Under the pieces are notes generated by a model. The model was not told the origin of the DNA, ran no database searches, and was given only the letters and a program-made list of their open reading frames with translations. Positions 1 to 64,000 of a stretch of 64,000 bases of DNA are shown here, in pieces. The translations under genes and the position numbers were made by a program. The DNA is taken from contig NZ_QGMP01000001.1 of assembly GCF_003259185.1 (NCBI RefSeq), forward strand, positions 186,001 to 250,000, written 5' to 3'. Each line of letters begins with the position of its first letter. Position 1 is the stretch's first letter. Origin of the DNA: Isoalcanivorax indicus (lineage in GTDB: Bacteria; Pseudomonadota; Gammaproteobacteria; Pseudomonadales; Alcanivoracaceae).

Positions 1-670
1 TCTTGCCGCTGCCAGGCGGACCGCTGAGCAACAGCGAGTGGCCGCCCGCAGCGGCCAGCTCCAGCGCGCGACGAGCCTGGGGTTGGCCGCGCACGTCGCT
101 CAGGCAGGGGGCCGAGAGGGGCGTGGCGGCAATAGTCGGTGCTGTGGCCGCCGCGATGATTTCCCGACCTTCGATATGCGAACACGCCGCGAGCAGCGAA
201 TCAGCGCCGTGCACAGCGCGATGCGCCAACGCCGCTTCGCTGGCGTTGCTGGCGGGCAGGATCAGGGCGCGGCCTGTGCGTTGGGCGGCCAGGGCCGCAG
301 GCAATACGCCCTGCCCGGGGCGCAACTCGCCGCCCAGGGCCAGTTCGCCCAGACATTCGAAGGCATCAGGATCAGCGATGCGCAGTTGGCGGCTGGCGGC
401 GAGGATACCCAAAGCGATGGGCAGGTCGTAGCGGCCACCGCCCTTGGGCAGCTCGGCAGGGGCCAGATTCACGGTGATGCGTCGCACCGGAAACTCGAAG
501 CCGCTGTTGATCAGCGCCGAGCGTACCCGGTCGCGGCTTTCGCGCACGGCGGCTTCGGGCAGCCCGACAATGGAAAAACCGGGCAGGCCCGGGGAGAGGT
601 GGGTTTCGACCTGGACATGCAGGGCGTCGATGCCCAGTAATGCGCGGGTGTGGAGCAGTGTGACAGACAT
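1..670 (-). CDS. comM: ComM/YifB-family AAA+ ATPase (Mg-chelatase-like), 5' part only
   Basis: The N-terminal 223 codons of a YifB/ComM protein, an AAA+ helicase-like ATPase that in naturally competent bacteria promotes branch migration during transformation. The start MSVTLLHTRALLGIDA and the following LPGFSIVGLPEAAVRESRDRVRSA match the usual N-terminus of the family. The window ends inside the Walker A loop (GPPGSGK). The ATG directly follows the T-run of a terminator-like hairpin and has no visible ribosome binding site, but the family alignment supports this start. The rest of the gene lies outside the window. Confidence 0.9.
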   Translation of the reverse strand, partial: MSVTLLHTRALLGIDALHVQVETHLSPGLPGFSIVGLPEAAVRESRDRVRSALINSGFEFPVRRITVNLAPAELPKGGGRYDLPIALGILAASRQLRIADPDAFECLGELALGGELRPGQGVLPAALAAQRTGRALILPASNASEAALAHRAVHGADSLLAACSHIEGREIIAAATAPTIAATPLSAPCLSDVRGQPQARRALELAAAGGHSLLLSGPPGSGK

Positions 671-671
671 G

Positions 672-704
672 AAAAAGGCTCGCCGGATCTGATCCGACGA
701 GCCT
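672..704 (-). terminator. Rho-independent terminator-like hairpin after the RND gene
   Basis: On the minus strand a stem of about 13 bp with one mismatch (AGGCTCGTCGGAT / ATCCGGCGAGCCT) is followed by TTTTT. It lies 48 bases past the RND stop, and its T-run abuts the comM start codon. It probably ends the TetR-MFP-RND transcript. Confidence 0.7.
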
Positions 705-751
705 GACAAAGGTGGCCCGCGCTGTCTGTCAGTCAGCGCCGACGATGATTG

Positions 752-3700
752 TCAGTGTTCCGCCACACGAATACGGAAGAACAGGGCGTACAGGGTGGGC
801 ACGGCAATCAGCGTCAGTACGGTGGCGAAGGCCAGCCCGCCCATGATCGTGACCGCCATGCTGGAAAAGAATGCATCCCAGAGCAGCGGCACCATACCGA
901 GGATGGTGGTCACGGCTGCCAGAAACACCGGACGCAAACGGCTGACGCTGGCATCCGTGAGCGCCAGCACCGCTTCCTTGCCGCTGTTGATCTGGGCGTC
1001 AATTTCATCCACCAGCACGATGGCATTTTTCATCAACATGCCGGAAAGGCTGAGGAAGCCCAGCAGCGCAGTGAACGTAAAGGGCATGCCGGTCAGCAGC
1101 AGGCCAAGCGTTACACCGCAAATGGACATGGGTACGATCAGCCAGATTACCGCTGGCTGGCGCAGCTTGCCGAACAGCAGAATGCTGATCACCAGCATGA
1201 TCAGGAAACTCAGCGGCAATTGTGCGGCCAGTGATGATTGGGCTTCACGGGAGTCCTCGTATTCACCGCCCCATTCCATGCGGTAGCCGGGCGGCAAGGT
1301 GATGCCTTCGATGGCACCGCGCACGGCGCGGAACGCCTGGTCAGAGGTCAGATCTCCCTCCGGCTCGGCCTGTACCGTCAATGTGCGTACACGATTGCGT
1401 CGATGAATCAGAGCCTCTTCGCTGGTGGTGACGAAACCATCCACGACCTGGGTGACGGGCACATACGCTTGCTCGCTACCGCTCCACACCAGTCGATCGG
1501 CGAGGCGGGTAGCGTCGAGACGTTCGTAATCCGGTGGCCGGGCCACAATGGGAATCTGTTCATCGCCTTCCCGATAGGTGCCGGCTCGTACCCCGGCGGT
1601 GGCGAACTCCAGTGACTGGGCCAGCTCTGCACGGCCGACGCCGGCCACGCGTGCGCGCTCCTCATTGAACTGCGGCAGTATCACCAACTCGCGTTGTCGC
1701 CAGTCGGTGCGCACGTCGGTGACCCCTTCCGTGGCCAGCATGATGCTGCTGGCTTCATTGCCCAGGCGGCGCAACACATCAGTGTCCGGGCCGGAAAAAC
1801 GGGCTTCGATCTTGGCGCCATCACCAGGGCCGAACATCAGGCGCTGGGTGTAGATCTCGGCGTCCGGGAACAGCGGCGGCAGCCTGTCGCGCAGTTCGTC
1901 GATCAGCGGCGGAATCTGGTTGCGGTGGCCGACGCGCACGATCAGCTGGCCGTAGGCGGTATTCGGTTGCTCTGGTGCATAGGTCAGCATGAAGCGACTG
2001 GCGCCCTGGCCGATAAAGCTCGACACCGACTGTACCTGCGGATACTCGCGCACCAGCTCATCGATTTTCGCCACATCACGCGCCGTGGCGCGAATATCGG
2101 TGCCCTGGGGCAGCGTATAGTTGACGTAGAACAGTGGCGTATTCGAGGCCGGAAAGAACGCCTGTTTGACGAAGCCGAAGCCGAACAGTGCCACCACCGT
2201 CAGGCCGGCCAGGGCCGCCAGGGTCTTGCCGCGGGCGCGCAAGGCCTTGCCCAATGCATCACGATAGAGCATGTAAGGCCGACCGGCATAAGGGTCCAGC
2301 TCGCTGGCGTTGGCGGCCACACGGAAAAAGTAGAAACCCAGCAGCGGTGTGGCGGTAATGGCCAGCACCCAGCTGAGCATCAGGGAAATTGCGATAACGG
2401 CGAACAGGGAAAACAGGAATTCGCCGGTCACATCCGGCGACAGGCCGATGCCGGCAAATGCCATGATGCCGATAACGGTTGCGCCGAGCAGTGGGATCTG
2501 TGTGCGTTTGGCCGCGTCACTGGCGGCATTTTTCGCCTGCATGCCGCGCTGCATGTTGATCAGCATGCCTTCGGCCACCACGATGGCGTTATCCACCAGC
2601 ATGCCCATGGCGATAATCAATGCGCCCAGCGAGATGCGCTCCATCTCGATATGCAGCAGGCGCATGAACAACACGGTGCCGAGCACCGTCAGTAACAGGG
2701 TGGCGCCGACGACGATGCCGACCCGCCAGCCCATGGTCAGGCACAGTACGCCGATGACGATCAGCACCGACAACAACAGACTGAGAATGAAGCTGTTGAT
2801 GGCATCGTCCACCACGACGTGCTGTTCGTAGATGGGGTGCAGGGTGACGCCCAGCGGTATGCGATTCTCCAGTGTCGCCAGATGCCGATCCACCGCGCGA
2901 CCGACCTCGACGATATTGGCATCGGGCACCCCCGCCACGGCAAGTGTGAAGGCGGGTACGCCGTTGTAGCGAATCAGGTGGTCCGGCACTTCCGTGCTTT
3001 GCCGGTAGACATCGGCAATGTCCACCAGGCTGATCTGTTCCGTGGAGCCGGGGCGACCGATACGCAGACTTTCAATGCTGGCAACGGAGTCGAAACCGGG
3101 GCGGCTGGTCAGGCGGACACGGCGGTCACCAATGGTGATGGCGCCTGCACTTTCCACGGCATTTTCTGTCTGGATGGTGTTGAGCACCTGTTCAACCGGC
3201 AGCCCCAGTGTGGAAAGCCGCTCGTTGCTGATATCCACATAGATGGTTTCCGTCGGCTCGCCGGACGTGGTGACCTTGGCGACGCCCGGAACGGTCAGCA
3301 ACTCTCGGCGCAGGAAGCGGGCCAGATTGCGGATTTCCTGGTCGCTGAACTCTGGCGCCGTGACGGCATAGAAAATGCCGAACACGTCACCGAAGTCGTC
3401 ATTGATGCGTGGCGTACGTGCCCCCTCCGGCAGGTCGGGCCGGGCATCATTCACCTTGCGTCGCAGTTCATCCCACACCTGCGGCATCTTGCTGCCGTCG
3501 TACTGATCCTTGATCTGCACGGTAATTTCCGACACGCCGGGCATGGACTTCGAGGTGACGCGCTTGAGCTGCGGCAGCTGCTGCAGGGCAGATTCCAGCA
3601 GTTCGGTGACTTCTTCCTCGACTTCCTCCGCCGTGGCGCCGGGGTAGGAGGTCACCACCACCGCCTGCTTGAGGGTAAAGGCCGGATCTTCCAGCCGGCC

Positions 3701-3796
3701 GATCGATGACAGCGCCCAGAGCCCGCCAAGCAGACAGGCGGCAATGATCAGCCAGGTGTTGACCGGACGTTCGATGGAGACGCGGGCGATATCCAT
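752..3796 (-). CDS. RND-family efflux permease (inner-membrane pump)
   Basis: A 1014-residue RND transporter, close to the usual length for AcrB-type pumps, with an N-terminal membrane anchor, two large periplasmic domains and two bundles of membrane segments (about 335-490 and 865-1010). It would use the proton gradient to expel drugs, solvents or lipids through an outer-membrane channel that is not encoded here. The proton-relay motif reads GMLVDNAIVV (D402-N403), where AcrB has two aspartates. The lysine in the later LMKNAIVLVDE motif is kept. It is the last gene of the TetR-MFP-RND operon, 11 bases after the adaptor gene, with GGAG before the ATG. The substrate cannot be read from sequence. 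Confidence 0.92.
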   Translation of the reverse strand: MDIARVSIERPVNTWLIIAACLLGGLWALSSIGRLEDPAFTLKQAVVVTSYPGATAEEVEEEVTELLESALQQLPQLKRVTSKSMPGVSEITVQIKDQYDGSKMPQVWDELRRKVNDARPDLPEGARTPRINDDFGDVFGIFYAVTAPEFSDQEIRNLARFLRRELLTVPGVAKVTTSGEPTETIYVDISNERLSTLGLPVEQVLNTIQTENAVESAGAITIGDRRVRLTSRPGFDSVASIESLRIGRPGSTEQISLVDIADVYRQSTEVPDHLIRYNGVPAFTLAVAGVPDANIVEVGRAVDRHLATLENRIPLGVTLHPIYEQHVVVDDAINSFILSLLLSVLIVIGVLCLTMGWRVGIVVGATLLLTVLGTVLFMRLLHIEMERISLGALIIAMGMLVDNAIVVAEGMLINMQRGMQAKNAASDAAKRTQIPLLGATVIGIMAFAGIGLSPDVTGEFLFSLFAVIAISLMLSWVLAITATPLLGFYFFRVAANASELDPYAGRPYMLYRDALGKALRARGKTLAALAGLTVVALFGFGFVKQAFFPASNTPLFYVNYTLPQGTDIRATARDVAKIDELVREYPQVQSVSSFIGQGASRFMLTYAPEQPNTAYGQLIVRVGHRNQIPPLIDELRDRLPPLFPDAEIYTQRLMFGPGDGAKIEARFSGPDTDVLRRLGNEASSIMLATEGVTDVRTDWRQRELVILPQFNEERARVAGVGRAELAQSLEFATAGVRAGTYREGDEQIPIVARPPDYERLDATRLADRLVWSGSEQAYVPVTQVVDGFVTTSEEALIHRRNRVRTLTVQAEPEGDLTSDQAFRAVRGAIEGITLPPGYRMEWGGEYEDSREAQSSLAAQLPLSFLIMLVISILLFGKLRQPAVIWLIVPMSICGVTLGLLLTGMPFTFTALLGFLSLSGMLMKNAIVLVDEIDAQINSGKEAVLALTDASVSRLRPVFLAAVTTILGMVPLLWDAFFSSMAVTIMGGLAFATVLTLIAVPTLYALFFRIRVAEH

Positions 3797-3807
3797 GGGG
3801 CGCTCCT

Positions 3808-4872
3808 TCAGTATTTTTCGAACGGGCGCACGCGCATACCGTCACGCAGGAAAACGGTGCCTGCGGTGACCAGCGTGTCGCCAGCGTCGAGTCCATCGAT
3901 GATGGTGGCCTGGTCCAGCCCGAGCAGGCCGACCTTGACGGCGCGGGGTGAGACGGCGCGGCTTTCTTCATCGTAAATCCAGACACGGAACTCGCCGTCG
4001 GCGGTCATGTCCAGTGCGCCCACCGGAATCTGGAAGCTGGTGTCGGCGTGCGCACCGCGTGTGCGGATCTCCACCGTTACGGTCATGCCGGGCAGCACGT
4101 TGAAATCCTCCGGGCGCGGCATGCCGAAGCTGACCTGATAGGTCTGGGTCACGGCATCGGGCTCGGTTTCGTGCTCGCGGTATTCGAGCTTGAACGGCCG
4201 GTCCGGATGCTGTGAGAAAAAGGCGCTGACATCGAACAGGGATGCTTCGCTGGATATCCGCACCAGATGTTCCGGTACGTTGATATGCACCCGCAGTTCG
4301 GTGACATCCTGCACGCGCACGACGGTTGTGTTGGGCTGCACATTGGTGTGCCGGTCCACGAGTCGACGTGTCACCAGTGCATCAAAGGGCGCACTGATAC
4401 GTGTATAGGAAAGATTTCGCCGTGCGTTATCCAGCGCCACGTCGGCCAGGTCATACTGGGTTTTGGCCTGGTCAAAGGCCGCCGGAGAGACGGTGCCACG
4501 TTCCAGCAGCGTGCGTTGGCGGTCCAGATCACGGCGTGCCTGCTCGCGCTGTACCTCGGCTTCGCGCACGGCGAGACGGTAATCGGTGGGGTCGAGCGCG
4601 GCAATCAGGCCGCCGGCCTGCACAACGCTGCCCTGTTGTACCGGCAATTCGGCGATCCGGCCGCCCACCTGGAAGGACAGGTCGACCGTGCTGACGGCGT
4701 CCACGCGGCCGACAAAGCGGCGGCTGGTCAGGCCGACATCGCCGCCCACCGTCATGACGCGAACCGGACGCAGGCCCGCGTCGTCGTCCTCAGGCGGCGT
4801 GTCGCCGCAGCCGCTGAGCAGAAACAGGCTGGCGCTGGCCAGTATCAGGGAAAGATGACGCAGGGTTTTCAT
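3808..4872 (-). CDS. RND efflux periplasmic adaptor (membrane fusion protein), lipoprotein
   Basis: A 354-residue HlyD/AcrA-type adaptor that would link the RND pump to an outer-membrane channel. The N-terminus is a lipoprotein signal (LFLLSGC, Cys22). It is followed by a split lipoyl/barrel-sandwich region (AELPVQQGSVVQAGGLIAALD) flanking an alpha-helical hairpin rich in Arg/Glu/Gln (about 85-135), then beta-barrel and membrane-proximal domains. The ATG overlaps the stop of the upstream TetR gene by 4 bases (ATGA), and a GAGGAG ribosome binding site lies inside the TetR gene, so translation is probably coupled. Confidence 0.92.
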   Translation of the reverse strand: MKTLRHLSLILASASLFLLSGCGDTPPEDDDAGLRPVRVMTVGGDVGLTSRRFVGRVDAVSTVDLSFQVGGRIAELPVQQGSVVQAGGLIAALDPTDYRLAVREAEVQREQARRDLDRQRTLLERGTVSPAAFDQAKTQYDLADVALDNARRNLSYTRISAPFDALVTRRLVDRHTNVQPNTTVVRVQDVTELRVHINVPEHLVRISSEASLFDVSAFFSQHPDRPFKLEYREHETEPDAVTQTYQVSFGMPRPEDFNVLPGMTVTVEIRTRGAHADTSFQIPVGALDMTADGEFRVWIYDEESRAVSPRAVKVGLLGLDQATIIDGLDAGDTLVTAGTVFLRDGMRVRPFEKY

Positions 4873-5444
4873 GTCAGCAGCTCCTCGGTAAGGGCCAGCA
4901 AGCGACGATCAAGGCGTTGGCGGTGATCGGGATCAAGGGGGGACAGCGCCAGCAGGTCCTGAAACAGCAGGCCGTCGGCGGTGGCCCAGAGCAGCAGGGC
5001 CAGATCCAGATCGCCATCCCCGTTCTGCGCCACGATGCGTTCATACAATTGCCGGATATGCGCGCGCATCGGGTCCAGCAGTTGCGGTTTTTCTGCCGCG
5101 GCCGCCAGCACGGCCATGGCGACATCCGGGTCCAGCGAGCGGTGGGCTGGGTCGCGGGCGTGCATCATGGCGCGCAGCACGGAATGCGGTTTGTCCGTCA
5201 GCGATGCCTCCAGTGCCTCACGCGCGGCGGCGTTGCGCTCGATCAGTCGCTCAAGCATGCCATTGATCAGGGCATCCTTGTTCGGAAAGTGATACAGCAC
5301 ACCGCCCTTGCTCAGGCCGCTTTCGCGGGCTACAGCATCCAGCGTGACATGGCCGGCACCGTGCGTGGCGGCAATCTGCTGTGCGGCATCCAGAATCTGA
5401 TCCCGGGTATTGGGTTCGCCGGGTGAGGGTTTTCGCCGTCGCAT
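4869..5444 (-). CDS. TetR-family regulator of the adjacent RND pump
   Basis: A 191-residue TetR/AcrR repressor. The N-terminal helix-turn-helix is clear (TRDQILDAAQQIAATHGAGHVTLDAVARESGLSKG, then GVLYHFPNKDALI). The C-terminal ligand-binding domain is divergent, as usual. I chose the ATG of MRRRKPSPG because an upstream in-frame extension adds about 23 residues unlike the family. As first gene of the efflux operon it probably represses its own promoter. An imperfect dyad and a good promoter sit just upstream. Confidence 0.88.
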   Translation of the reverse strand: MRRRKPSPGEPNTRDQILDAAQQIAATHGAGHVTLDAVARESGLSKGGVLYHFPNKDALINGMLERLIERNAAAREALEASLTDKPHSVLRAMMHARDPAHRSLDPDVAMAVLAAAAEKPQLLDPMRAHIRQLYERIVAQNGDGDLDLALLLWATADGLLFQDLLALSPLDPDHRQRLDRRLLALTEELLT

Positions 5445-5479
5445 GTGGGTCTTCCGTCTGTTCCATACGGCCTGTTCTA

Positions 5480-5495
5480 TACCGTCTGGTTGGTA
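5480..5495 (-). promoter_or_regulatory. Candidate TetR operator
   Basis: An imperfect 16-bp dyad (TACCAACCAGACGGTA on the minus strand, 5 of 8 arm positions matching) between the promoter and the TetR start codon. The position and type suit an autoregulatory operator; inference only. Confidence 0.35.
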
Positions 5496-5511
5496 CAGTA
5501 AATGAGGCGCC

Positions 5512-5539
5512 ATTATATCGCCGGGTTTCGGGGCGACAA
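5512..5539 (-). promoter_or_regulatory. Sigma70 promoter of the TetR-MFP-RND operon
   Basis: On the minus strand TTGTCG, a 16-base spacer, and a perfect TATAAT lie about 70-95 bases before the TetR start codon. Confidence 0.5.
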
Positions 5540-5549
5540 GGGGGTGGCC

Positions 5550-6584
5550 TCAAAATCGGCGACTATAGGGTCGGGAAAGCCAAGCCAGACATCCCGATAC
5601 GGACAATATAAGGCCTAGAGCAGAAGTGAGTACAAACTGATTTGTACCGGGAGGCACCAGGCAGGGGGTACATCGGTAGAACAGCGTGGCGGCGGCCAGT
5701 GCCATGACCAGCAGCGCCAGCAGGGTCATCAGCGTGATCGGGAGCAGGGGACGGTGCCGGTAGAGCTGCCACCCGGCGAGCACGAAGTAGAACAGCGACA
5801 CGGGCATGGCGGCCAGCACCAGGAAGGCCAGTGGACGCTGGTTGATCTCGGGCAGCCTGTCGAGCAGGCCCGCGCGGCTGTCCCGGTAGAAACAGTGCAG
5901 GTCGCAACCGCTGTCGCTCACGGCATCGGGATTGGCGCCGTGGTGCAGCAGCAGTCGCACCAGGTCATCGCGGCCCAGCCGGGCCGCAGCCAGCACAGCG
6001 CTGTCCCCCAGTGCATTGCGTGCCTCAGGGTCGGCGCCATCAAGCAGCAACCATTCGACCACGGCCACATTCTGGCCGCCTTCCCCCAGATAGGCAGCGA
6101 GCAGGTCAGGGACACGTTCATGGCGATCAGGCATGGCCTCGGCCAGGGCGCTGATCAGTGGCAGGCGGGCGTTGCGCACCGCGTCGCGGAGCAGGGCGGG
6201 TTCGGGCAGGGCGCCCGCATCCAGCAGCGCTCGAACGCGTTGCAAATCACCCTGCCATACTGCGTGATGCAGGGCAGTGTCGCCCGTGCTGTCGGGGAGA
6301 TCAGGAGGAAAGCCGGTGTCCAGCAGCCAGTCGGCGGTTCGCCGCCGCTCGGCGTGCAGCTCGGCCAGCAGCGTGGGGTGCTGTCGGGCCAGCAAGGTCA
6401 CGCTTGCACCGTCCTGGTGCAATTGATCGAGGGTCTCGTCCGGCGCCTCGGCGCGCAGCGCCTGGGCCAGTGCGGCGGTCGGGTCCTCGGCCAGCGCTGG
6501 CCGAGTGGGCAAACCGAGGGTCAGCAGACCGAGGGTGAGCAGACCAGGCGTCAGGAGGGCCGCCAGACAGCGCAGCAGGAGCAT
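5550..6584 (-). CDS. Ankyrin-repeat protein with signal peptide and C-terminal membrane segments
   Basis: A 344-residue protein. The leucine-rich signal sequence ends near LAEDP. Three to four ankyrin repeats follow (TGDTALHHAVWQGDLQRVRALLDAGA; NVAVVEWLLLDGADPEARNALGDSAVLAAARLGRDDLVRLLLHHGANP). The C-terminal third holds about three hydrophobic helices (about 245-335). The repeats would therefore sit in the periplasm on a membrane anchor; the partner is unknown. The ATG overlaps the ubiK stop by one base, so the two are co-transcribed. The signal peptide holds a short internal repeat, encoded by an approximately 15-bp tandem repeat at 6511-6555. Confidence 0.75.
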   Translation of the reverse strand: MLLLRCLAALLTPGLLTLGLLTLGLPTRPALAEDPTAALAQALRAEAPDETLDQLHQDGASVTLLARQHPTLLAELHAERRRTADWLLDTGFPPDLPDSTGDTALHHAVWQGDLQRVRALLDAGALPEPALLRDAVRNARLPLISALAEAMPDRHERVPDLLAAYLGEGGQNVAVVEWLLLDGADPEARNALGDSAVLAAARLGRDDLVRLLLHHGANPDAVSDSGCDLHCFYRDSRAGLLDRLPEINQRPLAFLVLAAMPVSLFYFVLAGWQLYRHRPLLPITLMTLLALLVMALAAATLFYRCTPCLVPPGTNQFVLTSALGLILSVSGCLAWLSRPYSRRF

Positions 6585-6832
6585 CAGGAGTGGTCCTGAT
6601 GCTCCAGTGCCGCCACCTGACGCTCCAGGGCCTCCAGCTTTTCGCGGGTGCGCGCCAGAACCTGCTGCTGGATATCAAACTCCTCGCGGCTGACCAGATC
6701 CAGCCGACCGATGGCCTCGCGCAGGACGGCCTGCACATTGCGCTCGACCTCCTCGCGGAATTCGCCGAGACCGGCGGGCAGCCGCCGGCTGATATCCGCC
6801 ACCAGACGATCAATCAGGGGGACGTCATTCAT
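6584..6832 (-). CDS. ubiK: Ubiquinone biosynthesis accessory factor UbiK (BMFP/YqiC)
   Basis: An 82-residue protein of the BMFP family. It has an N-terminal amphipathic segment (PLIDRLVADISRRLPAGLGEFREEVERNV), the LVSREEFDIQQQVLARTREKLEALERQVAALE coiled coil at the C-terminus, and the usual length. In Enterobacteria UbiK binds UbiJ and helps ubiquinone synthesis under aerobic conditions. It is transcribed away from glnK and followed by the ankyrin gene with a one-base overlap. Confidence 0.88.
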   Translation of the reverse strand: MNDVPLIDRLVADISRRLPAGLGEFREEVERNVQAVLREAIGRLDLVSREEFDIQQQVLARTREKLEALERQVAALEHQDHS

Positions 6833-6891
6833 GCTTAAAGCCTGTTATCGTGGGGCCGCCATGGTAACACGGTGTGCGTCGCTCCGGCGCG

Positions 6892-6925
6892 TGCACCAAA
6901 TTGGGGAGTGCACCAAACCCGTGCG
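6892..6925 (+). promoter_or_regulatory. Two abutting NtrC-type binding sites upstream of glnK-amtB
   Basis: Two 17-bp sites lie end to end: 6892-6908 and 6909-6925. Both begin TGCACCAAA and match the NtrC consensus TGCACYAWWWTGGTGCA at about 14 and 13 of 17 positions. They lie about 110-130 bases before the start point expected from the sigma54-type element at 7003, a normal enhancer distance. Confidence 0.65.
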
Positions 6926-7002
6926 CTATAATGGCCCCCGCTGCGCAGGGGCAACCCTGTGTATCGCGTTTAACCCTCTGAATTTGCAAGCGATTTCAAA
7001 AT

Positions 7003-7018
7003 AGGCATGGATCGTGCA
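7003..7018 (+). promoter_or_regulatory. Sigma54-type -24/-12 promoter of glnK-amtB
   Basis: AGGCATGGATCGTGCA has the invariant GG and GC spaced by 10 and matches 9 of 12 defined positions of TGGCACR-N4-TTGCW. A weak IHF-like stretch (6971-6983) lies between it and the NtrC sites. The transcript would have a leader of about 180 bases. Confidence 0.55.
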
Positions 7019-7029
7019 ATCAAGCAGGG

Positions 7030-7545
<516 letters not shown>

Positions 7546-7611
7546 AACACCGTCAACCAACGATCCATGCCTAATTTAGTTGACTGACGCTTCCATTCGG
7601 AGGGTTGCACC

Positions 7612-8853
7612 GTGGAATACCAAATCTCAGAGCTGCAGTTTGCGCTCGATACTTTCTACTTCCTGATATGCGGCGCGCTGGTAATGTGGATGGCCGCCGG
7701 GTTTGCCATGCTCGAAGCCGGTCTGGTGCGTGCCAAGAACACCACCGAGATCCTGACCAAGAACGTGGCCCTGTTCGCCATCGCCTGCACCATGTATCTG
7801 GTGTGCGGTTACGCGATCATGTACGAAGGCGGCTTCTTCCTGTCCGGCATCATGGACAAGGGCGTAGAAGAAGGCTTCGCTTACGTGGCTGAAGAAACCT
7901 ACGCACCGTCTGCCGACTTCTTCTTCCAGGTCGTGTTCGTGGCCACCGCCATGTCCATCGTCTCGGGTGCGGTTGCCGAGCGTATGAAGCTGTGGGCCTT
8001 CCTGGCCTTCGCCGTGGTCATGACCGGTTTCATCTACCCGATGTCCGGTGCCTGGACCTGGGGCGGTGCGCCGGTGTTCGGTCTGTATGACCTGGATGCG
8101 CTGGGCTTCGCTGACTTCGCAGGCTCCGGCATCGTGCACATGGCAGGTGCTGCTGCAGCGCTGGCCGGTGTCATCCTGCTGGGTGCCCGTAAAGGCAAAT
8201 ACGGCCCGAACGGTCAGGTGAACGCCATTCCGGGTGCCAACCTGCCGCTGGCGACTCTGGGGACCTTCATCCTGTGGATGGGCTGGTTCGGCTTCAACGG
8301 TGGCTCCGTACTGGCTACCGCTTCGGCTGACGCGGCCAACGATGTCGCCATCGTGTTCATGAACACCAACGCGGCTGCGGCCGGTGGTGCGCTGGGCGCT
8401 CTGGTGCTGGCACGCATCCTGTTCGGCAAGGCTGATCTGACCATGCTGCTCAACGGTGCGCTGGCTGGCCTGGTGACCATCACGGCTGGCCCGGATACCC
8501 CGAGCCCGCTGCTGGCCACCCTCTTCGGCGCGCTGGGCGGTCTGCTGGTGGTCATGTCCATCCTGACCCTGGACAAGCTGAAGATCGACGATCCGGTCGG
8601 TGCCATCTCCGTACACGGCACCTGCGGTATCCTGGGTCTGATGCTGGTACCGGTCACTGGCGACGCCAGCTTCTCCGGCCAGATCATCGGCGGCCTGACG
8701 ATCTTTGTCTGGGTATTCGTCACCAGCCTGATCGTGTGGGGCATCCTCAAGGCCGTCATGGGCATCCGTGTCGCCGAGGAAGACGAGTACGCCGGTATGG
8801 ACCTTGCCGACTGCGGTATGGAAGCCTACCCGGAATTCGTCAAAGGCAACTGA
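7612..8853 (+). CDS. amtB: Ammonium channel AmtB
   Basis: A 413-residue Amt/Rh-type ammonium transporter with about 11 membrane segments. Family motifs include DTFYFLICGALVMWMAAGFAMLEAGLVR, DFAGSGIVHMAGAAAALAG (pore histidine) and SVHGTCGILGLMLVP (second pore histidine). It starts with GTG behind GGAGGG. It follows glnK by 66 bases in the same unit and is closed by a strong terminator. AmtB brings ammonium into the cell at low external levels. Confidence 0.97.
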   Translation: MEYQISELQFALDTFYFLICGALVMWMAAGFAMLEAGLVRAKNTTEILTKNVALFAIACTMYLVCGYAIMYEGGFFLSGIMDKGVEEGFAYVAEETYAPSADFFFQVVFVATAMSIVSGAVAERMKLWAFLAFAVVMTGFIYPMSGAWTWGGAPVFGLYDLDALGFADFAGSGIVHMAGAAAALAGVILLGARKGKYGPNGQVNAIPGANLPLATLGTFILWMGWFGFNGGSVLATASADAANDVAIVFMNTNAAAAGGALGALVLARILFGKADLTMLLNGALAGLVTITAGPDTPSPLLATLFGALGGLLVVMSILTLDKLKIDDPVGAISVHGTCGILGLMLVPVTGDASFSGQIIGGLTIFVWVFVTSLIVWGILKAVMGIRVAEEDEYAGMDLADCGMEAYPEFVKGN

Positions 8854-8880
8854 TCCACAAACGACAGTCCGGAAACAGGA

Positions 8881-8904
8881 AGGGCGCCCTCGGGCGCCCT
8901 TTTC
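8881..8904 (+). terminator. Rho-independent terminator after amtB
   Basis: A GC-rich stem AGGGCGCC / GGGCGCCCT with a 3-base loop, followed by TTTT, 28 bases after the amtB stop. Confidence 0.85.
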
Positions 8905-8999
8905 TGGTTTCGGCTGCCGCTCCCGGTTTTCCGATGCCGGACAAATCTGTGGCGGGGCGTTAAGGTAGGCCTGTGGAGATAGCAGGCTGGAGCAGCACC

Positions 9000-10247
9000 A
9001 TGTCAGAACACGCCTCGTCAGAACACGCCTCACGGCTTGTGCTGGTGATCAATTGCGGCAGTTCGTCGATCAAGTTTGCACTGGTGGACGAGCAGCGCAG
9101 TGGCTTTGTGCTGCACGGGCTGGCGGACCGGCTCGGCAGTGATGAGGCCTGGCTGCGCTGGCAGCATGGCGATGGGTCATCGTCGCGGCAGGAACGCGCT
9201 CTGGGCCAGGCGGACCCTCGGCAGGCGATGGAAGCATTGCTGCCCGTGGTGCGCGAGTGTGCTGGTGACCGTTTGACGGCGGTGGGTCATCGGGTGGTGC
9301 ATGGCGGTGAGCATTTTACCGCCGCCTGCAGGATTGACGACGCAACACGCCAGGCTATCCAGGACGCGGCGGCGCTGGCGCCGCTGCATAATCCGGCCAA
9401 TCTCATGGGGATTGAGGCGGCCACTGCACTGTTCCCGCAGTTGCCGCATATCGCCGTATTCGACACGGCGTTTCATCAGAGCATGCCGGCGTATGCGTAC
9501 CGGTATGCCATACCGGAAGCGTTGTACGCGGAGCAACGGGTGCGGCGTTACGGTTTTCACGGTACCAGTCACCGCTATGTCACTGATGAGGCGGCGCGGA
9601 TGACCGGCTTGTCACCGGCCGACAGCGGCTGGCTGTCAGCGCATCTGGGCAATGGCTGTTCGACCTGTGCGGTCCAGGCGGGTGCAAGCCGTGATACCAG
9701 CATGGGGTTTACCCCACTGGAAGGGCTGGTCATGGGCACGCGCAGCGGTGATGTCGATCCCAACCTGCATGGTTTTCTTGGTCGCACCCTGGGCTGGTCA
9801 CTGGAAAAAATCGACACGGTGCTGAATCGCGAGAGCGGGCTGCTGGGCTTGTCCGGGTTAAGCAATGACATGCGCGAGCTGGAACAGGCGCGCTCGCAGG
9901 GCCATGACGGCGCGACGCTGGCCATCGAGGTATTCTGCTACCGGCTGGCCAAGTCCCTGGCCAGCCTGTGCTGTGCCCTGACACGCCTGGATGGCGTCAT
10001 CTTTACCGGCGGCATTGGCGAAAATTCCCCGCTGATCCGGGCCACCACCATCGCGCACCTGAGTATGCTGGGCCTGGCACTGGATGACGAGGCCAACCAG
10101 CGATGCGTGCGCGGTGTGGCGGGCGCTATCGAGAAGACCTCGACGCCGATACATGTTCTGGTGGTGCCGACAGACGAAGAGCGTCAGATTGCCATGGAAT
10201 CGCTGGCCTGCCTTGATGCGGACAGCCCGACAGAAAGAGGGACGTAA
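9000..10247 (+). CDS. ackA: Acetate kinase
   Basis: A 415-residue acetate kinase interconverting acetate plus ATP and acetyl phosphate. Family signatures are [15 protein letters not shown] near the N-terminus, [48 protein letters not shown] and [15 protein letters not shown] place the start at the ATG of MSEHAS. The next residues repeat SEHAS because a 15-bp segment is duplicated in tandem. The gene overlaps pta by one base, forming an acetate activation or overflow pair with ackA first. Confidence 0.95.
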
Positions 10248-12325
10248 TGCAGGTTTTCTTTCTCGCCCCGACCGGCTTTGGTGTCGGCCTGACCTCCGCC
10301 AGCCTTGGCCTGATTCGCGCGCTGGAGCGCGCCGGTCTCAAGGTCGGTTTCTGCAAACTCATTGCCCAGAACCAGCACGGTGACAGCGGGCCGGAGCGCT
10401 CCACGGCGCTGGTGGCGGCGACGCTGGGGATGACCCCGCCGGAACCGTTATCGCTGGCGCGGGCAGAGCGCATGCTCAGTGAGGGCCGCATGGCCGATCT
10501 GCTGCAGGAGGGCGTCGAGCGTTTCCATCAGGCGGCAAAGGGCAACGATGTCGTCGTGGTGGAAGGCATGGTGCCGACGCGCAAGGTCAGTTACGCCGAG
10601 CGCCTGAATGCAGAGTTGGCCAGCAGCGTGGATGCTGATGTGATTCTGGTGGCGGCGTCTGACAACGACAGCGCCGAGGCGTTGGCAGACCGGATCGAAA
10701 TCAATGCGCGCCAGTTCGGTGGGCCGGGCAATGAGCGCGTGCTGGGCGTCATTCTTAACAAGATTCGTGATGAAGCACTGCATGACGGTTTGCGCGAACG
10801 GTTGCCGCAGATGGCCGACAACAGTTTCCGGTTGCTGGGCAGCATTCCGTGGGACGAGACGCTGAGCGCGCCCCGCACCCGTGACGTGGCGGAGTTGCTG
10901 GGTGCTGAAATCCTCCATGCCGGGGACTACGAAACACGCCGTGCTGAACGCATCGTGTTGTGCGCGCGTGCGGTGGCCAATACGGTGGACTTGTTGCAGC
11001 CGCGTGTGCTGGTGGTGACCCCGGGCGATCGTGACGACATCATTCTGGCGGCGAGTCTGGCCGCCGCGCGCGGGGTGCCGCTGGCCGGGCTGCTGTTATG
11101 CACCGGCTTCAAACCGGACCCGCGCATCATGACGCTGTGCCAGGGCGCTCTGGACGCCGGGCTGCCGGTCATGACGGTGGAGACCGGCTCCTATGAAACG
11201 GCCACCAATCTGGATCGCATGAGCCGTGAAATTCCGGTGGATGATCGTGAGCGGGCACAACAGGTTACGGATTTTGTGGCCGCGCGGCTGGACGGTGAAT
11301 GGTTGCTGGCGCGTTGTGGCATGCCGAAGGAGCCGACGCTGTCACCCTCGGCCTTTCGTTACCGGATGGTGGAACAGGCACGGGCCGCCAACAAGCGCAT
11401 CGTGCTGCCGGAAGGCAGCGAGCCACGCACGATTCAGGCCGCCGTGACCTGCCAGAACCGCGGCATTGCCCGGTGTGTCCTGTTGGCGCCGCCGGCGGAG
11501 GTGGAGAAGGTGGCGCGCGCCCAGGGCATCACACTGCCCGAGGCGCTGGAAGTGATCGACCCGGAGGCTATTCGCGAGCAATACGTGGCCCCGATGGTGG
11601 CCTTGCGCAAGCACAAGGGGCTTAACCAGCCCATGGCGCTGGCCCAACTGGAAGATACGGTGGTGCTGGGCACCATGATGCTGGCCCAGGGTGATGTGGA
11701 CGGGCTGGTGTCCGGTGCGGTGAACACCACGGCCAATACCATTCGCCCTGCACTGCAGTTGATCAAGGCGGCGCCGGGCTACCATCTGGTCTCGTCCGTC
11801 TTTTTCATGCTGCTGCCGCACCAGGTGCTGGTCTATGGCGATTGCGCGGTGAATCCGGACCCGACGGCGGAAGAACTGGCAGAAATCGCTATCCAGAGCG
11901 CGCGCTCCGCGGAGGCCTTTGGCGTCCCGGTGCGTGTGGCCATGGTGAGCTATTCCACCGGCGAGTCCGGCGGTGGCAGTGATGTGGAAAAAGTGCGGGA
12001 GGCGACGCGGCTGGCGAAGGCGCGTGACCCGGACCTGCTGATTGATGGCCCCCTGCAATATGACGCTGCCGCGATCCAGAGTGTCGCCCGCGCCAAGGCG
12101 CCGGACAGCCCGGTGGCCGGGCGGGCAACCATCTTCATTTTTCCGGATCTGAATACCGGCAACACCACCTACAAGGCGGTGCAGCGCAGCGCCAACTGTG
12201 TCAGCGTCGGGCCGATGCTGCAGGGCCTGAACAAGCCGGTGAATGACCTGTCACGCGGCGCGCTGGTGGAAGACATCGTCTACACCATCGCGCTGACCGC
12301 GATTCAGGCCACCATGCAGCGCTGA
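10247..12325 (+). CDS. pta: Phosphate acetyltransferase (long form)
   Basis: A 692-residue Pta converting acetyl-CoA and phosphate to acetyl phosphate. It has the three-part long form: an N-terminal BioD-like P-loop domain (FLAPTGFGVGLTSASLGLIRAL), a middle DRTGG domain, and a C-terminal PTA catalytic domain (about 370-692: KRIVLPEGSEPRTIQAA, LVSGAVNTTANTIRPALQ, VSYSTGESGGGSDVEKVREA). It is the second gene of ackA-pta. An imperfect GC-rich hairpin may follow, but the START-domain gene converges only 7 bases away. Confidence 0.96.
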   Translation: MQVFFLAPTGFGVGLTSASLGLIRALERAGLKVGFCKLIAQNQHGDSGPERSTALVAATLGMTPPEPLSLARAERMLSEGRMADLLQEGVERFHQAAKGNDVVVVEGMVPTRKVSYAERLNAELASSVDADVILVAASDNDSAEALADRIEINARQFGGPGNERVLGVILNKIRDEALHDGLRERLPQMADNSFRLLGSIPWDETLSAPRTRDVAELLGAEILHAGDYETRRAERIVLCARAVANTVDLLQPRVLVVTPGDRDDIILAASLAAARGVPLAGLLLCTGFKPDPRIMTLCQGALDAGLPVMTVETGSYETATNLDRMSREIPVDDRERAQQVTDFVAARLDGEWLLARCGMPKEPTLSPSAFRYRMVEQARAANKRIVLPEGSEPRTIQAAVTCQNRGIARCVLLAPPAEVEKVARAQGITLPEALEVIDPEAIREQYVAPMVALRKHKGLNQPMALAQLEDTVVLGTMMLAQGDVDGLVSGAVNTTANTIRPALQLIKAAPGYHLVSSVFFMLLPHQVLVYGDCAVNPDPTAEELAEIAIQSARSAEAFGVPVRVAMVSYSTGESGGGSDVEKVREATRLAKARDPDLLIDGPLQYDAAAIQSVARAKAPDSPVAGRATIFIFPDLNTGNTTYKAVQRSANCVSVGPMLQGLNKPVNDLSRGALVEDIVYTIALTAIQATMQR

Positions 12326-12332
12326 CCCGGAC

Positions 12333-13055
12333 TTACAGCCGGGTGCTGGCGCGGTGATTGTCAGGGAAGACCAGCTGCGGGCTGCCCGGCAGGATCGACG
12401 GCAGCTCTTCCGGTGAACGCAATTGGTAGGCGTCCTTGTCCATTTGTGCCTTCATGCCTTCCAGCGTTTGCAGCGGGGCGCGTGTGGAGACGAAGTTGGA
12501 CAGCCACGCGGGAATGGCGCCGCCCGGATTGACGAAGGTCTGGAAGGTGATGCGGGTCCAGCCGTCGTCCAGCGGTTCGAAGCGGAACACATTGTTCAGA
12601 GCCGGGATGCGCACGTAACCGCGCTGCTCGTCGAACACGTCATCGGTGGCGGTGGAGTGCACCGTCACCGCCAGCGTATCCGGGTCTTGCTCGTAATGGC
12701 TGCGCACCAGCACGTCACGGTCCGACACCGGCCAGATACCGCGAATCATCACCCGCGCGTGCTCCGGCCCCCATTCTTCCTCACGCATTTCCGTGCCCTT
12801 GCACTGGAAGACCCAGTTGTCGAAGTTGGCCACATCGCTGATGACGGCCATGACGGTGACCAGCGGGTGGGGCACTTCCACGATGCCGCGGAACTGGTTG
12901 ATGGAGCTGCCTTCCACCGGGCGGGCATAGGTGCTGACGTCTCCACGCTCACGGGCCTTGCGGTTCTGTTCCCATTCCGCTTCGGAGTCGGGCTGCGCCA
13001 GCAGCGTTGTCGGGAAAAGCAGCAACAAAACGGCTGCAATGCGGCGTAGAGGCAT
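12333..13055 (-). CDS. START-domain protein with signal peptide
   Basis: A 240-residue protein: signal peptide (LRRIAAVLLLLFPTTLLAQP) then a START-like lipid-binding fold (VPHPLVTVMAVISDVANFDNWVFQCKGTEMREEEWGPEHARVMIRGIWPVSDRDVLVRSH). START domains hold a single hydrophobic ligand, so a role in periplasmic lipid or hydroxy-lipid handling is possible; the ligand is unknown. I chose the ATG at 13055 because GGAG lies 8 bases before it and a signal peptide follows; a longer in-frame reading lacks one. Confidence 0.8.
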   Translation of the reverse strand: MPLRRIAAVLLLLFPTTLLAQPDSEAEWEQNRKARERGDVSTYARPVEGSSINQFRGIVEVPHPLVTVMAVISDVANFDNWVFQCKGTEMREEEWGPEHARVMIRGIWPVSDRDVLVRSHYEQDPDTLAVTVHSTATDDVFDEQRGYVRIPALNNVFRFEPLDDGWTRITFQTFVNPGGAIPAWLSNFVSTRAPLQTLEGMKAQMDKDAYQLRSPEELPSILPGSPQLVFPDNHRASTRL

Positions 13056-13233
13056 GCGGTACTCCATCTGTCTTGCATCATCGAAGGCGCACCAATGTGC
13101 CAGAACGGGAGTATGTCCGTGAAGGCCACATTGGCCGTAGCGCCGGGCGCTCCGGTCACCTTTACATCGGTCAATGGTGCTATATTCGATGGCATGAAAG
13201 AACAAGGATTGCTGCGGAGGGGCTGAGAACGCC

Positions 13234-14187
13234 ATGGTGCAACAGTTTCGTGTCGATGCGGGGGGCGTCGGGCTGGCGGTCCGCGCCTGGGGTGATGCAC
13301 GGCGGCCTGCGCTGGTGCTGGTGCATGGCTACCCCGATAACCACAGTGTCTGGCAGCCGGTCGCCGAACGGCTGGCCGAGCAGTTCTATGTGCTGGCCTA
13401 TGACGTGCGCGGCGCCGGGGCGTCCGATGCGCCCGCCCGGGTGCGGGAATACCGCATGGCCTGCCTGGCGGCGGACCTGAAAGCCGTGGTGGACGCGCTG
13501 CTCCCGGGTCGGGATTTCCATCTGGCGGCCCATGACTGGGGCTCGATCCAGAGCTGGGAGTCGGTCACGAGTGGGCCGTTGAAGCCCCGTATTCTTTCCT
13601 ATACCTCGTTGTCGGGCCCCTGCCTGGATCATGTCGGTTACTGGATGCGCGATCGGGTGCGGAGCCTGTTGCCGGCCCAGCAGGCCAAGGTGCTGCGCCA
13701 GCTCGCCAGTTCCTGGTACGTCGGCCTGTTCCAGATTCCGCTGCTGCCGGAGTTGCTCTGGCAAGCTGGAATGGGCCGTCTCTGGCCCCTGTATCTGAGC
13801 CGGGTCGAAGGGGTGACCGAAGCACATCCCAACCCCAGCCAGACACAGGATGGCCGCCAGGGCGTGCGTCTTTACCGCGCCAATTTTGTGCCGAAGCTGC
13901 TGCGCCCGGAGCCCCGCTATGCGGCCTGCCCGGTGCTGTTGATCGTGCCGAAGCGGGACAACTATGTGGGCACGCAACTGTTTGAGGACATGCAACGCTG
14001 GGTGTCGGAGCTGTATCGGCAGGACATTGATGCCAGTCACTGGGTGCCGTTGAGCCACCCGGACCTGATTGCGCGTTCGATCCGTGATTTTGTCAGCGCC
14101 GTCGAGCGGGGCGATCAGGCCACGGCACTGGCTTCGTGGCGGGTGACCGGCGCGGGGGCGGCATTACTGAAGAGGCTGGCGTCATGA
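13234..14187 (+). CDS. Alpha/beta hydrolase, epoxide hydrolase/dehalogenase type
   Basis: A 317-residue alpha/beta-hydrolase. The oxyanion motif HGYPD (31-35) and the nucleophile elbow AAHDWGSIQSWE (Asp101) are clear. An aspartate nucleophile is typical of epoxide hydrolases and haloalkane dehalogenases rather than esterases. A candidate catalytic His lies near the end (PLSHPDLIARSI). It overlaps the next gene by 4 bases. The pair could act on epoxidised or halogenated lipids or hydrocarbons; the substrate is an inference. Confidence 0.8.
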   Translation: MVQQFRVDAGGVGLAVRAWGDARRPALVLVHGYPDNHSVWQPVAERLAEQFYVLAYDVRGAGASDAPARVREYRMACLAADLKAVVDALLPGRDFHLAAHDWGSIQSWESVTSGPLKPRILSYTSLSGPCLDHVGYWMRDRVRSLLPAQQAKVLRQLASSWYVGLFQIPLLPELLWQAGMGRLWPLYLSRVEGVTEAHPNPSQTQDGRQGVRLYRANFVPKLLRPEPRYAACPVLLIVPKRDNYVGTQLFEDMQRWVSELYRQDIDASHWVPLSHPDLIARSIRDFVSAVERGDQATALASWRVTGAGAALLKRLAS

Positions 14188-15098
14188 CAGAGCAGGTGGT
14201 TTCAGCATTGCAGGTTCGGCGGGTGGCGTTTGACCTGTCCTCATCGCCGTTGCACTGGATACCGGGTGATCCGGTGTCCAGTCACTTGATCAACGGCATC
14301 CATCTGCTGCTGCCTGCTGGTGAGCTGTGGTTCTGCCGCGTCTACAACAAGGCGCTGCCTCTGGTGCAGGATGCGCAGTTGCGGGCCGATGTGGAAGCCT
14401 TTATTCGCCAGGAAGCCATGCACGCCCAGGCGCACCGCAAGGGCGAGCAATGGCTGGCGGATCAGGGGCTGGACGTGCTGGCTTACCGCGAGCGCATCGA
14501 CGCATTGTTCCATCAACTGTTGGGTGATGCGCCGCTTGGTCAGCGCTGGTTGCAGCGGCGTTTTCTGGAGCGGCACTGGTTGCTGGCGCGTGTGGGCATT
14601 GTCGCCGCCATCGAGCATTTCACCGGCCTGCTCGGTGACTGGTGCATGAACAGCGAGAGCTGGGACAAGGCGGATCCGGTGGTGGCCGATCTGTTTCGCT
14701 GGCATCTGGCGGAGGAGGTCGAGCATCGCAGTGTGGCGTTCGATCTGTTCGAGCACTTGTGCCGAACCCAGCTTGGCTTCTACGTGAGCCGACAGGCGCT
14801 GATGGCCATCGTGTTTCCGTTGTTCCTGTATTTTATTGCCGAGGGCGGGCGCAGCCTGGCCCGTCAGGATCCGGACCCGCAGGGGCGACGTCTGGCGCGG
14901 CAGACCACGGTGCGTGTCTTGCTGGAAATCGAGCGTATCGGTCGGCGCAACGATAACGTACCGACCTTCAGCCTGATTCTGAACCGGACCCTGCGCTGGC
15001 TGTCGCCAGGGTTTCACCCGCGCACGGAAGGGGACACTGCGCAGGCGCTCGCCTATATTGCGCGTTCGCCTGCGGCCAATGCCGGGCAATCGGGTTAG
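14184..15098 (+). CDS. PF10118-type predicted metal-dependent hydrolase
   Basis: A 304-residue all-helical protein of the family annotated as metal-dependent hydrolase (PF10118). Ferritin-like carboxylate/His motifs stand out: FIRQEAMHAQAHRKGEQWL and FRWHLAEEVEHRSVAFDL, with ERHWLLARVGIVAAIEHFTG between. These resemble a di-iron or other two-metal site, so an oxidase or hydroxylase is as likely as a hydrolase. The ATG overlaps the hydrolase stop by 4 bases (ATGA), so the two are coupled. Confidence 0.72.
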   Translation: MTEQVVSALQVRRVAFDLSSSPLHWIPGDPVSSHLINGIHLLLPAGELWFCRVYNKALPLVQDAQLRADVEAFIRQEAMHAQAHRKGEQWLADQGLDVLAYRERIDALFHQLLGDAPLGQRWLQRRFLERHWLLARVGIVAAIEHFTGLLGDWCMNSESWDKADPVVADLFRWHLAEEVEHRSVAFDLFEHLCRTQLGFYVSRQALMAIVFPLFLYFIAEGGRSLARQDPDPQGRRLARQTTVRVLLEIERIGRRNDNVPTFSLILNRTLRWLSPGFHPRTEGDTAQALAYIARSPAANAGQSG

Positions 15099-15841
15099 CC
15101 GAGTTTCTTGACCAGACTCAGCGGCAGATTACGCATCAGGAAACCGACCGCCGTCCACGGCCATGCCGGGACACAGGCGGTCGGTTTTTCGCTTTCAATG
15201 GCTTTCACCAGTGCCTTGCAGCCGGTTTCGGTATCCACCATGAACGGCGTGTTCTTTACCTTCTCGTTGATTTCGGAGCGGATGTAACCGGGATAAATCG
15301 TGCTGACCTTGATCGGCTTGCCAAGCATCTCGGAGCGAATGCCTTCGGCCAGTGCCGCGACACCCGCCTTGGTGGCGGCGTAGGTGGTCAGGTTCTTTGG
15401 CATGCCGCGCATGGCGCTCATGGACGAGATCATCACCAGATGACCGCTGTTCTGTTCGCGGAACATTTCCATCGCCGCTTCGCACTGTGCCAGGGCGGCG
15501 ACAAAGTTGGTTTCTGCAGTTTGCCGGTTGGCCCAGAAATAGCCCGTGCCCAGTGGCTGCCCCTTGCCCATGCCGGCATTGACGATGACCCGGTCAATCC
15601 GGCCGAGCTCGGCGCGAAACGCACGAAATACCTCGAACACCTGATCGTAATCCATGACATCCAGCGGCTTCAGGGTCACGGTGATGCCGGGATGTTTTTG
15701 CAGCAATTCGTCGCGCAGGGCTTCAAGTCGTTCCACGCGCCGGGCGCACAGGGCCAGATTATTGCCACGCGCCGCAAAGATGCGGGCCATGCCTTCGCCC
15801 AGCCCGGAGCTGGCGCCGGTGATCAGGATGTTCTTGCTCAT
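15095..15841 (-). CDS. Short-chain dehydrogenase/reductase
   Basis: A 248-residue classical SDR using NAD(P)(H). It has the dinucleotide motif TGASSGLGEG (8-17), VNAGMGKG, the catalytic Ser in MISSMSAM and YAATK. It is the last gene of the acyl-CoA dehydrogenase operon and its 3' end overlaps the convergent PF10118 gene by 4 bases. It probably oxidises or reduces a hydroxy/keto-acyl intermediate; the substrate is unknown. Confidence 0.88.
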   Translation of the reverse strand: MSKNILITGASSGLGEGMARIFAARGNNLALCARRVERLEALRDELLQKHPGITVTLKPLDVMDYDQVFEVFRAFRAELGRIDRVIVNAGMGKGQPLGTGYFWANRQTAETNFVAALAQCEAAMEMFREQNSGHLVMISSMSAMRGMPKNLTTYAATKAGVAALAEGIRSEMLGKPIKVSTIYPGYIRSEINEKVKNTPFMVDTETGCKALVKAIESEKPTACVPAWPWTAVGFLMRNLPLSLVKKLG

Positions 15842-15872
15842 GATGCAAAACCTCGTGTGCTGTACAGGGGCA

Positions 15873-16562
15873 TTATCGATAGGTCAGCAGATGCTGCTGT
15901 TCGCCCTCGAAGTGACTGTGTTCATTGAATGTGCTCAGAAACGCGCCGCGTCGGCCAAACACCACCTTGGTGACGGTGGCATTGGCGATCACCCGGTTGA
16001 GCTTGCGCCATTCGCCTTCCGGCAGTTTCCAGAGACGCTGGACCACGGCGCTGATGGCGCCGCCCGATGTGTAGACCAGGGTGGTCGAAGCACGGCCGTC
16101 AGCGACGATATCATCCAGCGCCGAGTGCACCCGGGTACGAAAGGCTGACCAGGGCTCACGGTATTCGTGGTCGAAGTCGCCGCCCACCCAGCGATCCAGC
16201 GCGTCTTCGAACATGGCCTGAAAACTCTCGCGGGGCTTCAGGGTGCGGGCCAGATCGGCCAGCATGATGGCGCGGTTCGCATACAGCGGCTTGTGCCGCA
16301 CGATCAACTCTTCATGATCGTACTCGTTCCAGCGTTCGTCGGTATCCCAGGCATTGCCCAGTCCCATTTGCGCGAGACTGAAATGGGCCGTTTGCCGGTG
16401 CCGTTTCATGGCCCCGCAAATGACCCGGTCGGGTGTGCCGATCCGTGTCTTGAGGGCATGGCCGAGCAACTCGGACTGCTCTATGCCCTGTGGCGAAAGC
16501 TGGTCGTAATCCCGCTTGCTGAACGAGGCCTGGCCGTGGCGAATAAGATAGATGGCACCCAT
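15873..16562 (-). CDS. Histidine phosphatase superfamily protein lacking the second catalytic His
   Basis: A 229-residue member of the phosphoglycerate-mutase-like superfamily. The phospho-acceptor motif LIRHGQ (His9) and the arginines of GAMKRHRQTA (51-59) are present. Where the family normally has VSHGG the sequence reads VYTSGGAIS, so Ser166 replaces the second catalytic histidine. It could act with altered chemistry, or be a substrate-binding or regulatory subunit. It sits directly after the APH-type kinase gene, suggesting paired phosphoryl chemistry in this operon. Confidence 0.8.
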   Translation of the reverse strand: MGAIYLIRHGQASFSKRDYDQLSPQGIEQSELLGHALKTRIGTPDRVICGAMKRHRQTAHFSLAQMGLGNAWDTDERWNEYDHEELIVRHKPLYANRAIMLADLARTLKPRESFQAMFEDALDRWVGGDFDHEYREPWSAFRTRVHSALDDIVADGRASTTLVYTSGGAISAVVQRLWKLPEGEWRKLNRVIANATVTKVVFGRRGAFLSTFNEHSHFEGEQQHLLTYR

Positions 16563-16563
16563 A

Positions 16564-17649
16564 TCAGCGTGCGCCCGCCTTGATCGCGCGCTTGCTGCGC
16601 CAGTGCAGATAATGATTGAACAGCCAGAAGTTCCGGAACGCCGGATTGCGCGTTTGCTTGTGGTGATAGCGGTAATAGATCTGCTGCACGATCACTGCCA
16701 GCCGGAACAGGCCGTAGACCTCGTAGAAGGTCCAGTTGTCCGGGCTGAGCTGCATCTTGTCGCAGTAATAGTCCACCACCTCGCGGCGCGTGAACATGCC
16801 GGGCAAATGCGTGGGCTGGCGGCGTAGCATCTGCTGCAGCCGGTCGTCATTGGCCTCTACCCAGTAGGCCAGGGTGTTGCCCAGATCCATCAGCGGATCG
16901 CCGAGTGTGGCCATTTCCCAATCCAGCACACCGATGATGTGTTGCGGGTTGTCGGCGTCGAGCACCAGATTGTCGAAGCGGTAATCATTGTGAATGATCA
17001 CGGTGGCCACATCGTCGGGCATGTTGGCGCGCAGGTAATCGCGCACATAGGCCCAGCCGGGGACGTTCCATGTCTTTGACTTGTCGTAGCGGTCCGACCA
17101 GCCGCTGATCTGGCGCTGCACATAACCGGCGCCCTTGCCGATATGTTCCAGTCCGGCGGACTGATAGTCCACTTGATGCAGTTCAATCAGCTTGTCGATC
17201 ACGCCCTGGCACAACTGCCGGGTTTCCCCTTCGCTGAGGGATACGCCCTTTGGCAGGTTGGCGCGCGGGATAATGCCCTTGATGCGATCCATGACATAAA
17301 AGTCACAGTCCATCACTGCCGGGTCTTCGCACACGGCGACCATGTCCGGCACGCAGGGATAGACAGGTTTGAGCGCTGCCTGCACGCGATACTCGCGCAC
17401 CATATCGTGCGCGCCCTTGGCCTTGTGGCCGAAAGGTGGGCGACGCAGGATCAGATCCCGCTCCGGGTAGCTGAGCAGGTAGGTCAGGTTCGAAGCGCCC
17501 CCTGAAAATTGCTTCACTTCCGGCGTGCCCTTCAGCGAGGGCGCCTGCGTCTTCAGCCACGCATCCATCCGCGCGATATCGAACTGTTCGCCCTCGCGCA
17601 CGGCTTTGGCCTGGTCGATCACGCTCTTGTTGGCCGTGTTCTGGCTCAT
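16564..17649 (-). CDS. APH-family phosphotransferase (LvaA/ACAD10-11 kinase type)
   Basis: A 361-residue aminoglycoside-phosphotransferase-fold kinase. The catalytic loop IIHNDYRFDN (His220-Asn227) and the metal-binding LDWEMATLGDP (Asp243) are intact. This branch, linked to acyl-CoA dehydrogenases, is like the kinase half of ACAD10/ACAD11 and like LvaA, which phosphorylates 4-hydroxyacyl-CoA in levulinate catabolism. Position between SDR, phosphatase and acyl-CoA dehydrogenase genes favours an acyl substrate over an antibiotic. The assignment to hydroxyacyl-CoA is inference. Confidence 0.82.
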   Translation of the reverse strand: MSQNTANKSVIDQAKAVREGEQFDIARMDAWLKTQAPSLKGTPEVKQFSGGASNLTYLLSYPERDLILRRPPFGHKAKGAHDMVREYRVQAALKPVYPCVPDMVAVCEDPAVMDCDFYVMDRIKGIIPRANLPKGVSLSEGETRQLCQGVIDKLIELHQVDYQSAGLEHIGKGAGYVQRQISGWSDRYDKSKTWNVPGWAYVRDYLRANMPDDVATVIIHNDYRFDNLVLDADNPQHIIGVLDWEMATLGDPLMDLGNTLAYWVEANDDRLQQMLRRQPTHLPGMFTRREVVDYYCDKMQLSPDNWTFYEVYGLFRLAVIVQQIYYRYHHKQTRNPAFRNFWLFNHYLHWRSKRAIKAGAR

Positions 17650-17663
17650 GCGTTTACGCCCCT

Positions 17664-18476
17664 TTATTGTTTTTCCAGTTTGGCTTTCATGCGCTGGCCA
17701 GCCTTGCCCGCTTCGCGGTTATACAGGAAGGGCAGGAACTTCTTGATGCGATACAGCATGCGGCCCTCCTTGTGTGGCAGGATCAGGAAGCGTTGCTTGT
17801 CGGCATGGCGATAGATGTAGTCGGCCACCTGATCGGCGTTCATGGAACCGCCCGCCAGCAGCTTGCGCACGGTCTGTTCCATACCGGGTTCCGGCGTGCG
17901 CAGCGATTCCGCCAGATTGGTGGGGAAAAAGCCCGGACACACCACGGCGGTATGAATACCGTAAGCGCTCAGTTCATGACGCATGGTTTCCGACAGCGAC
18001 ACCACCGCCGACTTGGTGACGTTGTAGCTGCCCATGGCCGGGGCATTGGCGATGGCCGCCAGCGAGGCAATATTGATGATCTGGCCACTGCCTTGCTGCT
18101 TCATCAGCGGCACCAGGGCGCGCAGGCCGCGCACGATGCCCTTCAGGTTGATGTCGATGATCCAGTCCCAGTCTTCAATGCTGGTCTTGTCGACCCGTCC
18201 GGCGCTGGCCACGCCCGCATTGTTCACCAGCACATCCAGACCCTGCCAGTGCTGCACGCACCAGTCGTGCACCTGTTGCCAGTCAGCATCGCTGCAGATA
18301 TTGGCCTTGAGGAAATGCACCTTGCCGTATTCGCGCAGGGTGAACTCGGCCTGCTGGCCGCGTTCCTCGTTCATATCGGTAATCAGGACACGATGCCCGG
18401 CCTGCAGGTAGCGTTGCGCCAGAGCGAGCCCCAGCCCGGACGCGCCGCCGGTGATCAGAATGCGTTTCGACATCAA
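17664..18476 (-). CDS. Short-chain dehydrogenase/reductase
   Basis: A 270-residue classical SDR: TGGASGLGLALAQRYL near the N-terminus, LVNNAGVASAG, the catalytic IASLAAIAN and YNVTK. It starts immediately after the acyl-CoA dehydrogenase stop, so it is translated in the same operon. Probably a hydroxyacyl or alcohol dehydrogenase; substrate unknown. The start may be the second Met. Confidence 0.88.
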   Translation of the reverse strand: MMSKRILITGGASGLGLALAQRYLQAGHRVLITDMNEERGQQAEFTLREYGKVHFLKANICSDADWQQVHDWCVQHWQGLDVLVNNAGVASAGRVDKTSIEDWDWIIDINLKGIVRGLRALVPLMKQQGSGQIINIASLAAIANAPAMGSYNVTKSAVVSLSETMRHELSAYGIHTAVVCPGFFPTNLAESLRTPEPGMEQTVRKLLAGGSMNADQVADYIYRHADKQRFLILPHKEGRMLYRIKKFLPFLYNREAGKAGQRMKAKLEKQ

Positions 18477-19685
18477 TCAGCCCTTGTATTTCATCAGTTC
18501 GAATTTTGCTATCAGACCACGATGCACTTCATCGGGGCCATCGGCCAGGCGCAGCGAGCGCGCCATGGTCCAGGCCGCCGCCAGCGGGAAGTCGTTGCTC
18601 AGGCCGCCACCGCCGTGAATCTGCATGGCCATGTCGATGACCGTCTGGGCGACGTTCGGACAGATCACCTTGATCTGGGAAATTTCGCTCATGGCGGCCA
18701 TCACGCCCCGGTTGTCGATCAGCCAGGCCGCTTTCAGCACCAGCAGGCGCGCCTGCTCGATCATGATGCGGGCGTCGGCGATGCGCTCGCGGTTGCCGCC
18801 CAGATTGACCAGCGGCTTGCCGAACGCGACGCGCTCGGTGCCACGCTCACACATCATCTTCAGCGCCATTTCCGACAGACCGATCAGCCGCATGCAGTGA
18901 TGAATCCGGCCCGGCCCCAGACGACCCTGGGCAATCTCGAAACCACGGCCGGGTCCGGCAATGATGGCGCTCTTCGGCAGGCGGACGTTATCGAACACCA
19001 CCTCGCCGTGACCATAGGGCTCATCATACATGCCCATGGTCTGCAGCATGCGTTCCACCCGTACCCCGGGCGTGTCTTTGGGCACCAGCACCATGGAGTG
19101 CTGCGCATGGCGGTTGGCGCTCGGGTCGGTCAGGCCCATGAAGATGATGACCTTGCAGTTCGGGTGGCCGATGCCGGTGCTCCACCATTTGCGGCCGTTG
19201 AGCACGACTTCATCGCCCTCGACGGTGGCGGTGGCGGCCATATTGGTGGCGTCGGAGGAGGCCACACCGGGCTCGGTCATGCAGAAGGCCGAGCGCACCT
19301 CACCCGCCAGCAGTGGCGTCAGCCACTGGGCTTTCTGTTCTTCGCTGCCGTAGTGATACAGCACCTCCATGTTGCCGGTGTCCGGCGCATTGCAGTTGAA
19401 GATCTCCGGGGCAATGGCGGACTGGCCGGTGAGCTCGGCGATGGAGGCGTAGTCGGTGACCGACAGCCCGGCGCCCAGCTTCTCGTCCGGCAGGAACATG
19501 TTCCACAGGCCCTCGGCCTTGGCCCTGGCCTTCAGCTCTTCGATGATCGGCAGGACCACCCACTTGTTATCCAGGGACTGCAGCTCACGGTGGTAGTCAT
19601 GCTCGATAGGGTGGATGTGCGTATCCATGAACTGCTTCACGCGGTCATAGAACGACTGGGCTGTGGGGGACAGGCTGAAATCCAT
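18477..19685 (-). CDS. Acyl-CoA dehydrogenase family protein (ACAD10/11-like)
   Basis: A 402-residue acyl-CoA dehydrogenase with the three usual domains. FAD/substrate motifs are FCMTEPGVASSDATNMAATA and GDEVVLNGRKWWSTGIGHP; the C-terminal helical part has QIHGGGGLSNDFPLAAAWTMARSLRLADGPDEVH. It is the first gene of a five-gene minus-strand operon with two SDRs, an APH kinase and a histidine phosphatase. I chose the ATG at MDFSLSP because GGGAGGT lies before it. It is divergent from a LysR gene that probably controls it. Whether it dehydrogenates, or removes phosphate from a 4-phosphoacyl-CoA as proposed for LvaC and ACAD10/11, is open. Confidence 0.88.
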   Translation of the reverse strand: MDFSLSPTAQSFYDRVKQFMDTHIHPIEHDYHRELQSLDNKWVVLPIIEELKARAKAEGLWNMFLPDEKLGAGLSVTDYASIAELTGQSAIAPEIFNCNAPDTGNMEVLYHYGSEEQKAQWLTPLLAGEVRSAFCMTEPGVASSDATNMAATATVEGDEVVLNGRKWWSTGIGHPNCKVIIFMGLTDPSANRHAQHSMVLVPKDTPGVRVERMLQTMGMYDEPYGHGEVVFDNVRLPKSAIIAGPGRGFEIAQGRLGPGRIHHCMRLIGLSEMALKMMCERGTERVAFGKPLVNLGGNRERIADARIMIEQARLLVLKAAWLIDNRGVMAAMSEISQIKVICPNVAQTVIDMAMQIHGGGGLSNDFPLAAAWTMARSLRLADGPDEVHRGLIAKFELMKYKG

Positions 19686-19727
19686 GGTGAACCTCCCGGG
19701 TCCGTCGATTGCCATTTCCCTGAGTGT

Positions 19728-19776
19728 ATGGAAGGCTTGTCAATGAATCTAATGAATAGTGTGAATATCCTTCCAT
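19728..19776. promoter_or_regulatory. Divergent control region with TGAAT direct repeats and an inverted repeat
   Basis: Between the acyl-CoA dehydrogenase and LysR genes, TGAAT occurs three times with exact 9-bp spacing (19744, 19753, 19762). A perfect 8-bp inverted repeat, ATGGAAGG (19728-19735) and CCTTCCAT (19769-19776), brackets them and covers the LysR start codon. A plausible LysR binding and autoregulation region. Confidence 0.45.
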
Positions 19777-20689
19777 GCAAAAACTGAATATAGGCCGCCT
19801 CGATCTGAATCTGTTCGTAGTCTTCGAGGCGATCTATCGCGAGGGCTCCATCACCCGGGCCGCCGCGCTGCTGAATCTGAGTCAGCCTGCGGTCAGCCAT
19901 GCTCTGTCGCGCCTGCGGGAGCGCCTGGAGGACCCCCTGTTTGTGCGTCGTGGCCGCGACATGGTGCCCACCCCCCGCGCCCGGGAACTGATCCTGCCCG
20001 TGCGCGAGGCGTTGCAAGGGCTGCAAGGCTGCCTCACCCACCAGGACGGCTTCGAGCCGACCCAGGCGCGGCGTACCTTTGTGCTGGGCCTGCGGGATGG
20101 ACTGGAGGCCCGCGTCCTGCCGCCGCTGATGCAGGCCCTGGCAAACGAGGCGCCGGGCGTGGACCTGCAATCGCTCACGGTGGGGCGCCGTGAACTGGCC
20201 TCCAGCCTGGCGGCGGGGCGGCTTGATCTGGCGATGGACGTTCAGTTGCCGGTGGATGCGGACATTCGCCAGGCCCACCTGATGGACGTGCCGCTGATGG
20301 TCATGCTGCGGGCCGGGCACCCGTTGGCGGGAGAGACCCTGTCACTGGCGGATTATCTGGCCGCCCGGCACGTGCTGGTGTCATCACGCCGACGCGGACC
20401 GGGACTGGAGGATTTCGGCCTGGCCCAGGCAGGGCACCACCGACGTATTGCCCTGCGCTGCCAGCATTATCAGGCGGCCATGGCGACGGTGGCGGCCACC
20501 GATCTGCTGCTGACCCTGCCGGACATGCTGGCCCGCGACCTGAGCCCCCCCGGCGTGGTGGTCATGCCACTGCCGGTCAGGTTGCCGCCCCTGTCGCTAT
20601 ACCTCTACTGGCACATGGATCAGGACGCCGACCTGGCCCTGCACTGGCTGCGCCAGCGCGTCCTGGCCTCGGCGGCGGCGCACCGTTAA
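19775..20689 (+). CDS. LysR-family transcriptional regulator
   Basis: A 304-residue LTTR. The winged helix-turn-helix is at the N-terminus (LDLNLFVVFEAIYREGSITRAAALLNLSQPAVSHALSRLRERLEDPLFVRRGRDMVPTPRA), followed by a periplasmic-binding-like sensor domain. It is divergent from the acyl-CoA dehydrogenase operon, the usual layout for a regulator and its target. No clear ribosome binding site precedes the ATG. Confidence 0.9.
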   Translation: MQKLNIGRLDLNLFVVFEAIYREGSITRAAALLNLSQPAVSHALSRLRERLEDPLFVRRGRDMVPTPRARELILPVREALQGLQGCLTHQDGFEPTQARRTFVLGLRDGLEARVLPPLMQALANEAPGVDLQSLTVGRRELASSLAAGRLDLAMDVQLPVDADIRQAHLMDVPLMVMLRAGHPLAGETLSLADYLAARHVLVSSRRRGPGLEDFGLAQAGHHRRIALRCQHYQAAMATVAATDLLLTLPDMLARDLSPPGVVVMPLPVRLPPLSLYLYWHMDQDADLALHWLRQRVLASAAAHR

Positions 20690-21105
20690 AGCAGTACGCG
20701 GGCGGCGTTCCAGGTCAGGCCAAACAGCATCAGCGACGACAGCATGAACAGCACAAAGCGGACCTCGATGACATTGGTCAGCGATTGCCACAGGCTGTGC
20801 ACGATGCGCAGGCCGACATAGGCCCAGGCCATCACCAGGCTGCTGCCGTCCCCGGCGTCCAGCAAGGCCAGTGACAGGGCAATGGCGTAGAACAGGGTCG
20901 GTTGTTCCATCAGGTGGTTGTAGTTGTCTGCCTTCCAGCGCGTCCGGGCGGGTAACATGTTCATCTGTTCGCCGCGCGGCATCTGCGGGTCGGGTTTCAT
21001 GCCCGAGCGGGCCATGGCGGGCAGGCGGGTGGCGTACATCCAGAGCCACATGACCAGCGACCAGGCGACCAGGGCGACAACCGGAGCAATGATCGGACTA
21101 TTCAT
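20686..21105 (-). CDS. MAPEG family membrane protein
   Basis: A 139-residue protein with four hydrophobic helices and the MAPEG core ARTRWKADNYNHLMEQPTLFYAIALSLAL and AYVGLRIVHSLWQSLTNVIEVRFVLF. MAPEG proteins are small membrane glutathione transferases or eicosanoid-type enzymes; the bacterial function is mostly unknown. AAAAGGA precedes the ATG. It overlaps the 3' end of the LysR gene by 4 bases. Confidence 0.85.
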   Translation of the reverse strand: MNSPIIAPVVALVAWSLVMWLWMYATRLPAMARSGMKPDPQMPRGEQMNMLPARTRWKADNYNHLMEQPTLFYAIALSLALLDAGDGSSLVMAWAYVGLRIVHSLWQSLTNVIEVRFVLFMLSSLMLFGLTWNAARVLL

Positions 21106-21180
21106 GGCCTGTATCCTTTTACTGTTTGAGGTGATCCGGATTGTGTCCGGTTGGTGGGGCCAAGCCAAGGTGGAGAGACA

Positions 21181-22119
21181 GTGGTGATACATGATGATCT
21201 GGGCTGGCTGTTGCAGACCCGTTTGCCGGAATCCGGTCAGCGCAATCTGTCGGACTGGCTGGCGAGTTGGCGATGTCTGGCAGAGCAGCATCCGGCACCG
21301 GTAACGCTGGCGTTGCGCGGTGGCTTTGTGGCCGACCGGCTGGGCTGGGCCTTTGCGGCAGGGTATCAGGCCGCCATGCGGGCCGCCTTTCCCGGCGGTG
21401 GCATGACCGAGGCCTTCTGCGCCACGGAATCGTCGGGGCAAAAGCCGCGAGACCTGACCACGGCGCTGACACGCACCGCAGTCGGTGTCGTGCTGGATGG
21501 CGCCAAGAGCTGGAGCACCTTCGGCGCCGCCTGTGACTACCTGCTGGTGGTGGCCCGCGACCCGGCGGCGGAGGAACAGGCCGGGCGTCCTGTGCTGCGG
21601 GTGATCCGGGTGCCGGCCTCGGCACCGGGGGTGGCGTTCACGGCGCAATCGCCGTTGCCGTTCATCTCCGAGGTGCCGCATACGGCGGTGACCTTCACGG
21701 GGGTTACGCTGCCGGAATCGGCGCTGTTGCAGGGCGACGGCTACAGCGACTATCTGAAGCCGTTTCGCACCATCGAAGATATCCATGTCACCCTGGCCAT
21801 GCTGGCCCATGCGCTGCGTGAAGTGCGGCGGGTGAACGCGGCGGGCGATACGGCAGGTCTGCTGGCGGAGCTGGGCGTTTGCCTCGCCGCCTGCGCACAT
21901 CTGGCCGCCGCATCCCCCCTGGCGCCCTCCACGCATCTGCTGCTGGAGACGGTGCAGCAGCAGGCGACAGCGCTCTACGGTCGCGTGGGCGAACGATTGC
22001 TGGCGAGCGGTGATGTGGCGGCAGCGCGCTGGCAGCGCGATACGCCGATCTTTGGGGTGGCAGGCAAGGCCCGGGCCTTGCGGGTGCAACGGGCGCGCGA
22101 GCAGCTTGGCCTGACCTGA
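21181..22119 (+). CDS. Degenerate acyl-CoA-dehydrogenase-like protein
   Basis: About 312 residues from a GTG start behind GGAGAG (a second GTG follows immediately). The middle has a recognisable but weakened acyl-CoA dehydrogenase beta-domain: EAFCATESSGQKPRDLTTAL and GVVLDGAKSWSTFGAACDYLLVVARDP. Both the N-terminal and C-terminal helical domains are shorter than in normal family members of about 380 residues. It may be a non-catalytic or narrow-substrate relative. It is alone between a MAPEG gene and a phospholipase D gene. Confidence 0.6.
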   Translation: MVIHDDLGWLLQTRLPESGQRNLSDWLASWRCLAEQHPAPVTLALRGGFVADRLGWAFAAGYQAAMRAAFPGGGMTEAFCATESSGQKPRDLTTALTRTAVGVVLDGAKSWSTFGAACDYLLVVARDPAAEEQAGRPVLRVIRVPASAPGVAFTAQSPLPFISEVPHTAVTFTGVTLPESALLQGDGYSDYLKPFRTIEDIHVTLAMLAHALREVRRVNAAGDTAGLLAELGVCLAACAHLAAASPLAPSTHLLLETVQQQATALYGRVGERLLASGDVAAARWQRDTPIFGVAGKARALRVQRAREQLGLT

Positions 22120-22148
22120 GGCGGTCAATCAATGATAGGCTGGGCCGC

Positions 22149-23432
22149 ATGAGAAAATCTGTCGGCATCCCCCTGGTCCTCACCGCCGTACTGGCGCTCC
22201 TCTTCCTGCTGGGTAACATCCTGGTCTTCAACGCCTTGCCGAAGAGCAAGCGATTGCTGGAGCCGGTGGCCCTGGACTATTCAGTGGCTGACCCCGCCTT
22301 CCGGCAGACCATGGATGCAATGCTGCACACGCCGATCCGTGCCGGGCATACCATTGAGCCGCTGGAAAACGGGGAGGGCATCTACGCGGCCATGCGCGCG
22401 GCGGTACGCGAGGCGCAGCACAGTGTGACCTTCGAAACCTATGAATTCTGGGGTGCCGCCTCGGCAGGGGTCTTTGCAGACGAGTTGGCGCAAGCGGCCG
22501 AACGCGGTGTCCGGGTCAAGGCGTTGGTGGATTATATCGGGTCACGCACGGCGGACCCGGAGAAGTTCGAGCGCATGGAGCAGGCCGGTGTCGTGGTGGT
22601 GCGCTGGCGTGAGCCTTCCTGGTATCAGTTGTCGCGCTTCAATCACCGCACGCATCGCAAACTGCTGATGATTGATGGGCAGACCGGATTTATCGGTGGC
22701 GCCAACAAGGCAGATCACTGGCTGGAAGACGTCGGCGAGCGGGCCTACCGCGATCATCACTTCCGTATTCGCGGGCCGGTGGTGGCCAACATGCAGGGTG
22801 CCTTTGCTGAAACCTGGCTGGAGGCCACCGGGCAACTGCTTGAAGGGGAGGCCTTTTTCCCGGCGATGGCAGAGCAGGGCGATGCGATACTGCAGCTGCT
22901 CAAGAGCTCACCCCGCGAGGGTCGGCACCGTGTGCGCCCGGTGTTCCTGTATGCCATTGCCGGGGCGCAGACCTCCATCACCGCCGCCACGGCATATTTT
23001 TATCCTGACCCGGCGTTTATCGAGGCCCTGACGGCGGCGGCCGAGCGTGGCGTGCGCGTGCGCATTCTGGTGCCCGGCGGCAGTATAGATCAGGGGTATA
23101 TCCGGCATGCCTCGGTCAATCGCTGGGGGCCGATGCTGGAGGCGGGCGTGGAGCTGTATGAATACGAACCCAGCATGTACCACGCCAAGTTGCTCAGCGT
23201 TGACGATGCCTGGGCCAGTCTCGGCTCCAGCAATCTGGATAACCGTTCGTTCCGGATCAACGACGAAGCCAATCTGAATATCTATGACGAGCACACGGCG
23301 CGTCAGATTCGCCTGCTGATCGAAAATGATCTGCAGTCAGCGCAACGCTACACGCTGTCGCGCTGGGAGCAGCGCCCCTGGTACAAGCGCCTGGTGGGGC
23401 ACGGCGCTGCATTGCTCGGGGCGCATCTCTAG
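22149..23432 (+). CDS. Phospholipase D / cardiolipin synthase-type protein
   Basis: A 427-residue PLD-superfamily enzyme with an N-terminal membrane anchor (LVLTAVLALLFLLGNILVF) and two HKD motifs: HRKLLMIDGQTGFIGGAN and HAKLLSVDDAWASLGSSN. The layout matches cardiolipin synthases (ClsA/B-like), which move phosphatidyl groups between phospholipids. The exact reaction is not proven. It is convergent with the almA-like gene six bases on. Confidence 0.85.
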   Translation: MRKSVGIPLVLTAVLALLFLLGNILVFNALPKSKRLLEPVALDYSVADPAFRQTMDAMLHTPIRAGHTIEPLENGEGIYAAMRAAVREAQHSVTFETYEFWGAASAGVFADELAQAAERGVRVKALVDYIGSRTADPEKFERMEQAGVVVVRWREPSWYQLSRFNHRTHRKLLMIDGQTGFIGGANKADHWLEDVGERAYRDHHFRIRGPVVANMQGAFAETWLEATGQLLEGEAFFPAMAEQGDAILQLLKSSPREGRHRVRPVFLYAIAGAQTSITAATAYFYPDPAFIEALTAAAERGVRVRILVPGGSIDQGYIRHASVNRWGPMLEAGVELYEYEPSMYHAKLLSVDDAWASLGSSNLDNRSFRINDEANLNIYDEHTARQIRLLIENDLQSAQRYTLSRWEQRPWYKRLVGHGAALLGAHL

Positions 23433-23437
23433 GTCGT

Positions 23438-24949
23438 TCACGCGGAGGCTTTCAGGCTGGCTCGTGCGGAGCTGGCCCGGCGCACGGCGGCGGGTTTCGG
23501 ATTGGAAAACACCATCACGCCGTCGTCCACCTTGGTGTAGCGCAACTGGGCCAGGTCAAAGGCGTAGTTCTGCTGCACTTTCCAGGGCGCTTTGGAACCC
23601 TGTTTCGGGAAGCGGCCCGCCGCACGCTGGATGTACCCGGACTGCATATCGAGAAACGGTGTTTCCACAATCGATGCGTCGTTCATGCGTGGCGTGCACT
23701 GGCGCGTGCCGGTCTTGTCCATGTGCTTCAGCACGCGGCAGATGTACTCGCAGCTGATGTCGGCTTTCAATGTCCAGGAGGCATTGGTGTAGCCGAAGAT
23801 CATGGCCGCGTTGGGCACGTCGCTGAGCATCAGCGCGCGGTAGGCGGTGGCCTGGGTAATGTCGAACGGTTTGCCGTCCACCTTGATCTCGGTGCCGCCG
23901 AGCAGCTTCAGATCCAGACCGGTGGCCGAAATCACGATGTCTGCCTCGAGTTCCTTGCCGGATTTCAGGCGGATGCCGTTCTCGGTAAAGGTGTCGATAT
24001 GATCGGTCACCACCGACGCCTTGCCTTTGCGCAGGACCTTGAACAGATCGCCATCCGGCACGGCGCACAGACGCTCGTCCCAGGGATTGTAGCTGGGCGA
24101 GAAGTGCGACATGTCGAAGTCTTTGCCCAGCTGCATCTGTGCCTGTTTCAGCAGCAGTTTGCGCACCAGCTTCGGTTGCTTCTTGCTGAGCTTGTAGACG
24201 AACATCTGCAAACCCACGTTGCGGGTGCGGGCCAGACGATAAACCACTTTCTCTGGCAGGAAGCGACGCAGCTGCTTCGAGATGGCGTCCTTTTCCGGCA
24301 CGGTGGCCACGTAGGTGGGCGAGCGCTGCAACATGGTGACGTGTGCGGCCTTGTCCGTCATCGCAGGCACCAGTGTGACGGCGGTGGCGCCGGAGCCGAT
24401 CACCACCACTTTCTTGCCGCTGTAATCGAGATCTTCCGGCCAGTGCTGCGGATGAATAAAGGTGCCCTGGTAATCATCCTTGCCCGGGAAGTCGGGGGTG
24501 AAACCGGCTTCGTAGTTGTAGTAGCCGGTGCACGACAGCAGGAAGTTGCAGGTGAAGGTGGTCTTGCGGCGTGTCTTCTTGTTGAGCGCGGTGACCGTCC
24601 AGGTGGCGTCCTCGGTGGACCACTCGGCGGATTCCACCATGTGCCCGAAGTGGATCTTGTCGGTCACGTTATATTCGTCGGCGGTTTCGCAGATGTAGTT
24701 GCGGATCGACTCGCCATCCGCGATCGCCTTTTCGTTGGTCCACGGCTTGAAGCTGTAGCCCAGCGTGTACATGTCGGAATCGGAGCGGATGCCCGGGTAG
24801 CGGAACAGGTCCCAGGTGCCGCCGATGGCATCGCGGCCTTCGAGCAGGGCGAAGGTTTTGTCCGGGCACTGCATGGTCAGGTGGCAGGCTGCTCCCACGC
24901 CGGACAGACCCGCCCCGATTATCAGCACATCAACATGTTTGCTCGGCAT
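23438..24949 (-). CDS. almA: Flavin-binding monooxygenase, AlmA-like (long-chain alkane hydroxylase)
   Basis: A 503-residue FAD/NADPH monooxygenase. It has an N-terminal GAGLSG dinucleotide motif (DVLIIGAGLSGVGAACHL), a second VVVIGSGATAV motif, and a Baeyer-Villiger-type fingerprint (YQGTFIHPQHWPED). Length and motifs match the AlmA group of Alcanivorax and Acinetobacter, linked to oxidation of alkanes longer than about C20. A Baeyer-Villiger role on ketones is the alternative. The ATG of MPSKHVD is chosen because AGGA precedes it. A dyad lies about 85 bases upstream. Confidence 0.82.
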   Translation of the reverse strand: MPSKHVDVLIIGAGLSGVGAACHLTMQCPDKTFALLEGRDAIGGTWDLFRYPGIRSDSDMYTLGYSFKPWTNEKAIADGESIRNYICETADEYNVTDKIHFGHMVESAEWSTEDATWTVTALNKKTRRKTTFTCNFLLSCTGYYNYEAGFTPDFPGKDDYQGTFIHPQHWPEDLDYSGKKVVVIGSGATAVTLVPAMTDKAAHVTMLQRSPTYVATVPEKDAISKQLRRFLPEKVVYRLARTRNVGLQMFVYKLSKKQPKLVRKLLLKQAQMQLGKDFDMSHFSPSYNPWDERLCAVPDGDLFKVLRKGKASVVTDHIDTFTENGIRLKSGKELEADIVISATGLDLKLLGGTEIKVDGKPFDITQATAYRALMLSDVPNAAMIFGYTNASWTLKADISCEYICRVLKHMDKTGTRQCTPRMNDASIVETPFLDMQSGYIQRAAGRFPKQGSKAPWKVQQNYAFDLAQLRYTKVDDGVMVFSNPKPAAVRRASSARASLKASA

Positions 24950-25025
24950 AGCGACATTCCTGTTATTCACCAGAAAGGGCATCCTGACATCCCCGGGCAC
25001 AGACGCACGGTCGGATCAGGACAAA

Positions 25026-25045
25026 ACATTGACATTGTCTGATGT
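25026..25045. promoter_or_regulatory. Dyad upstream of the almA-like gene
   Basis: ACATTGACATTGTCTGATGT has a perfect inner palindrome GACATTGTC and outer ACAT/ATGT arms nearly symmetric about it. A possible operator for the monooxygenase gene; no regulator is assigned. Confidence 0.3.
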
Positions 25046-25119
25046 AATGGTGGCCCGATTCGGGCGCGGGGGCCAGCCCCCGGCTTGGCTGCATGGCCGC
25101 CGGGGGTGGGGCGCTGGGG

Positions 25120-25539
25120 TCAGCGCAGCGCGGGCCTGGCAGCGTCGATCAGGCGGCGCAGCTCGGCGGCGTCCAGGGGGCCTGGCCAGGTGGACACCAG
25201 GGTGCCTTCGGCATCGAACAGCAGGAAGGTGATGGCCTCGGCCTGATGCCGGGCCATGAGCTCACGAGCAGCCGGGTGGCCGGTGTCCGCGATCAGCAGT
25301 TGCACCTGTTCTTCCAGGGCGGCGCGCTGGCGGTTCATCTCTTCGGTCTGCCGGGCGCTGGCCAGCAGATCCCGCTCATACACGAACACCAGTGCCGGTT
25401 CACCATTGCCGATCTTCGACAGATCGGTGTCGAAGCCTTTGGGAATGGACAGCCAGATCGCCACGGCGAGGGCGGCAATCACGATAATGACGGACAGGAT
25501 CATGGCGAGGGAGGCACTACGGCGTTTGCCGGCGGACAT
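25120..25539 (-). CDS. Small membrane-anchored protein, possibly thioredoxin-like
   Basis: A 139-residue protein with one N-terminal membrane helix (LAMILSVIIVIAALAVAIWLSIP) and a periplasmic domain with thioredoxin-fold-like rhythm (GEPALVFVYERDLLASARQTEEMNRQR ... HQAEAITFLLFDAEGTLVSTWPGPL). It lacks a CXXC motif, so it is not a redox thioredoxin. AAGGAG lies before the ATG of MSAGKRR. Function unknown. Confidence 0.65.
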   Translation of the reverse strand: MSAGKRRSASLAMILSVIIVIAALAVAIWLSIPKGFDTDLSKIGNGEPALVFVYERDLLASARQTEEMNRQRAALEEQVQLLIADTGHPAARELMARHQAEAITFLLFDAEGTLVSTWPGPLDAAELRRLIDAARPALR

Positions 25540-25637
25540 GATGCGTTGCTCCTTGGTCAATGGCCGGCACAGGGTACACTGCCGGCCAGTGAAAGCCGAG
25601 TCGCCTTTGGTCGCGTAGCGCTGGCGCGTGCAACGGT

Positions 25638-26060
25638 TCAGGGATGCTGGCGCAAACTGATGGCGACCCGGTTGAGCGCATTGATGGTGGCCACGGCAAG
25701 GGTCAGGTCGACCAGCTCGGCATCGCTCAGGACCTCGCGGGCCTGGGCATAGACGTCATCAGGCGCCTGCCCGTTGGTGATGTGCGTGAGTGCTTCTGTC
25801 CAGGCCAGCACCGCCCGGGTACGTTCATCGAAACCGGGCGCTTCACGCCAGGCAGGCAGTATGTCCAGCTGCGCCGCGCTGAATCCGGCGCGCCGTGCCT
25901 CCGGGCCGTGCAGGCTCAGGCAGTAGGCGCAGCCATTGAGCTGCGATGCCCGCAACTCGGCCAGCACCAGCAGCGGCTGGGGCAAGGCGCTCAGGTGCTG
26001 GCGTGTGCCAGCCAGATGGCTGATGGCCTTCGGGTTGATGGCAGCGTAATCAAGTCTCAT
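25638..26060 (-). CDS. Carboxymuconolactone decarboxylase / AhpD-like protein
   Basis: A 140-residue AhpD-fold protein with the redox motif ELRASQLNGCAYCLSLHGPEARRAG: CXXC (CAYC) plus the following His, as in peroxidase-type members. It probably reduces peroxides or acts as a thiol oxidoreductase. The ATG at MRLDYAAIN is preceded by AGGAAA. It is divergent from an AraC-family gene that may control it. Confidence 0.85.
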   Translation of the reverse strand: MRLDYAAINPKAISHLAGTRQHLSALPQPLLVLAELRASQLNGCAYCLSLHGPEARRAGFSAAQLDILPAWREAPGFDERTRAVLAWTEALTHITNGQAPDDVYAQAREVLSDAELVDLTLAVATINALNRVAISLRQHP

Positions 26061-26161
26061 GGGCGTTTCCTCGCGGTTCCGGATGGGGGATGATGTGGCC
26101 ATTCTCGTTTGCGCTGCGGACCCTGACTTGTAGATATGCGGCGCTGCTCCGGAGATCTGCC

Positions 26162-26974
26162 GTGCACTTGCCCGCTCTGAGATTGCAACCTCCCTCAATA
26201 CCGCTGCGTGGCGTCGTTCAGGCGCTCTGGTGTGTGGACGTCCGGCCCGGACAAAAGGCGCCTGACTGGTCTTTCATGCATCCGGATGGCGGTGCCGGTC
26301 TGGTCTTCAATGTCGGTCAGCCGCTGAGCATCAGCCACCGTGCGGCTACAGCGGATGGTCCGCCCGGCGTCTGCTGGGAGGGGGTGAGTGAAGTTTCCGG
26401 TCGTTTCTGGCCCCGGGAAGGGCAGCGGGCTTTCGGTGTGCGCTTCTGGCCGGCGGGGGCTGTGGCTCTCTGGGGCGAGCGAACACCGCTGTCCGAGGTG
26501 GGGCAGTTGCTTGCGGGGGCGGGGCGTCCTCCGGCGGTAGCCAGCGCGCTGGGTGATCTGGCGGCCCGGTTGGTGGACATGACGCCGGAAGCCGGGCTGG
26601 CCTGTCTCGATCAATGGTTGCGCAGATACCTGCGGCCGCCGCCATCGTCACCGGTGGTGGCGGCCGCGTTGCGCGCGTTACCTGCCGCCGGGTCCGTCGC
26701 CGAGGTCGTGGCCGGTGCAGCGGTTGCACGGCGCACCCTGGAGCGTCATTTCCGCGAGCAGGTCGGCCTGTCGCCAAAAGGTTATATGCGTTTGTGCCGT
26801 CTCGCCCAGGCCCGGGACTTGCTCAAGGCGCGCGCGCTGCAGGGCACGCCGATGCCGCAGGTGGATATCGCGTTGCGCCTCGGCTATTGCGACGAGGCGC
26901 ATTTCATTCGCGATTTTCAGCGTGTGATCGGCATGACGCCGGGCCACTATGGTCGGCGTTACCGGCAGGGCTAG
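26162..26974 (+). CDS. AraC-family transcriptional regulator
   Basis: About 270 residues. The C-terminal 100 form an AraC helix-turn-helix (GSVAEVVAGAAVARRTLERHFREQVGLSPKGYMRLCRLAQARDLL, then YCDEAHFIRDFQRVIGMTPGHY). The N-terminal part resembles the DUF6597-type sensor (FMHPDGGAGLVFNVGQPL). I chose the GTG at 26162, which has GGAG 7 bases before it. It is divergent from the AhpD-like gene. Confidence 0.8.
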   Translation: MHLPALRLQPPSIPLRGVVQALWCVDVRPGQKAPDWSFMHPDGGAGLVFNVGQPLSISHRAATADGPPGVCWEGVSEVSGRFWPREGQRAFGVRFWPAGAVALWGERTPLSEVGQLLAGAGRPPAVASALGDLAARLVDMTPEAGLACLDQWLRRYLRPPPSSPVVAAALRALPAAGSVAEVVAGAAVARRTLERHFREQVGLSPKGYMRLCRLAQARDLLKARALQGTPMPQVDIALRLGYCDEAHFIRDFQRVIGMTPGHYGRRYRQG

Positions 26975-26990
26975 TGCCCTGAAGCGTGTT

Positions 26991-27842
26991 TCAGCCCAGC
27001 GCCCTGGTCATGAACGGCGGCAGCGTCAGCGCGCCGCGATGGATGGCGGCACTGTAATACAGCGTCTCGAACGGCTTGGCGTCGGCATCCGCGTGGCGGA
27101 AGTCCGTCACGTCGGTAGCCTTGCCCGCCATGGTGCAACTCCACCAGCCACTCGGGTAGGACGTTTGCGGAAAGGGCAGGGTCTGGGTGCTGCTGAAACC
27201 GGCTTCACGCATGTTGGCATGCAGGTCGCGGATGATGGTGTCGCTGTGCAGCAGCGGTGATTCGCTCTGCTGCACGATGATGCCGCCGTCGCGCAGTACC
27301 CGGTGGCAATCGCGGAAGAAGTCGGCCTTGAACAGGCCTTCTGCCGGGCCCACCGGATCGGTGGAGTCCACGATGATCACGTCGATGCTGGCATCGGCAC
27401 ACTCACGCATCCATTTCACGCCGTCGATGAACAGCAGCTCGGCGCGTGGATCATTGTTGGATTCGCACAGCTCGGGAAAGTATTTTTCCGACATGCGCGT
27501 GACCATTTCGTCGATGTCGATCTGGGTCGCTTTCTCGACGCCAGGGTGGCGCAGGACTTCACGCAGGGTGCCGCAGTCACCGCCGCCGATGATGACGACA
27601 TTTTTCGGCGCGGCATGGGTAAACAGCACCGGGTGTGACATCATCTCGTGATACAGGAAGTTGTCGCGGCTGGTGACCATGGTGCAGCCGTCGATGGTCA
27701 TGAGGTAGCCGAAGGTGTCGGTCTCCCACATCTCGATGTGCTGGTACTCCGTCTGCACGTCTTCCAGCTTCTTCTTCAGGCGCAGGCCGAAGGCCGTGCC
27801 TGCACTGTCGAAATGTTCGAAAAACCACTTTTCACCGGACAT
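26991..27842 (-). CDS. speE: Spermidine synthase
   Basis: A 283-residue polyamine aminopropyltransferase making spermidine from putrescine and decarboxylated S-adenosylmethionine. Motifs: EYQHIEMWET, YHEMMSHPVLFTH, VVIIGGGDCGTLREVLRHP (the family usually has GGGDGG), QIDIDEMV, and VDSTDPVGPAEGLF. It is divergent from speA, so both arms of the agmatine-to-spermidine route share one control region. The decarboxylase supplying the aminopropyl donor is not in the window. Confidence 0.95.
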   Translation of the reverse strand: MSGEKWFFEHFDSAGTAFGLRLKKKLEDVQTEYQHIEMWETDTFGYLMTIDGCTMVTSRDNFLYHEMMSHPVLFTHAAPKNVVIIGGGDCGTLREVLRHPGVEKATQIDIDEMVTRMSEKYFPELCESNNDPRAELLFIDGVKWMRECADASIDVIIVDSTDPVGPAEGLFKADFFRDCHRVLRDGGIIVQQSESPLLHSDTIIRDLHANMREAGFSSTQTLPFPQTSYPSGWWSCTMAGKATDVTDFRHADADAKPFETLYYSAAIHRGALTLPPFMTRALG

Positions 27843-27928
27843 GATGCCACCTCTATGACCTGTTGGAGCCCGCCAGACCCTTTCGGGGCCGCATTCTACA
27901 GACTTGAAGATGTCTGGCCCATGACTAT

Positions 27929-27956
27929 TTGCCCGGCCCGCCGGTACTGCGATAAT
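27929..27956 (+). promoter_or_regulatory. Sigma70-type promoter of speA
   Basis: TTGCCC, a 16-base spacer and GATAAT, ending 23 bases before the speA ATG, which has GGGAG before it. Confidence 0.45.
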
Positions 27957-27979
27957 GCCCGCATCTTACGGGAGCCATC

Positions 27980-29881
27980 ATGAGCAACTGGACCACAGAA
28001 GACGCCCTGCGTATCTACAATGTCGAGCGCTGGGGTGAGGGGTATTTCGACGTCGATGCGGCGGGCAAGGTCCGGGTGCGCCCCAATGGCGCCGAATCCG
28101 GCGGCGTGGCGCGCCTGGAAGACGTGCTGGCGGCGTGCCGCGAGGCGGGCCTGCGCTCCCCGGTACTGGTGCGTTTCGACGGCATTCTGCGGCACCGGGT
28201 GCGCATGCTGGCGGGCGCCTTCCGCACGGCCATCGCCGAGCAGGGCTACGGCGGCGCCTACACGCCGGTATACCCGATCAAGGTCAACCAGCAGCGTCGG
28301 GTGGTGGACGAGATCGTCAACGCCCGCGAGCAGGGCGAGTCGGTGGGGCTGGAGGCGGGTTCCAAGCCGGAATTGCTGGCCGTGCTGGCACTGTCCGGCT
28401 CGCGCAGCGGTGAGGCGACGGGCAACACCATCGTCTGTAACGGCTACAAGGACCGTGAATATATCCGCCTGGCGCTGACCGGTGAAAAGCTGGGCCATCG
28501 CGTCTATATCGTCGTGGAGAAGCTCTCCGAACTCGGCATGATCCTGGAGGAGGCTCGCGCGCTCGACGTGACGCCGCGCATCGGTCTGCGCGTGCGCCTC
28601 ATGTCCATCGGCAAGGGCAACTGGCAGAACACCGGCGGTGAAAAATCCAAGTTCGGCCTGTCTGCGGCGCAGCTGGTGCGCGCCGTGGACATCTGCCATG
28701 AGGCAGGCTGCCTGGGCAGCCTGCGCATGCTGCATTTTCATCTGGGCTCGCAGGTGGCCAACCTGCAGGACATCAAGTCCGGCATGCGTGAAGCGGCCCG
28801 TTATTATCAGGAATTGCGTGCGCTGGGTGCGCCGGTGGACACCATGGACGTGGGCGGCGGTCTGGGGGTGGACTATGAGGGCACCCGTTCGCGCTCCTTC
28901 TGTTCCATGAACTACGGCATCGCCGATTACGCCTGGCATATCGTGCAGACGCTGCGCGAGGCGTGTGTCCGGGCAGACCTGCCGGAACCGGCCATTATCA
29001 GCGAGTCGGGCCGGGCGCTGACGGCGCACCACGCCGTCTTGCTGGTGAACGTGATCGACCGGGAAACCCTGCGCCCGCAACCGGTACCTGCGCTGGAGGC
29101 GGATGCGCCCCAGGAACTGGTGCTGCTGGCCGATCTGTTCCGCAACCTGAGTGCTGCACGGCCGCATTTGCTGGAAGCGCATCAAGAGGTGCTGGGGGCC
29201 TGGCAGGATGTGCATCAGCGTTATCTGGCGGGTGAGTTGTCGTTGCCGCAAAGGGCGGCCGCTGAAACCCTCTACTTCAACTGCCTGCTGCTGCTGCGCG
29301 ACAAGCTCGACCCGGTGCGCAAGCACCAGCGCGCGCTGCGCGACGAACTCAATGCGGTACTGGCGGACAAGCTGTTCGTCAATTTCTCCGTGTTCCAGTC
29401 AGTGCCGGATGTCTGGGGCATTGACCAGGTCTTTCCGATCCTGCCCCTCACCGGGCTCGACGCCCCGCCAGCCCTGCGCGCCGTGTTGCAGGACATCACC
29501 TGCGACTCGGACGGTCGTATTGACCAGTATGTGGACGGTGAAGGGCTGGAAAGCACCCTGCCGCTACCGGCCGGTTATGGTGACGAACTGGGCATTTTCA
29601 TGGTGGGCGCCTATCAGGAAATTCTTGGCGACATGCACAACCTGTTCGGTGATACCGATTCCGTGGATGTGGATATCGACGAGCAGGGCGTTATTCATCT
29701 GGATCAGGCGATCCAGGGCGACAGCGTCAGCTCGGTGCTGCGTTACGTGAATTACGATCCCGACGCGCTGCTGGCGCTCTTGGCCGATCAGTTCGGGCGT
29801 ACCCGAATGCCGCAAGCGGAACGGGATATGCTGCTGGGCGAGATACGGGAAGGGTTGGCGGGCTACACCTATCTGGAATAG
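27980..29881 (+). CDS. speA: Biosynthetic arginine decarboxylase
   Basis: A 633-residue PLP enzyme of the SpeA type, converting arginine to agmatine as the first step to putrescine. The PLP lysine motif YPIKVNQQRRVVDEI is near residues 94-108. SESGRALTAHHAVL, GVDYEGTRSRSFCSMNYGI and the C-terminal NLFGDTDSVDVDIDEQG region are typical. Its length is near the 658 of E. coli SpeA. Divergent from speE. Confidence 0.96.
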   Translation: MSNWTTEDALRIYNVERWGEGYFDVDAAGKVRVRPNGAESGGVARLEDVLAACREAGLRSPVLVRFDGILRHRVRMLAGAFRTAIAEQGYGGAYTPVYPIKVNQQRRVVDEIVNAREQGESVGLEAGSKPELLAVLALSGSRSGEATGNTIVCNGYKDREYIRLALTGEKLGHRVYIVVEKLSELGMILEEARALDVTPRIGLRVRLMSIGKGNWQNTGGEKSKFGLSAAQLVRAVDICHEAGCLGSLRMLHFHLGSQVANLQDIKSGMREAARYYQELRALGAPVDTMDVGGGLGVDYEGTRSRSFCSMNYGIADYAWHIVQTLREACVRADLPEPAIISESGRALTAHHAVLLVNVIDRETLRPQPVPALEADAPQELVLLADLFRNLSAARPHLLEAHQEVLGAWQDVHQRYLAGELSLPQRAAAETLYFNCLLLLRDKLDPVRKHQRALRDELNAVLADKLFVNFSVFQSVPDVWGIDQVFPILPLTGLDAPPALRAVLQDITCDSDGRIDQYVDGEGLESTLPLPAGYGDELGIFMVGAYQEILGDMHNLFGDTDSVDVDIDEQGVIHLDQAIQGDSVSSVLRYVNYDPDALLALLADQFGRTRMPQAERDMLLGEIREGLAGYTYLE

Positions 29882-29908
29882 CCCGCGCTGGATTGCAAGG
29901 GAGGCGGT

Positions 29909-30409
29909 TCAGTCGCCCCAGAATCGGTACCAGGGCCGCTGTTGGCCACGCTGTCCGGTGTCGGCTTCCGCCTCAACCTCGGCGTTGGCGCCGTTCGTGC
30001 CCGCGTTGACGGAGGCGCCGCCCCGGGCGGCATCCCGTTGAGCGTCGCCGCGCTCACGGGCCTCGGCGGCTCGCTCCTGGCCTTCCGCGCGGCGGGCTTC
30101 GCCTTCTGCGCGCGCTTCTTCCGCGCGGGCCTGGCCGCGCTGGCGTTCAGCCTCGGTCCGCTTTTCGGCGGCCTCGCGCTCTGTCCTGGCCCGTTCGCGT
30201 GCCTCCGCTTCGCGTTCTGCGCCAGCACTCTGCGCGTCGCGCGCGCTGTCGCGGGTGGCATCGCGGCGCTCCCGCAGTGCGCGTTCGCTGCCACGCACAT
30301 CTGCTTCAACCGACGCCTCTGCCGAGACGCCAGTCCCGGTGTCAGCGTGCGCCGCCGGCGCCCCGATCAATGTTGCGGTGGCCGCGGCCAGTAGCCATGT
30401 CGATTTCAT
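29909..30409 (-). CDS. Secreted Ala/Arg/Glu-rich coiled-coil protein
   Basis: A 166-residue protein: signal peptide (MKSTWLLAAATATLIGAPAAHA) and then an almost pure Ala, Arg, Glu, Gln and Asp sequence from about 40 to 130 that should form a long charged helix. A Gly/Asn/Ala-rich stretch and the end GQQRPWYRFWGD follow. Start chosen at MKSTWLL with GGAG upstream. No family recognised; a periplasmic structural or stress protein is possible. Low-complexity DNA makes the reading frame clear only through the signal peptide and ribosome binding site. Confidence 0.55.
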   Translation of the reverse strand: MKSTWLLAAATATLIGAPAAHADTGTGVSAEASVEADVRGSERALRERRDATRDSARDAQSAGAEREAEARERARTEREAAEKRTEAERQRGQARAEEARAEGEARRAEGQERAAEARERGDAQRDAARGGASVNAGTNGANAEVEAEADTGQRGQQRPWYRFWGD

Positions 30410-30519
30410 CCTGTTTCTCCCTGGATTGTTGCGGTACGGACTCTTCAATCTAGCCCGTGAAGGGGTTAGCACAAGTACCATTATGTAACCTGGAGAGCCG
30501 CGTCACCGTTTCTGTCCGG

Positions 30520-31029
30520 TTAACCCGTTTTGGGTACGAAGGTTTCAGTATCGCGCACGTCGGCCTCCGGATGCCGGCGGGTGACGAACCGCTTGTAGTC
30601 ATCCACCTCGTCAGCGGGCACATCCACCATCATCAGTACCTGACCGGCGCGGATGGCGGCCTCGCTGGCTTCCACTTCTTCATCGGTGACGCTGGCACCG
30701 AGCATGGCCGAGGTCCAGGCGCCAAAACCGGTGCCGGCCAGAGTAATGCCGAGCACCGCCGCACCACCGAGTGCCAGGCCTCCGGTGGGCAGCGCCATGG
30801 CGGTGAGGCCAGCGAGCAGCCCGGAGGTGCCACCGAGTGCGGCCCCTCGCTTGAGCGCCGGACCGATATCGGACTCGTCGAGGGCGCTGGCCTCCGGCAG
30901 CTCGCCCAGCGGCACGTCATCGCGTGCCACCAGGTGGATGCTGTCATCACCGATGCCGTGTTCCCGCAGATCACGAACCAGTGTTTCGGCGGCGGATACA
31001 TCTGGCAGCAGGAAATAGATTCTGCGCAT
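30520..31029 (-). CDS. DUF1269-like protein with glycine-rich membrane hairpin
   Basis: A 169-residue protein: an N-terminal small domain resembling an ACT/ferredoxin-like fold (RRIYFLLPDVSAAETLVRDLREHGIGDDSIHLVAR), a central glycine/alanine-rich hydrophobic region (75-125) likely to be a membrane hairpin, and a C-terminal VDVPADEVDDYKRFVTRRHPEADV. This matches the DUF1269 or stress-protein family in layout. Function unknown. Confidence 0.72.
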   Translation of the reverse strand: MRRIYFLLPDVSAAETLVRDLREHGIGDDSIHLVARDDVPLGELPEASALDESDIGPALKRGAALGGTSGLLAGLTAMALPTGGLALGGAAVLGITLAGTGFGAWTSAMLGASVTDEEVEASEAAIRAGQVLMMVDVPADEVDDYKRFVTRRHPEADVRDTETFVPKTG

Positions 31030-31132
31030 GGTGTACTCCTTCTTGTCGATGCGTATACCTCATACCTTATGCCGCCCGCCTGTGTTTTCAATCGCAGGCC
31101 TCCGCGCGCAGCTCCGCTTTTACTGTGTTATA

Positions 31133-31144
31133 CGTTGATCAACG
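31133..31144. promoter_or_regulatory. 12-bp perfect palindrome upstream of a small ORF
   Basis: CGTTGATCAACG is perfectly palindromic and follows a TTATAC -10-like element, 33 bases before the ATG at 31177. Possible operator. Confidence 0.3.
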
Positions 31145-31176
31145 GCCAGTGAATCCGACACCTTGTGGAGGGCAGC

Positions 31177-31443
31177 ATGACAAGGGTGTGGCAGCGTTTC
31201 TGGCGATGGTTGCGCGGCGCGCGTGACACCTCGCCTGACAGGGCGTCCGAGGACGAGGCGGCGCCGCAGCGCCCACCGCGCGGTGAAGCCCATGCGGCGC
31301 ACCCGGTGACGGATGCGCCGCCAGAGCATCACCCCGGGCGGCGTGCGCTGAAGGAGTGGTACACGAGCCACTGGGATCTGGATTACATGTCGCAGGACGA
31401 GATCGAGCGGTTGCAGGCCGAACAGGAACGTGACAGGAAATGA
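31177..31443 (+). CDS. Small hydrophilic protein, function unknown
   Basis: An 88-residue protein with a basic, Trp-rich amphipathic N-terminus (MTRVWQRFWRWLRGAR), a charged middle rich in Glu, Pro, Arg and His, and a conserved-looking end (ALKEWYTSHWDLDYMSQDEIERLQAEQERDRK). The start has GGAGG 6 bases upstream. The N-terminal helix could bind membrane. It meets the DUF523 gene convergently. Confidence 0.6.
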   Translation: MTRVWQRFWRWLRGARDTSPDRASEDEAAPQRPPRGEAHAAHPVTDAPPEHHPGRRALKEWYTSHWDLDYMSQDEIERLQAEQERDRK

Positions 31444-31444
31444 C

Positions 31445-32146
31445 TCAGCGTGCCAGCCAGGCACGCAGGCGCGCGCCGGTGTCGCCGGGCAGGGCGCAAA
31501 CCGCATCACGCAGCGGGGCGGGCCAGGTGTCCCGCCGCCAGCGCTGCCGTTGGCGGTGCAGATAGACGCTCAGCACAAACACTTCGATATCGGTGGCGCT
31601 CGCCAGTTGCTCCTCGTGCACGGCAGGCAGCGCGGGCCAGCGTTCGCGCACGCGTGCCGCGAAGGCGCCGTCGGTGACGCCGATCTTCCGGCCGTCTGGC
31701 GAATGCAGCGGCGTATTGCCCAGACCGCAACTGGGCGAGCGGGCCTTGAGAATGACGCCACACAGGTTTGAGGGCAGGCGATCCGTTTCGGCGCGCAAGG
31801 CGTCGGTGACGTCGGCAGTGCGGCCATCCAGCCCGTAGACCCGCTGACCGGCAGACGTTTCAATGACATCAATCGGCGGCCTGGGTACCGGCAACCCGAT
31901 GCCGGTTTCCGGGCAGGTGCCGCGCAGTTGCAACCAGCGTGGCAGCACATCTGCAATGGTCGCATGGCGCTTGTCATCGCCGTCATAACGCACCGGCTGC
32001 CCGAGCAGGCAGGCGCTCACCAGCACGGCTGGTTTATCATCTGCGGAGGCGCGCAGCGCCAGGTGATCCAGCCATTGATCCAGACGGCTGACGCTGGCGA
32101 TGCCCTGTGTGTCCTGACCGCTGCCAGAGGAGAACTGATTTATCAT
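31445..32146 (-). CDS. DUF523 family protein
   Basis: A DUF523 protein (up to 233 residues) with the family core VLVSACLLGQPVRYDGDDKRH, RGTCPETGIGLPVPRPPIDVIE and CGVILKARSPSCG. The conserved cysteines suggest metal or Fe-S binding; function unknown. The only good ATG is at 32146 and overlaps the divergent dehydrogenase ATG. A GTG at 32026, just before LVSACLLG, would give the more usual N-terminus but lacks a clear ribosome binding site. Confidence 0.8.
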   Translation of the reverse strand: MINQFSSGSGQDTQGIASVSRLDQWLDHLALRASADDKPAVLVSACLLGQPVRYDGDDKRHATIADVLPRWLQLRGTCPETGIGLPVPRPPIDVIETSAGQRVYGLDGRTADVTDALRAETDRLPSNLCGVILKARSPSCGLGNTPLHSPDGRKIGVTDGAFAARVRERWPALPAVHEEQLASATDIEVFVLSVYLHRQRQRWRRDTWPAPLRDAVCALPGDTGARLRAWLAR

Positions 32147-33128
32147 GCTGGGCGTTTTCCTGGATACCGCGACCATGGGGCCGGAGGACCTGGATTTTTC
32201 CGGGTTGCGCGAGGCGCTGACCGGCCCTGACAACAGCTTGCCCGAGTGGCGCTTCCACGACCAGACCGCCCCGGCACAGGTTGCGGCACGCATCGCCGAG
32301 GCCGACGTGGTGGTGACCAATAAAGTGGTGCTGGATGCCGGCCTTGTTGCCGGGGCGCCGCGTCTGAAGCTGATCTGCGTGAGTGCCACCGGCACCAACA
32401 ACGTTGATCTGGATGCTGCAGCCGCGCGCGGCATCCCGGTGTGTAACGTGCGCGACTATGCGGGCGCCAGCCTGGCCCAGCACACGCTGGCGCTGATGCT
32501 CGGGCTGGCCACGCGCTGGCATGATTACCAGGCCGATGTGCGTGCCGGCGTCTGGAGTCAGTCCCCCACTTTTTGCCTGATGCATCGCCCGGTCATGGAG
32601 CTGGCGGGCAAGACCCTGGGCATTGTCGGTTATGGCACCCTGGGCCGGGCGGTGGCGACGCTGGCGCAGGCGTTCGGGATGCAGGTGAAGGTGGCCGCCA
32701 GCCTGCGCCCCGGCGCCTCCGTCGAACCCGGTCGCGTGCCGCTGGACGTGCTGCTTGCAGAGGTCGACGTGCTGTCGCTGCACTGCCCGCTCACCGACGA
32801 CACCCGGCACCTGATCGGCGCGGCCCAGTTGGCCGCCATGAAGCCGGAGGCGTTTCTGATCAACACGGCACGCGGCGCCCTGATCGACGAGGCCGCGCTC
32901 GCGTCGGCCCTGCGCCAGGGCGAGATAGCGGGTGCCGCACTGGATGTGCTCGGGCAGGAACCTCCGCCCGCAGACCATGTGCTGCTGGCGCCAGACATTC
33001 CCAACCTGATCATCACCCCGCACAATGCCTGGATCAGCCGCGAGTGCCGCCAGCGCCTGCTGGAGGGGGTGGCTGACAACATTCGTGACTGGGTTCGCGG
33101 CGCGGCTACAGGGCGAGGCAATCCCTGA
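32145..33128 (+). CDS. D-isomer-specific 2-hydroxyacid dehydrogenase
   Basis: A 327-residue NAD(P)-dependent dehydrogenase of the glycerate/hydroxypyruvate reductase type. VSATGTNNVDLDAAAARGIPVCNV, the Rossmann motif GKTLGIVGYGTLGRAVA, catalytic Arg in NTARGALIDE, Glu in LDVLGQEPP and His in ITPHNAW are all present. It may convert glycerate and hydroxypyruvate or a similar 2-keto acid. The ATG overlaps the divergent DUF523 ATG. Confidence 0.88.
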   Translation: MLGVFLDTATMGPEDLDFSGLREALTGPDNSLPEWRFHDQTAPAQVAARIAEADVVVTNKVVLDAGLVAGAPRLKLICVSATGTNNVDLDAAAARGIPVCNVRDYAGASLAQHTLALMLGLATRWHDYQADVRAGVWSQSPTFCLMHRPVMELAGKTLGIVGYGTLGRAVATLAQAFGMQVKVAASLRPGASVEPGRVPLDVLLAEVDVLSLHCPLTDDTRHLIGAAQLAAMKPEAFLINTARGALIDEAALASALRQGEIAGAALDVLGQEPPPADHVLLAPDIPNLIITPHNAWISRECRQRLLEGVADNIRDWVRGAATGRGNP

Positions 33129-33615
33129 TCGGCAGGTAAAGCGTGAGGCTGTTGTCGTCCATCTGATGAAAACCGAAGTGGCGGTAAAACGCCGCGGCTC
33201 CGTCATCTTTTGCATCCACCAGCAGCCCGTACAGGGCAGTGGCCTCGCGGTGGATGCGGGCGGCGTCCTCAATGGCGGAGACCAGCGCCAGTTCACCGAA
33301 ACCCTGCCCTCTGGCGCTCAGATCGGTGGCCAGCCGCGCCATGCGCAAAAAAGGAATCTGATGGGGGTAACCCGCCAGACCGGGCAGGGTCCCGGCGGGA
33401 CTGATTTCGCAGGGCGCGGTGGAATAGAAAGCGAGAATACGCGTGGGCCGCGCGATCTCGACCAGCACGGTGGTGCGGCTCAGATGCCGATCATTGACCT
33501 GTCTTGCCTGCTGTCGCAGAAAGCGGTTCAGCGCGTCCTGGCCGCAGTCGAAGCCTGCGCGGTCATGGTTTCGGGTCAGTATTTCTTTCCGGATCCTGTG
33601 GCGGATGCTCGTCAC
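33106..33615 (-). CDS. GNAT acetyltransferase, toxin of a DUF1778/GNAT pair (TacT-like)
   Basis: A 169-residue GNAT protein. FDCGQDALNRFLRQQARQ near the start and LARLATDLSARGQGFGELALVSAI (acetyl-CoA loop), then FYRHFGFHQMDD, match TacT/AtaT toxins, which acetylate aminoacyl-tRNA and stop translation. The start is GTG with an excellent GGAGGTGA Shine-Dalgarno lying inside the antitoxin gene, so the two genes overlap by 53 bases. The 3' end overlaps the dehydrogenase gene by 23 bases. Confidence 0.85.
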   Translation of the reverse strand: MTSIRHRIRKEILTRNHDRAGFDCGQDALNRFLRQQARQVNDRHLSRTTVLVEIARPTRILAFYSTAPCEISPAGTLPGLAGYPHQIPFLRMARLATDLSARGQGFGELALVSAIEDAARIHREATALYGLLVDAKDDGAAAFYRHFGFHQMDDNSLTLYLPIRDCLAL

Positions 33616-33898
33616 TCATCACCTCCCTGTATCGGTGAGCGGCCTGTTGCAGTCGCGGCGCGGGGTTCGCGGGTTGATCCAGCACCGCCATCATCTGCAC
33701 AAAGGCGTCGCGACTGACGCGCAACCGGGTGGCTTCCTGCGTGACCCGGTTGGCGCGCTCGAGCGCGGAGTCTATCAGGAACTGGGAGACGGTGGCGCCG
33801 AGAAGGTCTGCCGCATCGGCGATACGCTGATGGACGTCCGCATTGGTGCGCGCGACCAGCCGCCGTTCAGCTGCCTTGTCTTTTGTCGCGGAGCTCAT
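33563..33898 (-). CDS. DUF1778 antitoxin (TacA-like)
   Basis: A 111-residue DUF1778 protein. The N-terminal ribbon-helix-helix DNA-binding region (ERRLVARTNADVHQRIADAADLLGATVSQFLIDSALERANRV) precedes a disordered toxin-neutralising tail. GGGAG before the ATG of MSSATKD. It forms a type II toxin-antitoxin pair with the overlapping GNAT gene and probably represses its own promoter at the two palindromes upstream. Confidence 0.87.
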   Translation of the reverse strand: MSSATKDKAAERRLVARTNADVHQRIADAADLLGATVSQFLIDSALERANRVTQEATRLRVSRDAFVQMMAVLDQPANPAPRLQQAAHRYREVMSDEHPPQDPERNTDPKP

Positions 33899-33936
33899 AA
33901 CGCTTCTCCCTGATGCCTCGTTCCTGAATGTCATAG

Positions 33937-33951
33937 GTGCCAATTTGGCAC
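33937..33951. promoter_or_regulatory. Palindromic operator 1 of the DUF1778/GNAT pair
   Basis: GTGCCAATTTGGCAC, a perfect 15-bp palindrome with a single central base, 39 bases before the antitoxin ATG. Confidence 0.65.
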
Positions 33952-33976
33952 ACGATGCTTTGCCATGTCAATATGT

Positions 33977-33991
33977 GTGCCAGATTGGCAC
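33977..33991. promoter_or_regulatory. Palindromic operator 2, shared with yjbQ
   Basis: GTGCCAGATTGGCAC, the same palindrome with one arm mismatch. The centres are 40 bp apart (about four helical turns), so dimers would sit on the same face. It lies 34 bases before the yjbQ start and may also affect that gene. Confidence 0.6.
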
Positions 33992-34024
33992 CAGACTATG
34001 CTGGCGATGGTGGAGGTGATAGCC

Positions 34025-34456
34025 GTGTGGCAACAACAGGAGATTGTGCTGAGGCCCCGTTCAAGAGGTTTTCATCTGGTGACGGATGAGGTGTATGCGG
34101 CTTTGCCCGCCCTGGCGCAGGTCAGGGTCGGCTTGCTGCACCTGTTCATTCGCCACACCTCCGCGTCCCTCGCGATCAACGAGAACGCCGACCCGGACGT
34201 GCGCGGGGACCTGGAGCGGCATTTCAATGTGATGGTGCCTGAGCGGGCGCCGCATTATGAACACACCCTGGAAGGGCCGGATGACATGCCCGCGCACATC
34301 AAGAGCGTGTTGATCGGGCCGGACCTGATGATTCCGATCGGGAACGGGCGGTTGCAGTTGGGGACCTGGCAGGGCATCTACCTGTGCGAGCACCGCGATC
34401 ACGGCGGTGCCCGCACCCTGGTGGCGACGATTCAGGGCGACATGTCGCCCTGGTAG
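34025..34456 (+). CDS. yjbQ: YjbQ family protein (UPF0047)
   Basis: A 143-residue YjbQ protein: LRPRSRGFHLVTDEV, LLHLFIRHTSASLAINENADPDVRGDLE, HIKSVLIGPDLMIPIGNGRLQLGTWQGIYLCEHRDHGG. The conserved His/Glu/Asp residues form the family's active site; E. coli YjbQ has weak thiamine-phosphate synthase activity. The GTG start has GGAGGTGAT just before it and gives the family's normal length; an upstream ATG frame does not. Confidence 0.88.
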   Translation: MWQQQEIVLRPRSRGFHLVTDEVYAALPALAQVRVGLLHLFIRHTSASLAINENADPDVRGDLERHFNVMVPERAPHYEHTLEGPDDMPAHIKSVLIGPDLMIPIGNGRLQLGTWQGIYLCEHRDHGGARTLVATIQGDMSPW

Positions 34457-34471
34457 TGCGTGTGTCGAGTG

Positions 34472-35137
34472 TTATTCCGCCACCCAGCGCAGGAAGGCGC
34501 GGCGTTCTTCGGCGCTGGCCTGGGACCACCAGGCCTTGAGCATGTCCAGGGATTCGACGCCGTCGTTTTGCGTGGCTTGGGCGGGCGTCGCGTGTGCCGG
34601 GGCGATGGCCTGCGCTTCTGGTTCGGTTGTGCCCGTGGTCAGGCCGCCGATCAGGCCGGGGCGGGTCATGCCGCTGGGGCGCGTCGGGCGGCGTTCGCCG
34701 CTGGCAATATGTTCGCTCCAGCCGCTGAAATCGCGGGCCAGTTCGCGGGCAGCGGGCAGGGTCTCCGGGGCGTCATAGCCCAGGCGGAAGAAGCTGCCGG
34801 GGCGGCCTTCCACATCGAACACCACGGGTTCGGAGCGCACCACCACATGGCTGCTGGTGGAATCCGGTTCCCAGATTTCCTTGTAGAAGGCCACGATCTG
34901 GTACTCGCCCGGGGCCAGGTGCAGATCCTTGTAGCCACTGGAGAACAGCGTGTTGACGCCCGCCGGGCGCTGGCCGTTGATGTTCAGGATCTCCAGTGTT
35001 TCCGGTACCCGCACCACGGCCACTTCGCTGTCCGGGCGCTGCGGGCCGTCATAAAGGCGTACCACGGGGCTGCGCTCGCAAGCGGCGAGCAGCAGGGCCA
35101 GCAGGATCAGGGTCGCGGAGCGTAACCGGTGACGCAT
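34472..35137 (-). CDS. DUF2057 (YccT-type) lipoprotein
   Basis: A 221-residue lipoprotein (lipobox LLLAAC, Cys20) with a DUF2057-like core: VVRVPETLEILNINGQRPAGV, SGYKDLHLAPGEYQIVAFYKEIW, VFDVEGRPGSFFRLGYDAPETLPAARELARDF. The C-terminal 80 residues are a low-complexity linker and a helix ending RRAFLRWVAE. Function unknown. Confidence 0.72.
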   Translation of the reverse strand: MRHRLRSATLILLALLLAACERSPVVRLYDGPQRPDSEVAVVRVPETLEILNINGQRPAGVNTLFSSGYKDLHLAPGEYQIVAFYKEIWEPDSTSSHVVVRSEPVVFDVEGRPGSFFRLGYDAPETLPAARELARDFSGWSEHIASGERRPTRPSGMTRPGLIGGLTTGTTEPEAQAIAPAHATPAQATQNDGVESLDMLKAWWSQASAEERRAFLRWVAE

Positions 35138-35215
35138 GGAAGTGTCCTCTTCAAACGGTACAGGCCAGTATGCCGGGCCTTTATGACGCTTTATAGCCTG
35201 TCAGCCCGCGGTCTT

Positions 35216-35533
35216 TCAGAACGACAGCCCCTGCTTGACCGGGGCGGCCGGGGCATCACTGGAGGCCGGGGCCCGGCAGGCGCTCTGGCAGCTCTCCATG
35301 GTGTCGAACGGCACATTGCCGCCACAGCCACCCCAGATGAAGCTGCGGCATTCACCGCGATCCGCGTCGTAGTAGTAGCGGGTAAAGGCGGCCCGGCACA
35401 TGCCCGATTCCGGCTTTTCGTTGCAAGTGGCGGGCAGCGCGTCCTCGGCCATCGGCGTCACGCAGCCGCTGAGCAGCAGCAGGAGTGCAGAAACCGGGAG
35501 CAGCAGAGTCAGCGAACGTGTTTTTTGTCGCAT
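35216..35533 (-). CDS. Lipoprotein with a Kunitz/BPTI-type protease inhibitor domain
   Basis: A 105-residue protein. A lipoprotein signal (LLLLLSGC, Cys24) is followed by a Kunitz domain at 37-86. Cysteines lie at 37, 46, 62, 70, 82 and 86, spaced 8-15-7-11-3; BPTI has 8-15-7-12-3. Core residues RYYYD and FIWGGCGGN match RYFYN and FVYGGC of BPTI. The residue after the second cysteine (P1) is Arg47, as expected for inhibitors of trypsin-like proteases. A short Ala/Pro tail follows. The 5' end overlaps the MscS gene by 25 bases. Confidence 0.85.
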   Translation of the reverse strand: MRQKTRSLTLLLPVSALLLLLSGCVTPMAEDALPATCNEKPESGMCRAAFTRYYYDADRGECRSFIWGGCGGNVPFDTMESCQSACRAPASSDAPAAPVKQGLSF

Positions 35534-36048
35534 GGGATGTCCTTGTTGGCGGAGAGGCGGATCACGGTGCGCTGGAACACCATGTTGTTGGGGATATTGT
35601 AGTGATGGCCGTCGGTGTCACGCAGCGTAATGGTGACCAGGCCCATGTCGACCACCTCGCCGGTGACGGTGTTATCGCCATCGAGCATGCGGATGCGATC
35701 GCCGACACGGAAAGGCGCGCTGAAGAACAGGATCAGCGCGGCGGTGGTGTTGCTGAGCAGTGACCAGGCGGCAAACAGGGCCACGCCCACCAGCGCAAAC
35801 ACGGAGGAGGCGAAGACAACAAAGCCCTGACCGGAAAAGCCCCAGGTGGCGCCGAGGGCAAACAGCAGCACCATCAGCGTGGTCAGATTGATCAGCACCT
35901 TGACCTGGAACATGCGTGAGGCGGCATAGCCGTGCCCTTCGCCCAGCCGCTGTACCAGCCGGCGCAGCAGTGAACTCAGCACCAGCGCGGCGACGACAAC
36001 GCTGGTGCTGATCAGCAGGCGAAGCAGGGTCTGGTCGAGTTCAGCCAT
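35509..36048 (-). CDS. Small MscS-family mechanosensitive channel
   Basis: A 179-residue minimal MscS. It has three membrane helices, then the conserved beta domain (SAPFRVGDRIRMLDGDNTVTGEVVDMGLVTITLRDTDGHHYNIPNNMVFQRTVIRL). It lacks the large C-terminal domain of E. coli MscS, so it may be a small channel or need partners. The 5' end overlaps the MBL gene by 8 bases. Confidence 0.85.
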   Translation of the reverse strand: MAELDQTLLRLLISTSVVVAALVLSSLLRRLVQRLGEGHGYAASRMFQVKVLINLTTLMVLLFALGATWGFSGQGFVVFASSVFALVGVALFAAWSLLSNTTAALILFFSAPFRVGDRIRMLDGDNTVTGEVVDMGLVTITLRDTDGHHYNIPNNMVFQRTVIRLSANKDIPCDKKHVR

Positions 36049-36685
36049 AGCGCGGATCACTCACGAACGGGTTGCTGCGCCGCTCCTGGCCCAGGGTCGA
36101 CATGGGGCCATGGCCGGGGATGAAGGCAATGTCGTCACCCAGCGGGAACAGCTTGCCGCGAATGGCGCCCACCAGTTCCTCGAAGTTGCCACGCGGAAAA
36201 TCGGTGCGGCCGATGGAACCGGCAAACAGCACGTCGCCGACGACGGCCAGTTGGCTTTCCGGCTGATAAAACACCACATGACCGGGCGTGTGCCCGGGGC
36301 AATGCAGCACCTGAAGCGAGGTATCGCCGACGGTAACGGTGTCGCCGTCGTCCAGCCAGCGGTCCGGGGTGAAGGCGCGCGCCGGGGCAAAGCCGAACAT
36401 CTGCGCCTGTTGCGGCAGCATGTCGATCCAGAACTGGTCTTCCCGGTGCGGCCCCTCCACCGGCACGCCAAGGCGCTCGGCCAGTTCGGCCACGGCGCCT
36501 GCGTGGTCGATATGGGCGTGGGTGACCAGGATTTTCTCCGGTTCCCCACCTGTCTGCTCAATGGCGGCCAGAATCTGCTCGATATCCCCACCTGGATCGC
36601 AAATAGCCAGCTTGTTGCTGGTTTCGCACAGCAGCAGGGAGCAATTCTGCTCAAAAGGCGTAACCGGGAGGATCGCGTATTTCAT
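36041..36685 (-). CDS. MBL-fold hydrolase (YcbL / glyoxalase II type)
   Basis: A 214-residue metallo-beta-lactamase-fold protein. The metal motif THAHIDHAG (HxHxDH), then CPGHTPGH, VVGDVLFAGSIGRTDFPRG and FIPGHGPMSTLGQER match YcbL-like hydroxyacylglutathione hydrolases. It probably hydrolyses S-acylglutathione or a related thioester. Confidence 0.88.
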   Translation of the reverse strand: MKYAILPVTPFEQNCSLLLCETSNKLAICDPGGDIEQILAAIEQTGGEPEKILVTHAHIDHAGAVAELAERLGVPVEGPHREDQFWIDMLPQQAQMFGFAPARAFTPDRWLDDGDTVTVGDTSLQVLHCPGHTPGHVVFYQPESQLAVVGDVLFAGSIGRTDFPRGNFEELVGAIRGKLFPLGDDIAFIPGHGPMSTLGQERRSNPFVSDPRYG

Positions 36686-36781
36686 CGGGGGTAACCGGGC
36701 CTGACTCGGGAAGCGCCAGAGTATATCAGGCCCGGTGCGGCCCGCTCAGGTCTGGCGGGCTGTTTTACAAATGACCCGGGC

Positions 36782-38155
36782 TCAGCGCGGCGTGATCGAC
36801 ACCGGCAAGCCATCCTTCGGCACCGCCAACGGCACCAGCTGATGCGGCATCACGTAGCCGGGTTTGACGCTGACCCGGTACTGTCGCAGGAAGTGATACA
36901 GGAACGTCTTGGTCTGCAACTCGGCAAAGTTCAGGCCGATGCACTTGTGGTGGCCGCCGCCGAAGGGCACCCACTGGAAGAAGTGCTTCTTGTCTTCGGC
37001 GCGCTCTGGAGAGAAGCGATCCGGGTCAAAGGTATACGGGTTGCTCCAGTACTCTTCCATGTAATGGGTGTGCAGCGGCACCACGCTGACCAGAGTGTTT
37101 TTCGGGATCTTGTAGCCTTGCCATTCGACGTCACGCACGGTGCGGCGTGGCATGGTGGGCAGCGGCGGGAACATGCGCAGCGCTTCCTTGAACACGCGGG
37201 TGGTCTGCACCAGCTGGTCCAGATCGTCGTATTCCAGTTCGTCCTTGCCCAGTGCCTCGAACTCCGCCACCAGCTTGTCCTGCCATTCCGGGTAACGGGC
37301 CAGGGTGAAGATGATCGAGCTGAGCGTGCTGGTGGTGGTGTCGTGGGCGGCGAACAGCAGGAAGATCATGTGGTTCATGACATCCCGGTCGGTCAGGGTC
37401 ACGTCGGTTTCTTCATCGGCCGCACGGCACAGTTCAGAGAAGAAGTCGTTGTCGCCGCCGGCGCGTTTGACCGGGATCAGATCCATCATGAACTGTTCCA
37501 GGAAGCGTCGGCCTTTCATGCCGCGGTGCCAGGTGGTGCCCGGGATTTCCACGCGCAACACGGCCAGGGAAGCATCCACGGCGGCCACGAACGCTTCATT
37601 CACTTGCTGTGCTTCCGGGCCCATCTTCAGCCCCAGGAAAATACCTGCGCCGACATCCAGCAGCAGCGATTTGATCTGTTCGAAGAACAGGAACTCCTCG
37701 CCCTGTGGCCAGTGAGTAATGCCTTCGGCAATGTGCGGATTCATGCGAGCCATGTAACCGGCCAGCGCGTTCTTCTTGAAGGCTTGCTGAAGCATGCGGC
37801 GATGGTATTTGTGATCGGCAAAATCACGCAGCATCAGGCCGTCGGTAAACAGCTTTTCCAGGATCGGGTTCCAGGCTGCACGGCTGGAAAACACATGCTG
37901 GGTATCGCGCAGCACGAACTCGTTGGCCTCGGGCCCGAGCACGGTGACGCCGCGCTGGAAGAAGGAGCTGGCACGGAAGACCGGACCATGCTCGGCGGCC
38001 ATGCGGTTGATCAGGCCATGAAAGTCACGCAGGAACTCGAACGTCTGGCCAAACAAGGGCATGCCGTAATCGCCGGGAATATGATCCAGCTTGCGCTGCG
38101 GCATGCGCGGCAAGCGTTCGGCATCGGCCTGGGCGGTATGCATGGATGAAGTCAT
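36782..38155 (-). CDS. Cytochrome P450 (CYP51/CYP120-like, not CYP153)
   Basis: A 457-residue P450. The I-helix oxygen motif AAHDTTTSTL, the K-helix ExxR (KEALRMFPP), the PERF-like region DPDRFSPER and the haem loop FGGGHHKCIGLNFAE (axial Cys) are all intact. The GGGxHxCxGxxFA loop and proline-rich N-terminus (HIPGDYGMPLFGQT) resemble CYP51/CYP120-type P450s. Redox partner genes are not adjacent. Likely substrates are terpenoids, sterols or fatty acids; unproven. Confidence 0.9.
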   Translation of the reverse strand: MTSSMHTAQADAERLPRMPQRKLDHIPGDYGMPLFGQTFEFLRDFHGLINRMAAEHGPVFRASSFFQRGVTVLGPEANEFVLRDTQHVFSSRAAWNPILEKLFTDGLMLRDFADHKYHRRMLQQAFKKNALAGYMARMNPHIAEGITHWPQGEEFLFFEQIKSLLLDVGAGIFLGLKMGPEAQQVNEAFVAAVDASLAVLRVEIPGTTWHRGMKGRRFLEQFMMDLIPVKRAGGDNDFFSELCRAADEETDVTLTDRDVMNHMIFLLFAAHDTTTSTLSSIIFTLARYPEWQDKLVAEFEALGKDELEYDDLDQLVQTTRVFKEALRMFPPLPTMPRRTVRDVEWQGYKIPKNTLVSVVPLHTHYMEEYWSNPYTFDPDRFSPERAEDKKHFFQWVPFGGGHHKCIGLNFAELQTKTFLYHFLRQYRVSVKPGYVMPHQLVPLAVPKDGLPVSITPR

Positions 38156-38364
38156 GATGCGGTCTCCGGCATGGCGGTCACGGTACGGTATACACCGAAT
38201 GTACCCCTCCAGTCCGGGAAAGCCAGCCCTTGCGCCGAAGTGTCAACACGGCGTGTCCGGTGCCGCCGGGGTGGCGGCGCGCCGGGGCCTGAACTGCGCT
38301 ACTATTCATAGCCGTACCCATACCCGTATCCAAACCCACATCAACACGCGCCCCGGGATCTGCA

Positions 38365-38880
38365 ATGAGCAAGACGGACAAACCTTTCGTGCCCCTGAAA
38401 CTGGCCGTGCTGACGGTCAGCGATACCCGTTCACCGGCCGAGGACACTTCTGGCGATCTGCTGGTGGCGCGGCTCACGGACGCCGGCCACCAGCTGGTGG
38501 CGCGTGAGCTGGTGCGTGACGACATCTATCAGCTGCGGGCGGTGGTGTCGCGCTGGATTGTCGATGAAGGGGTTCAGGGCGTGATCGTGACCGGCGGCAC
38601 CGGTTTTTCCGGCCGTGATGTCACGCCCGAAGCGCTGGCGCCGCTGTTCGACAAGCCCATCGAGGGTTTTGGCGAGCTGTTCCGCCAGGTGTCCCTGCAA
38701 GAGATTGGCACCTCGACAATCCAGTCGCGGGCGCTGGCAGGCGTGGCCAACCGTACGGTGATCTTCTGCCTGCCGGGTTCTACCAATGCCTGTGCCACCG
38801 GCTGGGATCGCATCCTGGTCGAGCAGCTCGACAGCCGCCACCGGCCGTGCAACTTCGTTGGCCTGGTGACCCGCCGATGA
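38365..38880 (+). CDS. moaB: Molybdenum cofactor biosynthesis protein B
   Basis: A 171-residue MoaB/Mog-fold protein: [42 protein letters not shown], and [17 protein letters not shown]. It acts in adenylylation of molybdopterin or in a related step of cofactor synthesis. Its end overlaps moeA by 4 bases. A run of approximate 6-bp repeats precedes it at about 38309-38340. Confidence 0.92.
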
Positions 38881-40079
38881 TGACGGTGAGCGACGCCATC
38901 GAGCGTCTGCTGGCGACGGTTCCCGCGCCGCCGGTTAGCGAGCAGGTGCCGCTGGCCATGGCCCTGCATCGGGTGCTGGCCGAAGACGTGCACAGCACCG
39001 TGGCGGTGCCCCCCAGGGACAACAGTGCGGTGGACGGCTATGCCGTGCGTTACGCAGAGCTGATGGCGACGGCGGGGCCGCTGCCGGTCAGCCAGCGCGT
39101 GCCCGCAGGCAGCCGGCCGCCGCCGCTGACGCCGGGCACCGCCGCGCGCATCTTTACCGGGGCCACAGTGCCAGAGGGCGCCGACACGGTGATCATGCAG
39201 GAAGATAGCGTGGTCGATGATGACGGCATCAGGGTGTCGTCGCCGGAGGCGATCACGGCAGGCGCCCATATCCGCCGCCGTGGCCAGGATGTGGCCCTGG
39301 GGTCGCGGGTGCTGGCCGCTGGTACGCGCCTGTCGCCACGCCATATCGGGCTGCTCGGCTCGGTGGGGCTGGCGCAGTTGCCGGTATTCCGGCGTCTGCG
39401 CGTGGCGGTCCTCAGCACCGGTGATGAACTGGTCGAACCGGGCGAGCCGACCCACGACGGGCAGATCTATAACAGCAACCGCTATCTGTTATGTGCCCTG
39501 CTCAGCCAGGCGGGCTTCGAGCCCGTGGACATGGGCCGGGTCGAGGACCGTCTGGATGTGACGCATGCTGCGCTGTGCCGTGCGGCCGACGCGGCTGACC
39601 TGGTGCTGACCACGGGCGGCGTGTCAGTGGGCGAGGAGGATCACGTGCGCGCCGCTGTCACGCTGTCGGGGACGCTGGATCTCTGGCGTGTGGCGATCAA
39701 ACCGGGCAAGCCGTTCGCCCTGGGTGAGGTGGCGGGGACGCCCTTCATGGGGTTACCGGGAAATCCCAGTGCGGTGCTGGTGACCTTCATGATCATGGTG
39801 CTGCCCTGGTTGAGGGCGGCTCAGGGGGTGGCGCCGCCCTGGCATCTCGGCGAGAGCCGACTGCGGGCCGGGTTTGCCCTGGACCGGCCGGGTCGCCGGC
39901 AGGAGTATCTGCGGGTACAGGTGGAGCGGGACGCCGACGGGGAATACCTGCGGCTGCACCCCAACCAGAGCTCCGGCATGCTCAGTTCGGCCTGCTGGGC
40001 CCATGGTCTGGCCGTGGTGCCGGCGGGCGCAACGGTGGTTGAGGGTGAGCCCCTGACCTTCCTGCGCTTCGAAGATTGA
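38877..40079 (+). CDS. moeA: Molybdopterin molybdenumtransferase
   Basis: A 400-residue MoeA that inserts molybdate into adenylylated molybdopterin. Motifs: [84 protein letters not shown] and [13 protein letters not shown]. Overlaps moaB at ATGATG (two possible ATGs three bases apart). Confidence 0.95.
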
Positions 40080-40236
40080 TGCTAACTGACTGATCTGTTG
40101 CATTATTCATTTCGTGAATGCCGAGTATATCCCATATCGATTGTATTTATGGTTTGGCCCGGGCGTAGAATGCGCGTCCCGGGTGGCCCTGCGCTGAGCG
40201 GCCACAGTTTCCAATGCCAACCGTAAGGATCGGACC

Positions 40237-41835
40237 ATGTCATACACCAAGGACATCGAAGCCGTCGCATCTGTGGTCAAGAGCAACAAGACCTGGAGCG
40301 CGATCAATCCTGAGTCTGCTGTGCGTATGCGCCTCCAGAACCGTTTCAACACGCATCTGGACATCGCCAAGTACAACGCCAAGATCATGCGTGAAGACAT
40401 GGCGGCCTACGACAAGGACTCTTCCCAGTACACCCAGTCCCTGGGCTGCTGGCACGGGTTCATTGGTCAGCAGAAGCTGATTTCCATCAAGAAGCACTTC
40501 GGCAGCACCAAGCGTCGTTACCTGTACCTGTCCGGCTGGATGGTGGCTGCGCTGCGCAGCGAGTTCGGCCCGCTGCCCGATCAGTCCATGCACGAGAAGA
40601 CCACCGTTGCTGACCTGATCCGCGAGCTGTACACCTTCCTGAAGCAGGCTGATGCCTGGGAACTGAACCACCTGTTCCGTGCGCTGGACGAAGCCCGCGC
40701 CAAGGGTGACAGCAAGGAAGAAGCAGCGATCATCAACAAGATCGACAACTTCGAAACTCATGTTGTGCCGATCATTGCCGACATCGACGCTGGCTTTGGT
40801 AACGCGGAAGCGACCTACCTGATGGCCAAGCAGATGATCGAAGCCGGTGCCTGCTGTATCCAGATCGAAAACCAGGTGTCTGACGAGAAGCAGTGTGGCC
40901 ACCAGGACGGTAAAGTGACCGTTCCTCACGCTGACTTCCTGGCCAAGATCAACGCGGTCCGTTACGCGTTCCTGGAGCTGGGTGTGGACGACGGCGTGAT
41001 CGTTGCCCGTACCGACTCCCTGGGCGCTGGCCTGACCAAGCAGATCGCCGTGACCAACGAGCCGGGCGACCTGGGCGACCAGTACAACAGCTTCCTGGAC
41101 GGCGACTACATCACCAGCGCTGACGAAATCCAGAACGGCGACGTGGTCATCAAGTCCAACGGCAAGCTGCTCAAGCCGAAGCGTCTGGCCTCTGGCCTGT
41201 TCTGCTTCAAGGAAGGCAGCGGTATCGACCGTGTGGTCCTGGATTGCATCACCAGCCTGCAGAACGGCGCTGACCTGCTGTGGATCGAAACCGAGAAGCC
41301 CCACGTCGGCCAGATCGCAGAAATGGTTAACCGCATCCGCGAAGTGGTGCCGGACGCCAAGCTGGTTTACAACAACAGCCCGTCCTTCAACTGGACCCTG
41401 AACTTCCGTCAGCAGGTGTTCGATGCATGGCAGGCTGAAGGCAAAGACGTTTCTGCCTACGACCGCGCCAAGCTGATGAGCGCTGATTACGACAACACCG
41501 ATCTGGCCAAGCTGGCTGACGAGTGGACCCGTAACTTCCAGCGTGACGCGGCCCGTGAAGCAGGTATCTTCCACCACCTGATCACGCTGCCGACGTACCA
41601 CACTGCAGCACTGTCCACCGACAACCTGGCCAAAGGCTACTTCGGCGACGAAGGCATGCTGGCTTACGTTGCAGGCGTTCAGCGCAAGGAAATCCGTCAG
41701 GGCATCGCGACCGTGAAGCACCAGGACATGGCCGGTTCCAACATCGGTGATGACCACAAAGAGTACTTCGCTGGTGAAGCAGCACTGAAGGCTGGCGGTA
41801 AAGACAACACCATGGGCCAGTTCGAGAACATCTGA
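40237..41835 (+). CDS. aceA: Isocitrate lyase
   Basis: A 532-residue isocitrate lyase of the long Pseudomonas type, splitting isocitrate to glyoxylate and succinate so cells can grow on acetate, fatty acids or alkanes. Catalytic motif EKQCGHQDGKVTVPH; also IADIDAGFGNAEATYLMAKQMIEAGA and YNNSPSFNWT. Codon use is strongly biased, as in highly expressed genes. It stands alone with its own terminator. The 157 bases before it have no firm promoter, only an ATTCA/TGAAT dyad at 40105-40119 and a weak TAGAAT at 40166. Confidence 0.96.
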   Translation: MSYTKDIEAVASVVKSNKTWSAINPESAVRMRLQNRFNTHLDIAKYNAKIMREDMAAYDKDSSQYTQSLGCWHGFIGQQKLISIKKHFGSTKRRYLYLSGWMVAALRSEFGPLPDQSMHEKTTVADLIRELYTFLKQADAWELNHLFRALDEARAKGDSKEEAAIINKIDNFETHVVPIIADIDAGFGNAEATYLMAKQMIEAGACCIQIENQVSDEKQCGHQDGKVTVPHADFLAKINAVRYAFLELGVDDGVIVARTDSLGAGLTKQIAVTNEPGDLGDQYNSFLDGDYITSADEIQNGDVVIKSNGKLLKPKRLASGLFCFKEGSGIDRVVLDCITSLQNGADLLWIETEKPHVGQIAEMVNRIREVVPDAKLVYNNSPSFNWTLNFRQQVFDAWQAEGKDVSAYDRAKLMSADYDNTDLAKLADEWTRNFQRDAAREAGIFHHLITLPTYHTAALSTDNLAKGYFGDEGMLAYVAGVQRKEIRQGIATVKHQDMAGSNIGDDHKEYFAGEAALKAGGKDNTMGQFENI

Positions 41836-41860
41836 TCTCGACAACCGGTTGTGTTGACTG

Positions 41861-41892
41861 AAAAAGGCGGGCGAAAGCCCGCCTTTTTTTTA
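41861..41892. terminator. Bidirectional terminator between aceA and the convergent membrane-protein gene
   Basis: AAAAAGGCGGGC, loop GAAA, GCCCGCCTTTTTTTT: a perfect stem with T-runs on both strands. Confidence 0.9.
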
Positions 41893-41902
41893 TCCCTTTT
41901 TT

Positions 41903-42235
41903 TCAGCCGCGTGTTGCCGGTAACTGTCGACGTCTCAGGACGAGATACAACGGAAAGCCTACGGCAACCCCGGGCACCAGCCCCGTCAGCAGGCAAATCC
42001 AGCCATGACGAATGCCAAGCTGGCGCCGTTCGTAAAGCACCCAGATCAGCAGCACGAACCAGCAGAGAATGACATCCGTGGAATAGCCCGCCGCGAAGGG
42101 GTTCACGAAGCCCGCCAGAACAGCCCCGACAATGTCACCGCTTTCCAGCAGGGCCGGCACGATGGTCACGGCAAAGAAGACGGTGAATACGGCGGCCACC
42201 AGAATCAGTAGTCCCTCGAAGATCCGATCGGTCAT
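41903..42235 (-). CDS. DUF2834-like small membrane protein
   Basis: A 110-residue protein with three predicted membrane helices (about 5-30, 50-65, 80-100). NPFAAGYSTDVILCWFVLLIWVLYERRQLGIRHGW and the final PLYLVLRRR resemble the DUF2834 family. Function unknown. Confidence 0.7.
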   Translation of the reverse strand: MTDRIFEGLLILVAAVFTVFFAVTIVPALLESGDIVGAVLAGFVNPFAAGYSTDVILCWFVLLIWVLYERRQLGIRHGWICLLTGLVPGVAVGFPLYLVLRRRQLPATRG

Positions 42236-42303
42236 TGTGTTATTCCTTTGTGGGCTGCAACCTTGCTGGCATTCCGATAAACCGCAGCAAGCAGGAGAAG
42301 CTC

Positions 42304-43092
42304 ATGGTGGATCTGTTTTCCATCCACGGCAAGATTGCCCTGGTCACGGGCGGCACCAGCGGCATTGGCTACATGATTGCCGAGGGGCTGGTGAAACACG
42401 GCGCCACGGTCTATGTGGCATCGCGCAAGGCCGAGGCCTGCGCCGAGACCGCGAAAGCCCTGTCGGCCCATGGCACCTGCATTGGCATCGCGGCTGATCT
42501 GTCCACCGAAGCCGGCTGCCAGGCGCTGGTGGAGGCATTGAAGGCCCGCGAAGAAAAACTCCATGTGCTGGTGAACAACGCCGGTGTGACCTGGGGGGCC
42601 TCCTTCGAGGATTACCCCGGTGAGGCCTGGGACAAGATCCAGAACCTGAATGTGAAAGCCGCGTTTGTCATGACGCAGCGATGCATGCCTCTTCTGGCCG
42701 CCGCAGGCAGTGCCGATGATCCGGCGCGGGTCATCAATGTCACCTCCATCGCCGGGCAAACCACCGCCAGCATGCAGGCCTATGCCTACGGGCCGAGCAA
42801 GGCGGCACTGAATCATCTGACCCGCATTCTGGCCAATGAACTGGCCGCGCAGCACATCACGGTCAACGCCATTGCTCCGGGCGTTTTCCCCAGCAAGATG
42901 ACCCGTTTCATCATGAAGGACGAGGCCGTGGCGAATGCCCAGGCGGCGCAGGTGCCGCTTCAGCGTCTGGGCGAGCCGCGTGATATGGAGGGGCTGGCGG
43001 TTTTCCTGGCGTCACCGGCGGCGGCGTATATCACGGGCAATGTGATTGCGCTGGATGGCGGTACGGCGGTAAAGCCCGCGCCGTTCATCTGA
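42304..43092 (+). CDS. SDR oxidoreductase, RhlG-like
   Basis: A 262-residue SDR. VTGGTSGIGYMIAEGL, the NNAGVTWGASFEDYP region, INVTSIAGQTTASMQAYAYGPSKAALNHLTR and APGVFPSKMTRFI closely follow the RhlG ketoacyl reductase of Pseudomonas in order and wording. It may reduce 3-ketoacyl thioesters for hydroxy-fatty-acid or biosurfactant-related lipids. GGAGAAG before the ATG of MVDLFS fixes the start. Confidence 0.82.
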   Translation: MVDLFSIHGKIALVTGGTSGIGYMIAEGLVKHGATVYVASRKAEACAETAKALSAHGTCIGIAADLSTEAGCQALVEALKAREEKLHVLVNNAGVTWGASFEDYPGEAWDKIQNLNVKAAFVMTQRCMPLLAAAGSADDPARVINVTSIAGQTTASMQAYAYGPSKAALNHLTRILANELAAQHITVNAIAPGVFPSKMTRFIMKDEAVANAQAAQVPLQRLGEPRDMEGLAVFLASPAAAYITGNVIALDGGTAVKPAPFI

Positions 43093-43100
43093 GTGGGCCG

Positions 43101-43664
43101 CTACCGGAGATAGCGCTCGATGGCAAACACATGCTCGTCGTCGGCGCCCAGCGTGCGCAGGGCGTCGGCCAGATTGAGCAGGTAATCGCGATTGGGGCCG
43201 CTCGGCCCCTGGGCCCGGGCAATGTGGCGGGCAATATCCTCTTCGGCGGCCGGGCCGAGAAACGCGGCGTTGTCCTCGGTGGCGATATAGACAAGGCCGT
43301 CTTCCTGATCCGGGGCGCGGTCATCGGTGAACGTCAGCGGTGTGCTGAAACGCAGGTAGCCATTTTTCTCGCGCATATCCAGATGCTCGAACACCGCCGG
43401 GGTAATCAGATACGCCATACCGACGCAGCAGGCGCCGGGTTCCCGGATCAGGGTGGCAACACGCCCCGGGGCTTCCGGCGTACCGCGATGGTCATGTGAT
43501 CCCTGCCAGAAACGCCGCGACCAGTCACGGATATACGCCGGTCGGCAATCCCGGAACGGAAAATCCACCTTGAAGATCAGCGAGCCGTAGCCGAACAGCC
43601 ACAGCTGCTCGCGGTCGCTGAAGTGGCCGCGCTGGCGATTGATGTCAACGGTGTTCAGCGGCAT
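43101..43664 (-). CDS. ChaC-type gamma-glutamylcyclotransferase
   Basis: A 187-residue protein with LWLFGYGSLIFKVDFPF (GYGSL motif), the catalytic Glu in LDMREKNGYLRF, and ATEDNAAFLGPA. ChaC enzymes break glutathione into 5-oxoproline and Cys-Gly. The start at MPLNTVDI overlaps the end of the amidohydrolase gene by 20 bases. Confidence 0.88.
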   Translation of the reverse strand: MPLNTVDINRQRGHFSDREQLWLFGYGSLIFKVDFPFRDCRPAYIRDWSRRFWQGSHDHRGTPEAPGRVATLIREPGACCVGMAYLITPAVFEHLDMREKNGYLRFSTPLTFTDDRAPDQEDGLVYIATEDNAAFLGPAAEEDIARHIARAQGPSGPNRDYLLNLADALRTLGADDEHVFAIERYLR

Positions 43665-44970
43665 AGGGCACGTCGTCAAAGTGTTGCAGATGGCCGGCCA
43701 GCACGATGCCTGCCAGTCGGCGGAGATGCCGCACATCCTGCATCGGATCGGCGCCCAGCAGCAAGAAGTCGGCCCATTTTCCGGGGGCCAGTGTACCGAG
43801 GTGCTCGCCGACACCGGTGCAGTCGGCGGCATCACGGGTGGCGGCGATCAGCACTTCCAGTGGTGTCATGCCCGCGTCCTGCATCATCGCCATTTCCATG
43901 TGCTCGAAGTAACCCTGAAAGCGCGCCGGGGGGCCGCTGTCGGTGCCCATGGCCACGCGCACACCCGCTTCGTGCAAGGTCAACATGTTGGCCTTGGCCA
44001 GTGGCAGCGCGGCGCGGTAATAGTCGGCGGCCCGGCCGGTGAAGCGTGCCTGCATGTCTGGTGCCTGCAGCGCATCCAGCACGTCGGGGTCGGCGGCTTT
44101 CAGGAAGAAGGGGTCGTCAAAGAAATCCGGGCGCTCGGCGTACACAAACACCGACACCTCCCGGGTCAGTGTCGGGGTGATGCAGATGTCACGCTCGCGC
44201 ATCAATTCAATCAGTTCGTTGTCCACCGGCGCATCGCGCACGCTGTGCGCAATCAGATGCGTGCCGGCGCGCAGCAGTCCCTTGGCGTCCTCCAGCGTGA
44301 CCATGTGCGAAGCCAGTGGCCGGCCGAATTCGTTGCTGGCATCAATCACGGCGCCATACACATCGGGCGGCATCTTGTCTGCCGTGCCCAGGTGATCGTC
44401 CACGCGGATCTTGATCCAGTCCGGGTTCATGCGCATCAGTGCCTCGACCTTGCCGCGCGCGCTGGCCGCATCCGGCGGATGCAGCACGTCGCCAGCCAGG
44501 AACAGGCGCGCCATGCGTGGATCAGCGGCATTCTGCTCGTCGCGTGCCTCGAACGCCTGGGGCGGCTCGTCGCCCAGGCTGATCACCGTGGTGATGCCGT
44601 AGCGGGCATACAACTGCAACTGCGCTTCCACATTGGCGCGGCTGTGGATGGCCGGGCCGGTGTCCAGTCCGCGCGCCATGCCGACATGCCCGTGCGCATT
44701 GATCAGTCCGGGGATCAGGTAATGGCCGCTGACATCCTGCACCTTGACGTCATGGGGCAGGTCGCCGCGATGCACGGCCAGCACCTTGCCATCCCGGACG
44801 ATCAGCGCGGCGTCTTCCAGGTAGCCTTCATCTTCACCGGTCCAGATGCGCGCCCCGGTCCAGGCGGTGGCGCCCGCAAACGGCGATGGCGCCGGGTTGC
44901 CGCAACCGACCAGCAGCAGGGCCATGCACAGCAGCGGCAGGCAACGACGGGTACCAGGGGGCAGAATCAT
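43645..44970 (-). CDS. Amidohydrolase-family lipoprotein
   Basis: A 441-residue amidohydrolase with a lipoprotein signal (CMALLLVGC, Cys23). Metal-site motifs are LIPGLINAHGHVG (HxH), LIAHSV and MGTDSGPPARFQG, and the end GTLAPGKWADFLLLGADP is typical of imidazolonepropionase/dipeptidase-like members. An envelope-attached hydrolase of unknown substrate. AAGGA precedes the ATG. Followed by the ChaC gene with overlap. Confidence 0.82.
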   Translation of the reverse strand: MILPPGTRRCLPLLCMALLLVGCGNPAPSPFAGATAWTGARIWTGEDEGYLEDAALIVRDGKVLAVHRGDLPHDVKVQDVSGHYLIPGLINAHGHVGMARGLDTGPAIHSRANVEAQLQLYARYGITTVISLGDEPPQAFEARDEQNAADPRMARLFLAGDVLHPPDAASARGKVEALMRMNPDWIKIRVDDHLGTADKMPPDVYGAVIDASNEFGRPLASHMVTLEDAKGLLRAGTHLIAHSVRDAPVDNELIELMRERDICITPTLTREVSVFVYAERPDFFDDPFFLKAADPDVLDALQAPDMQARFTGRAADYYRAALPLAKANMLTLHEAGVRVAMGTDSGPPARFQGYFEHMEMAMMQDAGMTPLEVLIAATRDAADCTGVGEHLGTLAPGKWADFLLLGADPMQDVRHLRRLAGIVLAGHLQHFDDVPYAAEHR

Positions 44971-45091
44971 GACAGTGTCCTTTGCAAACAAATGCCTCAC
45001 GAGTTTTTACACTAGCCGGGCGGGAGGGGGCGGGCAAATCCGATATCATCGACACCAATGTGGTGATACTGACAAAGCGAGTAAGGCGAGC

Positions 45092-45613
45092 ATGCAGAAA
45101 ACGCTGATTCTGGGCGGTATACGCAGCGGCAAGAGTGGCCGTGCCGAGGCGCTGGCCCGCGCCCATGCGCAGGTGGTGTATGTGGCCACGGCCACCGCAG
45201 GCGACGAGGAAATGGCAGCTCGTATTGATCGGCATCGGGCCCGGCGTCCGGCGCACTGGCGCCTGGTGGAGGCGCCGCTGGCATTGGGTGCCGTGTTGCG
45301 CGAGGCCGCTGCGGCGCCCACGCCCCCCTGCCTGCTGGTGGACTGCATGAGCCTGTGGGTCAGCAACCTGTTGCATGCGGGCGAGGCCACCTTCGGGCGT
45401 GAGCGCGATGCATTCTTGCAGGCCCTGGTGGCGTACCCGGCCGATGTGGTGATTGTCAGCAACGAGACCGGCCTGGGTACCATCGGCATGGACCCGCTGA
45501 CCCGTCGCTTCTGTGATGAGCTGGGATGGCTGAATCAGGCGCTGGCGGCGCGCTGCCAGCGCGTGGAGCTGGTGATGGCCGGGCTGTCGATGCCGCTCAA
45601 GGCGCCCCTCTGA
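45092..45613 (+). CDS. cobU: Adenosylcobinamide kinase / cobinamide-phosphate guanylyltransferase
   Basis: A 173-residue CobU/CobP. P-loop GGIRSGKSGRAEALA, VVYVATATAGDEEMAARIDRHRARRPAHWRLVEAP, LLVDCMSLWVSNLL, VSNETGLGTIGMDPLTRRFCDELGWLNQ. It phosphorylates adenosylcobinamide and adds GMP, the entry to nucleotide-loop assembly. Convergent with cobS, which uses its product. No riboswitch is seen upstream. Confidence 0.94.
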   Translation: MQKTLILGGIRSGKSGRAEALARAHAQVVYVATATAGDEEMAARIDRHRARRPAHWRLVEAPLALGAVLREAAAAPTPPCLLVDCMSLWVSNLLHAGEATFGRERDAFLQALVAYPADVVIVSNETGLGTIGMDPLTRRFCDELGWLNQALAARCQRVELVMAGLSMPLKAPL

Positions 45614-45632
45614 CACGGCGTGGCCGAGGCGA

Positions 45633-46391
45633 TCAACTGCGGCCCAGCCACAGTGCCGCGCCCAGCAACACCAGTGTTTCTGTTATTTCCACCAGCGCAC
45701 CTGCGGTGTCGCCGGTAAAGCCCCCCAGGCGCTGCTGCATCTGCTGGCGCGCCAGCAGGAACGCCAGCAGGGCGATCCCCAGCATCAGCGCGCCGACCCC
45801 GCCGCCCACCGCCACAGTACCCAGCAGTGCCACGGCAATGGCCAGGCCAACCCGTTTGCGTGGCAGCGTTTCTGCGGCGTCGTGCCCCAGACCGCCAGCA
45901 CGCACGTAGGGCAGACTCAGGAAGAGCGCCGCGCAGGCGCTGCGCCCGAGTAGCGGCGCCAGCAGCAGTGGCAACAGGGCGGTCGCGGTGCCGAGCGCCA
46001 GCAATGTCGCCAGCGCCGCGCCGCGCCCCAGCAACACCAGCAGCAGCGCGCATACCCCCGCCGGACCGCAGGCCGGGTCCTTCATGATGCGCAGCGTGCG
46101 GGCGCGGTCGCCTTGTCCGCCAAGCCACGCGTCCGCGCTGTCCGCCAGGCCATCCAGATGCAATGCGCCAGTCAGCACGACCTGCAGGGTGAGCAGGGCG
46201 ATGGCCGTGGGCCAGACGGGCAAGCCGTTGTGCACGGCCAGCCCGGCGAGGGCCATCAGTAACCCTCCCAGCAAGGCGCCCACCAGCGGATACGCCGACA
46301 CCGCGCGACCGTGGTCTGCGGCGGTCACCGGAGTGGCCAGGCGCACGGGAATGCGGGTCAGCAGAGCCAGGGCCAGACGCAGCGATTGCAT
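45633..46391 (-). CDS. cobS: Adenosylcobinamide-GDP ribazoletransferase (cobalamin synthase)
   Basis: A 252-residue integral membrane protein with about six helices. Motifs: LTRIPV, HLDGLADSADAWLGGQGDRARTLRIMKDPACGPAG. It joins adenosylcobinamide-GDP and alpha-ribazole (or its phosphate) at the membrane. Overlaps cobC by one base. Confidence 0.94.
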   Translation of the reverse strand: MQSLRLALALLTRIPVRLATPVTAADHGRAVSAYPLVGALLGGLLMALAGLAVHNGLPVWPTAIALLTLQVVLTGALHLDGLADSADAWLGGQGDRARTLRIMKDPACGPAGVCALLLVLLGRGAALATLLALGTATALLPLLLAPLLGRSACAALFLSLPYVRAGGLGHDAAETLPRKRVGLAIAVALLGTVAVGGGVGALMLGIALLAFLLARQQMQQRLGGFTGDTAGALVEITETLVLLGAALWLGRS

Positions 46392-47011
46392 TACAGCGCG
46401 TCCGCCAGCCCGTGGCTGGTCAGGCTGACCAGGCGGCCATGGGGGGTCAGGTCCATGCGGACCCGCGTGCGGCAGGCGAACGGCACCTGGAAGCCGGCCA
46501 TGGCTCGTGCCGGCGACAGGCCCAGCACCTCCGCCAGAATCATGCGAATGACACCGCCATGGGCGACGATCAGCAGGTGTTCGGCGGGCGGTGTGTCGAG
46601 CAGGGCATGCCAGGCGGCGGCCACGCGCTGATGGAACAGGCTGATGGGCTCACCGCCCGGCGGCGGGTGCCGTTCGGCGTCGGCCCAGAAGGCGGCCAGG
46701 CGGCCGCCATCCCGCGCCTCGACCTGCTCGGGGGTCAGCCCCTCCCAGTCACCGAAACTGATTTCACGCAGGGCGGGGTTCACGCTCAGCGGCAGGCCGC
46801 GCTCGTCGGCGAGTTGCCGGGCAAAGGCCTGGCAGCGCTGCAGGGGTGAACTGATCACATGCTGCCAGTGGCGGATGCCCGCCGCCGCCTGACGCATTTG
46901 CGCCCAGCCGGTCTCGCTCAAGGGATCGTCGCGCTGGCCACGGTACATGACACCGCCTTCAGGCTCACCGTGGCGAAGCAGATCAATGATGCAGGGGGCA
47001 GTGCAGGTCAC
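46391..47011 (-). CDS. cobC: Alpha-ribazole phosphatase
   Basis: About 206 residues of a histidine-phosphatase-type CobC: IIDLLRHGEPEGGVMYRGQRDDPLSETG, SSPLQRCQAFARQLA, LREISFGDWEG and VAHGGVIRMIL (second catalytic His present). It removes phosphate from alpha-ribazole phosphate or adenosylcobalamin phosphate. No ATG lies in a sensible place; GTG at 47011 is the best start, with weak ribosome binding. Here cobC means the Salmonella-type phosphatase. Confidence 0.88.
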   Translation of the reverse strand: MTCTAPCIIDLLRHGEPEGGVMYRGQRDDPLSETGWAQMRQAAAGIRHWQHVISSPLQRCQAFARQLADERGLPLSVNPALREISFGDWEGLTPEQVEARDGGRLAAFWADAERHPPPGGEPISLFHQRVAAAWHALLDTPPAEHLLIVAHGGVIRMILAEVLGLSPARAMAGFQVPFACRTRVRMDLTPHGRLVSLTSHGLADAL

Positions 47012-47207
47012 GGGCGAGGGTCCATTGGCGGGCAGGAGGCACGAAGGTAGTGGCGGTGGGCGCAAAGGGCAAGTGTGGTGGGCTGGGGTCAGGTGAGGGC
47101 AGGTGAGGTCAGGGGTGACCAGAAAAGGCGCAAATTGACAAAGTGTGACATGGTTCACATAACGCCCGGTATCACGGTAAGATCGAGCGGTACGGGGGAT
47201 ACACGGC

Positions 47208-48314
47208 ATGTTGAACAATAATCACAATACGGCGCCTCCGGGGTTGCCCTTTGATGTGCTGGACACGACGGCGCTTCCTGCTGAAGAGGGCTATGCCCTC
47301 TGGCGTGAGAGCCTGTCGCCGCTGTTTCATGCTCGCGCGGCCGACGAGACGGCCGACGCCTTCAACGCGCGCATCGACACCTGTGATCTGCAGCAATTGA
47401 TGCTGGCCGAAAGCCTGTTTCCTGCGAGCCATTATGAGCGAGGCCTGCGTCACCGTATGGACGACGGCGCCGAGCCGTTGCTGGTGCAGTTGTACATGAC
47501 GGGCGGGTATCGGGGGCACTCGGGCCATCGCGAGATGATCGTGCAGCCTGGCGATATCGGGCTGCTGGATATGGCCGATCCGATGACGACGCGCGCGGAG
47601 GCTTCCCGTGTGCTGTCGCTGGTTATTCCGCGGGAGCAGGTGCGGCGGGCTGGTGCGTTGCCGCGCGCGACCGTGCTGCGTGCCGGGTCGCCGCTGGCCG
47701 AGATTCTCGGTTGCCATCTGCTGACGGTGTGGCGGCAACTGGCGCTGGCGGGGCCGGAGGTGCTGCCCGCCATCAATGAAACACTCGTGGCCACGACCGT
47801 GGCGGCGTTTCGGGGTCTGCATCAGGACCGGGACCAGGCCATGGGGGCTCTGCCTGAGCAGGCCCGGCTGGATGCGGTGTGCGCGTATATCCTGCAGTGC
47901 CTGGGTCAGGATGACCTGACGCCGGAGCACTTGTGTCGGCGTTTCGGTTTTTCGCGGGCGGGCCTGTATCGACTGTTTGCGCCGCTGGGCGGCGTGGCCG
48001 GGTTCATCCGTGATGCGCGCCTGCGGCGTTGCTACGAAGAACTGGCGCATGCGGGCGCGCAGGGGCGTCCGAAGCGTGTCATCGACGTTGCCGTGCGCTG
48101 GGGCTTTACCAGCCAGAGTCATTTTACCCGGCTGTTCCGCCGGACCTTTGATGTGTTGCCGGGGGATCTTCTGGCGGCCCGCGATGCCGTGCCGGTGACG
48201 GCGGTGGGTGCAGATGACAGTGCGCAGGCGGCGTATCCGGTGTTGCGCCAATGGCTGGACAGGATGTGCCGGGACAGCGCAGCCACCGAGGTCCTGAGAC
48301 AAACAGACCAGTAA
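47208..48314 (+). CDS. AraC-family transcriptional regulator
   Basis: A 368-residue protein. The N-terminal part resembles the AraC_binding_2 type (QLYMTGGYRGHSGHREMIVQPGDIGLLDMADPMTTRA). The C-terminal helix-turn-helix is LTPEHLCRRFGFSRAGLYRLFAPLGG ... VIDVAVRWGFTSQSHFTRLFRRTFDVLPGDL. It diverges from cobC, but control of cobalamin genes is not shown; it may act elsewhere. The region before it (47050-47130) is G-rich and repetitive (GGTGAGG, GGTCAGG). Confidence 0.85.
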   Translation: MLNNNHNTAPPGLPFDVLDTTALPAEEGYALWRESLSPLFHARAADETADAFNARIDTCDLQQLMLAESLFPASHYERGLRHRMDDGAEPLLVQLYMTGGYRGHSGHREMIVQPGDIGLLDMADPMTTRAEASRVLSLVIPREQVRRAGALPRATVLRAGSPLAEILGCHLLTVWRQLALAGPEVLPAINETLVATTVAAFRGLHQDRDQAMGALPEQARLDAVCAYILQCLGQDDLTPEHLCRRFGFSRAGLYRLFAPLGGVAGFIRDARLRRCYEELAHAGAQGRPKRVIDVAVRWGFTSQSHFTRLFRRTFDVLPGDLLAARDAVPVTAVGADDSAQAAYPVLRQWLDRMCRDSAATEVLRQTDQ

Positions 48315-48514
48315 TCTGAGACGACTGGACAAGCCCGTCCGTCGGACGGGTCACAGAATGGCTTCTGTTCACGATGCGGTCTTCACACATAACAACATCG
48401 CACGTGAGCGTAGTACGACGTTGGGTAGGTGCGGCGTGGGGAAGCGTCGAACTGTCATGTTGCATGGACGGGCCGATAAGGGAAGGCCGGCGTCCGCCGT
48501 GCAGGGGGGAAACA

Positions 48515-48661
48515 ATGCAGATCTCGCGTACGGGATGGTCCGCCATCGTCTATCGACTGCAGGTCACAGACTGGCTGTCCATGCGTTCCTGGGCGATCAG
48601 AGTCATCGGAGTGGGTGTGTTCTGTGGTGCGCTGGCGATTCTGATTGCCGACAAACTCTGA
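48515..48661 (+). CDS. Small membrane protein (48 residues)
   Basis: A 48-residue ORF: a polar N-terminus (MQISRTGWSAIVYRLQVTDW) then one hydrophobic helix (WAIRVIGVGVFCGALAILIA) and the end DKL. A GGGGGA ribosome binding site precedes the ATG and a strong terminator follows on the same strand 40 bases on, supporting a real transcript. No family recognised. Confidence 0.5.
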   Translation: MQISRTGWSAIVYRLQVTDWLSMRSWAIRVIGVGVFCGALAILIADKL

Positions 48662-48700
48662 GCCGCCGATTCCGTGGCAGCCTTTCCAGTAAACAGCCTC

Positions 48701-48738
48701 GCCGGCATGCATGACCTGTGCATGCCGGCTTTTTTTTA
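48701..48738 (+). terminator. Strong Rho-independent terminator
   Basis: A perfect 11-bp stem GCCGGCATGCA / TGCATGCCGGC with a 7-base loop and eight Ts. It serves the small plus-strand ORF; the cobT stop codon on the other strand lies within the T-run. Confidence 0.85.
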
Positions 48739-49770
48739 CCCGGGCGGCTGATCCACCCCCGCCTGATCAAAGCTGGCCATCTCGTTATGCAGCGCGCAGG
48801 CGGCGCGCATCAGCGGCACGGCCACGGCCGCGCCGCTGCCTTCTCCCAGCCGCATACCCAGATCCAGCAACGGTTCGGCGTGCAGTGCGGTCAGCACATG
48901 CGTGTGTCCGGGTTCGCCCGAACGGTGTGCGAAATGCAGCCAGTCGCGCAGCGCCGGGTCATGGCGCACCGCCGCCAGTGCGGCGACGGAAACGATAAAA
49001 CCATCCACCAGCACCGGCAGGCGTCGCGCCGCGCAGCCGAGCAAGGCGCCCGCCAGGGCAGCGATTTCGAAACCGCCCAGGGACGCGAGCGCGACCAGAG
49101 GTTGCCGGGCCTGCGCGCCGTGGGTGTTGGCATGGCGCTGCAAGGCGCGCTCGATCACCCGCGTCTTGTGCGCCACTCCGTGTGTGTCGAGCCCGGTGCC
49201 CGGGCCGACCAGCCGGGTCGCTGGCGCATCGAGCAACGCGCAGGCCAGCGCGCTGGCGCTGGTGGTATTGCCGATGCCCATTTCACCGCCAATGAACAAC
49301 TCGGCGCCGGCTTCGGCAGCGCGCGCTGCGACCGCATCACCCGCGGCCAGTGCCTGATCCCGTTGTGCCGGCGTCATGGCGTCGGTCCGTGCCAGATTCG
49401 CAGTGCCGGGGCCGACCCGCACATCCTGCGCAGCGGGGTGCAGGGCGCCGAGCGTGCCGGTATCGATGATCTCGAAGGTGGCGCCGAGCTGCCGCGCCAG
49501 CACACTGATCGCGGCACCGCCCCCGGCAAAGTTGGCGATCATCTGCGCGGTAACGGCCTGCGGGAAGGCAGAAACACCTTCCTCACATACACCATGATCG
49601 CCGGCAAACAGCGCGATATGCACCCGTTCAACGGAAGGCTGCTCGCGACCCTGTTGAGCCGCAAGCGTGATCGCCAGTTGCTCAAGCCGACCGAGGGAGC
49701 CGGCCGGTTTGGTCAGGCGCGCCTGGCGCGCTCGGGCGTGCTCTGCAAAGGTGGCGTCCGGTGCCGTCAC
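48736..49770 (-). CDS. cobT: Nicotinate-nucleotide-dimethylbenzimidazole phosphoribosyltransferase
   Basis: A 344-residue CobT making alpha-ribazole phosphate from the lower-ligand base and nicotinate mononucleotide. Motifs: [75 protein letters not shown] and the Glu of [12 protein letters not shown]. It starts with GTG overlapping the lipoprotein stop by 4 bases (GTGA), so it is the third gene of the riboswitch-controlled btuB unit. Confidence 0.95.
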
Positions 49771-51017
49771 GGCGTGACCTCGTCGTCGCTGTCCTCGTCG
49801 ATGCCCGGTGCCTGCATGAAGCTGACGCCAATCGGATTGCCGGAGGTGTTGATGCGGCGCAGCGTCGTATCGGCATCAGGATCCATGACGTAAAGACCGG
49901 GCGCCAGAATATCATCGCGGTTGTTGTCGACGATGAGGCCGAGGCCGACCCAGAGCTGCTGTTGGGGGCTGACGGCGAGGCTGGTGACATGTTGTGCCTC
50001 AATGTTCGCCACCACATCACCGACAGTGCCGGAAACCGGGTTGAAGCGGCGCAGGGTATTGTTCATCCAGCCGCCGTAGGTCACCAGGAAGCCGGTCTCT
50101 GCGTCTATCAGGGCAACACCGGAAATAGCGCCGAGTTCAGCACTGCCTTCGACCAGGCGGGTGGCCTCGTAGGTGTCGGCGTCAATGCGATCAATGCCAC
50201 TGAGATCATTGCTGCCATAATTGCCGATACTCTGCACCAGCAGACCGATATCGGGATGATGGGTGATGTGTTCCGGATTGCGGGTAAACAGCGGAATGCC
50301 CGGCAGGCCTTCTTCGCCGTGTCCGGTAACGATTTCTTCATCGGTGTTGATATCGAAGACGGCGACATAGCTGGTGTTGGCGGGATCGAAGGGGCGCGGG
50401 TTGTCGTCGGCGCCGAAACCGCCCAGGCGCTGCAGCGTGATGAACAGCCTGTCATCGACGATCACTGCGCTGGACATGCGCGGCACATCGAAGCCATCCG
50501 GCGTGTAGTGGGACAGGTCCAGCGAACCGATATGGAAATCGTCCTCATGGGTAGCCGTCGGATCGACGATCCAGGCATGGGTGCTGCCGTAGCGCAGCAA
50601 GTAGGCTTTGTCATCGCTGGCAAAGATCATCGTGTAAGGATTGCTGGAGGCTTCGTCGCCAGCTTCGAGCGCGCTGTAGCGCCAGGTGAACAGGGCCGGT
50701 TGGTCGATATCCACTTTATTGATGCGATCCGTCTGGAAACGTTCGATCAGGTAATAGTCACGCCCATGGGTGACGACGGAAATATCGGATGCGGTGCTGT
50801 GGTAGGGGCCATAGGCGCGCCCCGGAGCCTGATCCAGATCTATGAGATCAATGCCGCCTGATGAAAAATCCGACGCCGCAGTGGTGACCACCGCAACGTT
50901 GCCGTCGAAGTTGGGGCGGCGATCGCTGCTGCCGGAACTGCCGCCGCAGGCGGCCAGCAGCAGTGTCAGCAAAGGCAACAGGATCAGGCGCGAGAACAAT
51001 GCATATTGATGGCGCAT
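49767..51017 (-). CDS. Predicted beta-propeller lipoprotein between btuB and cobT (BtuG-like candidate)
   Basis: A 416-residue lipoprotein (lipobox TLLLAAC, Cys24, followed by Gly/Ser, so not an inner-membrane retention signal). The rest is a run of about seven similar beta-rich segments of YncE/propeller character: [121 protein letters not shown]. It lies 20 bases after btuB and overlaps cobT by 4 bases, all behind a B12 riboswitch. In Bacteroides the propeller lipoprotein BtuG caps BtuB and captures B12; a similar role here is my inference. Confidence 0.75.
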
Positions 51018-51037
51018 GGGGTGCTCCAGGTTGAGGG

Positions 51038-53014
51038 TTACAAGGCGATATCCAGTGTCACGAAGGCGGCACGCCCGACACCGGGAAAACGGTTGAAGTC
51101 CTGATAGCGGCGGTCGCTGATATTGCGTACCTCCAGATCCAGCCGCAGGCGTGATGTGTGTTGCCAGCGTGGCAGCCAGCCGAGTCGTGCATCCATCAGC
51201 ACACGGCTGTCGGCGCGCAAGGCGTTGACCGAGTCGTAATAGAGTTCGTCGTCGTAGCGGCCCAGCCAGGTCAGTTCGAAAGCGCCGATCTGCCAGTGGC
51301 TGCCAACACGGGCGCTACGGTGATACAGGCCCGGCAGTTTCCGCCCGTCCCGGTCGGCAATATTCGGTGAGCGGCTTTCGGAATCCAGCCAGGTGCCATG
51401 GGCATCCAGAGACCAGCGGCGGGTCACCTCCAGTCGTGCTTCGGCTTCAATGCCGATCAGTCGGCCTTCGCTGTTGATATAGCGTCCCACGCCGCGGGCG
51501 TCATAGATGGTCACGATGGCGGGGGAGAGGTCGCGGTGAAAGCCCGTCAACGCGAGGTGATAACGCGTCTGTGAAAAAGTGAGGCCAAGCTCGGTGTTGA
51601 GGGCTTCTTCAGCTTCCAGGTTCGGGTTGCCGACAAAGGCGCCCTGCTGACCGAATCGTTCCACCAGGGTTGGCAGGCGTGCTTGCCGGGACACGTTGGC
51701 CTGCATGCTCCATGCCTGTGTCAGGGCATAACGACTGCCCAGGTGCCAGCCGTGATACGTGCCGGTGACTCGCTCGCGCGACACGCTGTCGTCAGTGCCC
51801 ACATCATCGGCATCGTCCCGCAGCGCGGTGTGGCGCAGCACGGCCTGGGTCTGCCAGCGTGCGTCATCACTATGCCATTCGTGACTGATGGCACTGGCCA
51901 GCACGCGCCGTTCGCGCTGCCCCGAGCGCTCCGGTTGCAAACGATTGTCCTGACACTGATCGTAGTGCTGCAGATCCAGCGCGACGCTGAAAATATGCCC
52001 GCCTTGCAACCAGCTCAGCGCATTGTGCAGTCCGATCTGGTCGGTATCCGTGGCGACGTCATACGTGCCCGTGCCGACGCGCCCGGTGCGATCGGCGTAA
52101 TGCTCATCGAAGTGCGCCACCAGCAGCCGATGACTGTGATGCAAACGACCGGCAAACGGCTGCTGGCCGCGATATTGCAGTTGTGCGCGCTGCTGGGTGC
52201 GGGTCAGCCGGGCGCGGTTGTTGGCCCAGTTCTGGATGCTGGGAATGCCCTGATCCTTGTCGCTCCATTGCCACAGCAGGTCGATGTGGTCGCCGTTGTC
52301 GCGGGCCAGGTTCAGGCGCGCGCTGGCGTCGTCCTGGCGCACGTCGGCATTGCGCCGCCGCGTGCGTGCCCCGTCGTTGGGGTTGAACCAGTCTGCATGG
52401 TTGTCGAAGGGAAAATCGTTATCCGCCGCCTGATGGTTCAACGACAGCCAGTAGCCCAGCCGGTGTTGCTGGCCCCCGGTAAAAAGCCCGGCCCGGCGCG
52501 TGCCGAAGCTGCCGCCACCCAGCCGCACGCGCAGCCGCTCGGCGTCGGCGGTATCCAGCGATTCCAGGGCGATGGCGCCGCCAATCCCGGCTTGCGGATA
52601 ACGTGCCGGGGCCTGGCCAGCATAAATATGAATGCGCCCGATATCGTGCAGGGAAATTTGCGTGGCATCGAAACCGCCATAGAGCGGATCGTTGAGCAGC
52701 ATGCCGTCCAGAAACACCGGCAACTGCCGACCACTGGCGCCGCGCAACGTCAGGGTGCTGGCGCTGCCCAGGCCGCCGCTCTCGCGCAACTGCATGCCGG
52801 GCTGGTCGCGCAGGGTGTCGGCCAGTGTGGTAATGCGATGGGCAAAGGTCTCGCGTTCGATCACGCGCACCGTGCCCGTGCTGCCGACATGATCGTCGGC
52901 CGCGTTCAGGGCGCGGGCATGCACCGGCACCGGCTCCAGCGTGGCCGGTGGCCGGGCCTGCACAGGCCATGCACAGACCACCAGCAGGGCTGGCAGCAGG
53001 CGAAGTGCGCTCAT
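51038..53014 (-). CDS. btuB: TonB-dependent outer-membrane cobalamin receptor
   Basis: A 658-residue TonB-dependent receptor: signal peptide (LLPALLVVCAWPVQA), plug domain (ERETFAHRITTLADTLRDQPGMQLRESGGLGSASTLTLRGASGRQLPVFLDGMLLND ... GGAIALES) and a 22-strand-type barrel ending in RAAFVTLDIAL. The cobalamin riboswitch upstream and cobT downstream identify the substrate as a corrinoid. The ATG at 53014 has GGGGGA before it. A TonB box is not obvious. Confidence 0.93.
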   Translation of the reverse strand: MSALRLLPALLVVCAWPVQARPPATLEPVPVHARALNAADDHVGSTGTVRVIERETFAHRITTLADTLRDQPGMQLRESGGLGSASTLTLRGASGRQLPVFLDGMLLNDPLYGGFDATQISLHDIGRIHIYAGQAPARYPQAGIGGAIALESLDTADAERLRVRLGGGSFGTRRAGLFTGGQQHRLGYWLSLNHQAADNDFPFDNHADWFNPNDGARTRRRNADVRQDDASARLNLARDNGDHIDLLWQWSDKDQGIPSIQNWANNRARLTRTQQRAQLQYRGQQPFAGRLHHSHRLLVAHFDEHYADRTGRVGTGTYDVATDTDQIGLHNALSWLQGGHIFSVALDLQHYDQCQDNRLQPERSGQRERRVLASAISHEWHSDDARWQTQAVLRHTALRDDADDVGTDDSVSRERVTGTYHGWHLGSRYALTQAWSMQANVSRQARLPTLVERFGQQGAFVGNPNLEAEEALNTELGLTFSQTRYHLALTGFHRDLSPAIVTIYDARGVGRYINSEGRLIGIEAEARLEVTRRWSLDAHGTWLDSESRSPNIADRDGRKLPGLYHRSARVGSHWQIGAFELTWLGRYDDELYYDSVNALRADSRVLMDARLGWLPRWQHTSRLRLDLEVRNISDRRYQDFNRFPGVGRAAFVTLDIAL

Positions 53015-53137
53015 GATCATCCCCCGTGCGGGCACAGGCGTGCCCCACAGTCTGCGGTGTTGGTTCTGGCAGCTATCAGGGGGGTGGAACGAAGAAACCC
53101 CACGCAACAGCCCACCGCAGTTGCGTCGATAGCCGGT
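53015..53137 (-). other. btuB leader after the riboswitch aptamer
   Basis: A non-coding stretch linking the aptamer to btuB. A GC-rich hairpin (GGGCAC / GTGCCC, near 53028-53045) sits next to the GGGGGA ribosome binding site and could control its access. No T-run terminator is seen, so translational control is more likely than termination; inference. Confidence 0.4.
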
Positions 53138-53335
53138 GGCAGGCCGGTATCCGGGCTCTCGGTCGAAGGGGGTTCCGGTTGAGGAAACGCCTTCGGCATG
53201 ACGCCTTCCCGCGCGTTGCGCAGTGGCTGGCGTGATCAAACGCCGGTCATGCCTGTCACCGATCACCGTTGCGGGGGCAGCGCTGGTCTTGGATCAGAGA
53301 TCCGCACCAGACTTCCCGTTTAACGTCCTCGCGGA
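53138..53335 (-). ncRNA. Cobalamin riboswitch controlling btuB
   Basis: On the minus strand the conserved blocks appear in order: GGGAAGTCTGGTG, GCTGCCCCCGCAACGGTGAT, the B12 box GCCACTG followed by CGCAACGCGCGGGAAGGCG, and closing GAGCCCGGATACCGGCC. Binding of adenosylcobalamin would turn down btuB, the lipoprotein and cobT. Confidence 0.93.
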
Positions 53336-53481
53336 CGCACCTGCCACGGTCGTGAAATCTCCGCGCATCCTAGACCGGCGCGAAGAAAAGTCAACCGGAT
53401 GGCATCGCGCAGACTGGTCAGCGGCAGGCACGTCACGCACACTGTCGCTCCGTTTTCTGATGGCCCCTGCCGCCCCGAGAC

Positions 53482-54411
53482 ATGTCTGACGTGATGCCCG
53501 TACTGGTGTCCCTGCCGCTTGTGATGGTCAGTGCGCTGCTCCTGGATGCGCTCCTGGGTGAGCCGCGCCGCTGGCATCCGCTGGTCGGCTTCGGGCGCCT
53601 GGCCGCTGCGCTGGAGGCGCGTTTCAATCGCGCCCCCGGCTCGGTGTTTGCCGGTATGTTCGCGGCAGGCCTGCTGGTGTTGCCCCCCGTCGTGCTGGTG
53701 TTCTGGCTGAGTCGATGGCTGGACGGCCTGATGCTGTTCGTGTTGCAGGTACTGGGGCTGTGGTGGGCACTGGGCTGGCGCAGCCTGGCCGAACATGCCC
53801 GGGCGGTGGCGCTGCCACTGGCGGCGAGCGACCTGCCGCAAGCACGACACCAGGTGGCGCGTCTGGTCAGCCGCGACACGGCGCAACTGGATGCAGAAGG
53901 TGTGGCCGCTGCGGCGACGGAATCGGTACTGGAAAATGGCGCCGATGCCGTCTTTGCCAGCCTGTTCTGGTTTGCGCTGGCCGGGTTGCCGGGCGTGGTG
54001 TTGCATCGCCTGGTGAATACGCTGGATGCCATGTGGGGCTATCGCACGCCGCGCTTTCTTTACTTCGGCCGCGCGGCGGCGCGGCTGGACGACCTGCTGG
54101 GCTGGGTGCCCGCACGTCTGGTGGCACTGACCTATGCACTGGTGGGGCATGGCCGGGGCGCGCTGCGCTGCTGGCGGCGTCAGGCCTCGCAGTGGGACAG
54201 CCCTAATGCCGGGCCGGTGATGGCGGCGGGCGCCGGTGCCTTGCAGATCCGGCTGGGCGGCCCGGCGCCTTACCATGGCGGTTGGCGCCGACGGCCCGTG
54301 CTGGGCGAAGGCGAGACGGCGTCGGCGGATTCGATTTCGGCCGCGCTGCGTTTGCTGCGGCGGGGCGTCGCGGTTTGGGTGATTGTGATGATGGGAATCG
54401 CTGCCACATGA
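53482..54411 (+). CDS. cbiB: Adenosylcobinamide-phosphate synthase
   Basis: A 309-residue membrane protein of the CbiB (also called CobD in Pseudomonas) family: LLLDALLGEPRRWHPLVGFGRL, RHQVARLVSRDTAQLDAEGVAAAATESVLENGADAVFASLFWFALAGLPG and NTLDAMWGYRTPRFLYFGRAAARLDD. It attaches aminopropanol phosphate to cobyric acid. It overlaps the next gene by 4 bases. It lies between the two riboswitches but has none in its own orientation. Confidence 0.93.
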   Translation: MSDVMPVLVSLPLVMVSALLLDALLGEPRRWHPLVGFGRLAAALEARFNRAPGSVFAGMFAAGLLVLPPVVLVFWLSRWLDGLMLFVLQVLGLWWALGWRSLAEHARAVALPLAASDLPQARHQVARLVSRDTAQLDAEGVAAAATESVLENGADAVFASLFWFALAGLPGVVLHRLVNTLDAMWGYRTPRFLYFGRAAARLDDLLGWVPARLVALTYALVGHGRGALRCWRRQASQWDSPNAGPVMAAGAGALQIRLGGPAPYHGGWRRRPVLGEGETASADSISAALRLLRRGVAVWVIVMMGIAAT

Positions 54412-55427
54412 CCGATGACCTTTCCCTTGAACACGGCGGCCGCCTGCACCGCGCGGCCCTGCAATGGAACCGCCCTGCGGGCCAGTGGCTGGACCTGTCC
54501 ACCGGCATCAGCCCCTGGGCGTTTCCCCTGCCGCCTGTGCCGCGCGCAGTCTGGCAGCGCTTGCCGGACCCGGACGACGGTCTGTTGCCGCAGGCGCAGC
54601 GCTGGCTGGGGGCGCCGGACCACAGTGGTTGCGTGCTGGTGCCGGGCACGCAGAGCGCTATCCAGTGCCTGCCCTGGTTGTGGCGCACGCAGTACGGCGT
54701 GGCCCGGGTGGGTGTGCCTGCCGTGGGCTATGCCGAGCACGCCCGCTGCTGGGCGGCGGCGGGGCATCAGGTGCAGCCCCTGCATCCGGGTCAGGTCGAC
54801 ATGGCGCTGCCAACGCTGGACGTGTTGGTCTGGCTGAACCCGAACAATCCCACCGGGGAACTCACGGGCGACGCCGTCTTGCGCCGTTGGCAGGCGTCAC
54901 TGGCGCAGCGCGGAGGCTGGCTGATTCTCGACGAAGCCTTTGTGGAAGCCGCGCCGGTGGCATCGCTGGGGTCGCTGTGCGGCGCACCGGGTTTCTGGGT
55001 GCTGCGCTCCCTGGGCAAGTTCCATGGCCTGGCGGGCGTGCGCGCCGGGGTGGTGGGTGGCCCGGCAGAGGCCTGTGGGCAACTGGCGGAGCAACTGGGT
55101 CCCTGGGCGTTGAGCGGCCCGGCGCGTTTTGCGCTGAATGCAGCCGTTCGTAATTCTGATTGGCCGATTCATCAGGCCCGCAGGCTGGCGACCATGGCCC
55201 GGGCGCTGGATCGTGTCCTGCAAGCCCGGGGGCTGGCACCTCAGGGGGAGTGCGATCTGTTCCGCTACTGTCTCACCACAGCGGCCGGGCCGTTGTTCGA
55301 GGCACTGGCCCGTCAGGGGGTTCTCGTTCGGCTGCTGACGTCGCCGTCCGCACTGCGTATCGGGTTGCCCGCCGACGATGACGGGTTGCTGCGGCTGGAT
55401 CGGGCGCTGGCTCAGGCTATGCGCTGA
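54408..55427 (+). CDS. cobD: L-threonine-O-3-phosphate decarboxylase
   Basis: A 339-residue PLP enzyme of the class I aminotransferase fold: LDLSTGISPWAFP, VWLNPNNPTGELT, LILDEAFVEA, and the PLP lysine in VLRSLGKFHGLAGVRAG. It makes the aminopropanol phosphate used by CbiB. Named cobD after Salmonella; in Pseudomonas nomenclature it is cobC. ATGA overlap with cbiB. Its stop lies about 40 bases before the second riboswitch. Confidence 0.92.
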   Translation: MTDDLSLEHGGRLHRAALQWNRPAGQWLDLSTGISPWAFPLPPVPRAVWQRLPDPDDGLLPQAQRWLGAPDHSGCVLVPGTQSAIQCLPWLWRTQYGVARVGVPAVGYAEHARCWAAAGHQVQPLHPGQVDMALPTLDVLVWLNPNNPTGELTGDAVLRRWQASLAQRGGWLILDEAFVEAAPVASLGSLCGAPGFWVLRSLGKFHGLAGVRAGVVGGPAEACGQLAEQLGPWALSGPARFALNAAVRNSDWPIHQARRLATMARALDRVLQARGLAPQGECDLFRYCLTTAAGPLFEALARQGVLVRLLTSPSALRIGLPADDDGLLRLDRALAQAMR

Positions 55428-55469
55428 GGCTGAAGTTGGCGCTCCGCGGGCGCTGTGCTACTGTCGCCG

Positions 55470-55662
55470 CGCATTCAGGTGTCCCGCAAGGGAGAAACGG
55501 GAAGACCGGTGAGGCCGCAGGCCAAACCCGGCGCTGCCCCCGCAACGGTGATCGGCAACAGGTATGACAGGGCACGCTTCAGGGCCCGGCCACTGCGCAA
55601 CGCGTGGGAAGGCGTCGTACCGGGGATGAAGATTCCTGCCGTCAGCCCGGAGACCGGCCTGA
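55470..55662 (+). ncRNA. Cobalamin riboswitch controlling btuFCD-cobO-cobQ
   Basis: Conserved blocks in order: [43 protein letters not shown]12 box GCCACTGCGCAACGCGTGGGAAGGCG, and AGCCCGGAGACCGGCCT. It is highly similar to the other B12 riboswitch in this window. Two small hairpins follow (55683-55699 and 55717-55732), neither with a T-run. Confidence 0.93.
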
Positions 55663-55805
55663 GTGAGATCGAAAACGCCGGAGATTGCGGTGGGCAATCA
55701 CGGGGCGCCGACAGGCCTGTCCGCCGGACAGCCGTGCCTGCCGTTCCCCGCCTTGATACCCCCGCCGCAATGCCTGATACGCTGCTCTGACCCGGGTGCT
55801 GCGGA

Positions 55806-56708
55806 ATGCCCATGTGTCTGCACTGGATGACAAGGCTGTTGATGACTGGCCTGCTGACCACCGCCTCGCTGGCGTTGGCGGATACGCCTGCGCGCTGTGT
55901 GCTGGATGATGATGGCCATCGGGTGTGTCTGAATCACCCTGCGCAGCGGGTGGTGGCCCTGTCCCCCGGGGCGACCGAGCTGGTCTACGCTGCCGGGGGT
56001 GGCGCCCGTATGGTGGCCGCAGTGAACTACAGTGACTACCCGCCGGAAGCGGCCAGGCTGCCGCAACTGGGCAGTAACCGGCGACTGGATCTGGAAGCCC
56101 TGCTGGCGCTGGACCCGGACCTGATTCTGGTGATGCCGTCCGGTAATCCGCCGGAGCAGGTGGCGACGCTCAGGCGGCTCGGCCGCACGCTGTTTATTTC
56201 CGAACCGCAGACGTTTGAAGAGGTGGCCAGTTCGCTGGAGCGGCTGTCGATCCTGCTGGGCAGTGAATCGGAAGGGCATCAGGCGGCGGCGGATTTCCGC
56301 CAGGGCATCGAGGCATTGCGCCTGCGTTACCGCGATGCCGCCCCGGTGCCGCTGTTCTACCAGGTCTGGGACGAGCCCTTGATGACGGTGAACGACAGCC
56401 ATTTCATTCATCAGGTCATCGATCTGTGTCGAGGCGAGAATATCTTTGCGGCGCTGCCACGGCAGATTCCACGCATCAGTCTTGAGTCGGTGCTGCAACG
56501 CAACCCCGAAGCCATCGTGGCGGGGGGCATGGGCGAAGAAAATGCGGACTGGCTGGATCATTGGCGGGCCTGGCCGGATCTCACGGCGGTGCAGCGCGAC
56601 AATCTGTTCTTTGTGGCGCCCTCGCTGATCCAGCGCCCCACGCCGCGCTTACTGTACGGCGCCCGCGATCTGTGTGCGCATCTGGATACGGCCCGTGCGC
56701 GGCGTTAA
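55806..56708 (+). CDS. btuF: Periplasmic cobalamin-binding protein
   Basis: A 300-residue substrate-binding protein of the BtuF type: signal peptide, then RVVALSPGATELVYAAGGGARMVAAVNYSDYPPEAARLPQLGSNRRLDLEALLALDPDLILV, FYQVWDEPLMTVNDSHFIHQVIDLCRGENIF, and PRISLESVLQRNPEAIVAGG. It hands corrinoid to BtuCD. The exact start is uncertain among three near Mets (55806, 55812, 55827). Confidence 0.92.
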   Translation: MPMCLHWMTRLLMTGLLTTASLALADTPARCVLDDDGHRVCLNHPAQRVVALSPGATELVYAAGGGARMVAAVNYSDYPPEAARLPQLGSNRRLDLEALLALDPDLILVMPSGNPPEQVATLRRLGRTLFISEPQTFEEVASSLERLSILLGSESEGHQAAADFRQGIEALRLRYRDAAPVPLFYQVWDEPLMTVNDSHFIHQVIDLCRGENIFAALPRQIPRISLESVLQRNPEAIVAGGMGEENADWLDHWRAWPDLTAVQRDNLFFVAPSLIQRPTPRLLYGARDLCAHLDTARARR

Positions 56709-57678
56709 TCGAACGATTTTCGTGTTTGCGCTGCTGGTGCTGGCCGCGCTGCTGGCGTTGCTGGGTGCGGTGGCGTTTGGCAGTGAGCCGATTTCCCGCC
56801 AGCAACTGATTGCGGTTTTCGGCGGCGGTGGTGAGCCGCTGCACCGGATTCTGGTGCTGGAGTTGCGTGCTCCTCGTGCGCTGGCAGCGTTTGCTGTGGG
56901 CGGCTTGCTGGCCGTGGCCGGGGCCCTGATGCAGGTGCTGTTGCGCAATCCGTTGGCGGACCCCTATGTGCTGGGTTTGTCGGGTGGCGCGGCGGTGGGG
57001 GCGCTGGGCGCGATGTTCCTGGGGCTGGGTCTGCTGCTGGTGCCGACAGCCGCTTTCGGCGGCGCGCTGATTTCGGCGCTGCTGGTATTCGGTCTGGCGC
57101 ATGGTACCGGCAGCTGGACACCCACCCGTTTGCTGCTCACCGGTGTCGTGGTTGCGGCGGGCTGGGGCGCGCTGATTACCTTGATGCTGGCGTTGAGTCC
57201 GGCGGAGCGTTTGCCGGGCATGCTGTACTGGCTGATGGGCGACCTGAGCTATGCGCGCAGTCCCTGGCCTGCTGTCACGGTGTTGCTGCTCGCCTGCCTG
57301 GTGCTGTTGCCGGCGGGCCGCACGCTGAACGTATTGGCCCGTGGCCCCTTGCAGGCGGCGGCACTCGGCGTCGCGGTACGGCCGGTGGAGTGGGGCATCT
57401 ACGTGCTGGCAAGCCTGCTGACGGCGGTGGCGGTGACCACGGCGGGCAGCATCGGTTTTGTCGGCTTGATCGTGCCGCATATGCTGCGTCTGGTGCTGGG
57501 TAATGATCAGCGCGTGATCCTGCCTGCGGCGGCGCTGGCGGGTGGGGTGTTGCTGACCGTAGCCGATACCGTGGCGCGCACGACGCTGGCGCCGGAGCAG
57601 TTGCCGGTGGGGGTGATTACCGCCTTGTTGGGCGTGCCGACGTTCCTGTTCCTGCTGCACAGGAGTCGCGCTTCATGA
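56695..57678 (+). CDS. btuC: Cobalamin ABC transporter permease
   Basis: About 327 residues with ten predicted helices, of the FecCD/BtuC family: LRAPRALAAFAVGGLLAVAGALMQVLLRNPLADPYVLGLSGGAAVGA, ATGLMGDL-like region GMLYWLMGDLSYA, and GSIGFVGLIVPHMLRLVLGNDQRVILPAAALAGGVLL. The GTG at 56695 (overlapping btuF) is preferred; another in-frame GTG lies 21 bases upstream. Confidence 0.93.
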   Translation: MRGVNRTIFVFALLVLAALLALLGAVAFGSEPISRQQLIAVFGGGGEPLHRILVLELRAPRALAAFAVGGLLAVAGALMQVLLRNPLADPYVLGLSGGAAVGALGAMFLGLGLLLVPTAAFGGALISALLVFGLAHGTGSWTPTRLLLTGVVVAAGWGALITLMLALSPAERLPGMLYWLMGDLSYARSPWPAVTVLLLACLVLLPAGRTLNVLARGPLQAAALGVAVRPVEWGIYVLASLLTAVAVTTAGSIGFVGLIVPHMLRLVLGNDQRVILPAAALAGGVLLTVADTVARTTLAPEQLPVGVITALLGVPTFLFLLHRSRAS

Positions 57679-58436
57679 TGCAGATTGCAGATCTGGTGCT
57701 GGATATTCCCGGCCGTGCCGATGGCCGCGCGCTGACCCTGGAACTGGCCGCCGGGCAGGTATGGGGGGTGCTGGGGCCCAATGGCGTCGGCAAGACCACC
57801 TTGTTGCACACGCTGGCCGGATTGCGCACGCCGCGCTCGGGTGTTGTGTGTCTGGCAGATCAGCCACTGGCCCGTTTGTCACGCCGCAAAGTGGCGCAAC
57901 GGCTGGCGGTGGTATTCCAGGAACGGCAGGACGGGTTTCCGTCCACGGTGATGGAAACCGTGTTGATCGGTCGCCACCCGTTCCTGTCGCCCTGGCAGAT
58001 GGAGGGCGGTGACGATCTGGCCCGGGCGCGGACGGCGCTGGAGCGCCTGGACCTGTGGCCGTTGCGCGACCGCCTGTTGTCCACCTTGTCCGGCGGCGAA
58101 CGTCAGCGCGTGGCGCTGGCCATGGCGCTGACCCAGGCGCCGGAGATCTGGTTGGCGGACGAGCCGACCAATCATCTCGACCTGCATCATCAGGTCAGCG
58201 TGATGCAGATGCTGCGCGCCGAAGCGGATGCCGGTCGCGCGGTCTGCCTGTGCCTGCACGACCTGAATCTGGCGGCGCGCTGGTGCGATCATGTGCTGTT
58301 GCTTTATCCCGACGGCGAAGCCTGCTGGGGCCCGGCCAGCACCATGCTGGTGCCCCACGCGCTGGAAAAACTCTACGGCCAGCCGCTGGCCGTGGCCCAC
58401 ATCGACGGCGCGCCGGTTTTTGTGCCGCGCGTCTGA
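57675..58436 (+). CDS. btuD: Cobalamin ABC transporter ATP-binding protein
   Basis: A 253-residue ABC ATPase: Walker A GPNGVGKTT, Q-loop VFQERQDG, signature LSGGERQRVALA, Walker B IWLADEPTNHLD, and H-loop LCLHDLN. It overlaps btuC by 4 bases and powers corrinoid import. Confidence 0.94.
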   Translation: MMQIADLVLDIPGRADGRALTLELAAGQVWGVLGPNGVGKTTLLHTLAGLRTPRSGVVCLADQPLARLSRRKVAQRLAVVFQERQDGFPSTVMETVLIGRHPFLSPWQMEGGDDLARARTALERLDLWPLRDRLLSTLSGGERQRVALAMALTQAPEIWLADEPTNHLDLHHQVSVMQMLRAEADAGRAVCLCLHDLNLAARWCDHVLLLYPDGEACWGPASTMLVPHALEKLYGQPLAVAHIDGAPVFVPRV

Positions 58437-58457
58437 AGTGACTGACGAGGATTCACC

Positions 58458-59069
58458 ATGCGAGAAGACGCCAAAGACCCGAAACGCCATGCCGAGCGCA
58501 TGGCGCGCAAACAGAAAATGATGCAGGCCCGCATCAAGGAAGCCGACAAGGCCCAGGGCATCCTGCTGGTCCTCACGGGCCCGGGCAAAGGCAAAAGCAG
58601 CTCCGGCTTCGGCATGGTGGCGCGTGCCCTCGGGCACAAGATGAAAGTCGGCGTCGTGCAATTCATCAAGGGCAGCTTCAGCACCGGCGAAGAGCGTTTT
58701 TTCCGGGCCCAGGACAATGTGGATTATCACGTCATGGGTGAGGGCTACACCTGGGATACGCAGGACCGCGAGCGCGACAGCCGCAAGGCGGAAGAAGCCT
58801 GGGAGATCGTCAAGCGCATGCTTTCAGACGACAGCTACAGCCTGATTGTGCTGGATGAGTTGAATATTGCCCTGCACTACGAGTATCTGGATCTGGATCG
58901 CGTGCTGGACGATTTGCAGAACCGGCCGCCGATGCAGCATGTGGTGGTTACCGGCCGCAACGCGCCGAAGGAGCTGATCGATCTGGCCGACACGGTGACG
59001 GAAATGAAGGAAGTCAAACACGCCTTCCGCGATCAGGGCGTGCGCGCCCAGAAAGGCGTTGAACTCTAA
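58458..59069 (+). CDS. cobO: Cob(I)yrinic acid a,c-diamide adenosyltransferase
   Basis: A 203-residue CobO/BtuR/CobA-type enzyme: P-loop [55 protein letters not shown] and [22 protein letters not shown]. It puts the adenosyl group on cobalt of incoming or partly built corrinoids. The transport genes directly before it fit a salvage role. Confidence 0.95.
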
Positions 59070-60621
59070 CGCCCTGATGATCCAGGGCACCACCTCCGAT
59101 GCGGGCAAGAGCACGGTGGTGGCCGCCCTGTGTCGTTCGCTGGCCCGGCGCGGCGTATCGGTGGCGCCGTTCAAACCGCAGAACATGGCGCTGAACAGCG
59201 CCGTCACGGTGGACGGCGGTGAGATCGGCCGTTCCACCGCCTTGCAGGCCGAGGCCTGCGGCATTGCCGCGCACAGCGACATGAACCCGGTGCTGCTGAA
59301 GCCGCAATCCGACACCGGCGCTCAGGTGATCCTGCGCGGTCGCGTGGCCGCCGTGCTGGAAGCCGGTGCTTACCAGGACTACAAGAAAAACGCCCGCGAG
59401 GCGGTGATGGACGCCTGGCAGGCGCTGACCGCGCGCCATGATCTGGTGATTGTCGAAGGCGCAGGCAGCCCGGCGGAAATCAATCTGCGCGCCAACGACA
59501 TTGCTAATATGGGCTTTGCCGAAGCGGTGGACTGCCCGGTGTGGCTGGTGGCGGATATTGATCGCGGTGGCGTGTTCGCGCATCTGGTGGGCACGCTGGC
59601 CTTGCTGTCAGTGAGCGAGCAGCGCCGTGTCAGTGGCCTGCTGATCAACCGTTTTCGGGGTGATATCCGCCTGCTGCAGAACGGCCTCGACTGGCTGACC
59701 CAGCGCACCGGCAAGCCGCTGCTGGGTGTGTTGCCTTACCTGCAAGGCCTGTTGCTGGATGCCGAGGACAGTCTCGGCGACGTGGCGGTGCCTGCCCGTG
59801 AGGGCAGCCTGCGGGTGGTGGTGCCGGTGCTGCCGCGCATCAGCAATCACACCGATCTGGATGCCCTGCGGCTGCACCCGCAGGTGGAGTTGATTCTGGT
59901 GGGCCCGGATCAGCCCGTGCCGCCCGCCGATCTGATCATCCTGCCCGGCAGCAAAAGCACCCGCGCGGACCTGGCCTGGCTGCGTGCCCAGGGCTGGCCT
60001 GCGGTCTTGCAACGGCACCTGCGTTACGGCGGTCGTGTGTTGGGCATCTGCGGCGGCTTCCAGATGCTGGGTGACACCCTCGCTGACCCGGAGGGTCTGG
60101 AAGGGCCGCCCGGCGAGAGCCCCGGGCTGGGTCTGTTGCGCCTGAGCACCCGCATGGTGCCGGGCAAGCAGTTGCGCCAGGTGCGCGGGGTGTTCGCCGA
60201 CCGAACCTTCGCAGACCGGGTCATCACCGATGACGCCGCGCAGGTGGAAGGCTACGAAATCCACAACGGCGTCAGCGATGGCCCGGCCCTGGCGCGGCCC
60301 CTGTTGGCACTGCATGACGCCGCAGGCCCCCGCCCCGACGGGGCTCGCAGCGATGACGACCAGATCGCTGGCACCTATGTCCACGGCCTGTTCGACCACC
60401 CCGACGCCTGCACCGCCCTGCTGCGCTGGGCGGGTCTCGCCGACGCTACGCCCGTGGACTACCGCGCCCACCGCAACACCCAGCTCGACCGCCTGGCCGA
60501 CATGCTGGACGCCCACCTGGACCCGGCCACTCTGGACCGTCTGTGCGAAGGCCGCACCTGCGGTCGCACCTGCGGCCGCACCTGCGGCCGCACCTGCGGT
60601 CGCACCTGCGGTCGCACCTGA
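59059..60621 (+). CDS. cobQ: Cobyric acid synthase (glutamine-dependent) with a repeat-encoded tail
   Basis: A 520-residue CobQ that amidates four side chains of adenosylcobyrinic a,c-diamide. N-terminal P-loop domain ([37 protein letters not shown]) and C-terminal glutamine amidotransferase domain (nucleophile in [10 protein letters not shown], His in YVHGLFDHP). The start may be the TTG at 59059 or the ATG at 59077. The last 24 residues are (Cys-Gly-Arg-Thr)n from a 12-bp repeat, adding five cysteines absent from the family. No corrin-ring genes are nearby. Confidence 0.94.
60550..60620 (+). repeat. 12-bp tandem repeat, six copies, inside the cobQ 3' end
   Basis: The unit GGYCGCACCTGC is repeated six times with only C/T variation at one position; the last copy runs into the stop codon. 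It codes for the C-terminal Gly-Arg-Thr-Cys repeats of CobQ. Confidence 0.95.
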
Positions 60622-60633
60622 ACACCAAACAGC

Positions 60634-60666
60634 CGGGCGCTTCGGAAAATTGCCGGAAAGCGCCCG
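60634..60666. terminator. Hairpin between convergent cobQ and secDF
   Basis: A 9-bp stem CGGGCGCTT / AAGCGCCCG with further inner pairing. No T-run on either strand, so if it ends transcripts it is not a classical intrinsic terminator. Confidence 0.4.
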
Positions 60667-60717
60667 ATTCGTCTGAAAATCGCCGCAGCACACGTAGGCC
60701 GGGTGCCATGACAAATG

Positions 60718-63198
60718 TCAGGGCATGTCCATCAGTGCATTGGCGGCCTCGCGGTCCTGTTTCAGGCGGTGTTTGCCCAGGCGCAGCACCAGCGGGGCGG
60801 CGATAAAGATCGACGAGCCGGTGCCCACGACAATGCCGAACAGCATCGGCAAGGCAAAGCTGGACACCGCATCGCCGCCGGCGATGGCCATGGGCAGCAA
60901 GGCCAGGAAGGTCGTGGCCGAGGTGAACAGGGTGCGTGTCAGCGTGCCGGTCAGGCAGCGGTTGATCAGTTCGCCGAGCGGCATGTCCGGGGTCTGTGCC
61001 AGTTGCTCGCGCATACGGTCGAACACCACCACCTTGTCATTCACCGAATAACCGATCAGCGCCAGCAGGGCGGCGATGGCGGTCAGGTTGAACTCGATGC
61101 CGGTGAGCGCCAGAAAGCCGAACGTCTTGGTCAGGTCCAGCGCCAGGGTGGCCATGGCGGCGGTGGCAAAGGGCGCGGCAAAACGCAGCCGCAGGTAGGC
61201 GAACATGCCGCCGCCTGCGAGCAGCACGGCCAGCAGGCTGGTTTCCAGAAACTGGCCGCTGACGCTGGGGCCGACGTTATCCACTTTCGGAAAATCAGCA
61301 TCGGGCGCGACGCCGCGCAGGGCGGTCTGCACCGTGTCGATACGGCTGTTGTCGCTGCCTGCGGGCAGGCGCACGCGGTACTGCCCTGGGTCACCGAACT
61401 GTTGCAGGCTGGCCTCGGTGACACCGGCCTGCAGCAGCGCGGCGCGCAGCGGTTCGATCGTCGTATCAGCGCCCGCATTGACCTCGATGGCGGTGCCGCC
61501 CCGGAAGTCGATGCCCTGATTCAGTCCGGGCGAGAACCATAGCCCGATGGAGGCCAGTGACAACAGGATCGACAGCAACAGCCCGGCGCTGCGCACGCGC
61601 ATAAAGCCCAGCGGCCTGTCCTCATGGAAGCATGTCAGCCAGCCCCGTTCCGGCAAGGCCAGTGCCGCGCCCGGGCGGCGGCGCACGGTGGCGGTCATCA
61701 GCAGGCGCGTCACGCCCACGGCGGTGAACATGGACACCAGCAGCCCGGCGCCCATGGTGACGGCAAACCCGCGAATGGGTCCGCTGCCGAACATGAACAA
61801 CAGACTGACCGCGATCAGCGTGGTGACGCTGGCATCCACAATGGTGCCGAAGGCGCGATCAAAACCGGCATTGAGCGCGCTCATGGCGCGGCGGCCGCGG
61901 CGGGTTTCCTCGCGGATGCGCTCATTGATCAGGATATTGGCGTCCACCGCCATGCCGATGCTGAGAATCAGCCCGGCGATACCTGGCAGGGTCAGGGTGG
62001 CCCCGAGCAGCCCCAGCAGGCCCAGGGTCAGCAGCACATTGAGCACCAGTGCGGTGTTGGCGATCAGCCCCCAGCGACCGTAGATCACCAGCATGAAGCC
62101 CAGTACCAGCGCGGCGCCGAGCAGCCCGGTGGTGACGCCCATCTGGATGGCATCGCTGCCCAGATCCGGGCCCACGGTGCGTTCTTCCACTACCGTCAGC
62201 GGCGCGGGCAGGGCGCCGCTGCGCAGCAGCAGGGCCAGTTCGCTGGCGTCGCCGCTGGTAAAGCCGCCGCTGATCTGGCCGTGGCCACCGGTGATGGCGG
62301 TGCGGATCACCGGCGCCGTAATCACCTGGCCATCCAGTACCACGGCAAAGGCCCGGCCCACGTTGGCGCGGGTGATGTCGGCAAAGCGTTGTGCGCCCAC
62401 CTTGTTCAGGTGAAAGGTGACCAGCGGCTCGCCGGTGCGGTCGTCAAAGCCGAGGCGGGCGTCCTCCAGATGTTCGCCTTTCAACAGTGCGGTGCGTTGC
62501 ACCGGGTAAAGGTGCTGGCCTTGCCGGTCCGGCAATTCCTGAACCCCGGGGCCGCTCTGGTCGGCCACCAGATGAAAGGTCATGACCGCCGTGCGACCGA
62601 GCAGGCGCTTGATCTCGCCCGGGTCGGTGACGCCGGGCATCTGCACCAGCACACTGTGGCTGCCCTGGCGCGTGATCAGGGGTTCCACCACGCCGGTGTC
62701 ATCCAGGCGTCGGCGCACCACTTCCAGGCTGCGTTCCACGGCGTCGCGGGTCAGGGCTTCGCGCCAGGCATAGGTGGCAACCAGCGTCAGACGTTGGCCG
62801 TCCTGCGTGACATTGAAGGCGGTGGGGCGCTGTTCGCGCGCCAGCCGCTGGGCCAGTTCCAGTGCGGCGTTCTGGTCAGCGGGCAGGCCCAGCCGCAGGC
62901 TGACGCTGCCATCCTCGTTCAGGACCGGGCGGCTGTGTCGCAGCCCGGCGTCGTCCAGGTGCTGGCCCAGGGCCAGGGCCTGTTGCAGCAGGTGTTCGCC
63001 GGCCAGGCGGTCGGTGTCCACGTCCAGCAGCAGGTGTGAGCCACCGCGCAGATCCAGACCCAGGTTGATGTGTCGTTCGGCCCAGATATCGGGCAGGGCA
63101 TGACGGGCGTGTTCCGGCAGCAGCGAAGGCAATACGGCGCCGAGCCCGAGCAGGATCACCAGCCCGTAGGCGATGACCCGGGAATAGAAGGATTGCAT
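60718..63198 (-). CDS. secDF: Fused SecD-SecF protein-export membrane protein
   Basis: An 826-residue protein joining SecD and SecF. SecD part (about 1-520): anchor helix, INLGLDLRGGSHLLLDVD, P1 domain, then SIGMAVDANILINERIREE. SecF part (about 535-826): GLNQGIDFRGGTAIEV and LIGYSVNDKVVVFDRMREQL. These are RND-related proteins that use the proton gradient to pull proteins out of the Sec channel. Most gammaproteobacteria carry separate secD and secF with yajC; none of those are here, so this may be a second, fused copy. AGGA precedes the ATG of MQSFYSR. Confidence 0.9.
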   Translation of the reverse strand: MQSFYSRVIAYGLVILLGLGAVLPSLLPEHARHALPDIWAERHINLGLDLRGGSHLLLDVDTDRLAGEHLLQQALALGQHLDDAGLRHSRPVLNEDGSVSLRLGLPADQNAALELAQRLAREQRPTAFNVTQDGQRLTLVATYAWREALTRDAVERSLEVVRRRLDDTGVVEPLITRQGSHSVLVQMPGVTDPGEIKRLLGRTAVMTFHLVADQSGPGVQELPDRQGQHLYPVQRTALLKGEHLEDARLGFDDRTGEPLVTFHLNKVGAQRFADITRANVGRAFAVVLDGQVITAPVIRTAITGGHGQISGGFTSGDASELALLLRSGALPAPLTVVEERTVGPDLGSDAIQMGVTTGLLGAALVLGFMLVIYGRWGLIANTALVLNVLLTLGLLGLLGATLTLPGIAGLILSIGMAVDANILINERIREETRRGRRAMSALNAGFDRAFGTIVDASVTTLIAVSLLFMFGSGPIRGFAVTMGAGLLVSMFTAVGVTRLLMTATVRRRPGAALALPERGWLTCFHEDRPLGFMRVRSAGLLLSILLSLASIGLWFSPGLNQGIDFRGGTAIEVNAGADTTIEPLRAALLQAGVTEASLQQFGDPGQYRVRLPAGSDNSRIDTVQTALRGVAPDADFPKVDNVGPSVSGQFLETSLLAVLLAGGGMFAYLRLRFAAPFATAAMATLALDLTKTFGFLALTGIEFNLTAIAALLALIGYSVNDKVVVFDRMREQLAQTPDMPLGELINRCLTGTLTRTLFTSATTFLALLPMAIAGGDAVSSFALPMLFGIVVGTGSSIFIAAPLVLRLGKHRLKQDREAANALMDMP

Positions 63199-63307
63199 GA
63201 GTTGTCCTGTCTGATCGTGTTGTCGGACCGGAAGGCGAGCACGCACGAGGCATCAGCCGCGCGGCGTGTGGCGTCCGGCGTCGGGCTGTCGCAAGGACAG
63301 CGGCGGA

Positions 63308-63697
63308 TCAGATCAGAGCGGGTGGGGCGCGGGGATGGCCAGGATGCCGTTCAAGGTGACGGGCCAGCGTCGGGGCGGCAGGCAGGGGCACCGCGCCGCG
63401 TTGTGGCAGGGTGTGGCGGGCCGCAGGTGCGGTCGCTATGGCCGGGGTGTCGTCGGCCTCGTGAGGCGGTGACGTCAGAAGATGACCGGGCAGATCGCGG
63501 ACCACGGCCAGCGTGGGAATGTCCACGCTGTGCTGACCTGCGGGGCCATCCAGATCCAGCGCACGCGCTGTGCCCGCCGACAGCAGGCCGGGCAGGATCA
63601 GCAGCAACCAGAGACTGCGCCAGGCACGCGGCCACGACGCCGGGGCGGCGTGCTGGCGAGGCGTATCCTGTGAAACAGGCTGCAAGGGGAGGGTCAC
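63308..63697 (-). CDS. Possible small protein with signal or membrane segment
   Basis: A 129-residue ORF from a GTG with no visible ribosome binding site. It has one hydrophobic segment (SLWLLLILPGLLSAGTARALDL) that could be a signal peptide and a Pro/Ala/His-rich remainder. It lies just upstream of secDF on the same strand. No family recognised; it may not be a real gene. Confidence 0.35.
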   Translation of the reverse strand: MTLPLQPVSQDTPRQHAAPASWPRAWRSLWLLLILPGLLSAGTARALDLDGPAGQHSVDIPTLAVVRDLPGHLLTSPPHEADDTPAIATAPAARHTLPQRGAVPLPAAPTLARHLERHPGHPRAPPALI

Positions 63698-63818
63698 TGT
63701 GCGAATCCGTTGGCGCCTGGTCGGGCGTGCTGGGCCATTATGCTATGCCTCTATGACGGGCACGGCAATCTGAAGTTCGGCTTGCTATCATCGCGTCGTC
63801 AACCCGGTGGAGACGCAC

Positions 63819-64000
63819 ATGAAGACCGAACGCGGAGCGCTGATGCTGTCAGCGGCGATGGCGTTGTTGCTGGGTGTGGTGGGCGTCACCGCCGCCCTGG
63901 GTTCGGGATCGCGGGCTATCCTGCTGGACGGCCTGTTCAACCTGACCTACTTCCTGGTGGCGGTGATTACGGTGCGCGTGGGGGCGCTGGCGGCCGGGCC
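63819..64000 (+). CDS. Cation diffusion facilitator family transporter, 5' part only
   Basis: The first 60 residues of a membrane protein cut by the window edge. GALMLSAAMALLLGVVGVTAALGSGSRAILLDGLFNLTYFLVAVITVRVG reads like the first two helices of CDF-type cation efflux proteins, including the Asp in LLDGLFN where metal-site residues usually sit. GGTGGAGA precedes the ATG. Confidence 0.65.
   Translation, partial: MKTERGALMLSAAMALLLGVVGVTAALGSGSRAILLDGLFNLTYFLVAVITVRVGALAAG

What the first reader, a model, noticed from the sequence alone, without database searches (positions are those of the whole stretch)
49767..51017. Beta-propeller lipoprotein embedded between btuB and cobT: possible BtuG-like B12 capture protein in a gammaproteobacterium
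Seen: a lipoprotein signal, propeller-like repeats, 20 bases after btuB, 4-base overlap with cobT, all behind a B12 riboswitch. Known: in Bacteroides the propeller lipoprotein BtuG binds B12 very tightly and sits on BtuB. Inference: this protein plays an analogous capture role, which I do not know to be described for this lineage.
Basis: partly seen in the sequence, partly recalled or inferred. Interest (0 to 1): 0.75.

Follow-up and report, generated by a model that had tools for sequence, protein, structure and literature searches.

The report
BtuG-like vitamin B12 capture lipoprotein
A gammaproteobacterium related to Alcanivorax carries, next to a vitamin B12-controlled outer-membrane uptake gene, a lipid-anchored propeller-shaped protein that looks like a distant cousin of the B12-grabbing lid protein of gut Bacteroides, and the same gene pair recurs in other gammaproteobacteria.

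Summary
Window 49767-51017 (-) encodes a 416-aa lipoprotein, 20 nt after a TonB-dependent receptor gene and overlapping cobT by 4 nt, behind a cobalamin riboswitch. The AlphaFold model (3 sequences, pLDDT 75.9, pTM 0.78) is a beta-propeller whose 16 best PDB matches are all Bacteroides BtuG-type chains. A 45-member profile aligns with four BtuG-type proteins along its length (hhalign 97.8%), above four other E. coli propellers. Homologues occur in 28 of 390 order genomes and 22 of 369 class genomes; a receptor lies directly upstream in 49 of 50 fetched loci (the other is a gene fragment), with a riboswitch above cut-off in 45 of 50. The receptors form a class apart from receptors without the lipoprotein. 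In an independent riboswitch sample, 5 of 44 receptors have the lipoprotein; for 39 none was found. Best reading: a BtuB-BtuG-like pair in Gammaproteobacteria, a distant homologue but not a strict BtuG member (no Bacteroidetes export signal, no significant BLAST hit, no DUF5074 hit). B12 binding, surface exposure and complex formation are inferred. The most distant relative pairs with a receptor lacking a riboswitch. Descent of the receptor class with Bacteroidota BtuB is likely, not proven (p-AU 0.105).

The parts
49767..51017 (-). Propeller lipoprotein (416 aa), BtuG-like; proposed B12 capture lid
50946..51017 (-). Signal peptide and lipobox LAAC (C24) of the lipoprotein
   Evidence: C24 invariant in 45 rows; coordinates follow from residue 24
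51038..53020 (-). TonB-dependent receptor, not a canonical BtuB; start chosen by eye
   Evidence: Plug and barrel; below TIGR01779 cut-off; profile best PDB match BtuB1
53125..53359 (-). Cobalamin riboswitch upstream of the receptor gene
   Evidence: RF00174, 94.4 bits
48736..49770 (-). cobT, overlaps the lipoprotein gene by 4 nt
   Evidence: TIGR03160 over cut-off, overlap
55460..55676 (+). Second cobalamin riboswitch, upstream of btuF
   Evidence: RF00174, 85.7 bits
55806..56708 (+). btuF-like periplasmic binding protein
   Evidence: Peripla_BP_2 over cut-off; BtuF model 164.7 bits, cut-off 234
56674..57678 (+). btuC-like permease
   Evidence: BtuC models among the best, below cut-off
57675..58436 (+). 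ABC ATPase, btuD by position
   Evidence: none of the 25 models shown (of 155) is over its cut-off
53482..54411 (+). cbiB
   Evidence: TIGR00380 over cut-off
54330..55427 (+). cobD-like threonine-phosphate decarboxylase; start chosen by eye
   Evidence: TIGR01140 273.7 bits, cut-off 290.55
45633..46391 (-). cobS
   Evidence: NF001278 over cut-off
44927..45613 (+). cobU; start chosen by eye
   Evidence: NF004469 over cut-off

Best explanation
The protein is a BtuG-like cobalamin capture lipoprotein. It is exported, lipid-anchored at Cys24 in the outer membrane, and forms a propeller lid on the TonB-dependent receptor encoded just before it. The lid binds cobalamin or other corrinoids from outside and hands them to the receptor barrel for TonB-driven import; BtuFCD then takes them inward and CobT, CobU, CobS and CbiB finish or remodel them. 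As known for this riboswitch class, the pair would be made when B12 is low. Shown here: lipoprotein signal, predicted propeller fold most like BtuG, distant sequence homology to BtuG, near-constant gene pairing with a distinct receptor class, riboswitch upstream. Inferred: B12 binding, surface exposure, physical complex, hand-over.
For: Model pLDDT 75.9, pTM 0.78, 27 strands. The first 16 Foldseek PDB matches (50 of 1346 shown) are BtuG1/2/3 chains and 3DSM, which PMC6143338 names as BtuG2 (E 1e-13 to 3e-11, TM by target 0.72-0.79 apart from two-domain BtuG1 at 0.44); the next is XusB at 4.8e-9. hhalign of the 45-row family against 4 Bacteroidota BtuG-type proteins: 97.8%, 341 columns; each alone 79.2, 77.5, 27.2, 43.6% against YncE 9.3, PgL 1.5, BamB 4.7, TolB 0.2%. 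Receptor directly upstream in 49 of 50 loci, gap at most 73 nt in 45 of 49; riboswitch in 45 of 50 loci. The 48 receptors with the lipoprotein are one side of a branch (SH-aLRT 99) against 39 without. Their profile's best PDB hit is BtuB1 (4.2e-60; E. coli BtuB 1e-49); receptors without the partner give E. coli BtuB 2e-140 and BtuB1 9.5e-47. Distances of lipoprotein and receptor correlate (r 0.80, 0 of 2000 permutations). The genome lacks CbiC and has MetH, so imported corrinoids would be useful.
Against: No B12 binding was tested. Of four BtuG2 cavity residues named in PMC10404256, one (Trp194) aligns with an aromatic in 42 of 45 homologues, Tyr316 aligns with small or polar residues, Trp272 is unaligned and Tyr335 falls on a mostly gapped column, at 14% identity. 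No Bacteroidetes export signal follows Cys24, and no surface-export route was identified; the Slam search was uninformative because its controls were silent. One homologue (L110, the most distant) sits next to an MxcH-like receptor without a cobalamin riboswitch, so the family is not bound to B12. By profile against PDB sequences, two proteins that are not BtuG score better than BtuG (4a2l 8.9e-8, 9m58 0.0025, against 0.0048 and worse). BtuB2 and BtuB3 score below E. coli BtuB for the receptor profile. The genome also has a MetE hit, so B12 may not be essential. The joint grouping of these receptors with Bacteroidota BtuB is not proven (p-AU 0.105).
Confidence: 0.76

Rival explanations
1. It is a periplasm-facing outer-membrane lipoprotein that takes cobalamin from the receptor and passes it to BtuF, a hand-over chaperone rather than a surface lid.
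For: No known surface-export signal in the sequence. E. coli encodes YncE (a propeller, by recall) beside the PqqU receptor. AztD, a periplasmic metallochaperone by recall, is the third fold class matched.
Against: The best BtuG match by fold is nearly five orders of magnitude better than AztD, the weakest of the 16 about two; hhalign to YncE is 9.3% against 27-79% for four BtuG-type proteins; the receptor profile scores best with BtuG-partnered BtuB1.
Confidence: 0.13
2. It is a lid or assembly partner of the receptor that does not itself bind cobalamin tightly; it gates the barrel or protects it, for example from phages or colicins.
For: Three of four BtuG2 cavity residues examined are not matched in the sequence alignment; near-constant pairing only suggests that the receptor needs it.
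Against: BtuG proteins bind B12 (PMC6143338 passages, PMC10404256 section and passages); an aromatic stands at the Trp194 position in 42 of 45; the acidic charge (median net -33) resembles the acidic binding face of BtuG, though many of these hosts may have acidic proteomes.
Confidence: 0.07
3. The pair imports a different ligand, such as a siderophore, and the riboswitch link is incidental.
For: The receptor scores slightly higher against the myxochelin receptor model MxcH (116.5 bits) than against TIGR01779 (109.1 bits), both far below cut-off; XusB, a siderophore-binding lipoprotein by its entry title, is the second fold class; the L110 pair has no cobalamin riboswitch.
Against: Cobalamin riboswitch above cut-off in 45 of 50 loci; relatives of the window's btuCDF or cob genes in 22 of 50 stretches. 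In the window the lipoprotein gene runs into cobT.
Confidence: 0.04

Closest known systems
BtuG1/2/3 of Bacteroides thetaiotaomicron (PF16819 DUF5074; PDB 8BMX, 8BMY, 8OKV, 8BLW)
   Same: Lipoprotein, propeller fold (best PDB matches), gene next to a TonB-dependent receptor gene, cobalamin riboswitch context, distant full-length profile homology.
   Different: About 12-15% identity in the fold matches; no Bacteroidetes export signal; no DUF5074 hit for the window protein; gene after the receptor rather than before it as in the B. finegoldii locus L172; found in Gammaproteobacteria.
Escherichia coli BtuB (TIGR01779)
   Same: TonB-dependent receptor under cobalamin riboswitch control.
   Different: E. 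coli BtuB stands with the receptors that have no lipoprotein; it scores 903.2 bits on TIGR01779, the window receptor 109.1 (cut-off 599.7).
Bacteroides BtuB1 (8BLW chain A)
   Same: Best solved relative of the lipoprotein-partnered receptors; partner of BtuG1.
   Different: Other phylum; joint clade of Bacteroidota and these gammaproteobacterial receptors not proven (p-AU 0.105).
XusB xenosiderophore-binding lipoprotein of Bacteroides fragilis (9HQE)
   Same: Lipoprotein by its entry title; second-best fold class.
   Different: Ligand ferrichrome by entry title of 9HQK; weaker fold match (4.8e-9 against 1e-13).
E. coli YncE beside PqqU
   Same: Gene next to a TonB-dependent receptor gene; propeller by recall.
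   Different: hhalign 9.3%; different receptor; genes on opposite strands; not a lipoprotein by recall.

Membership tests
BtuG (Bacteroidetes surface B12-binding lipoprotein) | Lipobox with conserved cysteine near the N-terminus | tested here: met
   LAAC24; C24 invariant in 45 rows
BtuG (Bacteroidetes surface B12-binding lipoprotein) | Beta-propeller of the BtuG kind | tested here: met
   First 16 PDB matches of the predicted model are BtuG-type chains; seven blades not counted directly, 27 strands seen
BtuG (Bacteroidetes surface B12-binding lipoprotein) | Lipoprotein export signal after the cysteine (MKWD in BtuG2) | tested here: not met
   GGSS follows C24; signal described as exclusive to Bacteroidetes in PMC6143338
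BtuG (Bacteroidetes surface B12-binding lipoprotein) | BLAST-level similarity to BtuG (E 1e-10 in PMC6143338) | tested here: not met
   BLASTP to two Bacteroidota BtuG-type proteins E 0.007 and 0.002; tblastn finds nothing in the plasmid collection, where 5 records match a BtuG fragment
BtuG (Bacteroidetes surface B12-binding lipoprotein) | DUF5074 (PF16819) match | tested here: not met
   Not among the window protein's Pfam matches at E up to 1; 5 of 45 relatives match at E up to 0.1, best 4e-6; three Bacteroidota BtuG-type proteins match over cut-off
BtuG (Bacteroidetes surface B12-binding lipoprotein) | Gene linked to btuB under a cobalamin riboswitch | tested here: met
   the receptor is btuB by context, not by TIGR01779
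BtuG (Bacteroidetes surface B12-binding lipoprotein) | Tight B12 binding, surface exposure, complex with BtuB | not testable with these tools
   Needs protein and cells
BtuG (Bacteroidetes surface B12-binding lipoprotein) | Conserved corrinoid-cavity residues | tested here: inconclusive
   Trp194 position aromatic in 42 of 45; Tyr316 not matched; Trp272 unaligned, Tyr335 on a gapped column
Canonical BtuB (TIGR01779), for the receptor | Score over curated cut-off | tested here: not met
   109.1 bits, cut-off 599.7; 102 bits with the start cut by 33 residues
DUF4465 B12-binding proteins (BtuJ) | DUF4465 domain | tested here: not met
   No such match at E up to 1

The most novel reading that the evidence does not exclude
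Gammaproteobacteria use two designs of riboswitch-controlled cobalamin receptor: the E. coli-type lone BtuB, and a two-part receptor-plus-propeller-lid system that shares ancestry with Bacteroidota BtuBG, in which both genes moved or descended together and the lipoprotein reaches the cell surface by a route not yet known in these bacteria; a branch of the same lid family serves receptors for ligands other than B12.
Probability: 0.5. Interest if true: 0.75.

Novelty: new variant of a known kind. Interest (0 to 1): 0.62.

Why it matters
BtuG was described as exclusive to Bacteroidetes, on a survey of human gut strains, and possibly explained by competition in the gut (PMC6143338, passages). A homologous pair in gammaproteobacteria would mean that surface capture of B12 is a wider strategy, would give a function to a family for which I found no Pfam or NCBIfam match above cut-off in the window protein, would split what is read as btuB in this class into at least two receptor types, and would raise the question of how these lipoproteins reach the surface without the Bacteroidetes signal. 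All of it is testable with one purified protein and one deletion strain.

Tried and rejected
Considered and rejected: chance lipoprotein next to the receptor (49 of 50 linked loci); DUF4465/BtuJ (no match); lactonase-type propeller (PF10282 has no match in the window's genome; PgL hhalign 1.5%); recent copy of a Bacteroides gene (BLASTP E 0.002-0.007 only; no plasmid match).

Led nowhere: the viral-contig scans gave nothing (one search ended in an error because the alignment was too diverse; no relative). The receptor model failed (pLDDT 26.9, pTM 0.16 with 3 sequences), so no structure-based statement about the receptor is made. The Slam search (PF04575) was silent in all controls and says nothing. 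The VIA-align library was not available. A model of the receptor-lipoprotein complex was not tried. The AU test of the alternative receptor grouping did not reject it.

Full report
Observation. The finding is accurate. The reading frame at 49767-51017 (-) codes for 416 residues with a lipobox at LAAC24. Twenty bases separate it from the receptor stop codon and it shares GTGA with the start of cobT. CobT is over its curated cut-off. A cobalamin riboswitch at 53125-53359 (-) precedes the receptor gene, and a second one at 55460-55676 (+) precedes btuF. Around them lie cobU, cobS and cbiB over curated cut-offs, and cobC, cobD, btuF and btuC as best matches below cut-off. The window's genome has no CbiC match, one MetH hit and a MetE hit. 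CbiC is the only de novo marker tested; with it absent the genome looks like a corrinoid salvager. The two titled relatives found are Alcanivorax.

The protein by sequence. The window protein has no Pfam match above cut-off (Kelch_6 at E 0.026 only), no NCBIfam match above cut-off (one at E 0.11) and no PDB match by sequence better than E 0.19. One copy is in its own genome. Of 37 genomes searched as relatives, own genome included, 8 have it. With a profile of seven sequences, 28 of 390 genomes of the order and 22 of 369 of the class have it at E <= 1e-5; the own genome is in both counts. It is spread over the class but patchy.

Neighbourhoods. I fetched 50 stretches from 49 genomes. A related receptor lies directly upstream on the same strand in 49 of 50; the exception, L109, is the 3' part of a gene split over two contigs whose 5' part, L105, has the receptor. 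The stop-to-start gap runs from -11 to 197 nt and is at most 73 nt in 45 of 49; some starts are uncertain (L095 certainly misplaced). A cobalamin riboswitch above Rfam's cut-off is present in 45 of 50 stretches. Of the five others, L073 has a truncated match below cut-off at its contig end, L093 and L104 end within the receptor or about 120 nt before it, L109 is the fragment, and L110 lacks it although 4 kb upstream are held. L110 is the weakest homologue (E 7e-11), and its receptor matches the myxochelin receptor model MxcH best (330.6 bits, cut-off 925). So the family is not strictly bound to B12. Relatives of the window's btuCDF or cob genes lie in 22 of the 50 stretches.

An unbiased denominator. 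To avoid choosing loci by the lipoprotein, I searched cobalamin riboswitches in 115 class genomes: 120 places in 83 genomes. I fetched every second place, 60 of 120 (one stretch is only 295 bases). A TonB-dependent receptor follows in 45 of 60 places, 44 distinct receptors because two riboswitches share one gene. Five of the 44 are followed by the lipoprotein (the window's own and four others); for 39 none was found. Four of the 39 (L126, L136, L151, L161) have under 1 kb of sequence after the receptor, so a miss there is possible. A lipobox-bearing frame of at least 120 aa right after the receptor was found only in the five and in one further locus (L129), which looks to me like a membrane protein.

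The receptor is of a different class. The 48 lipoprotein-partnered receptors and the 39 unpartnered ones are two sides of one branch (SH-aLRT 99, 87 rows, quick method). The best TIGR01779 (B12 receptor) E-value is 1.5e-42 in the first set and 2.4e-209 in the second. The second set is itself mixed: its first row scores only 166.9 bits, below the 599.7 cut-off. The profile of the first set has BtuB1 of B. thetaiotaomicron as its best PDB match (4.2e-60), then 9gbc, a 'TonB-linked outer membrane receptor' (5.7e-54), then E. coli BtuB (1e-49), then BtuB3 and BtuB2 (3.5e-47 to 1.4e-46). The profile of the second set has E. coli BtuB first (2e-140) and BtuB1 at 9.5e-47. With four Bacteroidota receptors next to BtuG-type genes (from L172-L175), E. 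coli BtuB, CirA and PqqU added, and seven long-branched rows left out, the Bacteroidota receptors stand with the partnered ones, and E. coli BtuB, CirA and PqqU with the unpartnered ones (SH-aLRT 94). On a thinned set of 48 rows the support is 96.9, but a tree with the two gammaproteobacterial classes together is not rejected (p-AU 0.105). The grouping is therefore likely, not proven. Lipoprotein and receptor distances correlate over 43 pairs (r 0.80, 0 of 2000 permutations as high), which shows joint inheritance but does not separate it from species descent.

The fold. AlphaFold2 with only three sequences gave pLDDT 75.9 and pTM 0.78, with 27 strands. Foldseek against the PDB ranked BtuG-type chains 1 to 16 (E 1.0e-13 to 3.0e-11), then XusB (4.8e-9), AztD (5.6e-9) and others (50 of 1346 matches shown). 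The second fold job, on the receptor, failed (pLDDT 26.9).

Homology to BtuG. The 45-row profile met BtuG chains among PDB sequences at E 0.0048-0.013, best on the stretch around KAYL..WIVNP, but a histidine-kinase sensor (4a2l, 8.9e-8, through repeats) and 9m58 (0.0025) scored better. In Pfam, DUF5074 matched 5 of 45 members with the best E-value of all families (4e-6); Reg_prop matched 6. Three Bacteroidota BtuG-type proteins match DUF5074 over cut-off. Profile against four Bacteroidota BtuG-type proteins: 97.8% over 341 columns. Each of the four alone gave 79.2 (L172), 77.5 (L173), 27.2 (L174) and 43.6% (L175); the controls YncE, PgL, BamB and TolB gave 9.3, 1.5, 4.7 and 0.2%. Pairwise BLASTP is only E 0.007 and 0.002. 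The B. finegoldii protein has the residues named for BtuG2 in the papers at the same numbers (C32, W194, W272, Y316, Y335). In my own global alignment Trp194 falls on a position that is aromatic in 42 of 45 homologues, Tyr316 on small or polar residues, Trp272 is unaligned and Tyr335 falls on a mostly gapped column. The binding site is therefore not established by sequence.

Mechanism. By analogy with BtuBG (PMC10404256: section on corrinoid binding read, other passages seen), the propeller would sit as a lid on the receptor, bind the corrinoid on its acidic face and deliver it into the barrel. The mature family proteins are acidic (median net charge -33, window -38). That fits, but is weak evidence. 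After Cys24 the window protein has GGSS, not the Bacteroidetes signal; aspartate at +2, which by recall retains lipoproteins in the inner membrane of E. coli, occurs in 3 of 45. Outer-membrane sorting is therefore plausible; surface exposure is an inference.

Literature. PMC6143338 (passages) states that btuG is found only in Bacteroidetes, from BLAST searches of 313 human gut strains. Searches for BtuG with BtuB, lipoprotein and cobalamin; BtuG with Gammaproteobacteria, Proteobacteria, Pseudomonadota and marine; btuB with YncE; btuB with beta-propeller, riboswitch and lipoprotein; DUF5074 with TonB; Alcanivorax with btuB; and Gammaproteobacteria with cobalamin riboswitch, TonB-dependent and surface lipoprotein listed no paper that, by title and start of abstract, describes such a protein in Gammaproteobacteria. 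I opened only PMC6143338, PMC13398666 and PMC11287211 (passages) and PMC10404256 (passages and one section); the rest were seen as listings. The library holds only open-licence papers.

Verdict. It works like BtuG with good probability and is a distant homologue of it. It is not filed as BtuG itself, because the Bacteroidetes export signal, BLAST-level similarity and the DUF5074 match were tested and not met. It is a new variant of a known kind.

Noticed in passing
L110:4185-7569 (genome G742): A distant relative of the lipoprotein follows a receptor that matches the myxochelin receptor model MxcH best, with no cobalamin riboswitch in 12.7 kb; possibly the same lid design for a siderophore.
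   Followed up: partly
L088, reverse strand, 5591-8290 (genome G315): Two tandem copies of the lipoprotein follow one riboswitch-controlled receptor (profile E 8.9e-97 and 2.9e-27).
   Followed up: partly
L100 and L101 (genomes G611, G491): These homologues are about 100 residues longer (514 and 505 aa), with the extra length before the matched part, and a btuC relative lies next to the lipoprotein gene on the other strand.
   Followed up: no
L185:5964-9369 (E. coli K-12 pqqU and yncE): yncE (a propeller by recall) lies beside the TonB-dependent receptor gene pqqU, on the opposite strand; the same pairing idea may be general.
   Followed up: no
L173 and L174 (Persicobacter plasmids): These Bacteroidota carry the receptor before the DUF5074-type gene, the same order as in the gammaproteobacteria and opposite to B. 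finegoldii (L172).
   Followed up: no
window 47208-48314: An AraC-type regulator gene lies in the cob region between cobC and cobT and recurs in two of the 50 stretches (L063, L111); its target is unknown.
   Followed up: no
L123 and L143 (genome G538): Two cobalamin riboswitches in tandem, about 370 nt apart, precede one receptor gene without the lipoprotein.
   Followed up: no
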